DNA from: a virus | DNA: 48,436 nt | Virus record (IMG/VR): IMGVR_UViG_3300044837_000056 | Span: 1-48,436 of that record | Reading direction: 5' to 3' (one strand) | Shown: positions 1-48,436 of the stretch, piece by piece | Layout: every line of letters starts with the position of its first letter | Numbering within the stretch: position 1 is the first letter of the stretch | The notes under the pieces: generated by a model | The model's input: only the letters and a program-made list of their open reading frames with translations | Told to the model about the DNA's origin: nothing | Databases searched by the model: none | Program-made: the position numbers and the translations under genes

Positions 1-127
1 TGCTGAAGGCGGAACCGGAGAGGGTGAATGTTCCCGATGGGATGCGGATTACGCTATTGGCCGGGGCCGAGGCGATTGCGGCATTGATGCTGGAGGCTGT
101 GACCGTTCCGCCGTTGACGGTGTTGCA
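1..127. repeat. Terminal overlap, left copy (circular junction)
   Basis: This stretch is identical to 48310-48436. The length of exactly 127 bases matches a common assembler k-mer, so I read it as the overlap of a circular contig and not as a biological terminal repeat. Joining the copies keeps the large tail gene in frame across the junction, which supports a circular or circularly permuted genome of 48,309 bp. Confidence 0.93.
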
Positions 128-292
128 CTGCGTAGTGACGCAATTCGACCAAGAACCGCTCGGGATACCCCCGGGGACGCCGACATTACCCTCCCATGTA
201 ATTGCTCGTGAAGGAGCGAGAACACCGGACCATGCCTGAGGAAATGCAGCAGCAGGAATTAGCAGCAGTAGAAGAGCGGTTATTCTCTTCAT
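1..292 (-). CDS. Giant tailspike-like protein, N-terminal part (continues at 48309 across the circle)
   Basis: This is the 5' end of a 1925-residue protein split by the linearisation. The ATG at 292-290 overlaps the TGA of the upstream gene (ATGA), which fixes the start. The first residues, MKRITALLLLLIPAAAFPQA, look like a Sec signal peptide: two basic residues, a Leu-rich core, then a small-residue cleavage region. The next stretch, with SSINAAIASAPANSVIRIPSG, resembles the start of a pectate-lyase-like beta-helix. From 292 to the end at 42824 through the junction there are 1926 codons without a stop. The role in receptor binding or polysaccharide degradation is inferred from fold type and position. 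Confidence 0.88.
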   Translation of the reverse strand, partial: MKRITALLLLLIPAAAFPQAWSGVLAPSRAITWEGNVGVPGGIPSGSWSNCVTTQCNTVNGGTVTASSINAAIASAPANSVIRIPSGTFTLSGSAFS

Positions 293-1002
293 TTGAGAGC
301 GATCGCTTCCATGTTCCATTGGCAAGAGGCGATAGTTGCAGTGGCAACGTAGGCCGCTGTTGATGTTGCTGAGAGCGTCTCCACAGCTGATACGCCCGTC
401 GTATCTTGGCGCAATGTGTAACTATGCCCTTGACCGTCTACTCCAGCAGTGGCCGCCGATCCGCAACCATTGGTCTCGAAACCTATGAGAAGATCGTTTG
501 CGTTTGTGGTTGTAATTGTGTTCGGACTGGTTGTTGGAGCGGTGCTGCCGGTGGTGTTCTGGTTATGGGCGTATCCGTCGTTACAGGCTGTTCCTGTGGT
601 CGTGTTGCCAGAAGCATAGAAGCCAGCCGCGTGGAAGTCAGTAGACCCGCTGAAGGTGAAGTTTATGCCTGTGCCGCTGCCCGCATAGTTGCAGGTATAG
701 AACACCCAGCTTTTGAAGTTGGTTGAGTTGGCATAGGCCCCGCCGTTGGCAGCGGTATAAGTGCTCCCACCATCGGAGACAGCCGTGACAGAGGTAACAC
801 TGGCGCTCGTCCAAACAACGAAGGCTACTGCATTACCCGCAGACGGCGTGCCCGTCCATGAGCAGTCGCCCGATGTCACGCCTCCATTACTGCCGTCGCA
901 GACGTTGACGAAGGTAACGGTGGTCGGAGGAGGCCCCGAGCTGTGCGGCCTGCTCCCCATCGGCATTGACTGAATGAAGAGCAGGAGCAGGAATAGCCTC
1001 AT
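289..1002 (-). CDS. Small secreted-type tail accessory protein (237 aa)
   Basis: I chose the ATG at 1002 because it overlaps the TGA of the upstream fibre gene (ATGA) and has GGGAG just upstream; a TTG five codons earlier is less likely. The N-terminus MRLFLLLLFIQSMPMG is signal-peptide-like. The rest is Ser/Thr/Gly/Asn-rich with several Cys and predicted beta structure. It resembles the ~655-852 module of the giant spike: AG-[NS]-x-hydrophobic strand, then Gly-rich turns, then a closing M-x-A-hydrophobic strand. It may be a stand-alone copy of that domain. Its stop overlaps the start of the giant spike gene, so the two are translationally coupled. The function is unknown; a spike partner or adhesin domain is an inference. 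Confidence 0.8.
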   Translation of the reverse strand: MRLFLLLLFIQSMPMGSRPHSSGPPPTTVTFVNVCDGSNGGVTSGDCSWTGTPSAGNAVAFVVWTSASVTSVTAVSDGGSTYTAANGGAYANSTNFKSWVFYTCNYAGSGTGINFTFSGSTDFHAAGFYASGNTTTGTACNDGYAHNQNTTGSTAPTTSPNTITTTNANDLLIGFETNGCGSAATAGVDGQGHSYTLRQDTTGVSAVETLSATSTAAYVATATIASCQWNMEAIALK

Positions 1003-4000
1003 CGGATCTCCCGCCAATTGACGCTCATAGCTCCCGGCGTGATCGAACTTGAGCTTTCATTGCATCGCTTAAGGTTGAAGGTGTTGGTCGTTGTCCAGAT
1101 TCGGAAGCTTATGCCGCCGCTTGTACCAGCGCCGTAACCTGTGACTCCCGTTGGGTCTGACGCATAGGCGTAACTTGGTGCATCCGTTGTTGCCGCCCCT
1201 GTAGCGGTGGCTGTCGTCGCGGAGGCATCGCATGTATTCGCAGCTAATGCGGTGACGGGTACGACTAACGTGCCGCTCGCAATCGTTACCGTGCAGGTCG
1301 GGCATGAAATAGCCGGGGTTGTGCCGCCGGAGCTCGCAATAGGCGCGGTTCCGGTAACCGAGGTGACTCCACCCGCTGCAGCTGACGTCCATGTGCATAC
1401 TGCCGGATTCGCCGCCGTGCATGAGAGATATGTATTGCCAGCCGTGGGCTGTGCGCCGGGCAGGTTGACCGCATAAGCCGTTACTGCGGTCGGCGCGTTG
1501 ATTTGCACCGTGCTTGCGGCGGCAGCGGTGGGGGCCGTTCCTGCTCCAAGGCTAAAGTTTCCAGCCTTCCCTGTTGCATCATTGACAACGAGTGCGCCAT
1601 TAACATCTACCTCATATGGCCCACCGAAGGCTCCCAGACTCTTCAGAATAAGCGGGTAAGTTCCGCTTGTGTCGAGTAGAAAGCACATCTGGTCATACTC
1701 GGGGCTGGCGAATCCGAGGTTATAGACAATACCGCCTTCGCGCCCGTCCAGTACGCCATCGAACTTAGTGTGTGTGCCGTACCCTTGACCGCAACCCGGA
1801 AAGGTGAAGTTGCCAACTATGCTGACGGCGGCCTGTGCAGTTGTGGGAGTACCAACTGCTCCGAGATTCACCTTACCCCCGTTCAGGTTGTTCCCTGCAT
1901 TCACGTCTCCAACCGAGGTGAGCACGGGAGCTTTTACTCCGTATGTCTCGAAGAGAAATTGAGAGTTGGGAGCATCGATTGCAATACCCGAACCTAGCTG
2001 ATGGTCGCGAAACAGGTACTTCTTTCCCGCATCGCTGGAGGTGTTTTGGAAGCAAAGGATTACCGGAAGGCCGCCGCAGCTCGTAAGGCCACCCGAGTTG
2101 AGGAGTGTATCGAACTCGGCAAAATTGCCCATCGGCCCGTTGATACGAACTCCCGGAGGCCCGCTCAGGTACCCTGATCCGCCGCCCCCCATGTAAGAGC
2201 TGAGTGGCGCGTGATTGAAACCGTCAAAGAATGGGTGAAGGCTGCTGTGCTGCGTGTTGGTTTTGAACTCAACCCTTATTCCAGCTCCACCTGACTGCGG
2301 ACTATCCGGCGAACTGGCAGTTGAGTTGAACTGCCCCATAACCTCGAGAATGGGCAGGCCGGTAGGCGAGGCGAACGTATGCCCATTTGCCCACGCAACG
2401 CTATTGACCTCAAGCGTGCATGATGTGTTGGTGGAATTTGTGTTGATACACAGGGCGCCGGGATGGACTGTGACACCGCCCGTCAAGGTGCGCCCCGCAG
2501 CTTCCCCTCCGACGATAGGGAGATTGGTACCGCTGAACGTTCCGCCTGCACGCTGCGCGATGAGGAGATGACTTGTATCCGGTGCACCCAGCACGTAGAT
2601 GACGGAGTGCAAGCCGGTCACGGTCATGTCATCGTCAAAGTCGAGGAATCCTTGAGTTCCACCTTTGAAGATGTAGCTGCCGATTGGATGAGGCTTAGAG
2701 CACGAGATTGTGCCGGTCTGTGTGGTTGTTCCCGATACCGTAAGGACGTTGCATTGCTCTGGCTGATTGGGGGTGGCAACGAATACCTTGCCAGTGGTAA
2801 GCGCCAGGGTGTCGTGAACCGTGCAGGTAAAGTTCTGCGTCTGATAGACACCCGGCACCGTGCTACCCGGAATGTTTGTAGTTACAACGACACACTCACC
2901 AGTGGAGGTCGTCGCAGTTCCAGCGGTAACGGCTAGGTTGCCGATTCCCAGCGAGTTTGATTCCCACAATGCAGAGACTGTGCCAGTGAGCGCTGTGTGT
3001 AGAGTCGTGAGTGACGTATCAATAATTATCCCGTCGTTGATGAGCGTTCCCGCACCGTTTATGTTTACGGGGGTGATCGCAAAGACTGGGTTCGTGTCGC
3101 CCGTTCCGGTGGTTGACGAAATGGTTCCGGTTGCAAAGGCTGAGTTCTGAGTGCCGTTGATGACGATACCGCCGCAACCTTCGTCACTCGATGCCGTCCA
3201 CATGCACGAACTGAAACCCAGAGCGTTTCCTTCATAGACAACGAAGGAGTCTCCGCTCGATGGATAGCTTAGATTTAGGTGTATTCCTTGATGGATTCCC
3301 GCCGCGCCACCGTAAGAATCAACCTCTTGGCCTACAACTACGCGCTCCGGTAATCCCGCCGCGAATCCCCCGTTTCCCGCTACTCCCGAGTTGGTTGCCG
3401 TGACGTGCTGGCCTCTGTTGTCTGAGCCAGACCCGTCAGACCGAAGCACGCTGGAGTCGCTTTGAATGTCGCTTGAATAGTTGGGATTTGAGTTGTTGGG
3501 GTTGAGGTCAACGGTGTGTTGGCCAAAGAAGCCAGTCATGGATTGATTGATTGTGTTCAGTTGATGCGTCGTTCCGGCCGTATAGGTGAAGTTGCCAGGA
3601 TCGGCTCCGAAGGTCGTTCCATTGAGTTGCGTCTGCACGTCGTTCGGCGTGCCTGCTGGGGGAGCCCCGCTCCCAGTAATGGTCACGGGAGTGCAGCCGG
3701 TCACGCGGCCCTTGGCATCTTTAGTGATCTGTCCGACGTGGGTAGCGTCGCCGCACGTTCCGGCAGTCGTTACCGTTACCAATGAAGAGGCCGCAGAGCC
3801 GGGGCCAGCAGCAGTTACATCGCCCGTTAGAGCCGTGATGCCGTTCGTGCCACCGGCACCACCCAGCGAAATCGGAAAGATGCCCTGCACGACTCCAGAC
3901 CTGGGGAACTGAACCATGTAGAAGTAATTCCCTGCAGCAGCATAGAAGCCAAACAGCCCTTGCCCGTTCGTGATGAGGGGATTCGCTGTCGGAACCGATA

Positions 4001-4208
4001 GCCCCGGATCGCTGAAGATTGAAGCCTTTGTTGCGCAGGCACCATCAACGCATACCGTCACAGTAGAGCCCGGTATTGCCATCACATTGGCCGCTGAACC
4101 CGCAGGAACATTGGTCGCAACCGTGGCTACCCTTTGGTCGTAGCGGACTCCTTGACCGAGTGCAGACGCACAAAGACACGCCGCCGCGAGAGCTGCGATA
4201 AGCTTCAT
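999..4208 (-). CDS. Tail fibre/receptor-binding-like protein with signal peptide (1069 aa)
   Basis: ATG at 4208 is preceded by a strong AAGGAGC. Residues 1-18 (MKLIAALAAACLCASALG) form a Sec-type signal, followed by QGVRYD. The first ~115 residues are clearly paralogous to the next gene upstream: in the 36 residues starting GQGVRYD about two thirds are identical. The middle is long and Gly/Asn/Thr-rich, consistent with a fibrous beta fold. The C-terminus has a GVTSVTGTAPI linker and a final domain starting AANTC that ends near a conserved Cys-Asn, and it also resembles the end of the upstream gene. It therefore shares both ends with its neighbour and has a different middle, as expected for mosaic receptor-binding proteins. 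Function is inferred. Confidence 0.85.
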   Translation of the reverse strand: MKLIAALAAACLCASALGQGVRYDQRVATVATNVPAGSAANVMAIPGSTVTVCVDGACATKASIFSDPGLSVPTANPLITNGQGLFGFYAAAGNYFYMVQFPRSGVVQGIFPISLGGAGGTNGITALTGDVTAAGPGSAASSLVTVTTAGTCGDATHVGQITKDAKGRVTGCTPVTITGSGAPPAGTPNDVQTQLNGTTFGADPGNFTYTAGTTHQLNTINQSMTGFFGQHTVDLNPNNSNPNYSSDIQSDSSVLRSDGSGSDNRGQHVTATNSGVAGNGGFAAGLPERVVVGQEVDSYGGAAGIHQGIHLNLSYPSSGDSFVVYEGNALGFSSCMWTASSDEGCGGIVINGTQNSAFATGTISSTTGTGDTNPVFAITPVNINGAGTLINDGIIIDTSLTTLHTALTGTVSALWESNSLGIGNLAVTAGTATTSTGECVVVTTNIPGSTVPGVYQTQNFTCTVHDTLALTTGKVFVATPNQPEQCNVLTVSGTTTQTGTISCSKPHPIGSYIFKGGTQGFLDFDDDMTVTGLHSVIYVLGAPDTSHLLIAQRAGGTFSGTNLPIVGGEAAGRTLTGGVTVHPGALCINTNSTNTSCTLEVNSVAWANGHTFASPTGLPILEVMGQFNSTASSPDSPQSGGAGIRVEFKTNTQHSSLHPFFDGFNHAPLSSYMGGGGSGYLSGPPGVRINGPMGNFAEFDTLLNSGGLTSCGGLPVILCFQNTSSDAGKKYLFRDHQLGSGIAIDAPNSQFLFETYGVKAPVLTSVGDVNAGNNLNGGKVNLGAVGTPTTAQAAVSIVGNFTFPGCGQGYGTHTKFDGVLDGREGGIVYNLGFASPEYDQMCFLLDTSGTYPLILKSLGAFGGPYEVDVNGALVVNDATGKAGNFSLGAGTAPTAAAASTVQINAPTAVTAYAVNLPGAQPTAGNTYLSCTAANPAVCTWTSAAAGGVTSVTGTAPIASSGGTTPAISCPTCTVTIASGTLVVPVTALAANTCDASATTATATGAATTDAPSYAYASDPTGVTGYGAGTSGGISFRIWTTTNTFNLKRCNESSSSITPGAMSVNWREIR

Positions 4209-4233
4209 TTAATGCTCCTTGGTTTACTGGGTT

Positions 4234-5922
4234 TTACTGCTCGATCAGAAAGGTGTAGGTGTCGCCCGTAGTTGGGAAGATGGTTGACGCGGTCACATTG
4301 CAGAACTGCACATTAACGTGATCGACTGCGGCATACTGAGCACCAATAACGGCCAGTCCCGCCTGTGCGGTCAACTTGGTTACGCTCGCCACCAGATCCC
4401 CAGATCGCACTCCCGGCACGCCCATGTCCTGAAACGCGCACGTATTGGCGGCAACAGAGGAGGCTGAAGCTACGACGGTGTACTTGACGTGTTTGATTGA
4501 GCACGCCGCGAAAGCACAGTTGTTTGTGAGGAGGGGAATGGTTCCATGATCGGATAGGTTCAGCACGCCTACCAAATTCAGCGTATTCGTTGTGGAGGCC
4601 GTCGCCCAATTAACAAAGTTCGTTACGGGATGGTAGGACTGAACCATTGTCCCCGTCATCCTCAAAGACCCTGCCGAACCGGAAACAACATTTATCATCT
4701 GTGGGTCGGTCCCCGTTGTCAGAGATAAAAGCATTTGGCCGCCGTCAATAAAGACGTTGAGCCGTGGGTCAGTAGTGGCCCCGATAGTAAGAATGGTGTT
4801 CGAGCCTTGTTCGAAGTGCATCCCAAAGAAGTGTGCTGTAGCAGCTCCAGTCACCGTGCCGCAGGTGTCGTTGTAGTCGCAGCGCGAGCCGTAGAAATAG
4901 AAGTCGGAATAGCCGACGAGGTTGATGCCTTGAGCGTTGTTTTGAATCGAGGTAGCAATGAAGCTTATCGATTCGCCCGAATTTGTAACCGATCCCGGAA
5001 AAAACAACCCGGTGCCGTTACTGGTGATAACGCTTTCATGGAAGCTGTTATCCCATGCGTTATTCCCCCACTGCACGCCAATGCCAAAGTTTTGGATGTT
5101 CATCCTGTTGAAGTTCTGGTGGTCGCCAAAACTCGCGCCGGGGCTGAGCACTCCAGCAGGATCGCCGCCGATATAGATGGCTCTTGCTGCCGTCCCCGTA
5201 CCGGGACCAACTAGACGCAGGTCGCTGATTGCCCCTTGTGGGTAAGACTCTACTGCATCTGCAATCACAAATGCCGCTCCGGTTGTCGGTGTCCATGTGA
5301 GGATCGTGCTGGTTGCGCCCTGGCCTTCAATGTTGATGCAGGCTGGCTTTACTACTGGAGTGGTCTGCGTGTAGATTCCCGATGGGATAAGAACAGTTCC
5401 GCAGTGACCTGAAAGGAACACAATCGCCGCATTGATCTTTGCTCCGATATCACCGCCTGCAAATGTGGCTGCGTTCGCCATGCCGTTCAGGACGTTAGCG
5501 CTGAGCATAGATCCTGCTGGCTGGATAATCGTCTGTGAGGCGTCGGGGCTTGCGTTGATGCCTATCGTATTAAGGGAGAGGATGTAAGTTCCTACCACTG
5601 AGCCTGATTGCTTCTGAACCGTCTCGCTGTAGATTCCCGGTGCGATATAGAACCCATACCGCCCTTGAGCGTCGGCATTTATTGGGTTATTGATAGCCTG
5701 AGTCAGTGCTAAATCTGAATAAATAGGCACAGTATTCGTGCAGGGAGCTCCGGCGGCTGGGATATTGCAGATCGTGACGATTGCCCCTGGAACTGTCATT
5801 ACATTGGCGATTGCGCCCACGGGGACGTTAGAGGCAACCGTTGTAACAGAGGAATCGTAGCGAACGCCCTGTCCAAAGGCCGTTCCGGTAACCAAAAGAC
5901 ACGTAATTAGTAACTTCCGCAT
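4234..5922 (-). CDS. Beta-helix tailspike (pectate-lyase-like) with signal peptide (562 aa)
   Basis: Two in-frame ATGs exist, at 5934 and 5922. I prefer 5922 because AGGAAA lies 4-6 bases before it and the product then starts directly with a signal peptide (MRKLLITCLLVTGTAFGQ). The QGVRYD N-terminal domain (~19-120) is shared with the downstream fibre. Residues ~140-460 hold GDIGAKINAAI, VLIPSG and repeated turns typical of the Pectate_lyase_3/tailspike beta-helix, followed by an AANTC-type C-terminal domain (~480-562). A bidirectional terminator lies just upstream, so the tail block may have its own promoter, though no convincing one was seen. Confidence 0.87.
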   Translation of the reverse strand: MRKLLITCLLVTGTAFGQGVRYDSSVTTVASNVPVGAIANVMTVPGAIVTICNIPAAGAPCTNTVPIYSDLALTQAINNPINADAQGRYGFYIAPGIYSETVQKQSGSVVGTYILSLNTIGINASPDASQTIIQPAGSMLSANVLNGMANAATFAGGDIGAKINAAIVFLSGHCGTVLIPSGIYTQTTPVVKPACINIEGQGATSTILTWTPTTGAAFVIADAVESYPQGAISDLRLVGPGTGTAARAIYIGGDPAGVLSPGASFGDHQNFNRMNIQNFGIGVQWGNNAWDNSFHESVITSNGTGLFFPGSVTNSGESISFIATSIQNNAQGINLVGYSDFYFYGSRCDYNDTCGTVTGAATAHFFGMHFEQGSNTILTIGATTDPRLNVFIDGGQMLLSLTTGTDPQMINVVSGSAGSLRMTGTMVQSYHPVTNFVNWATASTTNTLNLVGVLNLSDHGTIPLLTNNCAFAACSIKHVKYTVVASASSVAANTCAFQDMGVPGVRSGDLVASVTKLTAQAGLAVIGAQYAAVDHVNVQFCNVTASTIFPTTGDTYTFLIEQ

Positions 5923-5942
5923 GTATTTCCTCATTTTGGGCG

Positions 5943-5972
5943 CTAAAAATCCGCCAGATTAGGCGGTTTTGG
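5943..5972. terminator. Bidirectional intrinsic terminator
   Basis: The inverted repeat CCGCC/GGCGG (5951-5955 and 5962-5966) has a 6-base loop and is followed by TTTT on the plus strand and by ATTTTT on the minus strand. It separates the ejection-protein operon from the tailspike block on the minus strand. Confidence 0.65.
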
Positions 5973-6030
5973 GTGTAATCTATTTGCTCTGTAGTACCGG
6001 GCTCGCTTGCTACTCTTTCCTGAGGTTCTT

Positions 6031-6195
6031 ATGCTGACTATTGCTGGTGGAATCCTTCTTGCTTTTGGAGCGTTTTGGGCATTCGCCTTTATGCTGCTAT
6101 TCATTGCCTCAAGGCTGTTTAAAGCTAAGCCGTCTACTTCCCGCCGAGACGCTTCCCCAACTTCATCGCGGTCTGCGGTACAAAACCGGGCCTAG
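6031..6195 (+). CDS. Possible small membrane protein (54 aa)
   Basis: ATG at 6031 follows TGAGG at a good distance. The product begins MLTIAGGILLAFGAFWAF and is one long hydrophobic segment (~30 residues) followed by a basic, Ser-rich tail. It converges with, and overlaps, the 3' end of the ejection-protein gene on the other strand. It could be a holin-like or toxic peptide, but there is no clear promoter and the frame may be fortuitous. Confidence 0.28.
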   Translation: MLTIAGGILLAFGAFWAFAFMLLFIASRLFKAKPSTSRRDASPTSSRSAVQNRA

Positions 6196-7579
6196 CCACT
6201 AAGGGCGTTCCTTCGGGATTTTCAAAGCGATCGATTGCGGAATTTACCAACGCATCGCTATCCGTCAGGTTGCCCAGTCCCTTCTGAACTGCATAATTCC
6301 ACGCCATGCTCAGCGGGTTTCCGTGACCGCTCACAATCTTCTGCGAGAGCGTCACGGGGTCATGCCGTGCAAAGACGGGTTCGCGCTTATTCGCGATATC
6401 CGAAACGTCTGACAACAGGCCATATTTACCCTGCATGTCAGCTACGGCACCTGAAGGTAGACCGGCGCCGGATTCAAGTTCGGGATAGAGAATTTTTCTG
6501 GTCGTGTCTCCAACTGCCTTTACTCTGGCCGTTTCCGGATTAGATAGCGCTGCAGCCTGATCGCCGCCAGCCTTGTTATAAAAAGCGTTCAGCTTGGCGT
6601 TGGCATCACCCCGGACGGCATCAAGGGTAGGAACATCAAAGCCTGCTCGATACGGTGCAGCCTTAGCCGCTGTATCGTTGAGAATCCCCCCACCGACAAC
6701 TCCATTAGCATCGGGAAAAGTCTTGGTTCCAGGCTTCTCGATAAGGTCCATCGTGGGGATGCTCTTGAGTTGTGCATCTGCAATGGGCGTGCCATCGATC
6801 CGGCTTGGCCGAACTGGGCCTTCCACGCCCGACTTCAGTGGGCGGTAAGGTGCAATGAGATTGTTGTATGGTTCAAACGATGCGTCCTTGGCTGCATCCG
6901 CCGCTGAAGCGAACCCAGATACACCATTCAGGCTTGGGTTTGCCGCGAGGACATCGGGGAGAGCCTTCTCCAGGCTGTCACCGACGCCAGCGCCGTACTT
7001 AACACCGGGCTTGAGTGCGCTTTGGAGGAGTTCGCCGGGGGTTCCCGTCGTCAATGCACGAGTCGCCGCAAGGCTGAGACTTGGCGCGTCCGCTGAAGCA
7101 ACCCTTAGACCAGCACCAACACCCCTGCCCGCCGTACCTAGAACCTTGCCAGCAGCCTGTGGCGCGGCGAAGCCTGCGATCGTACCGGCGAGAGTGCCAG
7201 CCATGCCAAGATTATTTCCCGCGTCATGTTGAGCTTGGGCTTGCGCGAGTGCGGGGCCAATAACGGGTACAGCGCGTCCAAAGTCGCGCCGGGTGGTTTC
7301 AGATAGGCCGTTTTTCTTGTAATCCTCAACGCCTTGCCCAAGCTCTCCAGCGATGCGCCTTCCCTCGCCAGCGATAGCTCCGGGGATGCCTTTCACCGTG
7401 TCGTAAGGGTGGGCAATAGCGCCAAGTAGCCCATTGAACCCCGAGGATTCGCCAACAGACGAAAAGAATCCGCGCTGCGAGTCCGTCCCCGGTGCAGATG
7501 GAGAGGCGGGCTTCGCGATAGGGGCATAGGGGTCGTCTAGGGGCTTGGCGATAGCCGCGTAAGGATCTTGCTGGCCCAT
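6134..7579 (-). CDS. Ejection (internal virion)-type protein (481 aa)
   Basis: The start ATG overlaps the stop of the upstream gene (TAATG at 7579). The N-terminus contains a repeated DPYA[AP]IAKP element. Residues ~40-170 are Gly/Ala-rich with amphipathic or hydrophobic stretches (AGTLAGTIAGFAAPQAAG) as in proteins that enter membranes during DNA ejection. The C-terminal half is more polar. Three such Ala/Gln-rich genes in a row after the nozzle-like gene mirror the P22 gp7-gp20-gp16 arrangement, so I call it ejection-type by position and composition, not by a recognised domain. Confidence 0.72.
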   Translation of the reverse strand: MGQQDPYAAIAKPLDDPYAPIAKPASPSAPGTDSQRGFFSSVGESSGFNGLLGAIAHPYDTVKGIPGAIAGEGRRIAGELGQGVEDYKKNGLSETTRRDFGRAVPVIGPALAQAQAQHDAGNNLGMAGTLAGTIAGFAAPQAAGKVLGTAGRGVGAGLRVASADAPSLSLAATRALTTGTPGELLQSALKPGVKYGAGVGDSLEKALPDVLAANPSLNGVSGFASAADAAKDASFEPYNNLIAPYRPLKSGVEGPVRPSRIDGTPIADAQLKSIPTMDLIEKPGTKTFPDANGVVGGGILNDTAAKAAPYRAGFDVPTLDAVRGDANAKLNAFYNKAGGDQAAALSNPETARVKAVGDTTRKILYPELESGAGLPSGAVADMQGKYGLLSDVSDIANKREPVFARHDPVTLSQKIVSGHGNPLSMAWNYAVQKGLGNLTDSDALVNSAIDRFENPEGTPLVARPGFVPQTAMKLGKRLGGK

Positions 7580-9096
7580 TATCGAATCACCGTATGCCCG
7601 TGAGATTGAATGTCTTTCACCACATCATCCTCAGATTTTCCCTTGTTTTGTGGAAGCGCCATTGCGGATTTTAGGTTTACGCCCATACCGCTTCCAGCGC
7701 CTGCGCCCGCAGCTCCTGCGAAGTTAGCCTGTCCGTTTGCGCCAGCCTCGGACTGCCCTTGGAGACCCTCTAGTTTTCCTTTAGCCATAAACCGCACGGT
7801 ATTAGCCCCGCCATGCATCTGCTTAGGCGAACCATCGCCGGAAAGGTTCTGGTTGAACTGATTGATTTCAGCCTCACCCGGTACGCCGCCAGTCCAGAAC
7901 CGTGCGGCCTCCATTGCGACGCCCTGACGAATGAGGGCTAAGTTAGTCTGAGCGTCACTACCCAGTTGAATGCCCATCTCATTTCCGATGTGGTTGAGAA
8001 TCTTTATATCGCCGTTGTGTACGGCATCCACGGCCTTGTCGTAGAGGTCAAGGTGGTGGTTCAATGTCGTGCCAGCCGTCAGCGTTGCTCCACCCTGCCC
8101 ACTGGTCATATACTGGCGTACCGCGTTTTCAATGTCGTGATCACCCGAGTTGTAGGCAGGGTTCACCCCTTTGACGGCTGCGGCGAACTGGGCCTTCTGA
8201 TTGGTGGTCGCACCACGCCCGAACACGTCGGAGAGCTTCAGGTCGCCCTTAGCGACAGCATTAATTGAAGCCTGCATCGCTGGATCGCTCGTGTCGAGTC
8301 CGGCATTCTTTGTCGAGGCACGGTCGGCTGCGGCCGCATTCATCACAGTAATCTTCGGTTCTGTCGAAGTGGCGCGGATGGTCGCTGCAATCGCATCGGT
8401 ATCGGAGGCTTCAGGATGGGCCTTTTTGTAGCCGTCCAAGAACTGCTGCTGAAGTGTGGCGTCCTTCGTATTCTTGGCCTGATTGATGGCCGCAAATGCT
8501 TCCATCGGCTTCATGCCACGAGATACGGCATCATTGAAAGCCTGCTGATCGGGAGGCACCGGCTTTGCGATTGGGTTGTCGCGAGCGTCCGTCTCAGATT
8601 GCAGGTTTCCAGTCTGTGCCTGCAATAGCGCGTGCTTGTCGGCTTGCTCTGTCGGTAATGCCGCAGTTTGGGCCTGCTCTTGGGCGGTTCTAGCCTGCGT
8701 TCCTGCCGTAGTCGCGCCAGCCTGCTCTTCGGCCTGATCCTTAGCCACATTGTTCGTAGCCTGATCCACCAGCATATTGTGATGCAAGGTAGTGCCGGGG
8801 AGGGCCGTCGCGAGCCTTGGCGCAAAGACTGAGGCTGTTATGTCTCCAGCCCTTGCAATGCCTCTCACGAGGGGGTTTTTGATTTGGTCGATGCCCGAAC
8901 CCTTGTTTATATAGTCGTCGCGCTTCTGGATGTCCTTCTGCGTCTGCGTAGGAGGTGGAGGAGGCGCAAGCGATACGCTGGGCAGTACCGAAGCCCCCAA
9001 GTCAGGCACAGCACCGGGCATGGCGATACCTGTACCGAGAGCTGGGGCTGCTGGTGTCCCACGAAAAGCCGCGATGAGAGGATTCAGGTCTGCCAT
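7579..9096 (-). CDS. Ejection (internal virion)-type protein (505 aa)
   Basis: Starts MADLNPLIAAF and ends one base into the next gene's start codon (TAATG). The N-terminal third is Pro-rich (APPPPPTQTQ). A long Ala/Gln/Glu-rich helical region follows (~115-190), then a mixed helical C-terminal half with a Gly/Ala-rich segment near residue 460. There are no enzymatic motifs. Composition and its place between two other Ala-rich genes suggest an injected virion protein. The family was not identified. Confidence 0.7.
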   Translation of the reverse strand: MADLNPLIAAFRGTPAAPALGTGIAMPGAVPDLGASVLPSVSLAPPPPPTQTQKDIQKRDDYINKGSGIDQIKNPLVRGIARAGDITASVFAPRLATALPGTTLHHNMLVDQATNNVAKDQAEEQAGATTAGTQARTAQEQAQTAALPTEQADKHALLQAQTGNLQSETDARDNPIAKPVPPDQQAFNDAVSRGMKPMEAFAAINQAKNTKDATLQQQFLDGYKKAHPEASDTDAIAATIRATSTEPKITVMNAAAADRASTKNAGLDTSDPAMQASINAVAKGDLKLSDVFGRGATTNQKAQFAAAVKGVNPAYNSGDHDIENAVRQYMTSGQGGATLTAGTTLNHHLDLYDKAVDAVHNGDIKILNHIGNEMGIQLGSDAQTNLALIRQGVAMEAARFWTGGVPGEAEINQFNQNLSGDGSPKQMHGGANTVRFMAKGKLEGLQGQSEAGANGQANFAGAAGAGAGSGMGVNLKSAMALPQNKGKSEDDVVKDIQSHGHTVIR

Positions 9097-9606
9097 TTAC
9101 GCGGCCCCAGCCACGGCACCGAGGCCCATCTTGATATAGCCCATCTTTCGCGCTGCGGCTGCTTGTGCTGCGCTGTTCGCCGTACTCAAATAGCCCTGCC
9201 CTGCGCTATTGGCGTCTTGATAGATGCTGCTCTCGCCCGCAAGCCCCACCCGCTGGTTCTGGGTTGCAAGGTCGTTGCTTCGGTTCTGCACGTCAAGGGC
9301 GTTACCAGATTGCACGGTAGCCGCGTTGTGCGCTGCATCATCCAGTGCGGCCGCTGATCCCCCAGCATTGCCTGTACGCGCTGCGTCAAGCCCACCCTGC
9401 CCCACAGCAGCCGACACGCCGCCACCGAGCGATTGAGACGAGGCGGTAAGCTCATCAGCCTTCTGCTGTGGAGAATAGCCAGTAGTACCCGCTGCAAGCT
9501 TGGAATAGATGGGGTTTACGGTGTTGTAGGCACTGTCTGCCTGCTTCACTGCACCCGCGCTATTAGCTAGTGCATTCTTCTCTACGCCGCTGCCGCTGAT
9601 TGCCAT
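9097..9606 (-). CDS. Ala/Gln-rich internal virion-type protein (169 aa)
   Basis: ATG at 9606 has AAGGAG upstream within a leader almost identical to that of the 13954-14289 gene. The protein is rich in Ala, Gln, Asn and Ser, is predicted helical, and ends in a short hydrophobic segment (MGLGAVAGAA). It resembles small ejection proteins of P22-like phages in size and composition only. Confidence 0.66.
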   Translation of the reverse strand: MAISGSGVEKNALANSAGAVKQADSAYNTVNPIYSKLAAGTTGYSPQQKADELTASSQSLGGGVSAAVGQGGLDAARTGNAGGSAAALDDAAHNAATVQSGNALDVQNRSNDLATQNQRVGLAGESSIYQDANSAGQGYLSTANSAAQAAAARKMGYIKMGLGAVAGAA

Positions 9607-9622
9607 ATTTACAGCTCCTTAT
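9598..9622. repeat. Repeated ribosome-binding leader, copy 1
   Basis: On the minus strand this is ATAAGGAGCT, two variable bases, AAATATGGCA, one variable base, TC. It matches 14281-14305 in 22 of 25 positions and covers the Shine-Dalgarno and start codon of the 9097-9606 gene. Confidence 0.75.
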
Positions 9623-9977
9623 GCCAACTCGTTAGCTGGCTTTTGACCCAACCCCACGTTTGCAACCGTTCAACGAACCTGTCTTTCACGTCCTCAAACC
9701 ATGTAACAGCCTGCGAAAATCCTTTTGCCTTCAACTCCACCCGCATCGCCTCATGCAACTCCTTCAACTGAAGGAATCGAGCACCAGGCGTTGACCACTT
9801 TGGATCTACTGCGATGTGAACCTCTGCGCGGCGCCACGCTCCAACGAACATCACAGGCGAGTCATGTTCGTCCACCGCTGCGAGGCCTTCGATGAAGTCG
9901 CCATCGAACTCCCATGTGAATCCGTTTTCCAGTTCTTTCAGCCGCGGAATGTCTGTCTTGCGAAGCTGTCGAATCAC
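9609..9977 (-). CDS. GNAT-like acetyltransferase-fold protein (122 aa)
   Basis: GTG at 9977 overlaps the TGA of the upstream gene (GTGA). The protein opens with MIRQLRKTDIPRLKEL, the usual beta1-alpha1 start of GNAT N-acetyltransferases. A VMFVGAWRRAEVHIAVDP strand pair follows, then a helix beginning QLKELHEAM (site of the acetyl-CoA pyrophosphate loop) and an AVTWFEDVKDRFVERLQTWGW end typical of the last helix-strand. The canonical Q/RxxGxG/A loop is not evident (GARFLQL instead), so catalysis is doubtful. GNAT-fold proteins occur among podovirus internal virion proteins, and its position inside the virion block suggests a structural role. Confidence 0.68.
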   Translation of the reverse strand: MIRQLRKTDIPRLKELENGFTWEFDGDFIEGLAAVDEHDSPVMFVGAWRRAEVHIAVDPKWSTPGARFLQLKELHEAMRVELKAKGFSQAVTWFEDVKDRFVERLQTWGWVKSQLTSWHKEL

Positions 9978-10480
9978 CGCTTGGGCGGAAGCACGCTGTT
10001 ATTGAACTGTGCTCCATAACCCGATACAGCATTACCTGCCTGCGTTGCTGCCGCAGCTGGAGATGCCGTATCTACCGGCGTTGGGTGATAGGTATAGTCC
10101 GAGGGCCCAGATGTCGGGTACTGGGAATAGGTGCGGATGTGTGCCTTCCCTGAAACCGGACTATCGCCGCGCCAGTTGTGCGTTGCGCCTAAATGGATCG
10201 TGTGAAATGTTGCAAAGGAAGAATCTGGCGATACATCCGCAAAGCGTTCTGCACCACGATATGCCGGTGATGGGTCGGATATCTTGATATCCAGCTTTCC
10301 GCCTCCACCCGTTGCGTTTACTGCAGCATGGGAGGGTGGGGGTTCAATTTGGCCGACTGGGGCCACGTTTATTTGCTGGGCAATGTTATTGTGAACATCC
10401 TGCAAGTACTGGAGAGCCTTGCCAATCTCGGGATGCTGCTGAATGATCGCAGACAGTTGGGGCACGCTCGCATTGGCCAT
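9974..10480 (-). CDS. Small virion/tail protein of unknown function (168 aa)
   Basis: ATG at 10480 overlaps the upstream TAA (TAATG). A helical N-terminus (SAIIQQHPEIGKALQYLQDV) is followed by a Pro/Gly-rich linker and a beta-type middle (GGGGKLDIKISDPS... ATFHTIHLG). The C-terminal part is low in order and rich in Tyr, Pro, Thr and Ala. No family was recognised. Placement directly after the nozzle-like gene suggests a tail or needle component. Confidence 0.62.
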   Translation of the reverse strand: MANASVPQLSAIIQQHPEIGKALQYLQDVHNNIAQQINVAPVGQIEPPPSHAAVNATGGGGKLDIKISDPSPAYRGAERFADVSPDSSFATFHTIHLGATHNWRGDSPVSGKAHIRTYSQYPTSGPSDYTYHPTPVDTASPAAAATQAGNAVSGYGAQFNNSVLPPKR

Positions 10481-13400
10481 TAGCTATTCTTTCCTCTAAT
10501 CGGGCTGTAAGGGTCTGTCTTCACTGCAAGGGTCATAGACGACAGCCGGAAGCCTGCAGGAGCATCGGGAGCGGCTGGCAGCACACCAGCGGGCTGGCAG
10601 CATACGCGGTAGCTGATTCTCTCTGCTGCTACATTCAGGCCAAACTCAAGGTCGCGTGCAAGATCTTCTGTAACAGAAAGTGCCCGCGTTGGCCGTCCAG
10701 TGTTGCCTAAGCGGTCAAGATTCGGAACTAAAAACACGCTGCCTACTCCGGTGCAGTTCGATGTCATGAATGCATGTAAAAGTCTGTGAACGCCAACCTG
10801 TCTTTGCTGAGCTTCGTCTACTGAGACAAAGAAATATGTCGGATAGGTGGAGCGGTGCCAGAACGGGCCATAATCCGCGTCGATTCCGTCAATAACGCCT
10901 TCGTTCAACGTGTAAACCGAGGAAGTCCAGTGGGTAGCCAAAGAAGATCCACGGCCACCGCAGAAGGCCATGACAGCTTCACCATTCGGCTGTGTCAGCA
11001 GTCCGCAGTAGTTCATGGTGAGGCTCCAAGGTGACCACTTTCTGGTGAGGTCTGTTGTTACGACTTTGCCAGAATAGCCAATCCTCAAAGTCCCTGAATT
11101 AGCCAGCAGTCCAGCCGTATTCAGCTCGCGGTAGTCAAGAACGTACATCGCATTCGTGACGACTGACGTTCCGGTTGCTCCGCCGAGATAAACCCTGCGC
11201 GTATAAGGATCGTTCGAAAGAAACGTAAACTGCTTGGCCTTTGGATTCAGCGAATTCCACCACGGCTGAATCTCCTGGCTCATCTTGTCAACGCTTGCAC
11301 CGTCGAAGATTCTCAGGCCTGTGTCTGATGTCCAGCAGAACCAATCCTCAAACTTCGTTACACCCCAAACTGACACTAGGCCGCATTTCGAGGCGACATG
11401 CCGAATGTTCCACGTGGCCGGTTCGCCCGAGGCCGTCTGCTCTGTCTCGTATAAAGATCCTTCTGGCCCCGATGTCAGGAGGCAGAGAACGTCCTTCCGC
11501 TCTTCCATGCCAAAGACTGGGTGAGGATCGCCAGCAGGCCCGAGAATTCCCGTTACCCCATCGACCGCCTCGGGGTTGTTTACATAGGAGGCTTTCGCAT
11601 TCAGAATGTACGGGTTGTTGGTGTAGATAATCTCTATTTCGTCAACCGTGGAAGTCCCGTGCTGCTCGATGCTGAGAATCAGGTCTGAGGGTATCGTTAG
11701 CGGCGTGGGTAGTGAGAAGATAAGCTGGTCGAATTCGCCAGCACCTCGAATTGTTGCCTGACTTACATACCGCGTCGAAGCCGAGCTTAGCGTTGCAATT
11801 GAAACTCCATTAATCCATCCACGATAGGTATACTGCGTGTTGGGCTGGATGATTGCGATACCGTTCTGATCCTGAAACGCCGACTGGCTAATAATTGCAG
11901 TGGTCGCCTGCCATGCGAGGCCGTAGTCTCCAGCCGTCAATATTCCATCAGTGCCGGTGACCATCCAGCCCAGAGGATTGTTTGGCGTATCCGAGAAAAC
12001 GCCGCCCTCAAAGCCCATGTTCTTGAACTGCTGAATCTTGTTTCTTTCGCCCCAAGAGAAGAGCCGCGAGCCGTAGCTGAAGAAACCCAGAACTGGCCCT
12101 AGAACCTGCTGGCGGAGGAGATTGTTTCCTGCTTGGTCGATTCCTATTCCAGCGAACAACGCTTCGTCTGTGAAGTCAAAGATTGCCGAGTTCGTGACGT
12201 TGTCTGGGATTACGGTTGCCGTGCCGATGGCAAACTGTCCAGCAGGATCGCGCGGGGGAACTGGGAGAACGAAGTACTTGCCACCGTTGGCGCCAGTGAT
12301 GCCAAACCATCGCTCCGTAACGTTTGGAGGTCCGATAGCCGTGCTTGTTAGCAACAAATACTGCCCGCCAGAAGCTGTGATCTGCACTGGGGGGCTGGGA
12401 ATCGTCAAATAGCCTGTTCTCGTCCTGAAGATTTCGACAATCGAGTGCTGGCCGGGTGAAATCTGTCCCGTTGGTGCCACCATCCCAGCGCCAGACTGAA
12501 TCGAGGCGTTCGGCCCTGTCTGGTTGTAGGTAAACGAGACCGAAGAGAGCACTGAGGTCACATAAAACTGGCCATTCCATGGAAACGTTATCGCCCCAGT
12601 CGTAAAGGTCGCATCCGCGCCGGTCATCGCAAACTGGAATGTTGTCGAGGAGGGTACAGAGGAGATAGTAACCACTGTTCCCGTAGGTAAGGGAAAGGGT
12701 GTCGTCAGGGTCGCTACGGTTCCCGAGGCGGCCGTCGCACCTGGCACTGAAATAGTAATGACTGTCGGGGAGACCACGGTATCGACAAAGCACGCGACCA
12801 GATAGCCCGTTCCAGTTGACTGAATAACTGAATTCCCCGGCTCAAGAAAATGCGGGGTATTCGTGGTCATCGTCAAGATCCCGCCAACAATGCTCCACGA
12901 GGCAACGCCACCACCGACTACAGCGGGGAGGACGTTGGCGATTGCTACCTCATCTCCGGGGACAAAGCCGTGCGGTGATGGCGTGGTAGCAGTCGCTATG
13001 CCGTTCAGAGTCTCGTTGTTGACAACGATCGAGGTCAGAGACTGTGATGCATCGGGCACTCCAGAGACAGAGGCTTTATACCCAACCCTGAGCCCGTTCG
13101 GTACTGCGGTCGTTGCCGTTACAGTGTTATTCGTCCTCACCAGCAAAGGCGTGGAAAAAGTAACCGTTCCACCTGTGCCCGTTGCATTGCTTTGCGTGTA
13201 ATACGAGACTTCAAACTCTGTGGCGCTGTCCACCGCTGAAACTGTTGTCGTGCCGATGCTGTAGAGCGAGTTCCCCGCAATCGCTATCGTGTCGCCAACG
13301 TTCAAGCCATGAGGGGTTGAGGTGTCGAACAGCAGCGACGTGTAATAAGTCTCGAAGGTTGGGGGCTGGTATCCGCCATCCTGTTCAATCGGCCCTCCAC

Positions 13401-13950
13401 CTGTCTGTACTTGGGTAGGGTCGATAGGAACCGCAGTCGTAATGGTGACTGGCGATCCGCTTGAGCCTGCGACCAACGCTACTGCGGGGAGAGCATAGTT
13501 CGTGACCGTAGGCGGTGCACCGGGGCCATCTTGACTTACGCGGTCAAGGAATCCCTCTGGGGTGTATTGCAAGGGCACGTCAGCACCATGCAGGCCGTCA
13601 GACGTGGCAATGTACATCTTTCCGAAGGCGTTGCATGTAAAAAACCTATTGCCCGCATGAGTCTGGCCGAACGGCACCCCATCGGCATACATTCCACCAT
13701 CCGAGGTAAAGGTGAGCTGTGAAACTGTGCCGTCGGGCTTCAGAAAGCTTGAGGTGTAGACCGTCTGCGCAGTCGTACCCATCGTTGCTAAGAGTTTCAG
13801 GGAAGGCCGGGTAAAGACGGAGCCTGGAAGAAAGGCACAGTCGGAGTTGTCTGGTGACAACCCCGCTGGTAGATCGGTTGGCTGCATCTCGAGGTTGTTG
13901 CCCCCGAACACATCCAGCCCTATCTCTGTGCAGCCTAAAACATTATTCAA
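10480..13950 (-). CDS. Tail nozzle / DNA-stabilisation-like beta-rich protein (1156 aa)
   Basis: The TTG at 13950, with GGAAG about nine bases upstream, is the best start. The opening, with LDVFGGNNLEMQPTDLPAGL then SPDNSDCAFLPGSVFTRPSL, is the pattern of phage proteins in the gp10-like nozzle position: a short N-terminal arm, a 'lower-quality' loop and a PGxVxxRP turn. Residues ~150-500 hold repeated beta units with THGLxxGDxI-type turns. The C-terminal third is propeller-like (FCWTSDTGLRIFDG, VYLGGATG, MYVLDYRELN). It is much longer than P22 gp10 (472 residues) because of the inserted beta repeats. Assignment rests on position and pattern. Confidence 0.72.
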   Translation of the reverse strand: MNNVLGCTEIGLDVFGGNNLEMQPTDLPAGLSPDNSDCAFLPGSVFTRPSLKLLATMGTTAQTVYTSSFLKPDGTVSQLTFTSDGGMYADGVPFGQTHAGNRFFTCNAFGKMYIATSDGLHGADVPLQYTPEGFLDRVSQDGPGAPPTVTNYALPAVALVAGSSGSPVTITTAVPIDPTQVQTGGGPIEQDGGYQPPTFETYYTSLLFDTSTPHGLNVGDTIAIAGNSLYSIGTTTVSAVDSATEFEVSYYTQSNATGTGGTVTFSTPLLVRTNNTVTATTAVPNGLRVGYKASVSGVPDASQSLTSIVVNNETLNGIATATTPSPHGFVPGDEVAIANVLPAVVGGGVASWSIVGGILTMTTNTPHFLEPGNSVIQSTGTGYLVACFVDTVVSPTVITISVPGATAASGTVATLTTPFPLPTGTVVTISSVPSSTTFQFAMTGADATFTTGAITFPWNGQFYVTSVLSSVSFTYNQTGPNASIQSGAGMVAPTGQISPGQHSIVEIFRTRTGYLTIPSPPVQITASGGQYLLLTSTAIGPPNVTERWFGITGANGGKYFVLPVPPRDPAGQFAIGTATVIPDNVTNSAIFDFTDEALFAGIGIDQAGNNLLRQQVLGPVLGFFSYGSRLFSWGERNKIQQFKNMGFEGGVFSDTPNNPLGWMVTGTDGILTAGDYGLAWQATTAIISQSAFQDQNGIAIIQPNTQYTYRGWINGVSIATLSSASTRYVSQATIRGAGEFDQLIFSLPTPLTIPSDLILSIEQHGTSTVDEIEIIYTNNPYILNAKASYVNNPEAVDGVTGILGPAGDPHPVFGMEERKDVLCLLTSGPEGSLYETEQTASGEPATWNIRHVASKCGLVSVWGVTKFEDWFCWTSDTGLRIFDGASVDKMSQEIQPWWNSLNPKAKQFTFLSNDPYTRRVYLGGATGTSVVTNAMYVLDYRELNTAGLLANSGTLRIGYSGKVVTTDLTRKWSPWSLTMNYCGLLTQPNGEAVMAFCGGRGSSLATHWTSSVYTLNEGVIDGIDADYGPFWHRSTYPTYFFVSVDEAQQRQVGVHRLLHAFMTSNCTGVGSVFLVPNLDRLGNTGRPTRALSVTEDLARDLEFGLNVAAERISYRVCCQPAGVLPAAPDAPAGFRLSSMTLAVKTDPYSPIRGKNS

Positions 13951-13953
13951 GGC

Positions 13954-14289
13954 TTATATCTTCCGCTTGACGATGGTCAGAGTGACGGAGGCATCGGGAA
14001 CAGCCGAGCCATTGGTGAACTCAGTGTTGGCCGTGGTGAAAATCTTTGTGGTTGCGACGCTGCCAGACACTGTCGTTCGATAGGTGTAACCCAGCGGCGA
14101 ATACCAGTCGGCGGCGACAAAGGTGGTTGACGCAATAGGGCTAGAGCCCTTGCCCGCATAGATCAGGAATGGGTTGAAAGTGAATCCACCAGTAACATAA
14201 GTCCCGGTGAGCGCGGCGGTGCAAAACTCAATAAAAGTCGTTGCATCGAGGGTGTGGTGATTGCGGGTTACTACTGCCGTGACTGCCAT
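13954..14289 (-). CDS. Small structural protein (111 aa)
   Basis: ATG at 14289 has AAGGAGCT upstream, within the leader shared with 9097-9606. The product is a compact, mostly beta, Thr/Ala-rich protein (FTFNPFLIYAGKGSSPIAST) ending in a basic VKRKI. Located between the adaptor-like and nozzle-like genes, it may decorate the head or join the neck. No family was recognised. Confidence 0.68.
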   Translation of the reverse strand: MAVTAVVTRNHHTLDATTFIEFCTAALTGTYVTGGFTFNPFLIYAGKGSSPIASTTFVAADWYSPLGYTYRTTVSGSVATTKIFTTANTEFTNGSAVPDASVTLTIVKRKI

Positions 14290-14305
14290 ATTTGTAGCTC
14301 CTTAT
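14281..14305. repeat. Repeated ribosome-binding leader, copy 2
   Basis: Second copy of the leader described at 9598-9622 (22 of 25 positions identical), covering the Shine-Dalgarno and start of the 13954-14289 gene. Confidence 0.75.
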
Positions 14306-15099
14306 TGGTTTGTGAGAAATCCGGGATAGCCGTTGCCGCCGTTGCCGCCGCGCGTGTATCCCTGGCGACGAATTGATTGGCGCTGCTTGATGCGGTTCGA
14401 GCGCAGGCCTGTAGTACTGAAGGCCGTCTCTGCCCAAGCTTCCATTGCTGGGGCTTGTGAGGCTCCGCGTGCATTCGCATACTCAAAGGCCACCCTTGCC
14501 CCAAGGCAGTTTTTGCACATCATCATGGGAACAAGAGCATTCGGCTGAGTAATATCCAGAGGCGCCCGATAAGCTGAATAGCGGAACTTCCAGTCCTGAA
14601 CATAGTTCGTGCCATAGAAGTAAATGCCGTCATCGCGCCAGTCAGTGACGTTGCAATCGAAGATCACGGGGAGGCCGTCAGTTGCCTGCGTCATCAGCTG
14701 AAAGCCTTGCGTGTTGACATTGCCCGAACCTACCGAACGGCGTCTCCAAATCGACTTAGGGGAAATCATGTCTTGCGGCAGAACGGGATTCTCGTACTGA
14801 TTCAATCCGTCGCTACAGCCTGACCAAGTAATCCATGATTCATTGGCAACGTCATCAACAGCCCTTGCGGGTATCCCATAGATCGGGATGCTCTTGATAA
14901 ACGTCTGCACACCCGCCGCATCGCAACGCTCTTGGTACCAATCCCAAGCGTCCGTAAGGTAGGTCTGCGAGGCTGGGGCATCATTTGAAAGCAGATCGCC
15001 CTCAGCATCGTTCATCATGTCATTGACCCGAGAGCGGGCCGTATCCATGACGCCGTTGATTGTTGGGTAAGGATTCCCCCCACCGTCTACGAGAGGCAC
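14302..15099 (-). CDS. Head-tail adaptor/connector-like protein (265 aa)
   Basis: The GTG start at 15099 overlaps the upstream TAG by one base (TAGTG), with AAGGAAG upstream. The N-terminus is helical (INGVMDTARSRVNDMMNDAEGD) with a long amphipathic helix, as in phage connector proteins, then a beta-rich middle. The C-terminus is basic and Gly-rich (IRRQGYTRGGNGGNGYPG). The order coat - two genes - this gene - nozzle-like gene fits a gp4-type adaptor, though it is longer than P22 gp4. Inferred. Confidence 0.6.
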   Translation of the reverse strand: MPLVDGGGNPYPTINGVMDTARSRVNDMMNDAEGDLLSNDAPASQTYLTDAWDWYQERCDAAGVQTFIKSIPIYGIPARAVDDVANESWITWSGCSDGLNQYENPVLPQDMISPKSIWRRRSVGSGNVNTQGFQLMTQATDGLPVIFDCNVTDWRDDGIYFYGTNYVQDWKFRYSAYRAPLDITQPNALVPMMMCKNCLGARVAFEYANARGASQAPAMEAWAETAFSTTGLRSNRIKQRQSIRRQGYTRGGNGGNGYPGFLTNQ

Positions 15100-15875
15100 T
15101 AGCTAACTTCCTTGGGTGTACGCCCGCGCTTTTGCTCAAACTCGTGCGCATAGAGATGGGGGAATAACTGCCGCGCCCTTGCTTCGTCCAGAATGGCGCC
15201 ACATCCGCTATGCGGGCAGCGTACAGCTGCGGGCGCTACAGGCTGACCACATCCGAGACACGGGATCATCTTGGCGTTCCTGCGAGCCCATGGACGATCG
15301 AGACCCAACGCAACACAAGCATGTATGTGGTCTTTGGTTATGCCGGGGTAGGAAACGCCATTGTCGCCAACTTCCGCACCGCCATTCACTTCGGCCTTTT
15401 GGTCGGCCTCGCGAACGCGAGCATCGTAGGTGTTATCAAGCTTTTCGCGGGCTGCGGCCTTCTCGGCTTCAGTCGGAACTGGGCCAGTGGCTAGAAACAC
15501 CCCGAACCTTGTCAGGTCGGCAGAAACATGAGCAAAGCCGGTAAGCCCAAGAATGTTCTTGGCAACCTTCGCGCCCTCGGTAGTGAAATCCCACTTGTAA
15601 GTGACTTGATAGCCTTCAACCGCATCCACTACCGTTTCGGGAATTATGCTGGGGATGCCAACTTCACCGCGAAACATCAACGGCCCGGAAACATCTTCCC
15701 CCTCAGGGCAGGCTGGGATGATGAACGTTCCCATGCTCCCCATCGAAACGCTATGCTGCCAAGGGCCAACATTGAAAATGTAGCTACGTCCCTGATCCAT
15801 CACGGCCCGCATGGGTGCCGGGATACTGGGGAGGCTGTGACTTGTCTTTCTTACTACTTCGGCCAAATTAGGCAT
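15099..15875 (-). CDS. Virion-block protein with C-terminal zinc ribbon (258 aa)
   Basis: ATG at 15875 lies inside the end of the upstream gene (8-base overlap). Residues ~30-140 form a beta-rich domain (SYIFNVGPWQHSVSMGSMG). A charged helical linker follows, then a clear zinc-ribbon-like motif near residues 205-225 (CLGCGQ ... CPHSGC). A zinc ribbon in a head-completion gene is uncommon; it might bind DNA or another neck protein. Family not recognised. Confidence 0.65.
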   Translation of the reverse strand: MPNLAEVVRKTSHSLPSIPAPMRAVMDQGRSYIFNVGPWQHSVSMGSMGTFIIPACPEGEDVSGPLMFRGEVGIPSIIPETVVDAVEGYQVTYKWDFTTEGAKVAKNILGLTGFAHVSADLTRFGVFLATGPVPTEAEKAAAREKLDNTYDARVREADQKAEVNGGAEVGDNGVSYPGITKDHIHACVALGLDRPWARRNAKMIPCLGCGQPVAPAAVRCPHSGCGAILDEARARQLFPHLYAHEFEQKRGRTPKEVS

Positions 15876-16371
15876 TTGTACGCTCCAGTGCGGTCAAAAT
15901 CACGTCGTCTTTCTTTTTGTCGTTGGCTTTACGGCTTTCTTCGTATGCATCACGCAATGCCTGCGCCCGTTCGGCGTCCGTATAATTCGCCCGATCGCAA
16001 TTGATTTGCGAGGCCCAGAGATGTGCGAGTCTTGGTGTTACTTCGCCGGGGAATATACCTCCACCGCCAGTGCAAAGTTCGTAAGTCCCGGCTGGGTCGT
16101 ATTCCATTCCGACGCCCATTTCGGTTGCCTTAATGGCGAGATGTTCCTGCGTCATGCCATAAAAGTCTTGGGCCGACAGCCACTTTTCCAATATCCATTT
16201 GCCGTCCGCCTTTCCTGCATACAGCGGGACGTGGACAATCTTGCCTTGATACTCGTACTTCTCTATGCGGGAATCTGCCCAAACCACGCGATAGACAGGC
16301 TTGCCTGCGGGGTTTGTCCCGTATTCCGATAAGTCGAGTGGGTGAAGCTTAATCGTTGATAGCTCTTGCAT
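15868..16371 (-). CDS. Conserved-looking head-region protein (167 aa)
   Basis: ATG at 16371 has GGAGG directly upstream and follows the coat-gene terminator. The N-terminal half (DLSEYGTNPAGKPVYRVVWAD) reads like a globular virion-associated protein with two Trp-rich strands. The C-terminus is a charged helix (ERAQALRDAYEESRKANDKK). It is the first gene after the coat, so a head-completion or tail-accessory role is plausible but unproven. Confidence 0.66.
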   Translation of the reverse strand: MQELSTIKLHPLDLSEYGTNPAGKPVYRVVWADSRIEKYEYQGKIVHVPLYAGKADGKWILEKWLSAQDFYGMTQEHLAIKATEMGVGMEYDPAGTYELCTGGGGIFPGEVTPRLAHLWASQINCDRANYTDAERAQALRDAYEESRKANDKKKDDVILTALERTNA

Positions 16372-16380
16372 GAGCCTCCA

Positions 16381-16406
16381 GAAAAATAGGGGGCATTGCT
16401 GCCCCC
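16381..16406 (-). terminator. Strong intrinsic terminator after the coat gene
   Basis: On the minus strand GGGGGCA, a 4-base loop and TGCCCCC (16389-16406) are followed by TATTTTT, 8 bases after the coat stop codon. It probably limits read-through into the less-needed head-tail genes while leaving the coat message abundant. Confidence 0.85.
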
Positions 16407-16413
16407 CTTTGGA

Positions 16414-17673
16414 TTAGTAGCCAGACGGAATCGCCAAGCTGGAGATGAAGGCATTCCGACGTGGGTTCTTGCAGACAACGTTGCCCATCCAGATCATCGC
16501 GGACCACTGCGAGGACGCAGGAGCGCCCGACGCACCGTAAATCTGGAATACGCGCTGATCGCCAACCGTGTAGAAGTCCAGAGGCTGAACTTCCGTGCGG
16601 TACCAGGTGCTGAAGTCCAGCAAGTCAATACGACCGGGGATAGCCTTGAGATTGGTAAGCATCTCAATGCCGCCGATGGTCTCAACCTGCTGTGCCGGGA
16701 GCATGTCGCGCGAAGTTGCATTCCCAGCCTGAATCAACTGGGTCACAACAATGCCCGTATTTTCCCAGGCGGTGCGCTGGTCAAGGCCAAGGTGCGCCTT
16801 AACCCCGCTACCGGGCTTGGTATCCACACCACTTGCCAGCTTCAACTGAGCCAGCAAGAGACGCGCAAGCGCGGGAGTCAACGTGGTCGATCCAGCATTC
16901 ACGTTCGGGGTGGTAAACGCACCGGGGTAGGTGGTACGAGAAACGCCCGTCATGTAGTTGCCGGTGGTTGCAGCCGACTGATAAGCGAGGATTCCGGCAA
17001 GGCCAGAGTTCGCAGTGCCCGCAGACTGGTTCTCCAAGAGAACGCCGTTCGCTACCGGGAGGGTAGGAGGATTGGCGCTCAGATAGAGAGCCTTCTGGGT
17101 GTTGTCCACACCAAGAATGGTGATGGTCTCGGTGATCGCCGTGCCAACGCCACCAGCATAGTAGTCAACGTCCATACCGGCATAGAACCGGGCAGCATTG
17201 TCAACGAAGATGATGTGGTTGGTATTGTCGAAGGATGTTACGGTGCCCAGCGTGTTTGCGCCGTCACCAACTGAAACCAGTGAGTCAAGGTTGAAGGCTC
17301 CAATAGCTGCCTGAGTCTTCAGAACCTTAGTCATGTAATTGACAACCGACTTCTCGCGGTCGTTGGTCGCAATCTTGGCGAGTTCTGTCCACTCAAACGC
17401 ATTCGCAAACGCGAAGGGTGCGATGGTGCCAAAGGCGAACTGCGGTGCACCACCACGGCCAAGGTCGTCGCCGTCAAGAGTTACCTGGCGAGACTTGCCA
17501 CCGGGGTACACGTCGAACACGACGCGCTCCGGGCGGGTGGAAACGGTGTCTTTCTGCTGAGCCTTAATCTCTTTCCAGAGAACAGAATCAAGCGCGTACA
17601 GCTCCTCAAGATCAGATCCATTGACCTTCTCAAGTTGAGCCGCGAGGATTGCATTATTATTGCCGACTGGCAT
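16414..17673 (-). CDS. Major capsid (coat) protein, P22-like size (419 aa)
   Basis: ATG at 17673 is preceded by GAGG. At 419 residues it matches P22-type coat proteins (430). It has an N-terminal helix region (LEKVNGSDLEELYALDSVLWKEIKA), an extended-loop/spine region around FDVYPGGKSRQVTLDGDD, and a beta-rich insertion near residues 125-205 that could correspond to an I-domain. The C-terminal half continues with TPALARLLLAQLKLASGV. It lies directly after the scaffold gene and before a strong terminator, as expected for the most abundant virion protein. No protease gene is present, consistent with an uncleaved coat. Confidence 0.85.
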   Translation of the reverse strand: MPVGNNNAILAAQLEKVNGSDLEELYALDSVLWKEIKAQQKDTVSTRPERVVFDVYPGGKSRQVTLDGDDLGRGGAPQFAFGTIAPFAFANAFEWTELAKIATNDREKSVVNYMTKVLKTQAAIGAFNLDSLVSVGDGANTLGTVTSFDNTNHIIFVDNAARFYAGMDVDYYAGGVGTAITETITILGVDNTQKALYLSANPPTLPVANGVLLENQSAGTANSGLAGILAYQSAATTGNYMTGVSRTTYPGAFTTPNVNAGSTTLTPALARLLLAQLKLASGVDTKPGSGVKAHLGLDQRTAWENTGIVVTQLIQAGNATSRDMLPAQQVETIGGIEMLTNLKAIPGRIDLLDFSTWYRTEVQPLDFYTVGDQRVFQIYGASGAPASSQWSAMIWMGNVVCKNPRRNAFISSLAIPSGY

Positions 17674-17832
17674 GGGAAAACCTCAGAGTGAGTTCGCTCT
17701 GGTCTCCCTTTCGCCTTTCGGCCTGCTTGGGTTTTGCAGCGTTGGGACTAGTTCGCGTTACTGATGCCTTACCCATTGAAGCTCCCGCTTAGCGTCCGGG
17801 CGACGTGGTTGGGTTCGGCGGTACTTCTAAAC

Positions 17833-18975
17833 TTAGCGACCGAGGATGCGGTCGAAAATGGCGTCTCGTGGATCAACCCTGCCCGTTGGTTTGGCGGGTG
17901 TCTTCTGTGCGACAGGCTTTGCAGCTTCAGCGGCCTTCGGAACTCCCGGATTGCCGAAGATCGTTCTGCCTACCTTCGGTGCTATCTCAGTGATGGCTGC
18001 AGTCTCACGGCTCTTGATGAGCTTTGCCGCGCCAGCCTTGTCCTTGCGAGAAAGTAAGGCCTGTACGGACTTCTTGAATCCCTCATCGGCGTGTAAGCGC
18101 TGCAGCACTTGGCTGCGCACGGTGTTGATGGCTAATTCCTTGGCGTCCGTGTCGTTCGGCCGACGCTTGATGAAGGAATCGAGTTCCTTTGCAATCTGGG
18201 TAGACCGGAAGGATTCGACTTCCTTTTCAACTTCACCCTCAAACGCCCGTTGCTCGCGGGTGTTCAGTTCCTGCTCGCGTGCAGCGTACTTATCCGGTGC
18301 TCCCTTGACTTCAGCCTTCGGTGCCTGCGCTTTGACCTGAAAGCCATTCGCCCACTCTTTTAGCTGGCCGACCATCTTGGTGGCATCTTCGATCTTGCCA
18401 AACTCCAGCATCATGCCCATCTTTTCGAGGAACATGGGAACGCCGTTCTGCTGAATCGTTGCAGCCATCACGCCAGAGACGTGTGCAGTCCAGCCCTCAG
18501 GGTCGGACTTCTGCCATTGCTGATCCATCACAGGCCCGAGCTTGGAGATTGTCTCAGGCGGTAAATCTGTTATCAGATCGGGTGAAGCGTTCGCGATCCT
18601 TTCGGACAGTGCATCAAGCTCTGCGGCCTTGCCCTGCATCTCGCCTAGCGTAGTTGTCAGGCCTTCGCGCCCGCCATGCTCCTCAAGGAACGCGGTAAGC
18701 TCATTGACTTGCTTGATGCCTTCGGGGAACTTCTCCTTATAGGCGTTGCGCTCAAACCATGCATCTTTAGCGGCCTTGCCTGCTGGAGTCTTGAAGAACT
18801 CCTTCAGCTCTGCTGGAACCTTGCGCCAGTCGCCTGCTACTTCTTCCTTTGGCTCAGGAACGGCCGAGGGATCAACCACATCAGCCGGTGTGCCATCTAA
18901 GCCCTCATTTGCTACGTCGTCTGCGATTACTTCAAGTTCGGGAGCGTCGAGTACGGCTCCTAGCTCTTCTGGCAT
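17833..18975 (-). CDS. Scaffolding protein (380 aa)
   Basis: I start at ATG 18975 (MPEELGAVL), which overlaps the TAA of the small upstream gene and has AAGGAG upstream; an upstream in-frame extension is unsupported. The protein is highly charged and helical: an acidic N-terminal ~55 residues, coiled-coil stretches (~85-130 and 230-300), and a basic C-terminus with TGRVDPRDAIFDRILGR that could form the coat-binding helix-turn-helix. Composition and location between portal and coat are those of phage scaffolds. Confidence 0.8.
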   Translation of the reverse strand: MPEELGAVLDAPELEVIADDVANEGLDGTPADVVDPSAVPEPKEEVAGDWRKVPAELKEFFKTPAGKAAKDAWFERNAYKEKFPEGIKQVNELTAFLEEHGGREGLTTTLGEMQGKAAELDALSERIANASPDLITDLPPETISKLGPVMDQQWQKSDPEGWTAHVSGVMAATIQQNGVPMFLEKMGMMLEFGKIEDATKMVGQLKEWANGFQVKAQAPKAEVKGAPDKYAAREQELNTREQRAFEGEVEKEVESFRSTQIAKELDSFIKRRPNDTDAKELAINTVRSQVLQRLHADEGFKKSVQALLSRKDKAGAAKLIKSRETAAITEIAPKVGRTIFGNPGVPKAAEAAKPVAQKTPAKPTGRVDPRDAIFDRILGR

Positions 18976-19142
18976 TAGTTCTCCTTGCGACTGAGCGCTT
19001 GGGTTATGAGGGATAACGCCTCTTGCAGCTTGAGGCTCATGTCGATCAAATCTTGGCGACTCACTGGTTCGCGCTGTGTGCAATCAACAGAAATACTCCG
19101 ACCACGGCCCACACCAACGCCTTCAAGGTTGATTATCGACAT
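18975..19142 (-). CDS. Small head-block protein (55 aa)
   Basis: ATG at 19142 has AAGGAGATTT directly upstream; the TAA overlaps the scaffold start (TAATG). The product is MSIINLEGVG, then a short loop, then a helix (LIDMSLKLQEALSLITQAL). It is a single small domain of unknown role, translationally coupled to the scaffold. Confidence 0.7.
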   Translation of the reverse strand: MSIINLEGVGVGRGRSISVDCTQREPVSRQDLIDMSLKLQEALSLITQALSRKEN

Positions 19143-19150
19143 AAATCTCC

Positions 19151-19426
19151 TTACTGCTCGAACAGAATGTCGATTGCCTGCGTGGCCGTGCCGAACAAGA
19201 AATATTTGGACAGTTGGATATTTGCCCTGTCAGGGCTGGAGATGGTAAGAGTGCTTCCAGCAGCGCCTGCAGCAGTCAACTGAATGCCCTTAGTTGCGCT
19301 AACGGTGCTATCTCCAACTCGGCATACAGCCGCCGCATTGTTCTGAAACACGACTGTAGACGCAGAGAAGGACAAGGCTGTTACCTGAGTCGCACCTGCG
19401 CCAAGAGTTACCTGCAATAGTGGCAT
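19151..19426 (-). CDS. Small beta-rich structural protein (91 aa)
   Basis: ATG at 19426 follows the TAA of the upstream gene by zero bases, with AAGGAG upstream. It is Ala/Thr/Ser-rich and entirely beta in appearance (LLQVTLGAGATQVTALSFSAS), resembling small capsid-decoration or spike-stalk domains. It lies between portal and scaffold, a place where decoration proteins occur. Inferred. Confidence 0.7.
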   Translation of the reverse strand: MPLLQVTLGAGATQVTALSFSASTVVFQNNAAAVCRVGDSTVSATKGIQLTAAGAAGSTLTISSPDRANIQLSKYFLFGTATQAIDILFEQ

Positions 19427-19591
19427 TTATTTCTCCTTTTCCCTTTGGGACGCATGGAACGGGCAATCACAGTTGGCGGTGTTCCACTCTTGCACCTGCT
19501 CATCAGTCCAATCGTTGGGAAAGGTTCTCCCTATGCCCTGGTAATATCCATCTCCGGCGAAGGTTTGAACTTCCGTAGGTTGCCCCATCAT
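19427..19591 (-). CDS. Small Cys-containing protein after portal (54 aa)
   Basis: ATG at 19591 overlaps the portal TGA (ATGA). The product ends CDCPFHASQREKEK, a compact Cys-x-Cys-x3-His cluster that may bind metal. Its middle is acidic and aromatic (FPNDWTDEQVQEWNTANC). Function unknown. Confidence 0.7.
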   Translation of the reverse strand: MMGQPTEVQTFAGDGYYQGIGRTFPNDWTDEQVQEWNTANCDCPFHASQREKEK

Positions 19592-21876
19592 TTCGGCTCC
19601 TTGGCGTTACTCTTCTTCGCCTCAAGCTGCTGTTCTGGCGTCAATGGCTGCTGTATCGGTGTTGCCTGCTCTTTCGCGGCAAGCACTGACTTATGCGTTG
19701 CGCTTGCAGCCTTGTCCTGCGTATCCGCTGCGGTGTTCTGCTCTTCCAATACGTTTGAGGCTTCAATCTCTGCCGGCGAAACCGTTATGCCGTCCTTGGC
19801 TAGCAACTGGCTGATTGCGTTCGGGTCGGTGATCGCACCAGTGAGTGAAATCTTCGGTGGTTCAAACTGCGGTGCGGGTGCATTGGCTTGGATCGCCTGC
19901 TCATGTAGGTCAAGGTGCAGGTTGACGTTATCCACGCCCTGCTGGTTGCCCTTCTGTATCTCTTCAAAGCACTGGTTTGAGGACAGCCACTCAATGCCGT
20001 AGTCGAGCTCGAACTGGTTATAGTCACGCTTGCCGATCGGTACGGAAGAGGTAAGCGGTATGGGTGGCGGTGGTTGGCCGGCGAGTTGTGCCTGCTGCAC
20101 CGCCTGCTGCCATTGCGGGATCTTAGTTTGATCCGGTACTGGCGGTTCCTTCAACATCTGCTCGATTTCACGCAGCTGCTTATCTCGCGCATCAGCCTGT
20201 GGGATGTAAAGATTCTCCAAGCCCGAGTACTGCTTCACTAGCTTCAGGTTTGCAGGATGGAAGACAATAGCCTGCCCTTGCTCGCCTTGGCCCAACTGCG
20301 TCAATACGTTCTGCAGACTTGCTCTTTGATCTGCCTGCGTCTCGGGGAAGCTTGAGTCCTGATTCGGGTAGCAGCCCCATGTGCCATCAAGAATTGCTGC
20401 AGGGTTGAACTGCTCTTGCCCCGCTGAGCCCTTGACTGCAATCATTGGCCTGTCCTGCACCAGCTTGGCCGCTTCGATGATTGCCAACTCGTACGTGCCA
20501 GCAAACAGCCACTGCACTCCACCCCACGCTGGGGATAGCTGGCCCTTGGCTTGATCTGACAGCATCTTCTGGCCCTGTGCCGTCTCTGAGTGTGGATCGC
20601 CTTCACCTGAGAGCGAGGGGAGGTCGCCAGTAATGAACTGTGCCAACGCTAAGAGTCTGTCGATGTTGTTGACTAGCTCGGTCGGAAGCTGGGCTACCTC
20701 TTCCTGCATTACCAAGTCGTTGATGCTGGCGCCATTCGGTACGGTGATCTGATGAATAACGCCAGGTGCTGACCGTTGCTCTGACAATGCCTCTGAATCA
20801 ACTGTGTCAGTAACCCACGTCGCAGGGATGCTGAAATCAAAGTGCTCTCTCAGCATGTTCAGCGCATCATTGAATGCCTGCTGAATCGGTACCAGATCAT
20901 GCAAGAGTGAAGGCCGGTTAGCTCCCTGTCCGGGTGCGGGCCACTCAACCTTCAATGCTTGTTCCATCGACTGCGGTATGCACTCCACAGCCTTGCCGCT
21001 AATCATCGTGACGTGTACGCCGTCAGGGTAGAGAGAGGTCAACTCCGCTCTTACAGCCTCTGGCGCCTTACGATACCGGCTTGGCCGTACCCATGCATGA
21101 TGCTCAGTCGTCAGATTCTTTAGCGCATCGGATGAACCGTTCGCACCCTTGCGATTAGCCAGGATGCCAAGCCTTGCATACCGCTCATAGGCTTGCTCGC
21201 CGTTGTCTTGCTCGCCCTTGATGTCATCAGCAAAGTCTGGGTACTGGTCCTTCGCTTCCCACAGGTCTACTTCTTCAGACAGCACACAATAGCCCCAGCG
21301 CTCCATCTTGCGAGCATAGATTGGGACTTTCGACTCCAGAACGCCATGAACCGTAATCCTTAGCTGGCCCTTCTTGTCTACCCATGTTCGGGTAATCGTG
21401 CGGCCATCCGTGCAGAAGGTAGCAGCTACTTCAGCCTGCCGGTCCTTCATGTGAACTAGACGGTCTACCCTGTGCCGCATCTTTTCCGCATAGCTCGCAG
21501 AGGTTACGTCTACTGACCTTTGCAGGTCATCCGGTACGAAGTTGATACCCGGAGGGTTCTGGCTAAGGATCGAGACAAACGAACGCCAGTGCGGCGTGTA
21601 GATGTTGTACACATCCATGAAGCGTGGGAGTTCTTGGCCGCTAGCTTCTGGTGGGCAGTAGGTGCCGTCTTTCTCGTTGTACCAGAGGTACTGATGGCCA
21701 TTGCGGAAGTTTCTCTGCTGCCATGCCTTGCGGACTTCAGAGCGGCGCGAGGTTAGATCCTCTTTGAGTACGCCGTTGACGAGGTTCTCTAGCGCAGTGC
21801 GGCCTTCGTCAGATAGCTGAGGCGCTTGCTGAGGGTATTGCTCTTGAACATCAGGCAGTGCTGGTGTAATGCTCAA
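19588..21876 (-). CDS. Portal protein, P22-like size (762 aa)
   Basis: The TTG at 21876 overlaps the TGA of the previous gene, with GGGTAA upstream. The 762-residue length is close to P22-type portals (725). Recognisable portal features are the N-terminal wing region (WQQRNFRNGHQYLWYNEKDG, PHWRSFVSILSQNPP), the mid-protein LHDLVPIQQAFNDALNMLREHFD helix, and LSGEGDPHSETAQGQKML, a conserved crown/stem loop. The C-terminal ~150 residues are Gln/Ala-rich and helical, like a barrel. Part of its 5' coding sequence is duplicated in the gene just upstream (see 21968-22017). Confidence 0.87.
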   Translation of the reverse strand: MSITPALPDVQEQYPQQAPQLSDEGRTALENLVNGVLKEDLTSRRSEVRKAWQQRNFRNGHQYLWYNEKDGTYCPPEASGQELPRFMDVYNIYTPHWRSFVSILSQNPPGINFVPDDLQRSVDVTSASYAEKMRHRVDRLVHMKDRQAEVAATFCTDGRTITRTWVDKKGQLRITVHGVLESKVPIYARKMERWGYCVLSEEVDLWEAKDQYPDFADDIKGEQDNGEQAYERYARLGILANRKGANGSSDALKNLTTEHHAWVRPSRYRKAPEAVRAELTSLYPDGVHVTMISGKAVECIPQSMEQALKVEWPAPGQGANRPSLLHDLVPIQQAFNDALNMLREHFDFSIPATWVTDTVDSEALSEQRSAPGVIHQITVPNGASINDLVMQEEVAQLPTELVNNIDRLLALAQFITGDLPSLSGEGDPHSETAQGQKMLSDQAKGQLSPAWGGVQWLFAGTYELAIIEAAKLVQDRPMIAVKGSAGQEQFNPAAILDGTWGCYPNQDSSFPETQADQRASLQNVLTQLGQGEQGQAIVFHPANLKLVKQYSGLENLYIPQADARDKQLREIEQMLKEPPVPDQTKIPQWQQAVQQAQLAGQPPPPIPLTSSVPIGKRDYNQFELDYGIEWLSSNQCFEEIQKGNQQGVDNVNLHLDLHEQAIQANAPAPQFEPPKISLTGAITDPNAISQLLAKDGITVSPAEIEASNVLEEQNTAADTQDKAASATHKSVLAAKEQATPIQQPLTPEQQLEAKKSNAKEPK
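21666..21721. repeat. Portal-internal donor segment of a 50-bp duplication
   Basis: These 56 bases of the portal gene equal 21968-22017 except for a 6-base (two-codon, Asn-Gly) stretch missing from the other copy. Both copies lie on the same strand about 300 bp apart. Confidence 0.9.
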
Positions 21877-22121
21877 TCGAGCTTACCCGGATATCTAGCT
21901 CGCATGACGTTGGCAATACCCTCCGCATCTCCACCGGTAAGGACGCGGAAGCGATAGACATTCGTATCGTCTTTCTCGTTGTACCAGAGGTACTGATGGC
22001 GGAAGTTTCTCTGCTGCGTATCGTCAATGGGAAAATTCGGGTTGTCGGCCATTACCTTGCGCACCTTCTCCAACTGATTTGCCAACTCCAACCGATTAGC
22101 CAATCTCTCTGCGTTCGTCAC
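21873..22121 (-). CDS. Small protein carrying an inserted portal fragment (82 aa)
   Basis: The GTG at 22121 overlaps the TGA upstream (GTGA), and the stop overlaps the portal start. The ends look like an independent protein: a helical N-terminus MTNAERLANRLELANQLEKV and a C-terminus VLTGGDAEGIANVMRARYPG. Residues ~36-50 (QQRNFRHQYLWYNEK) are a near copy of portal residues. At the DNA level this insert is 45 bp bounded by 9-bp direct repeats (CGTATCGTC on the plus strand at 21963-21971 and 22017-22025). The reading frame survives. Original function unknown. Confidence 0.72.
   Translation of the reverse strand: MTNAERLANRLELANQLEKVRKVMADNPNFPIDDTQQRNFRHQYLWYNEKDDTNVYRFRVLTGGDAEGIANVMRARYPGKLD
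21963..22025. repeat. 45-bp portal-derived insertion flanked by 9-bp direct repeats
   Basis: CGTATCGTC occurs at both edges (21963-21971, 22017-22025). The interval between equals a portal-gene segment minus 6 bases. It looks like a templated insertion or template switch and adds 18 codons in frame. Confidence 0.85.
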
Positions 22122-22366
22122 TCAGCCACCGGCATATCTTCATTCCATGACCGCATCTTTACTCCACCAACTCCTGCAGGCTTAGGCTGGGCCGCTACTG
22201 CTTCAGCTATGACAGCCTTGCGGCGCTCTAGGACGGTGATGCGCTCTTCGGCCTTGTCGTGCCTCTTGATTGACGCCGTAATGGCGGACGTGAGAACGCA
22301 ATTCCACGCCCCGAGAGCGACAATGACGCAAATAGTCACGCCGAGCAATACGCCTAAGAGTTCCAT
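22118..22366 (-). CDS. Small membrane-anchored coiled-coil protein (82 aa)
   Basis: The ATG at 22366 shares a base with the upstream TGA (TGATG). Residues ~3-27 are one transmembrane segment (LLGVLLGVTICVIVALGAW), followed by a charged helix (RHDKAEERITVLERRKAV) and a Pro-containing tail. Membrane proteins are unusual between terminase and portal; it might be part of a lysis or exclusion function. Unknown. Confidence 0.65.
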   Translation of the reverse strand: MELLGVLLGVTICVIVALGAWNCVLTSAITASIKRHDKAEERITVLERRKAVIAEAVAAQPKPAGVGGVKMRSWNEDMPVAE

Positions 22367-22560
22367 CAATCCGCCGCCCCGAATGAAATCAGCTCATCAC
22401 CCTCTTGGATTCCCTCGGGGAGATGGTCAAAGATCACCCTTTTCCCTTCGATGGCAACGACTAGCGCCGATCCTTCGCTTATTTCGTCGCCGCGCTTGAA
22501 ATGCATTCGTGTGCCAATCGTGACTTGCCGCTTCGGGTTAGGAAGTTCAATAAAATCCAT
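22366..22560 (-). CDS. Small beta-barrel-like protein (64 aa)
   Basis: ATG at 22560, a few bases after the large terminase stop. The sequence (TIGTRMHFKRGDEISEGSALVVAIEGKRVIFDHLPEGIQEGD) has the alternating strands and Gly turns of a small SH3/OB-like barrel. It has no recognised family and is coupled to the downstream membrane-protein gene by TGATG. Confidence 0.66.
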   Translation of the reverse strand: MDFIELPNPKRQVTIGTRMHFKRGDEISEGSALVVAIEGKRVIFDHLPEGIQEGDELISFGAAD

Positions 22561-22564
22561 AATC

Positions 22565-24145
22565 TCACCGACCCGAATAGCGGGTTTTGCCCTTTCTCTC
22601 TGAAAGCATCTTCATGTGAACCATGTGCGCTACGGTTGTGTTAGGTGCAGCGGCTACGGCTTCTGCCATAACAATGTTGAACGGCTTCTTCTTGCTCCAG
22701 TCCCAGTTATGCAGGCCCATCGTCAGGGCATCGTAGAAATCGTCTGCCTTGTTCACGCCTTCAATCTTCATGACATCTTCAAGTTCGTCCTCATCCCGTA
22801 TGAGCTGGGGTATCGATTCAATCAGCCCGGTGCAGCCCGCGAGAACTACTAACTCATCGTTCTGCAACTTCTCGTACAGCAGTGCGGCCTTCTTGATGCG
22901 AGAGCCAGGGCTTGCATCGTTGGGCGTAAGCTGAGGGAGGCCTAGCGAGCGCAAACGCTTCCCGATCCGTTCAGCAATCGATAGCTTTTCTTTCTTCTCT
23001 GACGATCTGGAGAACTTTTCGTGCGAGAAGAAGATTGAGGCTAACTTGGTTGCATCCTTGGGGCCGTAAGGCAGACCAAGGTTGTTCAGGCGGTGCGTGT
23101 TGGGAACGGTCTCGCGACTCGTCTTCCCCTTGTCCGCGTACTCGCGATATACCACACACTTCTCGCGATACTCCCCGCCAGCGGTTCTGCATAGCGCCAG
23201 CGTGAACCATAATTCAATGTTCCAGTGAGCACGGCCATAGTCCCAGCCCATCCAACGCGATTGCCACGGTTGCCAGATGATCTGCGTTGAGTCTTTGGCG
23301 AGGTCGATTACATGCCGCGACTCATCCCACACATCAAAGAACTGCCCAACTGAAGTATCCAGCTCGCCCTTGAGAAACTTGCTTCTTAGCGGCTCGGGTA
23401 GTCTTTGCAGCTTAGATAGCTGGTCCGGGTCGCGGGCCAGCAGGAAAGGGTTGTCCAGAATGGTCGAATGGACATAATCCCAATCGTCAGGGTTGTAAAT
23501 CAGCCGGTATCCGCTCGGCTCCTGTGAGTCTGGTATCCAGTATCTTCCGCTCTTGTCCCTTACTGCGTCGTCGGGTGGATCGTAAGGCTTCTTATCGACA
23601 AACTGTGCCTTATAGAAGGCCCAGAACGCTCCGACCGGGTTCGTACACCCAAGCATGACCGGAACTGGCATGTCGCCGTTGCTATCCGCCTTGCACTCTC
23701 GGTTGATACGGTTACGAGACTGGAGGAATTGCCATGCTGAGCCCGCAAACTGTCCGCACTCGTCAAGGATGATGACCGGGAACGCAGCCGAGAGATACTG
23801 CTGCAGATCCTTCTCTGAGTTGTTCGGTAGATGCCCAAAGAACAGCTTAGAGCCATTGTGATGCAGTGTTGCAATCTTGTCTTGCTCGTTCCAGTGATAC
23901 AGCTCCTCGGGAACGAACTCTTTCCAATCGAGAATTGAGGACTTCTTTAGGTCGGTAAGCTGGCGGCGGATAAACAGGACCGCGATGCCAGGGTACCGCA
24001 GCATGTACTCCAAACCCTCCATTAGTGCGTCGGAGGACTTGGAAGAGCCTGTACCGCCAACCCGTAAGCGATTCGTAGCCTTAGAGCGGCGTATCAGTTC
24101 ATTCTTTGGAGTTGGCGTCCAATGCTTAGCGAGGTCGAATACCAA
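22565..24145 (-). CDS. terL: Terminase large subunit
   Basis: This is the ATPase-nuclease motor that pumps DNA into the prohead. The TTG at 24145 starts 2 bases after the small-subunit stop, with GGGGAA as ribosome-binding site. Walker A is GGTGSSKS (residues 30-37) and Walker B is VIILDECG (Asp128-Glu129). The coupling motif is MLGCTNP near 170. The RNase-H-like nuclease domain begins GWDYGRAHW (~295) and has a late acidic motif KADDFYDALTMG near 490. The 526-residue length is normal. A headful (pac) mechanism is inferred from the Sf6-type small subunit and the circular assembly. Confidence 0.95.
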   Translation of the reverse strand: MVFDLAKHWTPTPKNELIRRSKATNRLRVGGTGSSKSSDALMEGLEYMLRYPGIAVLFIRRQLTDLKKSSILDWKEFVPEELYHWNEQDKIATLHHNGSKLFFGHLPNNSEKDLQQYLSAAFPVIILDECGQFAGSAWQFLQSRNRINRECKADSNGDMPVPVMLGCTNPVGAFWAFYKAQFVDKKPYDPPDDAVRDKSGRYWIPDSQEPSGYRLIYNPDDWDYVHSTILDNPFLLARDPDQLSKLQRLPEPLRSKFLKGELDTSVGQFFDVWDESRHVIDLAKDSTQIIWQPWQSRWMGWDYGRAHWNIELWFTLALCRTAGGEYREKCVVYREYADKGKTSRETVPNTHRLNNLGLPYGPKDATKLASIFFSHEKFSRSSEKKEKLSIAERIGKRLRSLGLPQLTPNDASPGSRIKKAALLYEKLQNDELVVLAGCTGLIESIPQLIRDEDELEDVMKIEGVNKADDFYDALTMGLHNWDWSKKKPFNIVMAEAVAAAPNTTVAHMVHMKMLSERKGKTRYSGR

Positions 24146-24147
24146 CG

Positions 24148-24594
24148 CTATTCCCCAAAGTCGGGCGTTATGTCAGTGGCGCTTCTCTCTGTCGCAATCC
24201 GTTCAGGGACGAGGATGCTCTTGATGCCAACCTCTCCCCCGAGGTTCATATCCAACTTGTCACCATACTTCTTGGGAACCAGCTTTGCTAGCAGCCATTT
24301 GCGCGTATCTGTCTGCAACTTGGCTCGCTGTACTGCTACGCCATTCGGCATCTGCAATTCGCCTGAAACGTCATTGCTCTTATCGTCGGCAATTTCTAAT
24401 ATTTCATCGGCTAGCGCTTCCAGTTGATCTTCCTTCGCGCGCGCGTACTGGTCCGAGAAGTCTTTGTGTTCGCGTAACCATTTGAATATTGTGGACTTAG
24501 CAGGCATTCCTTCTGCCTTGCAAATTGTTCGGATGCTCTCACCTTCGGCTACGAGTTCGCATATCGCGTCTGCTAGTTCGGGTGAGTATTCCAT
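24148..24594 (-). CDS. terS: Terminase small subunit (Sf6-type)
   Basis: ATG at 24594 with GGAAG upstream. Residues 1-50 form a helix-turn-helix (LADAICELVAEGESIRTICKA... STIFKWLREHKDF). The pattern YARAKEDQLEALADEILEIADD that follows is characteristic of Sf6 gp1-like small terminases. The downstream part (MPNGVAVQRAKLQTDTRKWLLAKLVPKKYGDK) is also typical of this family. It binds the pac site and feeds DNA to TerL. It is immediately upstream of terL. Confidence 0.93.
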   Translation of the reverse strand: MEYSPELADAICELVAEGESIRTICKAEGMPAKSTIFKWLREHKDFSDQYARAKEDQLEALADEILEIADDKSNDVSGELQMPNGVAVQRAKLQTDTRKWLLAKLVPKKYGDKLDMNLGGEVGIKSILVPERIATERSATDITPDFGE

Positions 24595-24658
24595 GTCTTC
24601 CGTTTCAATTCAGGAGGTTCCAGCCTGTGTCAACTTAGGCGACAGGCCAGAAGGTTTC

Positions 24659-24916
24659 TTAGACAGTTGGTTCGACAGGAGGTGCCGGCGTAAGAGCTGC
24701 GGTATTCGCTTCAACCTGTGCGGTCTCGGCTTCAATCACTGCCTCAGCGGCAACAACGTCGGCGAGGTTTGCGGTTGCGTTGGTTGTGGCTACGGTGTTG
24801 GCATCGACAGCCACTTTGAGGGCTGCTACATCTTCTGAGAGTTTGGACATTAGTTTCTCCATTCGGACTAGGATTAGGATGAAAAACAAAAGGATGAGAA
24901 AGAGGAGTGCGAGCAT
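24659..24916 (-). CDS. Membrane-anchored coiled-coil protein (85 aa)
   Basis: ATG at 24916 has a perfect AGGAGG five bases upstream, so the hydrophobic N-terminus (MLALLFLILLFFILILV) is real. A second start at 24850 (MSKLSED, GGAG upstream) would give a soluble 62-residue form, a possible dual-start pair. The soluble part is an Ala/Val/Thr-rich heptad coil. N-terminal-anchor proteins like this occur among spanin- or holin-associated genes; the role is inferred from the adjacent lysis-like genes. Confidence 0.7.
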   Translation of the reverse strand: MLALLFLILLFFILILVRMEKLMSKLSEDVAALKVAVDANTVATTNATANLADVVAAEAVIEAETAQVEANTAALTPAPPVEPTV

Positions 24917-24924
24917 CTAGCCTC

Positions 24925-25242
24925 CTACTTGTGAAGGGTTATGTACCAACCCACAAGAATTACGACGGCAGCAAGGAAGCCCGAGGCGTATACGATCTTG
25001 TCCCCGAGTGATTGAACCTTGTCCGATAGCTTGTCTACAGCACCAGGCTGGCCCTCTGAGCCATAGAGCTTATCCAGCTTGACGCCGTTAGAGATGGATT
25101 GCACCGAGAGAGCCTGAAGCGTGCTCTTGTTTTCATTGTGGTGCTTGTCCAGAATGGTGGCCACTTCACTCTTGTGGGCAGAGAAGCGATTCTCCCAGTC
25201 GGCCCTTACTTGCTCAAAGAACTCATGGCCGGGGAACGTCAC
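24925..25242 (-). CDS. Coiled-coil protein with C-terminal membrane anchor, XhlA-like (105 aa)
   Basis: GTG at 25242 follows the lipoprotein stop directly. Residues 1-80 are a charged helical/coiled-coil region (ENRFSAHKSEVATILDKHH...DKLSDKVQSLGDKI), then one transmembrane helix (YASGFLAAVVILVGWYI) and a short LHK tail. This topology matches XhlA-type holin-associated proteins and some holins. Its neighbours support a lysis role. Confidence 0.66.
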   Translation of the reverse strand: MTFPGHEFFEQVRADWENRFSAHKSEVATILDKHHNENKSTLQALSVQSISNGVKLDKLYGSEGQPGAVDKLSDKVQSLGDKIVYASGFLAAVVILVGWYITLHK

Positions 25243-25731
25243 CTATTTGATCTTTGCCGGTGCAAGCGCAGGATTTTGGGCAACAATGGCATTCCACTGA
25301 TTCTTAAAGTCTTTAGCGTCCTTGGCGTGCGGGGCGGGCGGGAGGTTTATAGCGAAGGAGGGGGTGGCAACACCCGTGGGCTGGGCTGGCAACAGGATGA
25401 GGATTGACTGCACTGTGCCGATAGCTAATGTCACAAGCGCCGCATAGGGCTGAACCTGGGGGAAGAGGTAGAGGTCGTCCTGTACGAGCTTCAAAGCTTC
25501 AATGGCCAGCTCAGCGTTTGTGCCTGACTTCCATTCGGTGACTGCCTTTACCGCTGCTGCTGTGTCAACTGTGAGCTTTGCGGAGAGGTCTGGATTGCCT
25601 TGGATCTGGGCAACAGATGCGGCGGCCGTTCCAAGGATCTGGGTGAGGGCGGCGATCTGGTTCTGGGTGACGCAGCCGGTCAGTGCTAGCGATAGAACGA
25701 TGGCAGCGGCGGTGACGCGGATAATCTTCAT
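25243..25731 (-). CDS. Lipoprotein, possible outer-membrane spanin-like (162 aa)
   Basis: ATG at 25731 overlaps the upstream TGA (ATGA), with GAGG upstream. The N-terminus has basic residues, a hydrophobic core and a lipobox LTGC at about residues 18-21 (MKIIRVTAAAIVLSLALTGC), so it is expected to be processed by signal peptidase II. The mature part is Ala-rich and helical with a Pro-containing C-terminus. In this membrane-gene cluster it may be an o-spanin or a surface lipoprotein; at about 140 mature residues it is longer than most o-spanins. Confidence 0.75.
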   Translation of the reverse strand: MKIIRVTAAAIVLSLALTGCVTQNQIAALTQILGTAAASVAQIQGNPDLSAKLTVDTAAAVKAVTEWKSGTNAELAIEALKLVQDDLYLFPQVQPYAALVTLAIGTVQSILILLPAQPTGVATPSFAINLPPAPHAKDAKDFKNQWNAIVAQNPALAPAKIK

Positions 25732-25982
25732 GGTTTTACCTCGGGAGTCTTATCTTGCGTGACCGTAATGGTCGTTGTCTGAGTCGAGATGGGAATAGGG
25801 GACTGCTTCAAGAATGTGAATACAGAAATCAGGGCTGGAACCAGTGTCATCTTCGCGATGTTGTACAGGCCGTCCTTGGAGCCATTGAAGACGGTTGGCA
25901 GTGCCAGTACACCAATAGCAGCCGTCGAGAATGCCGTGATAAAGGCCGTCATGAGGCCCTGAAGCCAAGCTTTAGTTGTCAT
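25728..25982 (-). CDS. Holin-like membrane protein (84 aa)
   Basis: ATG at 25982 with GGAGG upstream. There are two hydrophobic segments (LMTAFITAFSTAAIGVLALP and MTLVPALISVFTFL) separated by a short polar hairpin (NGSKDGLYN), then a Thr/Pro-rich polar tail. Size, two-helix topology and the following lipoprotein gene suggest a class II holin. The endolysin lies elsewhere (42.3 kb). Confidence 0.68.
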   Translation of the reverse strand: MTTKAWLQGLMTAFITAFSTAAIGVLALPTVFNGSKDGLYNIAKMTLVPALISVFTFLKQSPIPISTQTTTITVTQDKTPEVKP

Positions 25983-26213
25983 CAGTCCTCCAGAAATTTA
26001 GCGCGTTTGAGTTTGAGTCCAGCCATTGAGGCTATGGACCGGGACAGACGCGCTGCCGCCCTTATTTGGTAAAGCTAATCATCCGGCACACTTTATTCGC
26101 GCTCTCGGGCACGATACCCAATATCCGGGTAGGTCGGGGACGCCCTTTGGAGGCCCAGTTAGTCACCCTTGTTAATTCGAGGAGATTGGATCACCCCCTA
26201 ACCGTTCTGTTGC
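25983..26213. other. Non-coding spacer before the lysis-like cassette
   Basis: About 230 bases without a convincing gene. It holds a weak TACCC/GGGTA hairpin near 26117-26133 and the GGAGG for the holin-like gene. A plus-strand frame crossing it looks like a shadow. A promoter for the lysis/packaging genes may be here, but I found no clear -35/-10 pair. Confidence 0.4.
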
Positions 26214-26564
26214 TTATGCTGCTTCAAGAAATTGGCTTGCTATGTATTCATGTGCGGCCCGCACCAAGTCAGGGCGCATCCGTAGTGGGCCATCGAACTT
26301 CAGGCCGGGAATCTCTGCGTATGCAAGAGGCTCCATGCGCTTCTGATGCTGGGCTTGCTGTGCCCTTAGCGCGAATCTTTCCTCATCCGTGGTGTCGCGG
26401 ATCGTCTGACCGGGGATGTCCCAGGTTATCGTGCAGTGATCGCGCATCACCTGTTGGGCATAGGTGTATGACATGTGGAATCCACGCTGAGTGTGCAAAA
26501 CTCGCTTATGTGCCATATTTTTAGAGGGTCCGGGGGCTTGGGTTGTTACAGGTAGGCCCGACAT
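26214..26564 (-). CDS. Hypothetical protein (up to 116 aa)
   Basis: The start is uncertain: ATG at 26564, at 26516 (MAHKRVLHTQ) or at the later MSYTYAQQV are possible and none has a good Shine-Dalgarno. The common core, MSYTYAQQVMRDHCTITWDI, then RFALRAQQAQHQKRMEP, is polar and helical with a few aromatic residues. No family recognised. Confidence 0.48.
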   Translation of the reverse strand: MSGLPVTTQAPGPSKNMAHKRVLHTQRGFHMSYTYAQQVMRDHCTITWDIPGQTIRDTTDEERFALRAQQAQHQKRMEPLAYAEIPGLKFDGPLRMRPDLVRAAHEYIASQFLEAA

Positions 26565-26613
26565 AATGCTGTGTCAGGCATCAGCAGACCGGGGAGGACT
26601 GTGTTGATGATGT

Positions 26614-26631
26614 CAAAACGCTAGGCGTTTA
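26614..26631 (-). terminator. Candidate intrinsic terminator at end of early block
   Basis: AAACGC, a 3-base loop and GCGTTTT on the minus strand begin inside the TAA of the 26629-26865 gene. The stem is 6 bp and the U-tract short, so it is modest, but its location at the end of a long operon fits. Confidence 0.4.
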
Positions 26632-26865
26632 ACAAGAGGAATCGTAATTAGTAATAGTGGTAATCTTGCCAGTCTTTCGCCACGCCTCTTGTGCCTTCAC
26701 TAATTGCGTGAATATTTCCCCATTAGGCTCGGAGGGTGCGAAGCCCCTGAAGGTCTCAAGCACCTCCTCCTCTACCACCATGCTGATCTGGACTGTTCGC
26801 TTGCCCTTGAGCTTCCGACGCTTCCAACTCTTCTTTATCGCCAGCCCCATCTGAATATCAGCCAT
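26629..26865 (-). CDS. Small basic protein (78 aa)
   Basis: ATG at 26865 overlaps the end of the previous gene, with GGAGG upstream. It begins MADIQMGLAIKKSWKRRKLKGKR, a strongly basic stretch, then TVQISMVVEEEVLETFRGF, which could be a short strand-helix unit similar to ribbon-helix-helix proteins. The first five codons are identical to those of the neighbouring gene. Function unknown. Confidence 0.62.
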   Translation of the reverse strand: MADIQMGLAIKKSWKRRKLKGKRTVQISMVVEEEVLETFRGFAPSEPNGEIFTQLVKAQEAWRKTGKITTITNYDSSC

Positions 26866-26866
26866 T
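26851..26866. repeat. Gene-junction repeat, copy 1
   Basis: A 16-bp sequence (minus strand AATGGCTGATATTCAG) spans the stop of one gene (Asn-Gly-stop) and the start of the next (Met-Ala-Asp-Ile-Gln). It is identical to 27077-27092. Confidence 0.85.
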
Positions 26867-27091
26867 TACTTCACCCTCCGCTTCGCCCTGAACTTCACAT
26901 CTGCTATCGCTAAGCACTTGCGGCATCTCCTGTAACCCTTCTTCGTTATCTGCACTGTCTTCTTCGTCAATAAATGCCCACGCAGGCATCGCACCCCATT
27001 GGTGCAGCTCCGAATGTCCCGCAAGATAGACACACTGCATATCACCGCCCTCACGCATTGATCCACAACGCTCCTCCTGAATATCAGCCAT
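26858..27091 (-). CDS. Small Cys/His protein, acidic (77 aa)
   Basis: I chose ATG 27091 (MADIQEERCG), preceded by GGAGG; an upstream in-frame extension is unlikely. It has a Cys-x10-Cys-x5-His-x3-His arrangement (CGSMREGGDMQC ... GHSELH) of the kind seen in small phage metal-binding domains, then a very acidic tail (FIDEEDSADNEE). It overlaps both neighbours by 8 bases. Confidence 0.68.
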   Translation of the reverse strand: MADIQEERCGSMREGGDMQCVYLAGHSELHQWGAMPAWAFIDEEDSADNEEGLQEMPQVLSDSRCEVQGEAEGEVNG

Positions 27092-27092
27092 T
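27077..27092. repeat. Gene-junction repeat, copy 2
   Basis: Identical to 26851-26866; again it covers the overlap between one gene's stop and the next gene's start. Confidence 0.85.
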
Positions 27093-27731
27093 GCTACCCA
27101 CCTCCGGTTTTGCTGCAAGTAACGGGTCTGCTTTGACGCAGATGGGGCAGTCGTTGTTCTTTGTCCCGCAGTACCAATTTCTGGTGTGCTCATCGCGGTA
27201 TAGCTTCACAACCTGCCGCAGTTCCTGTAACTCAACCAGTTGCTCCGCTCCTATGGTCGATAAGGTGGACAACTCGGTACGGAGGGAGGAGATGGTGTAG
27301 GCGTCTTTGTCTTCATGTGGGGCTGCAGATGGTTTGGGCCAACTATGCCAGTCGCGACAGCAGGGACACCATTTCGTTTCTTCGCTCATAGCTAATTCCT
27401 CTTTCAACCTAATCACGTCTGATTCGGGCTTTTGGCTATCCGCTTTGGCTATTAGTTCCCGTATGTCGCGTATGAGATTTCCGTTGACACCTCGCCCGCC
27501 ATAGCACGCTTCTACCTCTTTGAGTGCTTCAAGTAATTCCGCGGAATTCGCCTCAGCCTTCAATGCGCGGGCGGTCCACACCGTTACCATGCGCGAGAAT
27601 TCAATGTGGTCATCTTCGCGGCATTTTATGTGTCCCGCTAACTGCTCCTTCAGTTCAATCACTTCAGCCTCCAGCTTGTGTACGTCTGATTCTGCATAGA
27701 AGGTGCCAAGGTCGTTTACGTAGGCTCTCAC
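27084..27731 (-). CDS. Coiled-coil protein with zinc-ribbon motifs (215 aa)
   Basis: GTG at 27731 with AAAGGA upstream. There are several heptad helices (SDVHKLEAEVIELKEQLAGH; SDVIRLKEELAMSEE; LVELQELRQVVKLYRDE), a CPCC motif near residue 122 (KWCPCCRDWH) and a C-terminal Cys pair (WYCGTKNNDCPIC). Two regions starting SDV[HI]-x-L-[EK]-x-E look like an internal repeat. Function unknown; this type of mosaic is common in early regions of soil phages. Confidence 0.7.
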   Translation of the reverse strand: MRAYVNDLGTFYAESDVHKLEAEVIELKEQLAGHIKCREDDHIEFSRMVTVWTARALKAEANSAELLEALKEVEACYGGRGVNGNLIRDIRELIAKADSQKPESDVIRLKEELAMSEETKWCPCCRDWHSWPKPSAAPHEDKDAYTISSLRTELSTLSTIGAEQLVELQELRQVVKLYRDEHTRNWYCGTKNNDCPICVKADPLLAAKPEVGSNG

Positions 27732-27768
27732 TTGTAATCCTTTCGTCTCACATATTCCGTTTCCTTAT

Positions 27769-27954
27769 TCAATGGGTGCCTCGCAGATTCTCCGGCAGCG
27801 CGAAGTCCTCACACCATTTACAGTGCGGAGAATAGTCGCCACACTGGCAGGGTTCGTGGCTTCCACCGCCCGGATAGCGGCCTTCGTCACTACGCTCCGG
27901 ACAATCCTCTAGCCAAAAAGAGGATACGATTTCTTCCCTCGATTGTTCCTTCAT
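27769..27954 (-). CDS. Small Cys-rich protein (61 aa)
   Basis: ATG at 27954 with GGAGGG upstream. An acidic N-terminus is followed by EPCQCGDYSPHCKWCED, a four-Cys cluster with a His, likely a small zinc knuckle. Function unknown. Confidence 0.68.
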   Translation of the reverse strand: MKEQSREEIVSSFWLEDCPERSDEGRYPGGGSHEPCQCGDYSPHCKWCEDFALPENLRGTH

Positions 27955-27965
27955 AATCCCTCCTT

Positions 27966-28196
27966 CTATGCTGGCTTGCCCCGTGGAAACTTTAGGGGCG
28001 GTGGCATACTTTTACGGACTTCAATTTGCCTTACTAGCGCTTGCAAATACTGGTTCTGGCGGATTTCATCTAGGCCGTCCCCGGTAATCGCCGCGTAAAG
28101 CAGGGCCTCGTAGTCAGCGTACGCATCGCGAAGACGAGAATTTGACATAAGTAGGGCCGCTCGCAAATTTCCGATTCTCTCAGCCTTTTCGCTCAT
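27966..28196 (-). CDS. Hypothetical helical protein (76 aa)
   Basis: ATG at 28196 with AAGGA upstream. It is almost wholly helical (MSEKAERIGNLRAALLMSN... LQALVRQIEVRK) with a Pro-rich basic end (PPPLKFPRGKPA). No family recognised. Confidence 0.64.
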   Translation of the reverse strand: MSEKAERIGNLRAALLMSNSRLRDAYADYEALLYAAITGDGLDEIRQNQYLQALVRQIEVRKSMPPPLKFPRGKPA

Positions 28197-28238
28197 CGTG
28201 TCATCCTTGGGGTATTCCGTTGGGGGTGTAGGGGGTCA

Positions 28239-28463
28239 CTAATTGCCTCCGTTCCACCAATTAACAACTTCGTTATAGATCCCCCACCCTACTAAGCCGC
28301 TATCTATTCCCAGCACGGCCATGCCGAGATGTGCGGCCCACAGCGCTTGCTCTTTAGCCATGACCGGATCTCCAGCCTCAATTGCTTCATGCATATATCG
28401 CACCCGACTCTGTAATGCACCGCGTTCACATGCTCGGGAAAAAGATTCTCTATTCACGGCCAT
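28239..28463 (-). CDS. Hypothetical protein (72-74 aa)
   Basis: Either ATG 28463 or, better spaced from AAGGA, GTG 28457 is the start. It overlaps the previous gene by up to 14 bases. Helical N-terminal half (SRVRYMHEAIEAGDPVMAKEQALW) and a hydrophobic stretch (LGMAVLGIDSGLVGWGIY) that may touch the membrane. Unknown. Confidence 0.6.
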   Translation of the reverse strand: MAVNRESFSRACERGALQSRVRYMHEAIEAGDPVMAKEQALWAAHLGMAVLGIDSGLVGWGIYNEVVNWWNGGN

Positions 28464-28605
28464 CCTTAGAGGAGTCAGCTACTGGCGGGATGGGCTTCGA
28501 TATTGGGTTATTCATCGCCTGATCCACTTGGTACCCAAACGACATGCGGTACCGAACTTGTGTGCATTCGTGGCAATTGCATTCTGAAGGATTCGTATTT
28601 GTCAT
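28450..28605 (-). CDS. Tiny Cys-cluster protein (51 aa)
   Basis: ATG at 28605 overlaps the TGA of the gene before (ATGA). It contains CNCHEC near residues 9-14, a tight Cys-x-Cys-x2-Cys cluster with His, followed by a polar, Pro-rich tail. It is below the size of normal ORF calling and is supported by the coupling. Confidence 0.66.
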   Translation of the reverse strand: MTNTNPSECNCHECTQVRYRMSFGYQVDQAMNNPISKPIPPVADSSKDGRE

Positions 28606-28730
28606 GATTTACCTTTTCTTATTGCTGGAGACTTATATTTCGGGCAGTGGGCAATGCAATACCCCAATTCCCCGATCTTGTATATCGCTAACTTTCCACA
28701 ATTACATTTCAGCTTCTTTCCGCGTGTCAT
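28602..28730 (-). CDS. Tiny zinc-ribbon protein (42 aa)
   Basis: ATG at 28730 overlaps the upstream TGA (ATGA), and its own TGA overlaps the next ATG (ATGA). It is a basic protein with CNCGK near residue 9 and CIAHC near residue 27, spaced as one complete zinc ribbon, and a basic tail. Coupling on both sides makes it convincing despite its size. Confidence 0.72.
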   Translation of the reverse strand: MTRGKKLKCNCGKLAIYKIGELGYCIAHCPKYKSPAIRKGKS

Positions 28731-30091
28731 ACTTTCCCTTTCTCGGAGTCAGCCGATAGCTGCTCTCGCAATGCAGATAGTTCGGCCAAGCCTTCTCGAA
28801 ACTGTGAGGTGAGTTGCAAGTTTGCTATTGCCAGTCGTGCTAGCTGCTCTCTCAGGGCAATCACTTCGGCCAAAAGTTTGAGTATGTTTTCAGGGGATGC
28901 CTGCTTTTGATATGCCTCTTCCTCTGTTTTGTAGACCCGATACGCTGCCGCAACCTTCTGGATATCCGATCCTTGGAATGCCTCCGCGAATAGCTCCTTG
29001 GCCACCACGTAACGCTTGTGGGAAGCCCTAAGTGTTTCCCATCCCAGCGGTGGCAGTTCCCCCACCTGTGGCTCGGGCTGCGACTTTACATACCCGTCGT
29101 CACGTTGATTGCACAGACAGAACCATTTTTCTCGATTACAGTCTGGACAGACACCACCATTTTCCATAGTGCGCAGATCGCGGGTTGCTCGCCTCCCCAT
29201 CTTCAGAGCTGCTTTTACTCTATCTTCGCTGGCTGGCTCCTCCTGTGGCTCGGTAGGCCCAACTCCGGCACCGTGCGGTTCATCTTCCTTAGCCACCTCT
29301 CGCAAGAATCGTTCGCTGAATTTCATGTCAAGGGTTGGCTCGGTAGGAGGTTGGAGGGTGGCAGCGGCGAGTTCAAGTGTTGCGACACGGCAAATTGTTA
29401 TGCCGGGAATAAGTATCCGTTGGCCCTTAGCGTTGCTTATGTATTCGTCAATAGATGCAACCATCCATCCATCAGCGACAGGCCATGCCCTTAGGCGCTT
29501 TACTTGCTCCTCAGTCGGTGTCGCCGCATCCTCTTGCTTCCCGTTTGGCTCAGCGGGTTCATGCATTTGTCTACCAAGTGGTGCCGGGGCATAGTTGCAC
29601 GTCTCGCTAAGGAAATCGGTTCCTAAGCATTTAGAGCCATCACGCCACAAGCCGTACTCGTCCTTCTGGATGCCTCGCTTACACCGCCTACACGTTGCGC
29701 GTTCGGGTGCGGCTTGCTTCCCCACTGAGGGGGCCAGCGTAAAACTCTGTTTCGCCGACCAAGTATCAGGTCCTACGGGACACTGCACGCCATCATAATG
29801 ACGGTCTTGGCTTGTGCCGCACAATACACAATCCGATTCGGTGGCTGTGGGGGTTGGCAGCTTAGAGGCTGCGTCGATCCAAGCATCTTCTTCCGCTTTA
29901 GTCCACTCGTCCCCGTTGTAAATCTTACGGGCAAACCCTAGCAGGATTCCGCCAGACCGCACGCCGCAAGCAATGACTGCATCGGTGAACGATTGATAAT
30001 CGGTATGGACTCTTGCGTCGGGATAAACCGCAAGAACTCTTTGTTTAGCCGAAGCGGTGGCATCCGGGGTGGACTGGGGTTCGTTAGTCAT
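28727..30091 (-). CDS. Multi-domain Cys-rich/coiled-coil early protein (454 aa)
   Basis: ATG at 30091 overlaps the upstream TGA (ATGA). The N-terminus is helical. There are three Cys clusters: CVLCGTSQDRHYDGVQCP (~88-105), CRRCKRGI ... CLGT ... ETCNY (~135-165) and CPDCNREKWFCLC (~312-325). An AWPVADGWMVASIDEY region lies between them, and the last 80 residues are a coiled coil (ENILKLLAEVIALREQLARL). It looks like a chain of small zinc-binding units joined by Pro/Glu-rich linkers. No enzyme motif; function unknown. Confidence 0.72.
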   Translation of the reverse strand: MTNEPQSTPDATASAKQRVLAVYPDARVHTDYQSFTDAVIACGVRSGGILLGFARKIYNGDEWTKAEEDAWIDAASKLPTPTATESDCVLCGTSQDRHYDGVQCPVGPDTWSAKQSFTLAPSVGKQAAPERATCRRCKRGIQKDEYGLWRDGSKCLGTDFLSETCNYAPAPLGRQMHEPAEPNGKQEDAATPTEEQVKRLRAWPVADGWMVASIDEYISNAKGQRILIPGITICRVATLELAAATLQPPTEPTLDMKFSERFLREVAKEDEPHGAGVGPTEPQEEPASEDRVKAALKMGRRATRDLRTMENGGVCPDCNREKWFCLCNQRDDGYVKSQPEPQVGELPPLGWETLRASHKRYVVAKELFAEAFQGSDIQKVAAAYRVYKTEEEAYQKQASPENILKLLAEVIALREQLARLAIANLQLTSQFREGLAELSALREQLSADSEKGKV

Positions 30092-30327
30092 GGCTTGGCT
30101 CCGTAAAATATGTGCTCAACTTTGTGTTGATTGAATCGCGCGATTAGGCTGTCCCTTGACCACACTTCAAGCCACGGAATCATGCAATACTCGCCGGGTT
30201 CTTCTGTCTCTCGAATATCAGCAACTCCATTGCTGCCAACTCTCAGCGTATGCGGGTTGCCCTCCGCGCTGATGTAGCAGATTTCTCTTATGCGGGGACG
30301 TTCTTTCATTGGTGTAGGTTGGCTCAT
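30088..30327 (-). CDS. Hypothetical protein (79 aa)
   Basis: ATG at 30327 directly follows the TAG of the upstream gene; the stop overlaps the next start (ATGA). It is a small mixed alpha/beta protein (RIREICYISAEGNPHTLRVG, EYCMIPWLEVWSRD). No family recognised. Confidence 0.68.
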   Translation of the reverse strand: MSQPTPMKERPRIREICYISAEGNPHTLRVGSNGVADIRETEEPGEYCMIPWLEVWSRDSLIARFNQHKVEHIFYGAKP

Positions 30328-31128
30328 CTACTTGTCCCCCTCGGTGCCTGGTTCTGCGGGGGCGGCCAACAGTCCCGCATCGTTCTTTTCCTTGTTGCGC
30401 TTACTGAAGTGTTCGATTGGCTTGCTTAGAACGCGGGCGATCTCGGCGTCTTCAGCACCAGCCGCTGAAAATCCAGCGGCGTGGGCCAATGCAAGGGTTG
30501 TGACACCTACACCGCCAAGCTCCTGCGATAACCTTCCGACTGGCCGCGCCCATACATACCCCACCAAATGCCGCGCTTGTTCCTCCAGCACGCCAGCGGC
30601 CTGTGCAGCCTCAGCAGCTTCCTCAAGGAGTCGCAGCCCTCTCTGTGGCAATGAAAGCGCCTCAGCCTCGCCAAACGCAGCCACGGCCCACTCCCCGATC
30701 CTTCTTTGCTGAACATTGCGTCCTGTCCCCTCTGGTGTAGGGGTGGCTAGGGGTGCAGGATCGCAGACGAACGCTTTCATCCAGCAGGGCGCACAGAGGA
30801 ATTCAATGTTTGCGACGCCTCCCGTGTATCCAGAAATCTTGGTCGAACTGATTCCGCACTGAAAGCAATTCATTTCCGCTACAGGTGGGGAGGCAAGGGG
30901 CTTGGATGCCGCTAGATTTGTCCGTGCATCATCCCACGCGGCATCTCGTGAGTTACCTACACCAACAACTGTGCGGAATGGCGTGTCGATGTTCTCAGCG
31001 GTGCGCATCAGAACGGCATAGGGCCAGTCCATCGGGTAGCAATTATCAATCGGGTAGTCACTCAGGGGCTTGGATGCGGGGTTAGTAACGTATGTCCTCA
31101 TGCGTTTTATTTCTTCAAGTTCGCTCAT
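30328..31128 (-). CDS. MazG-like nucleotide pyrophosphohydrolase domain protein (266 aa)
   Basis: Residues ~1-130 contain a phage-type N-terminal domain and a Cys pair (CFQCG ... CAPC). Residues ~143-245 form an all-alpha NTP-pyrophosphatase domain: RIGEWAVAAFGEAEALSL, the EExxE metal motif in LRLLEEAAEAAQA, then RLSQELGGVGVTTLALA where many MazG proteins have E-x2-D; here the second acidic residue is Gly, a variant I believe is common in this phage subgroup. Such enzymes hydrolyse nucleoside triphosphates (possibly (p)ppGpp or damaged dNTPs). It may modulate host nucleotide pools during infection. Confidence 0.78.
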   Translation of the reverse strand: MSELEEIKRMRTYVTNPASKPLSDYPIDNCYPMDWPYAVLMRTAENIDTPFRTVVGVGNSRDAAWDDARTNLAASKPLASPPVAEMNCFQCGISSTKISGYTGGVANIEFLCAPCWMKAFVCDPAPLATPTPEGTGRNVQQRRIGEWAVAAFGEAEALSLPQRGLRLLEEAAEAAQAAGVLEEQARHLVGYVWARPVGRLSQELGGVGVTTLALAHAAGFSAAGAEDAEIARVLSKPIEHFSKRNKEKNDAGLLAAPAEPGTEGDK

Positions 31129-31163
31129 AATCTCTCTCCCTCCTGCTGTCTCAAATTTGCCAT

Positions 31164-31322
31164 TTAGTCGCTGTAATCATTGTCGAGAATGGTTGAATCT
31201 TCATCATCAAATTCGGCCTCGTTACAATCGGGCGAATCGTAGTGTTCGGGAACGTACCCCAACTCCTCATCCCACTTTGCCTTCATCGGAAGGCGGCAGT
31301 TCTTGCACAGAAAATCGCTCAC
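31164..31322 (-). CDS. Tiny acidic zinc-ribbon-like protein (52 aa)
   Basis: GTG at 31322 with AGGAGAG upstream. It begins SDFLCKNCRLPMKAKW (Cys-x2-Cys), has a third Cys in SPDCNEAEF, and ends in a strongly acidic tail (FDDEDSTILDNDYSD). It fills the space between the zinc-ribbon gene and the MazG-like gene. Unknown function. Confidence 0.68.
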   Translation of the reverse strand: MSDFLCKNCRLPMKAKWDEELGYVPEHYDSPDCNEAEFDDEDSTILDNDYSD

Positions 31323-31358
31323 TGTCTCTCTCCTAGGTTCAATTCAGTCCACATCAAC

Positions 31359-31892
31359 TTATGCCGCCTTCTTCAATTCCTGGCGCCGCATCTTTCTGAC
31401 CAGCTTCTCGTTTTTCTTGTAAATGGGCTCGCAATGCTTGCGGCAAAGTCCATACTTCGCGCTCATGCGGATGACGATGCCACACTCAGCGCACCGGGGA
31501 TTTCTCTGCTCAATTCTTCGGCGGTACTTGATGTAGCACTTCTTGCAGATGCCATGAGTAGTCTTACGGATCGACTTGTTACAGGCTCCGCACGCATATG
31601 CAACCTCCAACGGCTGAGGCCTCTCCAGCTTGTGCTTGATACAGCGGCCAGTCTTGTTGTCTTGGCGGATCGGTTCGGCACAGACCGAGCACTCGCGCTT
31701 GAAATAGAACCTGTTCGGTTTCTTCTTCATGGACTGCACGCGTTTTACTTCGATCTTGGGCCGCTTTACGATTGGCTTTAGTTTGTCTTCAGCCATGCGA
31801 CGCTCAAGATCCTTGCGCCAGTCTGATTTCCAGCCATCAGTGCGGTGTTCCCCAAGGATGAATTTGTGCAGTTCTAGCTTGTAAAAGTTCAT
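31359..31892 (-). CDS. Basic multi-zinc-ribbon protein (177 aa)
   Basis: ATG at 31892 overlaps the TGA of the VRR-NUC gene (ATGA). After a basic N-terminus there are about four Cys-pair units: CSVCAEPI ... GRCIKH, CGACNKSI ... GICKKCY, CAECGIVI ... GLCRKHC. They are repeats of one ~30-residue ribbon. The net charge is strongly positive, so nucleic-acid binding is likely. It is near replication and recombination genes; exact role unknown. Confidence 0.78.
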   Translation of the reverse strand: MNFYKLELHKFILGEHRTDGWKSDWRKDLERRMAEDKLKPIVKRPKIEVKRVQSMKKKPNRFYFKRECSVCAEPIRQDNKTGRCIKHKLERPQPLEVAYACGACNKSIRKTTHGICKKCYIKYRRRIEQRNPRCAECGIVIRMSAKYGLCRKHCEPIYKKNEKLVRKMRRQELKKAA

Positions 31893-32215
31893 AGAGCTCC
31901 GTTCTCCTTCAGCCAGTTCTCTACGTCGTCAACTGATCGCGCAATGACGTATGCGTGCCCAGCATCTTGTACGAGTTTCTGAAACGACTTCTGAAGCTCC
32001 GACTGCCTTCCTTTGGCGGCCTTGCATTCAATCCACATCACGGCAGGAACAGCGCAAGAGGTGGGATAGGCTACGATGTCTGCCATTCCCGGCGTTCCAA
32101 AGCGCATAAACCGGCCCTCTATCCTCGCTGCGCCAGTATTCATTCGGAAGGCAAGAATGCGCTCAGCCGCCAGCCAGTCAATCACGGTTCGTAAAATTGA
32201 TCCCTCTGGTGTCAC
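31889..32215 (-). CDS. VRR-NUC nuclease (108 aa)
   Basis: GTG at 32215 overlaps the TGA of the upstream gene (GTGA); the longer in-frame extension to 32497 is a shadow of that gene. The sequence fits stand-alone phage VRR-NUC nucleases: EGSILRTVIDWLAAERILAFRMN (helix and strand), GTPGMADIVAYP (the GxPD position, with an inserted Met-Ala), WIECKAAKGRQSELQKSF (ExK metal motif and following Gln helix). These enzymes cut DNA structures during replication or recombination. Confidence 0.83.
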   Translation of the reverse strand: MTPEGSILRTVIDWLAAERILAFRMNTGAARIEGRFMRFGTPGMADIVAYPTSCAVPAVMWIECKAAKGRQSELQKSFQKLVQDAGHAYVIARSVDDVENWLKENGAL

Positions 32216-32814
32216 GCGACACCTTCTGCTGCTGCCCGGTTGGCCGCTGCTGCCGCCTGTACGCCTTCCAGCGCGTCCGCATAGGTTCTTAGCTCTTCCA
32301 CTGTCCAGAAGCGAAGGTTGGGGGCTACAGGTAGTTCCTGCGAGCAGTGCGGGCAGTTCATGGTTACTGGCGTGGTGTCGATCACCATTGGCCTCGTCAG
32401 GTCGTACTTGCCGTTCAGAGCTTCGATTCGCGCAAGCATCTCCTGGTCGGGTTCTGTAACGCCTTCGGCCTTCGCTTTGGCAATGTAATCGAGCCACCTG
32501 TCTGCGGCTTCTTGCTCCACTGACGGCCTCCGCGAGCGAATAACACCCCTCACCGCCTCTTGGATCACGATGGACTCGGGAAAGGCCGTCTGGCCCTCAG
32601 CGCGTGGCTTCGATGACAGGAGGTTCAACGCCGTCTCGATGTCCGTCAGCTCGTAGCTCTCCAGATCCGTCGCGAAGACTAAGTAATCCTCCGTGTCCAG
32701 CTTCGCCTGCCTCCGAATCCCGAACACGCTCAGCAGCCGCACGATCCTCGAATGCTTGGATAGCTCTTGTGGCTGCGTCAACGCTGTGCCCCGATTTACC
32801 TTTGAAAGTTCCAT
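32212..32814 (-). CDS. Replication-associated protein with zinc motif (200 aa)
   Basis: ATG at 32814 has a strong AGGAGAGG upstream. The N-terminal ~100 residues are helical (HSRIVRLLSVFGIRR; DYLVFATDLESYELTDIETALNLL; AFPESIVIQEAVRGVIRSRR), the arrangement of phage helicase-loader or primosome-accessory proteins. A CPHCSQE pair is near residue 154. The first 72 codons overlap the 3' end of the replisome-organizer-like gene in another frame. Assignment to replication is by pattern and neighbours only. Confidence 0.66.
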   Translation of the reverse strand: MELSKVNRGTALTQPQELSKHSRIVRLLSVFGIRRQAKLDTEDYLVFATDLESYELTDIETALNLLSSKPRAEGQTAFPESIVIQEAVRGVIRSRRPSVEQEAADRWLDYIAKAKAEGVTEPDQEMLARIEALNGKYDLTRPMVIDTTPVTMNCPHCSQELPVAPNLRFWTVEELRTYADALEGVQAAAAANRAAAEGVA

Positions 32815-33547
32815 TTGCCTCTCCTGTCTTGCCGAATGTGTTCAGTGGTTCTGTTTCGTACTTCAGGACGTAAGGTAGCCACGCCCGAGGTCGTTCGCCG
32901 TGTGGTACTCCAGGTGATCGGGCCCGGTGATTCAAGCACTGCTGGAAAATGACCAGTGTTAGCGTCGGCACTGCCTTGAGAAGTAGGTCCAGAGCCTTCG
33001 CTTCGGACGCATCCCATGTGAACGTAGCGCCCTTGTAGGTCATGTAGGTCTGAATTGCCAACTTGAATGGAACATGTCTTTGGTCGCTCTCGCGCTTGTC
33101 GCGAGAAGGTACTTGTACTTTCTTTACTGGCACAGGTACAGGCTCTGGAACAGGTACAGGCTCAGGTACAGAAATACTTTTATGACGCGTCATGACTTGT
33201 GGTGATCCGTCATTGGCTATCATTGACTCGCCACGACGTATCACTTTCCGCTTAGTGTTGTGATCTGAGTGCTGTAGCCAGTCGTGAACGATCAGCCGGT
33301 GCTCAGGATGTGAATCCAGGTGGCGGGATTGGATAAGGGCCTCGATAAGCACGTCTGCATCCCCGTCATAGAACATCTCCATTGCGATTGCTTGGTTCGG
33401 CAGCCGTCCGATGTTGCCAGAAGGAGCTAGCTCTGCTGTCGTATGCCAGAGGGCCTCCAGTACGCCCAGAGCCTGACACGGCATCATCCCCAACTCTTGG
33501 GCTAACATCCTCGTCTTCCAGTGCGTCAACGTGCCCCTAAGTGCCAC
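32597..33547 (-). CDS. Replisome organizer-like protein (316 aa)
   Basis: GTG at 33547 opens MALRGTLTHWKTRMLAQELGM. Residues ~1-90 look like the winged-helix N-domain of phage replication initiators (ALGVLEALWHTTAELAPSGN ... HRLIVHDWLQHSDH). A Pro-Val repeat linker (PEPVPVPEPVPVPV, ~128-141) leads to a basic helical domain (VPFKLAIQTYMTYKGATFTW ... PRAWLPYVLKYE). The last 72 residues overlap the next gene out of frame. No origin iterons were found inside the gene. Confidence 0.74.
   Translation of the reverse strand: MALRGTLTHWKTRMLAQELGMMPCQALGVLEALWHTTAELAPSGNIGRLPNQAIAMEMFYDGDADVLIEALIQSRHLDSHPEHRLIVHDWLQHSDHNTKRKVIRRGESMIANDGSPQVMTRHKSISVPEPVPVPEPVPVPVKKVQVPSRDKRESDQRHVPFKLAIQTYMTYKGATFTWDASEAKALDLLLKAVPTLTLVIFQQCLNHRARSPGVPHGERPRAWLPYVLKYETEPLNTFGKTGEANGTFKGKSGHSVDAATRAIQAFEDRAAAERVRDSEAGEAGHGGLLSLRDGSGELRADGHRDGVEPPVIEATR
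33129..33172. repeat. Short tandem repeat encoding a Pro-Val linker
   Basis: About two and a half units based on ACAGGTACAGGCTC, encoding PVPEP-type residues in the replisome-organizer-like protein. Likely a flexible linker and a site prone to slippage. Confidence 0.6.
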
Positions 33548-33560
33548 TAGCCCCGCCTAA

Positions 33561-33773
33561 TTACTCTGCTGCGCTGAAATCCTGTTGAACTGCCTTCTTC
33601 ACTCTTGGCCCATTGCGTCGGTAATTGCGTAGTGCTTCAATTAGTGCGTCGCGGTCCTCTTGCTTCAGGGTTATGGTTGGGTAACGAAGGGCTATATTGC
33701 TGACCGAATATGGGTTGCCCAGCGATTCGGCTATTGCGTGGATGTCATCAAAGAAGCGTCTTAGTGTATTCAT
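33561..33773 (-). CDS. Small helical protein (70 aa)
   Basis: ATG at 33773 overlaps the upstream TGA (ATGA), so the longer in-frame extension is rejected. The product (MNTLRRFFDDIHAIAESLGN... EDRDALIEALRNYRRNGPRV) is helical and basic at the C-terminus. It may bind DNA or be an accessory of the replication gene 13 bases downstream. Unknown. Confidence 0.67.
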   Translation of the reverse strand: MNTLRRFFDDIHAIAESLGNPYSVSNIALRYPTITLKQEDRDALIEALRNYRRNGPRVKKAVQQDFSAAE

Positions 33774-33955
33774 GCGGCCTCCTGATTGTTCACACACGTG
33801 CAGTCGAAGCCGGGGCAACCATTGGACAGCGGCTTGACTCCCGAACGCTTCACCCTGTAGCCCTGAGATTCCAGGTGGCGGGCCCACTCTTCATTCCATG
33901 CACCGCATGCCATATACCAACCCGGATCTACTTTTCCAAAAACCCATGTCATCAT
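33770..33955 (-). CDS. Small Cys-containing protein (61 aa)
   Basis: ATG at 33955 overlaps the HNH gene's TGA (ATGA) and has AGGAG upstream. Sequence MMTWVFGKVDPGWYMACG, a helix with NEEWARHLESQGYRV, then a C-terminal CPGFDCTC cluster. No family recognised. Confidence 0.68.
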   Translation of the reverse strand: MMTWVFGKVDPGWYMACGAWNEEWARHLESQGYRVKRSGVKPLSNGCPGFDCTCVNNQEAA

Positions 33956-34278
33956 GCTGCTTCTCCTTTGAATTTCCTGGGTACTACCTTCAATGGCTGA
34001 TGCTCTACTGCGTGGCACCTACCGCAGAGCCACTCCAACATGCTTGATCTGTCATCTCCTACCTTCCGGCCCTTGTAGTGGTGCGCGTGGCCCGCATACG
34101 CTTGTTCTGTGTTGTGGAGCGGGGCTGCCGACATACATCTCTCGCATAGCCCCTGCTCTCTGTCGTGTGCCTCCTTTCGCTTCTGCTCCCATCCGGCCTT
34201 GGTCTTGCAACGTTGCCTTCCGCCCGGGAGATCCTTGATGGCCTGCTTCTTGCGCTTGACCTTGTAGATATCCAGCAC
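33952..34278 (-). CDS. HNH endonuclease (108 aa)
   Basis: GTG at 34278 overlaps the upstream TAG (TAGTG). After a basic N-terminus come CERC (residues ~45-48), AGHAHHYKGRKVGDD (the HH of the HNH core) and WLCGRCHAVEH (second Cys pair, final His), all in the order of HNH/betabetaalpha-metal nucleases with a structural zinc. It lies among recombination genes, so it may process replication or recombination intermediates. Confidence 0.86.
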   Translation of the reverse strand: MLDIYKVKRKKQAIKDLPGGRQRCKTKAGWEQKRKEAHDREQGLCERCMSAAPLHNTEQAYAGHAHHYKGRKVGDDRSSMLEWLCGRCHAVEHQPLKVVPRKFKGEAA

Positions 34279-34979
34279 TAAGGGGTCATCTCCTGCTGGT
34301 CGATCATGGCCATTAGCTGGTCGAATTCACTGCGAGGGTCGTACTGCGGTGTTATCTTCGGTAGAATCCACGGCTCTAGAAGCTTGATTCCAGCCTCCAC
34401 TTCTTCGTGGAACTGCGCAGACTCTTCTTCGATCTTCTGTATCTCCGCTTCATCGCGTTGCAACCGAATGATGAAGGGCTTGAAGTATGGGCTGAAGCTG
34501 CAGAAGTCCCACCAGTCGCGCTCGCAGCACAGCATGTTGGTGTACATCTGGGGCCGGTGCTCCATCGGCACGATGCCCTCAGTAAGCCAGCGAACGTGCG
34601 TGGTGTCGCGGGGGCACTTTATCTCCATGCCGCCGTCGTTGCCTACGAGTCCATCAGGGGATGCCCCGAGGTAGTCCAGTGTTGGGTGGAGTACGAAGCC
34701 AGCCGTATCGACTAGGACATCCTGAAAAACCTCATAGGCCGAACGTGCATACGGCTCAAGTTCTGTCCCTCGCTCCATGTCGCGGCTAACGTAGTGCTCG
34801 TTTGTCCGCTCAGTGATGCGCTCGGTGATTAGCTCTATGCGGTAGTTCCGGCGATCTGCACCTTCCTCCTTGCCCTTCTTGATCATGGCCATTACGTCAC
34901 ACATCCGGGAGGCTGATAGCTTGCCCACCTTGTACTGAAGCCATTGTGCGGAACCTTGTTCACATTGAAGCTCTCTCAT
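34278..34979 (-). CDS. YqaJ-like (lambda exonuclease family) recombination nuclease (233 aa)
   Basis: ATG at 34979 with AAGGAG and ATGA overlap with the annealase gene. The family pattern is clear: QGSAQWLQYKVGKLSASRM near the N-terminus, GTELEPYARSAYE, the catalytic DGLVGNDGGMEIKCP (Asp ... Glu-x-Lys), then HRPQMYTNMLCCERDWWDF with the conserved Gln-x-Tyr helix. It resects double-stranded ends 5'-3' and pairs with a single-strand annealing protein, which is the next gene upstream. Confidence 0.9.
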   Translation of the reverse strand: MRELQCEQGSAQWLQYKVGKLSASRMCDVMAMIKKGKEEGADRRNYRIELITERITERTNEHYVSRDMERGTELEPYARSAYEVFQDVLVDTAGFVLHPTLDYLGASPDGLVGNDGGMEIKCPRDTTHVRWLTEGIVPMEHRPQMYTNMLCCERDWWDFCSFSPYFKPFIIRLQRDEAEIQKIEEESAQFHEEVEAGIKLLEPWILPKITPQYDPRSEFDQLMAMIDQQEMTP

Positions 34980-35698
34980 GCCAGCTCCTTCTTGCGCTTC
35001 TCTTTGGCGTCGGTGAAGGAACGGGCTGCCTTGGGGTCTTTAGCTTCATTGGCATCTTGCAGGGCAGAGAAATACTTCTGCTTCAGGGTCTCTACCGTTG
35101 GGGCGCCCTCAATCAGGCCCATGTAGCGATCGAACTCCTCGCGATCCATGCCGCCGCCGTTACCGTCGTTGTCTGCGTCAGAGGCGGCGGTACCAGTTGC
35201 AGCCAGTAGCGTGTAGCGCTCCAGATAGCTCTTGGCGCTGCCTCGCGCCTGGATTGCATTGCGTCCCGGCCCGGTATCGGGTGCCGCACCCATCGAAACA
35301 GACTCGGAATGGCCAAGAATGTGACGGATCGTGCAGGTAACTTCCATCCATGCCGGCTCGTCCTTGCTCAGCTTCCACGAATGGCTCAGGCCGTGCTTCG
35401 ACAGTGCCGGGATGATGACATTGCACGCTCCGAATAGGTCTGTGTACTTCTTGTCCTTGAGCGGCCCATCTTTGACGGTGTTGTTCTTGATGATCGTCAC
35501 GTGCTCGGCCTTGAACGCGCTGAAGGCGACGCTGTAGGCCTTACGCGCCTCGTTGGCCTCCCATCGCTCCTGCAACTCCATCAGCTTGGTGAGGGTTTCA
35601 ATGTCAGCATTCTTCTCAATGGCGATCTGGAGAATGCTCATCGGCTGCACTGCCTGGACGATTTCGCCAGCAGGTTCTGACTTCATAAGTTGCGTCAT
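34976..35698 (-). CDS. ERF family single-strand annealing protein (240 aa)
   Basis: ATG at 35698 overlaps the upstream small gene's TGA (ATGA), which excludes a 12-residue extension. The ERF signature is present: ARKAYSVAFSAFKAEHVTII, YTDLFGACNVIIPALSKHGL, a GHSES motif, then QARGSAKSYLERYTLLAATG. The C-terminus is charged. It anneals complementary single strands and forms a two-component recombination system with the YqaJ exonuclease. Confidence 0.92.
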   Translation of the reverse strand: MTQLMKSEPAGEIVQAVQPMSILQIAIEKNADIETLTKLMELQERWEANEARKAYSVAFSAFKAEHVTIIKNNTVKDGPLKDKKYTDLFGACNVIIPALSKHGLSHSWKLSKDEPAWMEVTCTIRHILGHSESVSMGAAPDTGPGRNAIQARGSAKSYLERYTLLAATGTAASDADNDGNGGGMDREEFDRYMGLIEGAPTVETLKQKYFSALQDANEAKDPKAARSFTDAKEKRKKELA

Positions 35699-35847
35699 GA
35701 GAGCACCACCAAGATCATGCACAGTGCAACCCAAATAGTTGCAGCTAGGTCGATAGGAGTGCAGCGCTTCATTGCTTCGCCTATCGAGTCGTTGGGGGAC
35801 CGGTCATCCCATATTTCGCTAGAGCGGAAGTCAAAGTTAGGATTCAC
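35695..35847 (-). CDS. Tiny membrane protein (50 aa)
   Basis: GTG at 35847 overlaps the TGA upstream (GTGA); its TGA overlaps the ERF start (ATGA). A polar acidic N-terminus (MNPNFDFRSSEIWDDRSPND) is followed by a C-terminal membrane segment (IDLAATIWVALCMILVVLS). Coupling on both sides supports it. Unknown function. Confidence 0.68.
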   Translation of the reverse strand: MNPNFDFRSSEIWDDRSPNDSIGEAMKRCTPIDLAATIWVALCMILVVLS

Positions 35848-36062
35848 GACTGGCCCCCAATCGACGTCTTGACCACTCGCAATTTGTTGGTCGTGTATTC
35901 CGCCATTCTCTTTTTTTCAAGGATGGCCTCACGGCGAACAGTGAACACTGCCACCTGATTGGCGGAGGCGCATAATACCCAGCAATCGCGCCAATGGCAT
36001 TCAACTGCCCAGAAACTAATACCCCTCGTCTCCCGAGGAAATCCATTAGTGGCCGTCTTCAT
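35844..36062 (-). CDS. Hypothetical protein (72 aa)
   Basis: ATG at 36062 has AGGAGGCGAA directly upstream and overlaps the previous TGA (ATGA). It has several Trp/Cys (FWAVECHWRDCWVLCAS) and a basic C-terminal half. A competing frame at 35837-36046 lacks these signals. No family recognised. Confidence 0.64.
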   Translation of the reverse strand: MKTATNGFPRETRGISFWAVECHWRDCWVLCASANQVAVFTVRREAILEKKRMAEYTTNKLRVVKTSIGGQS

Positions 36063-36217
36063 TTCGCCTCCTTTTTCTGCTGAATGGACTTCCGTACACA
36101 GAACAGAAGGCCTACTAAGAACTGGTGCTGACCGTGGGTGCCTACTACTTTGCCGCAGCGATCACAAAGGCCAGCAGGGATGAAGCCACGAGAGAAGTTG
36201 GGTTTGAAGTCCTTCAT
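36059..36217 (-). CDS. Tiny zinc-ribbon-like protein (52 aa)
   Basis: ATG at 36217 overlaps the upstream TGA, and its own TGA overlaps the next ATG (both ATGA). It contains LCDRCGKVVGTHGQH and a later FCVRKS, giving Cys-x2-Cys plus His/Cys ligands. Basic C-terminus. Unknown. Confidence 0.7.
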   Translation of the reverse strand: MKDFKPNFSRGFIPAGLCDRCGKVVGTHGQHQFLVGLLFCVRKSIQQKKEAK

Positions 36218-36471
36218 GCGGCCTCCGCTTTATCTATAGCCTTATTGGCTTCACGAACGGCCCGCGTAAGTTCATCGGGCCACCAGTCTTGATCGTTGTT
36301 TTGCGGCGGGATGGCCTCTAGCAAGTCCTGAACGGCTCCTAGGAGTTCTTCGTGGCTAGCTAGTACGGCCCTAATTGCCGCCATGTCGTTTTGGGATAGG
36401 TCCCATGTTCCCGCAGGCTCGGACATGCTCTTCAGCCGCCCTATTTGCTCTCCAAAAGTTTCCTTGCTCAT
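36214..36471 (-). CDS. Hypothetical helical protein (85 aa)
   Basis: ATG at 36471 in an ATGA overlap. Helical and acidic (LSQNDMAAIRAVLASHEELLGAVQDLLEAIP ... LTRAVREANKAIDKAEAA). No family recognised. Confidence 0.68.
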   Translation of the reverse strand: MSKETFGEQIGRLKSMSEPAGTWDLSQNDMAAIRAVLASHEELLGAVQDLLEAIPPQNNDQDWWPDELTRAVREANKAIDKAEAA

Positions 36472-36620
36472 GCAGCCTCCTTGAACATCTCTTCAAAGAG
36501 TTCTGCTGCAAGCTTGTTGACCAACGTTTTTGCTTCACTAGGGGCCGACGATTGGCGAAGGTGGTAGTACACCCGGTTCATGAGCTTCCAAGCTTCGTGT
36601 GCAGTTTTGAGGTCGTTCAT
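36468..36620 (-). CDS. Tiny helical protein (50 aa)
   Basis: ATG at 36620 overlaps the upstream TGA and its TGA overlaps the next ATG. It is an all-helical small protein (MNDLKTAHEAWKLMNRVYYH... NKLAAELFEEMFKEAA). Its C-terminal sequence contains AAGGAGG, which serves as the next gene's ribosome-binding site. Confidence 0.68.
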   Translation of the reverse strand: MNDLKTAHEAWKLMNRVYYHLRQSSAPSEAKTLVNKLAAELFEEMFKEAA

Positions 36621-36841
36621 TTCGCCAGCCTTTCCTGCGCTTCAATAGCAGCGTTCAAGTACTCAAACGACTGCGAGAGCTGTAGACCTACGTTGAATTC
36701 ACAACCGGCTGCCGCATCGATCATCCGGCTCTTGACGTCAACTAATTGAGAGAGCTTCACGATGTGCTTGTTTGCGTGCAGGTTCGGGTGAAGGATTGTT
36801 ATGCCCTTCATGGTGGGTTGGGCGTACTGGACTTTGGTCAT
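36617..36841 (-). CDS. Hypothetical protein, four-helix-like (74 aa)
   Basis: ATG at 36841 (ATGA overlap). MKGITILHPNLHANKHIVKL then two helices with a central Cys (IDAAAGCEFNVGLQLSQSFEYLNAAIEAQERLAK). It resembles small phage early proteins of the Acb-like size class, but I see no specific family match and make no functional claim. Confidence 0.66.
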   Translation of the reverse strand: MTKVQYAQPTMKGITILHPNLHANKHIVKLSQLVDVKSRMIDAAAGCEFNVGLQLSQSFEYLNAAIEAQERLAK

Positions 36842-37215
36842 TCCGCACCGCCTGTAGCGATGAAGTGTTCAATGCGGGCCGCTGCCTCTTGTGGGCTCGC
36901 AAGTGAACCGGAAAAGCCTTTGGGCCAATTAAATCCAAAGAACAAACGGTCAGACTGTTCTCTGGACAATTCAAGGAGGCGCGCGGCGTCCCCTTCTGCA
37001 TCTTTGCTAATATCTCTCTCTGGAGAGAGCAGCTGCGCCCATCCTGCTATGCAGTGGGTTGTGGTGCAGGATATCCATTTATTCTCCTCAGCATCCCGCA
37101 ACTCAAACTCTTCGCTCCACTCCTCTTCGGCCTTCTCGTGAAACGACTGCATGTTGAATTCCGCTGGCTTCTCCTGAATCACGGCTGCTATTTTGCGCAA
37201 GAGTTCGACATTCAT
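36838..37215 (-). CDS. CIAGWA-motif phage/bacterial family protein (125 aa)
   Basis: ATG at 37215 overlaps the upstream TGA (ATGA), so an N-terminal extension is rejected. It begins MNVELLRKIAAVIQEKPAEF and has WISCTTTHCIAGWAQLL near residue 50. I recognise the CxxxxCIAGWA pattern from a widespread family of unknown function in phages and bacteria. The C-terminal half (GDAARLLELSREQSDRLFF... PQEAAARIEHFI) is typical of the same family. The biochemical role is unknown. Confidence 0.75.
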   Translation of the reverse strand: MNVELLRKIAAVIQEKPAEFNMQSFHEKAEEEWSEEFELRDAEENKWISCTTTHCIAGWAQLLSPERDISKDAEGDAARLLELSREQSDRLFFGFNWPKGFSGSLASPQEAAARIEHFIATGGAE

Positions 37216-37352
37216 CGCGTCACCCCCTTGAGGATGTGGTAAGCCGCAAAGATCGCAACCCACATAAGCAGGCCGTACATGACGCCGAGAACTATGCCTC
37301 TTCCGTCCTTGAACTGCTGTTTGCGGTGCGAGTCGTAGAGGTGCTTATCCAT
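37212..37352 (-). CDS. Small membrane protein (46 aa; start uncertain)
   Basis: The C-terminal ~25 residues form a membrane segment (IVLGVMYGLLMWVAIFAAYH) after a basic stretch. ATG 37352 gives 46 residues but lacks a clear Shine-Dalgarno. An open frame continues upstream to 37703 but crosses the cold-shock-like gene and looks like its shadow. The stop overlaps the next start (ATGA). Confidence 0.55.
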   Translation of the reverse strand: MDKHLYDSHRKQQFKDGRGIVLGVMYGLLMWVAIFAAYHILKGVTR

Positions 37353-37414
37353 CGGCAGGGGGGTTTGCTTGGCGATGGAGTCAAGGATTATTTCGGTTGC
37401 GGTGGGGTTCGGGC

Positions 37415-37630
37415 CTAAGCCGCGAGCTTTTGGAGCGCCACCACGTCGGTCACTGGCGGCCACTTGCCCTTGCCGCGCGCGAGTTTGGGGCGGAACTCCA
37501 CGTCCATCCCAACTGCCATCGTAGAGGGATCCACGAAATCCAATTGGTGCGCGAAACAGATTTGCCCGGTCGTAGCCGTTATTAGGCACCACGTCCCCGG
37601 AGCCTCGATTGAGGTCACTGTTCCTGTCAT
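37415..37630 (-). CDS. Cold-shock-domain-like protein (71 aa)
   Basis: ATG at 37630 with AAGGA upstream. The sequence MTGTVTSIEAPGTWCLITAT, then GQICFAHQLDF, then a VGMDVEFRP strand and a final TDVVALQ strand follows the five-strand order and length of a cold-shock OB fold; the RNP1-like aromatic cluster is only partly conserved. It would bind single-stranded nucleic acid. It is the first gene of the leftward early operon, close to a dyad operator. Confidence 0.68.
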   Translation of the reverse strand: MTGTVTSIEAPGTWCLITATTGQICFAHQLDFVDPSTMAVGMDVEFRPKLARGKGKWPPVTDVVALQKLAA

Positions 37631-37656
37631 AGGTTGTCCTTTTGGATTGATTAGCC

Positions 37657-37671
37657 TGAGAATCGTTCTCA
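37657..37671. promoter_or_regulatory. 15-bp dyad upstream of the early operon
   Basis: TGAGAATCGTTCTCA is a perfect inverted repeat (6-bp arms, 3-bp centre), 27 bases before the cold-shock-like gene. Likely an operator for control of leftward early transcription; no -35/-10 pair could be assigned with confidence. Confidence 0.5.
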
Positions 37672-37734
37672 CGCTGTATGTCTTTATGATCCGGCATCGC
37701 CATTACCCCATCAGGGTGTGACAGATAGCGGAAA

Positions 37735-37784
37735 TGGTGCGCCCGAGAAGATTCGAACTTCTGACCTACAGCTTCGGAGGCTGT
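37735..37784 (-). other. attP core: 3' fragment of tRNA-Arg(CCG)
   Basis: Read on the minus strand this is an exact tRNA 3' half. The anticodon arm is ACAGC-CTCCGAA-GCTGT (anticodon CCG), the variable loop AGGTC, the T arm AGAAG-TTCGAAT-CTTCT, then the acceptor strand CGGGCGC, A and CCA. The 5' acceptor strand (GCGCCCG) and a proper D arm are missing upstream, so it is not a functional tRNA gene. Next to an integrase, such a fragment is the usual phage attachment site: integration at a host tRNA-Arg gene would rebuild the tRNA. Confidence 0.85.
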
Positions 37785-37883
37785 ATGCCATCCGTTGCAA
37801 GCTGTACGTCAAGTGCTCAGGCTGCCAAAATCGCTATCAGTCACAGATTGAACAACTGAAGCAGGAACATCATGGCATACAGC
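37780..37883. repeat. 12-bp inverted repeat beside attP
   Basis: GCTGTATGCCAT (37780-37791) recurs as its reverse complement at 37872-37883. One arm sits inside the tRNA-like core. It could be an arm-type integrase or excisionase binding site. Confidence 0.5.
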
Positions 37884-37930
37884 GTCGCCGATTGCAACAA
37901 CAATTTGTAACTATTTTTGAGCAACAGAAA

Positions 37931-37948
37931 AGGCTCCCGAAGGAGCCT
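37931..37948 (-). terminator. Intrinsic terminator (second, downstream of integrase)
   Basis: AGGCTCC/GGAGCCT with a TTCG tetraloop on the minus strand, followed by TTTCTG. A 7-bp GC-rich stem with a stable loop; a back-up stop between the integrase and attP/early operon. Confidence 0.75.
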
Positions 37949-38120
37949 CTCTACCCTCGCTCCGAAGATTGAGGGGGGATGGCGGGTTGGTGGGGCTTCG
38001 CCTCTTCGGACTAAGCCTGTTCGGACTTTGCGATCCTACCAAGGGTTTTCAAGGCCCAAGCCCAGCTACGCAAATAGCCGCCGTATGTAAAGTCTACCAC
38101 CAACCAGCAGCAAATAGAAA

Positions 38121-38145
38121 AGCCCCTGACTGGACGGCAGGGGCT
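38121..38145 (-). terminator. Intrinsic terminator of the integrase gene
   Basis: AGCCCCTG/CAGGGGCT, 8-bp stem with 9-base loop, followed on the minus strand by TTTCTATTT, about 22 bases after the integrase stop. Confidence 0.82.
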
Positions 38146-38167
38146 CTCTAGTTCGGATGGGGTTATG

Positions 38168-39274
38168 TTATCCCTGAGTCGCCGTCCGAAACCTCGATGC
38201 CTGGTCGATTGCATCCACGGCGGACTTCTGTGATTCCCTGCGAAGGCTCGAGTAATACCGGGTCATTCGCTCTGAGACATGGCCCATGCGAAGCCTTATG
38301 GTCTGCTCTGGCTCTCCAGCCTCATAGCTCAGAGTGGCGTGCTGGTGCCTGAAGCAGTGCGGGGTCAACCAAGGGATGCCTGCGGCCTCTCGTAGCTCCT
38401 CAAAGGATCGCCTGAGCCAGCTCGCCGTGGTCGGTCTCTTTGGATCCCATTTGCCGGGGCCGATGCGGAAAGGGAAGAGGTAGTGCTCCGGCTGGTAGGC
38501 TCCGAACCCGCTAGCCCTCTTCAGACAGTTGGCCATCATTAACTGAGCGGTGGAGTTCAATACGACTATGCGGCCCCTGACCTCTTCCTTGGCCGTCTCT
38601 GCGTCTACCAGTACGGTAGGGACTCTGGATGACATGTTGACGTGCTGAAGCTGAATGGAGCGCAGCTCTACGCCAGCAACGGAGGTATTCACCGTTAGAG
38701 ATGCGGCCCACGCCGCCAGTTGCCACTTTGGGTTTTGGTTGGCTATCGAAAAGACAAGCATCTCCTGCTCGTCACTCATGACTTTTGGTGGCTTCCATCT
38801 AGGCAGGGGGATGGCCTCGAAATGGGGCTTGATCTTATCCCACTCGCCAGCCCTTTTGAGGACCGACTGCAGGGCACTCGTCTCATGATTCAACAGGGAC
38901 GGGCCTGCGCGATGCTTCCAAGCAGCATTGATGTTGTGCGTGCGGGCCTTCTGGTACTCGCGGATGTGGCCTATATGAATTTTCCTGAGCTGCGTATCTC
39001 CAAAGAACACGCCAAGGTGCTTGACGTGCTGCGATGCGAGATAGTACGGCCTCGGCCTCAGATAAGGCTTGCGAGTCTCTAACCAGATTTGTCCTGCGGC
39101 AGAAAACTTCAAATTCCTAAGTAAATCAGGGTCATTTCTCAACAGTTGGTCCCTTGCAGCGTCACACGCGGGACATTCGTGATGTCCGATCGTGTGCTGG
39201 TACGGCGAGAATTGTGCACCCTCACTTTCTAGGGCGCAAGGATTTTCTGGGAAAGAAAGTAAATCAGCGGACAT
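38168..39274 (-). CDS. int: Tyrosine recombinase (phage integrase), first catalytic Arg replaced
   Basis: 368 residues, ATG at 39274 with weak AGG. The N-terminus holds HHECPACDAARDQL, a possible zinc site. A SAM-like core-binding domain lies at ~75-165 (KHLGVFFGDTQLRKIHIGHI). The catalytic domain has Lys229 (ETAKEEVRG), HCFRH (His306/Arg309), MGH (His332) and the RYYSS tyrosine (340/341). In box I (NTSVAGVELRS) the position that is normally Arg, three before Glu203, is Ala200. The gene lies beside a tRNA-Arg-like attP, as expected. It may use Arg205, have a shifted box, or be impaired. Confidence 0.9.
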   Translation of the reverse strand: MSADLLSFPENPCALESEGAQFSPYQHTIGHHECPACDAARDQLLRNDPDLLRNLKFSAAGQIWLETRKPYLRPRPYYLASQHVKHLGVFFGDTQLRKIHIGHIREYQKARTHNINAAWKHRAGPSLLNHETSALQSVLKRAGEWDKIKPHFEAIPLPRWKPPKVMSDEQEMLVFSIANQNPKWQLAAWAASLTVNTSVAGVELRSIQLQHVNMSSRVPTVLVDAETAKEEVRGRIVVLNSTAQLMMANCLKRASGFGAYQPEHYLFPFRIGPGKWDPKRPTTASWLRRSFEELREAAGIPWLTPHCFRHQHATLSYEAGEPEQTIRLRMGHVSERMTRYYSSLRRESQKSAVDAIDQASRFRTATQG

Positions 39275-39389
39275 GTGCCTATGATGATTCCCGTTTTGGG
39301 AACGTGACAGACAAAATGAACAAAGTTACCAAAGAGGCGTAGCTAGTAACTGTGTTATACCCCTTATCCTAGGGTTACGGGAAGTTTTA

Positions 39390-39418
39390 AACTATGCGAC
39401 AACAGTTGTAGACTAGTT
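39390..39418. promoter_or_regulatory. 29-bp dyad operator in the int/RHH divergent region
   Basis: AACTA-N4-ACAAC-A-GTTGT-N4-TAGTT is exactly symmetrical about base 39404. The two nested half-site pairs suit a dimer or tetramer such as the ribbon-helix-helix protein encoded just downstream. The dyad overlaps the -35 element of the rightward promoter. Confidence 0.7.
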
Positions 39419-39434
39419 GAAATGGGAGTATTAT
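39406..39434 (+). promoter_or_regulatory. Sigma70-like promoter for the RHH operon
   Basis: TTGTAG (39406-39411), 17-base spacer, TATTAT (39429-39434). The -35 lies in the dyad, implying repression by a protein bound there, probably autoregulation. Confidence 0.6.
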
Positions 39435-39459
39435 CCGCTGCAGAGGCGCATGCATAATC

Positions 39460-39654
39460 ATGGATATGCCGCCAAAGAGACCCCACGCCATGACAGTCAC
39501 GCTCTCCGATGATGAGAGAGACCTGAGAGACGCGATTGTGGAAAGACTCGGCACCGACGCCACCGGTGTGATGCGGCAAGCAATGATCGATCTAGGCCTA
39601 AAGCTTGGATTTGAGTTCCCCTTAAACAAGAAAAAGCCACGACCGAAGCCGTGA
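39460..39654 (+). CDS. Ribbon-helix-helix (CopG/Arc-like) regulator (64 aa)
   Basis: ATG at 39460 (AGAGG 13 bases upstream); 39490 (MTVTLSDDER) is a possible alternative and is where the fold begins. MTVTLSDDERDLRDAIVERL is a strand plus first helix, followed by GTDATGVMRQAMIDLGLKLG as the second helix, the classic RHH order; the C-terminal KKKPRPKP is basic. Divergent from int and downstream of a dyad, it probably acts as the operon's repressor and possibly as the lysogeny switch, since no CI-like gene was found. Confidence 0.8.
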   Translation: MDMPPKRPHAMTVTLSDDERDLRDAIVERLGTDATGVMRQAMIDLGLKLGFEFPLNKKKPRPKP

Positions 39655-39688
39655 CTGTTTACTAAAATCTAATTTCAGGGAGCCGAGA

Positions 39689-39910
39689 ATGTTACCCCAC
39701 AAAGATTCACTACTTTGCCTTTTGCAGCTCTTTACCCCTTCCCGATTCTGGGGCCCACGAAAAGAGGAGTGCTCTTTTTGCAGCGTTCGCAAACCCAAGT
39801 CTCAGATGATCGAGCATCAGGGGCACTTCTTCTGCGATGAAATAGAGCTTGAAATCATCGCGGCCAGAAACCAGCATCTAGCGATCATTGCTGAGCGGTT
39901 CAAGCTATGA
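39689..39910 (+). CDS. Small CxxC-x17-C protein A (73 aa)
   Basis: ATG at 39689 with CAGGGAG upstream. A hydrophobic/aromatic N-terminal helix (LLCLLQLFTPSRFWG) is followed by CSFC, 17 residues, and C-D-E within GHFFCDEIE. The same spacing and ending occur in the third gene of this operon, so the two are paralogues. The stop overlaps the next ATG (ATGA). Probably binds one metal with an additional ligand; function unknown. Confidence 0.72.
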   Translation: MLPHKDSLLCLLQLFTPSRFWGPRKEECSFCSVRKPKSQMIEHQGHFFCDEIELEIIAARNQHLAIIAERFKL

Positions 39911-40002
39911 AGCGGGCGATTAGGGCGGTATCGCTGGTTCTTTTGATGTATGCCTATATCGTTTTGCTCAACCTTTTCGGCATCAATCTGGTGCCGCGAT
40001 GA
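39907..40002 (+). CDS. 31-residue single-span membrane peptide
   Basis: ATG at 39907 overlaps the upstream TGA, and its own TGA (40000-40002) overlaps the following ATG (both ATGA). It begins MKRAIRAVSLVLLMYAYIVL and ends LLNLFGINLVPR: a basic start and one transmembrane helix. Coupling on both sides is the main evidence. It could be a toxin-like or membrane-docking peptide. Confidence 0.62.
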   Translation: MKRAIRAVSLVLLMYAYIVLLNLFGINLVPR

Positions 40003-40178
40003 GTATAAAGTTTCTACTCCTACTGCTGGAAATGCTGCGGCCTGCAAAGAGTGCAAAGTGCGTAGAATGCGGGGAAATCGGCCAGAAGGCAGAAATGTTT
40101 CGTGGCTTTAGCGGCTGGTTTTGCAATGAACAGGAGTTCGGGGAGCATTGGGCCCGCACTACACCGTTTCAGCTTTAG
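39999..40178 (+). CDS. Small CxxC-x17-C protein B (59 aa)
   Basis: ATG at 39999 (ATGA overlap). MSIKFLLLLLEMLRPAKSAK is a hydrophobic N-terminal helix; then CVEC, 17 residues, and C-N-E in GWFCNEQEF. Layout matches protein A (39689-39910): hydrophobic helix, CxxC, x17, C-[DN]-E. It overlaps the end of the converging minus-strand gene by 4 bases. Confidence 0.68.
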   Translation: MSIKFLLLLLEMLRPAKSAKCVECGEIGQKAEMFRGFSGWFCNEQEFGEHWARTTPFQL

Positions 40179-40420
40179 GACTCGTTCATCATGACGGGCG
40201 GCGGCACTGGCGTGAAGTACCAGTTGTGATAAGCCCTGCCGCATGAGATTGAAGAGAATCCCACAACTTTGTCAGGGCCGGTGAAGAAGTAGAGGTCTCC
40301 TTCTTTCCCGCATCCGCCAGCCTTTTCTGCATAAAAAGCCTCAGTTTCAGCGGTTGTCTTGACGGCTGGTTTCTTCGCGTGGAACGGCCACATAGCCAGC
40401 AGCACGATAACAAGGATCAT
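40175..40420 (-). CDS. Small exported or membrane-anchored protein (81 aa)
   Basis: ATG at 40420, 3 bases after the stop of the previous gene. Hydrophobic N-terminus (MILVIVLLAMWPFHAKKP) followed by a polar domain with two Cys (GGCGKEGDLYFFTGPDK... ISCGRAYHNW), probably disulfide-bonded outside the cytoplasm. Might act in envelope modification or superinfection exclusion; unknown. Confidence 0.65.
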   Translation of the reverse strand: MILVIVLLAMWPFHAKKPAVKTTAETEAFYAEKAGGCGKEGDLYFFTGPDKVVGFSSISCGRAYHNWYFTPVPPPVMMNES

Positions 40421-40423
40421 GGT

Positions 40424-40603
40424 CTACCTCATCCGAATAGTTTGTGGTCGATACGGGGCTTTCTCTCCTGCGATTGCGGCCTCAAGGCAGCGCTTTTGCC
40501 ATTCCACGGAACGCGCCTCGTTCTCTGCGCGAGCCCACGAATAGGGGAGCAGCGCCCTCTTCCACCACGGCCAGTTGCATAAATTATCGGGGTACTTATT
40601 CAT
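40424..40603 (-). CDS. Small Trp-rich protein (59 aa)
   Basis: ATG at 40603 overlaps the TGA of the upstream gene (ATGA). The sequence, MNKYPDNLCNWPWWKRALLP then a charged helix (ARAENEARSVEWQKRCLEAAI), has five Trp and two Cys. No family recognised. Confidence 0.62.
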   Translation of the reverse strand: MNKYPDNLCNWPWWKRALLPYSWARAENEARSVEWQKRCLEAAIAGEKAPYRPQTIRMR

Positions 40604-40848
40604 GGAACCCTCTCTATGGTTTGGTCTGTGTGCCAGTGCTGCCCACCTAATGCGGGATTTATCCGGTAGACGCCCGGATTGCTTATGCGATCAATAACGG
40701 CTGTCACGGTGGATACTGAGTCTCTAGTCCTTACGCGATCCCCAACTGAGAGAGCGCCTATAGGTAAACCGTAATCATGGGCCTTGGTGCTGGCCAGTAT
40801 GTGATCTGACAACTTCGCCTGCCTTTTCCGTCTTGGGTAATGGCGCAT
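40600..40848 (-). CDS. Small SH3/KOW-like protein (up to 82 aa)
   Basis: The stop overlaps the next ATG. The core (LSVGDRVRTRDSVSTVTAVIDRISNPGVYRINPALGG) looks like a small beta-barrel beginning with a GDxV turn. The annotated ATG at 40848 would overlap the JAMM gene by 91 bases, so translation may start later at a non-ATG codon. Function unknown. Confidence 0.58.
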   Translation of the reverse strand: MRHYPRRKRQAKLSDHILASTKAHDYGLPIGALSVGDRVRTRDSVSTVTAVIDRISNPGVYRINPALGGQHWHTDQTIERVP

Positions 40849-41189
40849 ACGGCCATAACGATGTCTTGGGCCTCCTGCACTTCGCGCATGTCGGTCTCGC
40901 TGAAGATGCAGTCTAGGCAGTTTGGGTGGGTGTGGATGGTGCCAAGGAGTTCGAGTTTGTGCTCTAAGGCTTCCTCTTCGTTATCGTCAAGGTCGTAGTC
41001 TTCATATCTAAGCCGCGCCGGAAAGCCCTTGTGCTTTATGGGCATGAATGCGTGGATGTGCAGGGCATCCCCCTTGACCTTGCCCCACAGCGTCTCCATC
41101 AATTCGATTGGGTAGCTCTTTATCGCGCGTCTTCGAAAGGCTCGTTCTGATTCACGGTTGATGTAAATCTTGGTGAACGATGCGCTCAC
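40758..41189 (-). CDS. JAMM/MPN+ metalloprotease-like protein (143 aa)
   Basis: GTG at 41189 overlaps the phosphoesterase TGA (GTGA). The JAMM signature is complete: Glu29 (KSYPIELMETLWG), His86-x-His88 (TIHTHPN), Ser97 and Asp100 (FSETD). Such enzymes cleave isopeptide or peptide bonds (deubiquitinase-like, Cap3 or RadC-like relatives). In siphophages a JAB domain is fused to tail-tip proteins, but this phage appears podoviral and the gene is paired with a phosphoesterase. A role against ubiquitin-like host defence or in virion maturation is inference. Confidence 0.84.
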   Translation of the reverse strand: MSASFTKIYINRESERAFRRRAIKSYPIELMETLWGKVKGDALHIHAFMPIKHKGFPARLRYEDYDLDDNEEEALEHKLELLGTIHTHPNCLDCIFSETDMREVQEAQDIVMAVCAITQDGKGRRSCQITYWPAPRPMITVYL

Positions 41190-42322
41190 GCAAACCGCTT
41201 CTCGTAATAGCCGAGGTCGTAGAACGGGAACCATTCAGGGCTAAAGCGAGTGATCGCGCCGTTTGTATCTTGATTTAGATTGATGACGAGGAAGCCCACG
41301 TGGGCCTGCAGCTTCTTCTTCCGCATGAACATTGTTTGGTCACAGGTACAGCCCGTCTGGACTGTATGGACTTCACGCGGGTAGCCGTAGTTGAACTTGT
41401 GGTAGTGGCCTGCTAGCTCAATCTGCGGCTTCTCGCCGCCCTGATATGATTCGACACGCTTCTGATCCGTGTAGCTAATGGCATAGCTTGACCCTCCGCC
41501 AGGGTGTACAACACGCAAGCACGCTGAACCGGACCCATGTTCGAGACGGACATCGCATTCACCATACCCAAGATACTTGAGATCGGTGCGCCCAGACTCT
41601 TCAGCCTTAAGCTGCAGGTATCTACCAATCTCGATGCCTTCACGTTGCTGGTACCAGCCCTCATGGTCGTCTCCTGCGATGTAGTGCGTTGTGATTCCCT
41701 TGCGCTGGGGGAACTTGTCTATCAGATAGTTTAATTGATTGTCCATGCCCGGAGCCGTGACGAGTTCGGTTTTGTTAAATCTCGCCTCTCCGTCTATCCA
41801 GTTGCCAGTATTGAAGACTTCTGTGATGCCCTCGCGCTCAAAATGGTCATAAGCTGCGTTTAGGACATCGAGCCGGGAGTGTTTATTGCAGAGATGGTTG
41901 TCTCCGGTAACTCCGAATCTGCGGGTACCATTTGTGGACTTAATAACAGACTGGCCCGGCTCGATATGGATACTGTCTTTCAGGTCGTACTTGCCGTTCA
42001 GTTCCAAGAGCATCACGCCCTTGGCCTTCATCTCGGCTATGGCCTCTTTCACTCGTCGCGGTGAGCAGTCCAGTGCATCGGCTAGTTCGGCTTCGTCGTG
42101 AGGCTTCTTCTTGAGGAGCTTGCGGATGGCATCGTGGGTAAGTGGCTCGGTTTCGGCCTGCGCGGCTTCTGGTTGGGAAACTAACGTTCCGCGGGCTATC
42201 CGGCCTACGGTCGTCGGGCCGCATCCAACCATCCGCGCAATCTTTTCTTGGCTAATTCCGCCTTGGTCGAGGAGGTCACGAACCTTTGCTAGTTTCACTG
42301 GACTAACTGGGATGCTTGGCAA
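41186..42322 (-). CDS. Dual HTH - metallophosphoesterase fusion (378 aa)
   Basis: TTG at 42322, with TAGGAGCC overlapping the endolysin stop. Residues ~8-45 form a resolvase-type helix-turn-helix (ISQEKIARMVGCGPTTVGRI). Residues ~60-115 are a winged HTH (DEAELADALDCSPRRVKEAI). From 133 a calcineurin-like phosphoesterase core follows: GDNH (Asp141, His143), GNWID (174-177), GDDHE (218-221), VVHP (His273), GHYH (306-308). Compared with the usual GDxxD and GNH[DE] motifs the Asn and Asp are swapped. The HTH units suggest DNA targeting, so a nuclease is more likely than a phosphatase. Confidence 0.82.
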   Translation of the reverse strand: MPSIPVSPVKLAKVRDLLDQGGISQEKIARMVGCGPTTVGRIARGTLVSQPEAAQAETEPLTHDAIRKLLKKKPHDEAELADALDCSPRRVKEAIAEMKAKGVMLLELNGKYDLKDSIHIEPGQSVIKSTNGTRRFGVTGDNHLCNKHSRLDVLNAAYDHFEREGITEVFNTGNWIDGEARFNKTELVTAPGMDNQLNYLIDKFPQRKGITTHYIAGDDHEGWYQQREGIEIGRYLQLKAEESGRTDLKYLGYGECDVRLEHGSGSACLRVVHPGGGSSYAISYTDQKRVESYQGGEKPQIELAGHYHKFNYGYPREVHTVQTGCTCDQTMFMRKKKLQAHVGFLVINLNQDTNGAITRFSPEWFPFYDLGYYEKRFA

Positions 42323-42331
42323 GAAAGGCTC

Positions 42332-42814
42332 CTAAACGCTCGTAGGTGCGAAAGTGTTCCATACATGGTTTAGCCCTTGAGATAAGGCTGCCCTCATGCC
42401 GTCTGTGGGGGTAACTGGTATTCCTGCAAGCTGAAAATGTGGCATGTCGGGCATTGACTTCCACCGCGAACCCGATACGAGGCCTTGAGCTTCACCGGCA
42501 GCAATCATGGCTTGGTAATCAGGGTGTGCGGCCTTCCAGTTCGGTTGCCATGGATCGTCACCACGAATGCCGGGTACTAGATCAACTGCCATGCCGAAGT
42601 TGTGGTTGGAATAGCCGCCCTTGGCATTCGTTACTTTTGGCCCCGGAGTTGTTCGGCCTTCCGCATACAGCATGTCTTGCTCTGCCGCCGTCCGCAGTCC
42701 CTGAACCACGCGTATGTAAATGCCATCACACGCCAGAATGTCTGCCATGGCCCTGACTTTTGACGCAAGGACGGGATGCACGGCCGCTAGCCGTGATTCA
42801 CTCACAGAGTCCAT
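42332..42814 (-). CDS. Endolysin, M15 (VanY/L-Ala-D-Glu) peptidase (160 aa)
   Basis: ATG at 42814 with AAAGGA upstream, 10 bases after the giant spike stop. Zinc-peptidase motifs: YSNHNFGMAVDL (His71, Asp78) and DMPHFQL (Asp123, His126), the M15 order. The N-terminal helix pair with VVQGLRTAAEQDMLYAEGR is also typical. There is no signal peptide, so release needs a holin, probably the one at 25.7-26.0 kb. It cleaves peptidoglycan stem peptides at lysis. Confidence 0.92.
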   Translation of the reverse strand: MDSVSESRLAAVHPVLASKVRAMADILACDGIYIRVVQGLRTAAEQDMLYAEGRTTPGPKVTNAKGGYSNHNFGMAVDLVPGIRGDDPWQPNWKAAHPDYQAMIAAGEAQGLVSGSRWKSMPDMPHFQLAGIPVTPTDGMRAALSQGLNHVWNTFAPTSV

Positions 42815-42823
42815 GGTTGTCCT

Positions 42824-45800
42824 TTACTGGTTAGCCTTGAAGGTGCCGGTGGCGCTGAAATTGCCAGAGGTTTTGAAGGAGGATCCCGTAGGCGCTGCCG
42901 AGACGTTGACCGTCACACCCGGAGAGGTGAACGAACTGGCAACTGCCGTGATTGTGTCCGCACCAACTGAAGCCCCAGTCACTACTCCAGTCGAGGTATT
43001 GATAGAAGAGTGAGTATTGGTATCGCTCCAAACTGGAGAGGTACAGGCTGCCGTAGACGAGTCAGAGTAGGTTGCTGTACAGGTCATCGCCAGGGTTCCT
43101 GATACAGTCACTGCGCCCGGATTCGGTGTAACTGCGATGGAGACAACAGTTGCTCCCGTAGCGAACACAACCGCGCCATCAGTCGGTGGCGTCGTCTGAG
43201 CGTTGCTATTGAAGTCGGTGGATTGAATGCCCGAGTAGGAGACGCCAGCCGTCCGTGCAGGACTAGAGGAAGTCAGATTGAAGGAAGGTGTTGTGATTCC
43301 CGAGAACACGTTCGCATCAATGTCGGCGTAATAGACGACGTTGGTTGTGTTGGTAGAGTTACTGTCGATCTGCTGTTCAAAATTGAGTGTGGGAGTTCCA
43401 ACAAAGGCATCAGCCGAGTAAGTGTTACCCAGCCCGGTGTAGACCGTCGTGCCGTTGACCACAAGCTTGTTATAGGTGTAGGTATGCGCTGTCTGATCGA
43501 AGGTCGTTTCGAGGTAGATGGTTTGCTTTGTGTTGGTCGTGGTCAAGACTCCCGCGCAACTGTAAGTTGGGATCGTACCGCCAGCCGAGTTTAGGACTGT
43601 CCAGCTGTTCCCAGCCATGTTCCAGAAGCGCCATTTGCCCGTAACCGAATCACATTGCATCGACGCGAAGTAGCGCCAGTTGTTTGAGTACAGGTCAGGA
43701 TCAAACTCTAGAGCCTGCAAGTGAGTTGTGCTTGAAGGGATATAGAACGACTCGCGCCAATTGATCGCTGTCACCTTGGTACAGTCGTTTATGGGGCAGG
43801 GTACGTGCAGATATCCAAGCAGGTTCGCATTGTTTCCGCCGACAGTCATAATGAGCGAATTTGGGCTCAGCGCGGTGGAACCAACCGCCACAGTTGGAGT
43901 TCCCGAAGGTGTAGAGCCTCCGGGATTGCAAGAGGGTAGGAAACATGCAACCCATGTGCCCAGAGCCCCCGGTACCTCAAGGCCATTGAAGTCCGTCCGG
44001 GGTGGCTGATTGAACACGTTCCATGTCTGCTCTGTGAAGGTGCAGCCAGAGCCGCCGCTTACCAGGCAAGGTGCGGGCTGATTGACGAATAGAGGAGAGG
44101 AGCAAACGTCAGTGACGAAGGTGGAGCAATTCTCGGAGCGCACGCCAAACCAAAGATTGTTCGTCCGGTTGTTAGTTGTGACCGTCTCTGCTGGGTTCAG
44201 GCCGGTGTTGTAGAAGAAGCCACCGATACCGCCATTGTTGCCGCCGTAGTCTTGCCCAGCCGGGAAGGTGATGTTTGGCACTGCGTTCTCTAGGCCGTAG
44301 GTCAGGTTGTTTTGGAAGTTCAGGGTGGTGCCTGGATCGGCATAGGCTCCCTCCCAACCTTGGAGGAGGACTGCTGTCCCGAAGTAGGTAACGAAGGTGT
44401 TGTTTGAAATCGTAATCGTGCCGAGGGAATGGTAGTTCAAGCTCAGCAACGAACCGGAGCGGCAGAAGTCCTGAAGGTTGGCATTGAAGGAAGATGGAGT
44501 GCCTGTAATTGGCTTCGACATCACAGAGCAATTGCCGATGGCTACTGTATTAAGGATGGTTACAGGTGAGGCGTTCGGGCCAGCCTTCCATGTTCCACCA
44601 CCGTTGCCGAATGCCGTTGATTTGGTGATGACCAAAGGAGCCTTAGTCTGATCGCTATAGCCCGCTCCCGTTGGCCCTGCATCAGAGTGGCCAAGGTCAA
44701 GCGCATCCTGAACGTTGTAGAGGAACTGACTACCAACGATGTTTGCAGCGATAGACCCGCCCGGAGGCCCGCCTACAGCGTCACCGTAGCCAGCAGTGCC
44801 TTGTGAGTAGCAGCTTGTAACTGGTATGGCAGAAACGAATGGGTACTCTTGATTACAACCTGACCATTGAAGGGTCGAACCCAGAAAGTCCCATTGGCCG
44901 TTTACCGATGGGGTTCCATTCCCGCTGAAGTTGCCGTAGATGTCAGGGAACGCGCCAGAGCCGTCATCAAAGTCCCACCCAGCCTCACCGTTTGTATCTA
45001 TGTTGCATCGCGTACACCTGACAAGTCCGCCGATTGCGCCCTTAGAGCCACGGTCAGGGAAGCCATGAATCCACATATCAGTTAGGAAGACGTCGTGGGT
45101 AGACTGCGACGTGTGGAGCCCGTCCGAGGCGTAGTCGTTGACGGGAGAGGATGGAGTGCCGCAGTCCGAAGGCAGGGCAGGCGAGCCATGCTGGATGCAA
45201 TTGCCGTTGCGCGTCAGATTGATGCACTGCACATCGACATACTGAGCACCGCTGAGGTCAAGAACGGCACCGAGGCCGAACCCGCCGAACACGTAAGTTT
45301 TGGAAGAATTCGCAGAGCATGAGGCAAAGTTCTGACCGAGGATGCGGGTGTGTTGGCCAGCCGTTCCTGATGGAATTGGAGGGTTAGAGCATCCGTTGAC
45401 ACCTCCACCCCAGCACCATGTAGAGCCGAAGCCCGCCCCAGTGTTGTTGTCATAACCCAGCCGGCACTGCGGAGCGGTTGTGTTGCCTGAGTTCTGCGCA
45501 TTGGTGGCGCAACCGGTGATCTTGATCGTATCTCCACCCTGCGGAAGCCACGTATTCGGGTCGGAGTTGTTGAATGTCTGCGGGTCGAAGAGGTAACGGA
45601 AATCATTCACGGCGCAGTGTTGATTGGTGCCACTGCCCGGATACGGTGCATCCGCTAAACCATCACAGCCGATTGCTGAGCCGGTGAAGGGGCCGCTGCT
45701 GCCGCCAGTCGTTGCGCGTGCCGTGGTGTAGAGCCCAGCCCCGTCTGCACGGACGTACCACGTCTGCGCAGAGGTAATGCCAGTGATGGCATAGACGTTG

Positions 45801-48436
45801 GTCGTTACTGGTGAGTTGTTGTAGCCCGCCACATTGCAGGTGAGAGCCTTGACAGTCTGATTGCTTGATACGGTGATTGGCGCGGTGTAGGTCGTGCTGG
45901 CACACGTCGGCGTGCCGCTGGTGCTATAGTGGATCACTCCGTTGACGGAGGGAGAAGCCATGGCAACCGTGCGAGTCGTGCCGTAATGTCCAGTACCAGG
46001 GGACATGATCGGAGCGATAGCCGTAGGTAGAGTCGAGTTCTGATAGAACCCAGCCATGACGATGGTTGGCCTGCCGCTACCTGATGCCCACGTACCACCG
46101 AAAGAATAGGTGCCAGTGGAAGCCTCGAAGACGCTGCCGAATATCGAGTTATTGGATGTCAGGGTGCCGTCAACATTGAATGGCCCACTAATCGTCGGAG
46201 TGTTCGGGGCCCCACCAAGGGCCGCCAGAATCATCTCATTGGCCTTTGAGTTGGAGCATGAGACTGATTTAGATGTCGTAGTGGCTAGCGGTGTCGTTAG
46301 TGACTGAATGCAGCTAATGTCAACCGCATTCGCTCCGGTGATTTCGTAGAATGTGAGGCCGCCAGTCCATGCCGCCTGAGTGACGTTGATCGTAGACATC
46401 GCAGGAGCATTCAACATGAAGGCGATACTCACCCACTGCGTATTGTCCGAGTTGGCTAACATGCTTGAGTTCAGCGGTGACCATACACCCCCGCCTTGAA
46501 TGTTCGTTATAGGCTTAGTGCTCGTCTCCACAATCACCAGCAGCGAACCTGCAGCCGTTGGTGTTGCAGGGGTGATCGTTGGATTCGTACACCCCCCAGA
46601 GCAGTCAACAAAGGTAGGGTTCTGGTTACACTTTGGGCCCGCATAAAGGGTGCAGGGTGCCGTAAGAGGTGGGTCTGCCGCATAGCAGGCCGCCGCATCG
46701 AAGGCCGTCAGGAAGCCGCTAGTTTTCGCGGTGTTGTTATAGCAAAGCTGCGCGGGAATCATGGTGGCGTGAGTCGCCGTATTTGTAATGACATTCAGCG
46801 TTCCAGCTACGTCAGGGCCGATAGCGGGATACTGTGGGCAGACTCCGGTGGAGGGGTTCTTCCAGAACGATAGCCCCGTACCGCAGGATGCATGGGCCGC
46901 AGTGACTCCGTTGTAGAACGATGCTGGGAGGGTCGTAGACGGGCTAGACAAGACTGGGAATATGCCTGTCGAATTGCCCCTCTCATCAGCCGTGCAAGCC
47001 GCGTTCCCCGCTCCTGATGCCGTGCAGAAGCGAATGCCGTTCGATCCCGTCGAACCGCAAGCCGTTCCGCTATGGCCGCCGTTTGTGCAGTAGGTCACGG
47101 AATCCCAATTACCCCAACGCATCAGACTGGTGAGGGTCGTGATGTCATAGTCAGTGGTGCCTATTTCGCAGCGGTTGCTGAATCCCACCTCATAGATGAA
47201 GTTGTTTGACCCAATCGCGTGCGCGTTGTCGCATGTGTAGTTCAGGTGAAAGGTAGGATCGCCCAAGACGTTGCCCACGATGTTCGCGTAGCGATTCCAC
47301 GCAGCAACCGCTACAGGCAACTGGAAGTTTGTCTTGTTCGGGTCATTGCCACTAGAGCGATTGCGGAAGAATGTATTCGCGTTGCCCCCGCCCCAGATAT
47401 CGTCCCACGCCAGCGTTGCCACCGTGTTCCCCTCTGAGAGTTCGAGGAAGTTCTGAACGCGGTGCGTGTCGAGAGTCGGGAATTGATTGCCGGCAGAGGT
47501 GTTCAGCGCGTAGTTATAGCCCAAAACGGTGCCGTAGGAGGTTTCGAGATTAACCGGCGAGGTGGTTCCGAAGATGATGTTGTTTTCCACCTTGATCAAA
47601 CTGGTGGTGTCGAGTTCGAAGCCATACTCAGTTGGAGCGCCCGCCGCGTTGGATTCTGAGATGTACCCGTCGCGGAACTCGTCCTTATAGCTCCAGAGGG
47701 AGTAGATTGCAGCCCTGTGGCCGTTTATCACGGCAAGATTCTTGGACCAGCAGTAATTGCAGAAGTCGAAGGATACAGCGAAGTCCGAGGCCGCATGTCC
47801 GCCGCTTCCATCGCCCGCGTCCACGGTCATGTTCTCGATCCCGTTGAAAGACACTGAACCGCCCGAAGTGGCCCACCAGAACACTTGCGGAGTCAACCCA
47901 GAGGTGTAGTCATGCGACAGGCCAGGGGCATCAATGGTGATATGCGTACTATCGGGGACGGTGAGGATCTTCACCAGTTCAAGCTGTGCGCGAGCAGTGC
48001 TGCCGGAGAATCCAGAAGTGCCGTTCCTTCCGGCATTCTCTGTGCCTTCATTGCCTACGATGTTGACGTAGTTTGAATCGTTCAGTTGGTCGATCTGCAC
48101 TACCATGCCTGCAGAGAGGCCAGTGCTGCTGGCCACCGTCAATGTCGTGCTGCCTTGAGTGAGGGTGCTTAGATTAGTTGCGAATAGCGAGCCAGAGGGG
48201 ATGCCTCCCTGTCCTGCGGTGCCAAGTCCTAGCAGGATGTTGTTTCCGTTGAGGATAATTTTGGTAGTTGTCGGACCCGAGCCGCGCAGTACGAAATTAT
48301 TGTGGCCGTTGCTGAAGGCGGAACCGGAGAGGGTGAATGTTCCCGATGGGATGCGGATTACGCTATTGGCCGGGGCCGAGGCGATTGCGGCATTGATGCT
48401 GGAGGCTGTGACCGTTCCGCCGTTGACGGTGTTGCA
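42824..48436 (-). CDS. Giant tailspike-like protein, main part (C-terminal ~1870 residues)
   Basis: This part continues the gene that starts at 292 across the circular join; the last 127 bases duplicate 1-127. In full-length numbering there is a first Asn/Gly-rich beta-helix region up to about residue 650. A Cys-containing beta-sandwich-like module follows (~655-852), then a chitobiase C-terminal-type repeat (~862-938; PIMSPGTG...VIHYSTSG). A second long beta-helix (~944-1800) ends with the LTSSSPARTAG type of sequence seen at the end of right-handed helices. A Big_2-like Ig domain lies near 1820-1905, then a short GSSFKTSGNFSATGTF tail. This multi-module build recalls secreted adhesins as much as phage spikes. 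No frameshift is visible. TTG at 48142 is an internal codon, not the start. The endolysin gene begins 10 bases downstream. Confidence 0.85.
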   Translation of the reverse strand, partial: CNTVNGGTVTASSINAAIASAPANSVIRIPSGTFTLSGSAFSNGHNNFVLRGSGPTTTKIILNGNNILLGLGTAGQGGIPSGSLFATNLSTLTQGSTTLTVASSTGLSAGMVVQIDQLNDSNYVNIVGNEGTENAGRNGTSGFSGSTARAQLELVKILTVPDSTHITIDAPGLSHDYTSGLTPQVFWWATSGGSVSFNGIENMTVDAGDGSGGHAASDFAVSFDFCNYCWSKNLAVINGHRAAIYSLWSYKDEFRDGYISESNAAGAPTEYGFELDTTSLIKVENNIIFGTTSPVNLETSYGTVLGYNYALNTSAGNQFPTLDTHRVQNFLELSEGNTVATLAWDDIWGGGNANTFFRNRSSGNDPNKTNFQLPVAVAAWNRYANIVGNVLGDPTFHLNYTCDNAHAIGSNNFIYEVGFSNRCEIGTTDYDITTLTSLMRWGNWDSVTYCTNGGHSGTACGSTGSNGIRFCTASGAGNAACTADERGNSTGIFPVLSSPSTTLPASFYNGVTAAHASCGTGLSFWKNPSTGVCPQYPAIGPDVAGTLNVITNTATHATMIPAQLCYNNTAKTSGFLTAFDAAACYAADPPLTAPCTLYAGPKCNQNPTFVDCSGGCTNPTITPATPTAAGSLLVIVETSTKPITNIQGGGVWSPLNSSMLANSDNTQWVSIAFMLNAPAMSTINVTQAAWTGGLTFYEITGANAVDISCIQSLTTPLATTTSKSVSCSNSKANEMILAALGGAPNTPTISGPFNVDGTLTSNNSIFGSVFEASTGTYSFGGTWASGSGRPTIVMAGFYQNSTLPTAIAPIMSPGTGHYGTTRTVAMASPSVNGVIHYSTSGTPTCASTTYTAPITVSSNQTVKALTCNVAGYNNSPVTTNVYAITGITSAQTWYVRADGAGLYTTARATTGGSSGPFTGSAIGCDGLADAPYPGSGTNQHCAVNDFRYLFDPQTFNNSDPNTWLPQGGDTIKITGCATNAQNSGNTTAPQCRLGYDNNTGAGFGSTWCWGGGVNGCSNPPIPSGTAGQHTRILGQNFASCSANSSKTYVFGGFGLGAVLDLSGAQYVDVQCINLTRNGNCIQHGSPALPSDCGTPSSPVNDYASDGLHTSQSTHDVFLTDMWIHGFPDRGSKGAIGGLVRCTRCNIDTNGEAGWDFDDGSGAFPDIYGNFSGNGTPSVNGQWDFLGSTLQWSGCNQEYPFVSAIPVTSCYSQGTAGYGDAVGGPPGGSIAANIVGSQFLYNVQDALDLGHSDAGPTGAGYSDQTKAPLVITKSTAFGNGGGTWKAGPNASPVTILNTVAIGNCSVMSKPITGTPSSFNANLQDFCRSGSLLSLNYHSLGTITISNNTFVTYFGTAVLLQGWEGAYADPGTTLNFQNNLTYGLENAVPNITFPAGQDYGGNNGGIGGFFYNTGLNPAETVTTNNRTNNLWFGVRSENCSTFVTDVCSSPLFVNQPAPCLVSGGSGCTFTEQTWNVFNQPPRTDFNGLEVPGALGTWVACFLPSCNPGGSTPSGTPTVAVGSTALSPNSLIMTVGGNNANLLGYLHVPCPINDCTKVTAINWRESFYIPSSTTHLQALEFDPDLYSNNWRYFASMQCDSVTGKWRFWNMAGNSWTVLNSAGGTIPTYSCAGVLTTTNTKQTIYLETTFDQTAHTYTYNKLVVNGTTVYTGLGNTYSADAFVGTPTLNFEQQIDSNSTNTTNVVYYADIDANVFSGITTPSFNLTSSSPARTAGVSYSGIQSTDFNSNAQTTPPTDGAVVFATGATVVSIAVTPNPGAVTVSGTLAMTCTATYSDSSTAACTSPVWSDTNTHSSINTSTGVVTGASVGADTITAVASSFTSPGVTVNVSAAPTGSSFKTSGNFSATGTFKANQ
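48310..48436. repeat. Terminal overlap, right copy (circular junction)
   Basis: Exact duplicate of bases 1-127. Count it once when computing genome length. It lies inside the coding sequence of the giant tail protein. Confidence 0.93.

Follow-up and report, generated by a model that had tools for sequence, protein, structure and literature searches.

The tail gene block and its genome

The DNA that we analysed (the window; 48,436 nucleotides) is a complete circular genome of a soil phage with a closed length of 48,309 bp, its first and last 127 bases being identical. It encodes an integrase, two recombinases (Erf and YqaJ) and an endolysin of the VanY/M15 type, the small terminase is of the Sf6 type (PF20901, E 2e-45), and the portal gave a weak match to the P22 portal; judged by gene content, the phage is a temperate P22-like podovirus. 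Named phages are distant: when portal, capsid and large terminase were used as queries, only the terminase matched any of them, at about 25% identity, and its matches include the Roseobacter CRP and HMO-2011 phages. The uncultured relative L002 has a portal 77% identical, and tail proteins up to 65% identical, to those of the window phage. Scans of genome contigs for the portal and for the amino-terminal domain described below (N-domain) returned zero relatives.

The minus-strand gene order runs from a 1156-aa tail or nozzle-type protein (10480..13950; signal peptide absent) through small proteins to a 505-aa protein (7579..9096; no signal, zero Cys) and a 481-aa protein (6134..7579; no signal, 0.2% Cys), both in ejection-type position and the latter ahead of the block under study, which comprises genes for proteins of 562, 1069, 237 and 1925 aa and is followed by the endolysin gene. 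All four ORFs are present on the minus strand as described earlier, and they contain 2.0–2.7% Cys, whereas the 505- and 481-aa proteins contain 0–0.2%. A gene with a Prok-JAB domain (PF14464; 40758-41234, minus strand) lies near the endolysin gene. A divergent gene on the plus strand (6031-6195), which overlaps the end of the 481-aa gene in antisense orientation, encodes a 54-aa single-TM protein (MLTIAGGILLAF...), and counterparts with the motif M[LVF]T[IV]AGG[IV] occupy the same position in L002, L185, L186 and L190.

The starts of the four genes had been described as fixed by ATGA coupling or a Shine-Dalgarno sequence, and inspection bore this out. The putative 562-aa tailspike (4234..5922), which opens the block, starts with ATG at 5922 with GAGG close upstream; an alternative 566-aa start at 5934 without a Shine-Dalgarno sequence is less likely. 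AAGGAG precedes the start of the putative 1069-aa tailspike (999..4208), the N-domain of which is 42% identical to that of the 562-aa protein. The genes for the 237-aa protein (289..1002; about 2.4% Cys) and the 1925-aa protein each start in an ATGA overlap. For the 237-aa protein we found zero detectable homologues, a short protein at L008:11230 with a good signal being a positional counterpart only. The 1925-aa ORF runs from 292 to 1 and continues from 48309 to 42824, and is thus complete only through the circularity of the genome (start part 1..292, remainder 42824..48436, where 48310-48436 repeats 1-127). Pfam and PHROGs searches with the four tail proteins gave almost no matches; the 1925-aa protein contains a Fn3_assoc/CHB_HEX_C domain. 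It is about 30% identical to ‘virion structural proteins’ of the Tunturi phages, with a C-terminal module of about 100 aa in common, and this likeness to proteins of Tunturiibacter phages points to Acidobacteriota as the candidate host. The module (39-54% identity) occurs in the 1925-aa protein, Tunturi 2 gp17, Tunturi 4 gp114 and proteins of L185 and L190, all of them exported-type and otherwise dissimilar.

Signal sequences in the window, in relatives and in controls

Signal peptides were called, rather than with SignalP, with a home-made, rule-based scorer that detects 17 of 19 known E. coli signal peptides. A first version was too lax, calling 12 of 80 mostly small proteins that contain the C-terminal domain of the 562-aa protein (C-domain), with ‘cleavage’ falling within a folded domain, and was tightened; the tightened version still calls L083 and L129, which we treated as false positives. 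The 562-, 1069- and 1925-aa proteins pass, each with a basic n-region, a hydrophobic core of 7–12 aa and small residues at -3 and -1. Their predicted signal peptides are MRKLLITCLLVTGTAFG before Q in the 562-aa protein (5872..5922, minus strand; score 5.7, position consistent with the N-domain alignment), MKLIAALAAACLCASALG before Q in the 1069-aa protein (4155..4208, minus strand) and MKRITALLLLLIPAAA before F in the 1925-aa protein (292-245, minus strand). The 237-aa protein fails: by eye, Met-Arg and a Leu core give it a signal-like N-terminus, but the cleavage site is unclear, the only possible zone being SMPMG before S. Four Sec-type signals had been proposed from the first reading of the DNA, and three of them stand, the cleavage zone of the 237-aa protein being unconvincing.

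Among the 41 other genes of the window only one passes the scorer, a lipoprotein with an LTGC lipobox encoded at 25731-25243. This protein (MKIIRVTAAAIVLSLALTGC; 25243-25731, minus strand) lies upstream of the small terminase and may be a spanin-like or surface lipoprotein. With 3/4 against 1/41 genes (Fisher p = 0.001; p-values here are descriptive, related sequences not being independent), the cluster of signals in the tail block is not due to chance, and shuffled N-termini of the three passing proteins matched the observed score in 0-2.5% of trials. Read directly, the tail-protein signals contain neither a twin arginine nor a lipobox; those of the 562-, 1069- and 1925-aa proteins are therefore predicted to be of the Sec/SPase-I type, not Tat or lipoprotein signals.

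A hydrophobic N-terminus could also serve as an uncleaved helix for trimerisation or tail docking, a reading that gains from the fact that cleavage is here predicted from sequence and from the missing clear cleavage site in the 237-aa protein. The alignment of N-domain proteins speaks against it: at the cut site, position -1 is Gly or Ala in 29/29 sequences, +1 is Gln in 28/29 and -3 is Ala in 18/29, whereas the hydrophobic core is variable, and a conserved cleavage motif next to a variable core is the pattern of a cleaved signal peptide. In addition, we know of no P22-type head-binding domain that requires a hydrophobic N-terminal helix. Together with the structural and cysteine data given below, this makes the uncleaved helix, in our judgement, highly improbable.

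A profile of the N-domain retrieved 37 IMG/VR loci, and in 35 of them a signal peptide precedes the domain according to the first, laxer scorer. Since these relatives were found partly with a query that included the signal and the Cys pair, the survey leans towards signal-bearing copies; a query headed by A3, a copy with neither Cys nor signal, added zero new contigs. In L002/L008, signals are present on proteins at matching positions. In L185-L192, which offer longer stretches and were assessed with the tightened scorer, up to three consecutive genes bear signals, and more do by eye; these runs come after Cys-free or Cys-poor ejection-type genes. Many soil phages repeat the same block of Cys-free ejection-type genes, Cys-rich tail genes of exported type and, where the locus reaches it, an endolysin. 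Two further arrangements were seen among these loci. L175:10880-11248 and L178:11119-11487 encode a small signal-bearing protein with 4.1% Cys within the head-neck gene block, and in L042:4595-6585 N-domain copies without signal (518 and 198 aa) are directly followed by a 1521-aa signal-bearing protein.

Signal-bearing fibre genes also occur in cultured phages. The podoviruses Tunturi 1 and 2 and the siphovirus Tunturi 4 are plaque-forming isolates from Arctic soil with a Tunturiibacter host (PMC11924767). In Tunturi 2, 5/6 fibre-block genes pass the scorer and in Tunturi 4 2/4, while among core virion genes the count is 0/29; the gene set of Tunturi 1 matches that of Tunturi 2. Tunturi 1, 2 and 3 have one host strain in common, and in Tunturi 3 signal-bearing virion proteins numbered 0/24, so the predicted export route is an optional one. 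Among controls, 0/49 virion genes of HMO-2011 and CRP-207 and 1/372 genes of 80 other phage loci were called. The view that these tail-type proteins carry probable cleavable export signals, and that ordinary virion proteins do not, is upheld. The preliminary description had made its case depend in part on whether relatives have such signals, and we found them both in the IMG/VR loci and in the cultured Tunturi phages. As far as sequence can tell, the signal-bearing tail block is thus not unique to the window phage, and relatives and cultured Acidobacteriota phages have such blocks.

The domain behind the signal and its cysteine pairs

To the C-terminal side of the signal, the 562-aa protein has a predicted head-binding-like beta-sandwich (residues 18-119, with Cys52-Cys61; 5566..5871, minus strand). 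In an AlphaFold2 model built on 35 sequences, block pLDDT of residues ~21-120 was mostly 86-97 and that of the signal region 59-69; the model thus puts the N-terminal helix outside the confidently folded domain, a further point against an uncleaved docking helix. Tailspike head-binding domains ranked first among PDB folds, namely those of Pan3 (Z 10.9), Pam1 (9.3), Sf6 (8.7) and P22 (8.5), phage pectate-lyase spikes were among the matches in a library of predicted viral structures, and the sequence profile of the domain independently reached the tailspikes of Pan3 (E 6e-4) and Pam1 (0.03). The modelled copy is that of the 562-aa protein; the 1069-aa protein has the domain by sequence homology to it, and no head-binding-like domain was seen in the sequences of the 237- and 1925-aa proteins. 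The full-length model of the 562-aa protein is weak (mean pLDDT 53): where a trimeric right-handed beta-helix body of the P22 type would lie, it has strand-rich structure only at residues 318-455 (pLDDT ~70 at best).

Carboxypeptidase-regulatory and CnaB sandwiches score nearly as well as the tailspike domains (Z 7-8, a modest margin), and for this reason we consider it likely, rather than proven, that the N-domain of the 562- and 1069-aa proteins acts as a virion anchor. The same similarity bears on the idea that signal and first domain were captured from host secreted proteins of the CarboxypepD_reg type, in which case export would be real and its present role perhaps incidental or residual. 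Pfam CarboxypepD_reg (PF13620) matches 13/35 N-domains, mostly weakly (best E 1.3e-7), and carboxypeptidase-D-type sandwiches superpose on the domain with an rmsd of ~2 Å. However, the window's own 562-aa copy has no match to any Pfam family, phage tailspike domains come first by fold, and signal, cleavage motif and Cys residues are kept across divergent phages, which speaks for selection rather than a relic. We therefore regard such a capture with only residual function as quite improbable, and the derivation from host adhesins that had been suggested for these proteins is not borne out.

The two Cys residues of the N-domain behave as a unit: 32 sequences have both, 3 have neither and 0 have a single one, and the intervening loop spans 4-12 residues. 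Of the cases with neither, L041 and L042 lack the signal and the L044-L046 group has it. The Pan3 sequence, aligned by the N-domain profile, has neither Cys of the pair. A second pair (NTCA...QFCNVTA) was identified by comparison of the C-domain of the 562-aa protein (residues ~478-562; 4237..4491, minus strand). This pair is absent from 77/77 other proteins that have the domain and no convincing signal, which are mostly short proteins and one of which has a single Cys; adding or removing L083 and L129 leaves this result unchanged. Both residues are present in the 562-aa protein and, by eye, in the signal-bearing L010, which the script had scored as single owing to an alignment of the first Cys that was off by one residue. 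In the sets examined, the Cys pairs thus occur only together with a signal, as would be unexpected if the N-termini were mere uncleaved helices. An additional MAFFT alignment that included C-terminal fragments misplaced these fragments (A8) and was set aside.

Across proteins, the median Cys content was 1.97% in signal-bearing proteins and 0.73% in the others (p 3e-7). For the body of the 1069-aa protein, comparison with its signal-less Tunturi 3 counterpart gave no clear difference (9 and 6 Cys), and the signal-bearing L016 has only 2.

A proposed export route and known systems

An intrinsic terminator hairpin (CCGCCTAATCTGGCGG-ATTTTT; 5951..5966, minus strand) was found by scan about 25 nt ahead of the first gene of the block. 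Terminator-like counterparts were detected by scan in L186, L187 and L190 and, as a hairpin with T-run, by eye in L185; less certain sites are those in L015, reported at the gap end, and L002. A search with a sigma-70 model found no sigma-70-like promoter on the minus strand in 5850-6300. A terminator with no promoter found behind it means that expression of the block probably depends on antitermination or on read-through, a weak argument against its being expressed in the lysogen; the hairpin itself is possibly an antitermination or attenuation switch.

The preliminary description had offered export with joining of the virion outside the cell or at lysis, decoration of the lysogen's surface, and descent from host adhesins. 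The first of these is now the best supported, the head-binding-like N-domain in two of the four proteins and the Cys pairs both favouring it. Export of the tail-block spikes is a well-supported prediction, and attachment to the virion would, by inference, take place outside the cytoplasm. On balance, we lean towards the view that the spikes are virion tailspikes that leave the cytoplasm by the Sec route, form disulfide bonds in the periplasm and attach at lysis. Late in infection, they would pass to the periplasm via the host Sec machinery, signal peptidase I would cut them after the conserved A-x-G/A site, and the mature proteins would fold there and form disulfide bonds. Spike-less virions would meanwhile assemble in the cytoplasm, to be joined by the spikes once lysis opens the envelope, or in the lysate. 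Late attachment has a precedent, since spike-less P22 particles can take up added tailspike in vitro. From the signal peptides, the conservation of the cleavage motif and of the Cys pairs, the gene context and the head-binding-like fold, all computed here, we infer actual export and cleavage, disulfide formation, and incorporation into the virion with this timing.

The same signals and Cys content would also suit exported proteins that are not part of the virion, which would degrade or bind polysaccharide after release from infected cells or lysogens and remove exopolysaccharide, prevent superinfection or decorate the surface of the host. In favour of this, the Fn3_assoc/CHB_HEX_C domain is known from secreted enzymes, the head-binding-like domain is missing from the 237- and 1925-aa proteins, an integrase is encoded in the genome, and WceF of Pantoea stewartii is a host-encoded protein that combines a tailspike fold with a Tat export signal (PMC7949094). 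The genes are, however, mutually coupled and lie within the late virion and lysis block; a terminator immediately precedes them, and the promoter search was negative. This arrangement also weakens the case for lysogen surface decoration, and the occurrence of one N-domain twice per genome, on differing bodies, looks like a common virion anchor. We consider a purely secreted role unlikely.

If the favoured reading, export followed by attachment to the virion, is generalised, then virion assembly in a part of the tailed phages, those of Acidobacteriota at the least, would be divided between compartments. Heads and tail hubs would be made in the cytoplasm; the receptor-binding spikes would leave it through Sec, acquire disulfide bonds in the periplasm and join the particle only on opening of the cell, so that the outermost virion parts would be secreted proteins. 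We hold this to be an evenly balanced proposition. If true, it would overturn the rule that confines synthesis and assembly of tailed-phage structural proteins to the cytoplasm, and would offer a way for spikes to acquire stabilising disulfides in soil; free spikes might also act on host polysaccharide before lysis. Automated pipelines may misfile such spike genes as host secreted proteins.

None of the open-licence papers found in our searches reports signal peptides on the spikes of tailed phages, which suggests that a route by which Sec-exported spikes join the particle at or after lysis has not been described for tailed phages in that literature. The tailspikes of P22, Sf6, Pam1 and Pan3 resemble those of the window in their N-terminal head-binding-type beta-sandwich, and P22-like phages share with the window phage a spike gene block after ejection-type genes and the Sf6-type small terminase. 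These known tailspikes are not known to possess a signal peptide, and their folding takes place in the cytoplasm, unlike what is predicted for the signal-bearing 562- and 1069-aa spikes, and the Pan3 domain lacks the Cys pair present in the window N-domain. Use of host export is itself familiar from phage proteins such as lambda Lom and Bor, spanins and SAR endolysins, which act in membranes, in lysis or in lysogenic conversion and not as receptor-binding spikes; Lom has been treated as a phage-encoded exported protein (PMC12309495). The nearest analogue found in the open-licence literature searched is WceF, which is like the window spikes in tailspike fold and export signal and differs from them in being encoded by a host gene, in using Tat instead of Sec and in not being reported as a virion part. 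Among phages, the main text of the paper on the Tunturi phages does not discuss signal peptides and reports no virion proteome (PMC11924767). Tunturi 1, 2 and 4, though not close relatives of the window phage, share with it consecutive Cys-rich signal-bearing fibre genes, and in these cultured phages the proposed route is directly testable.
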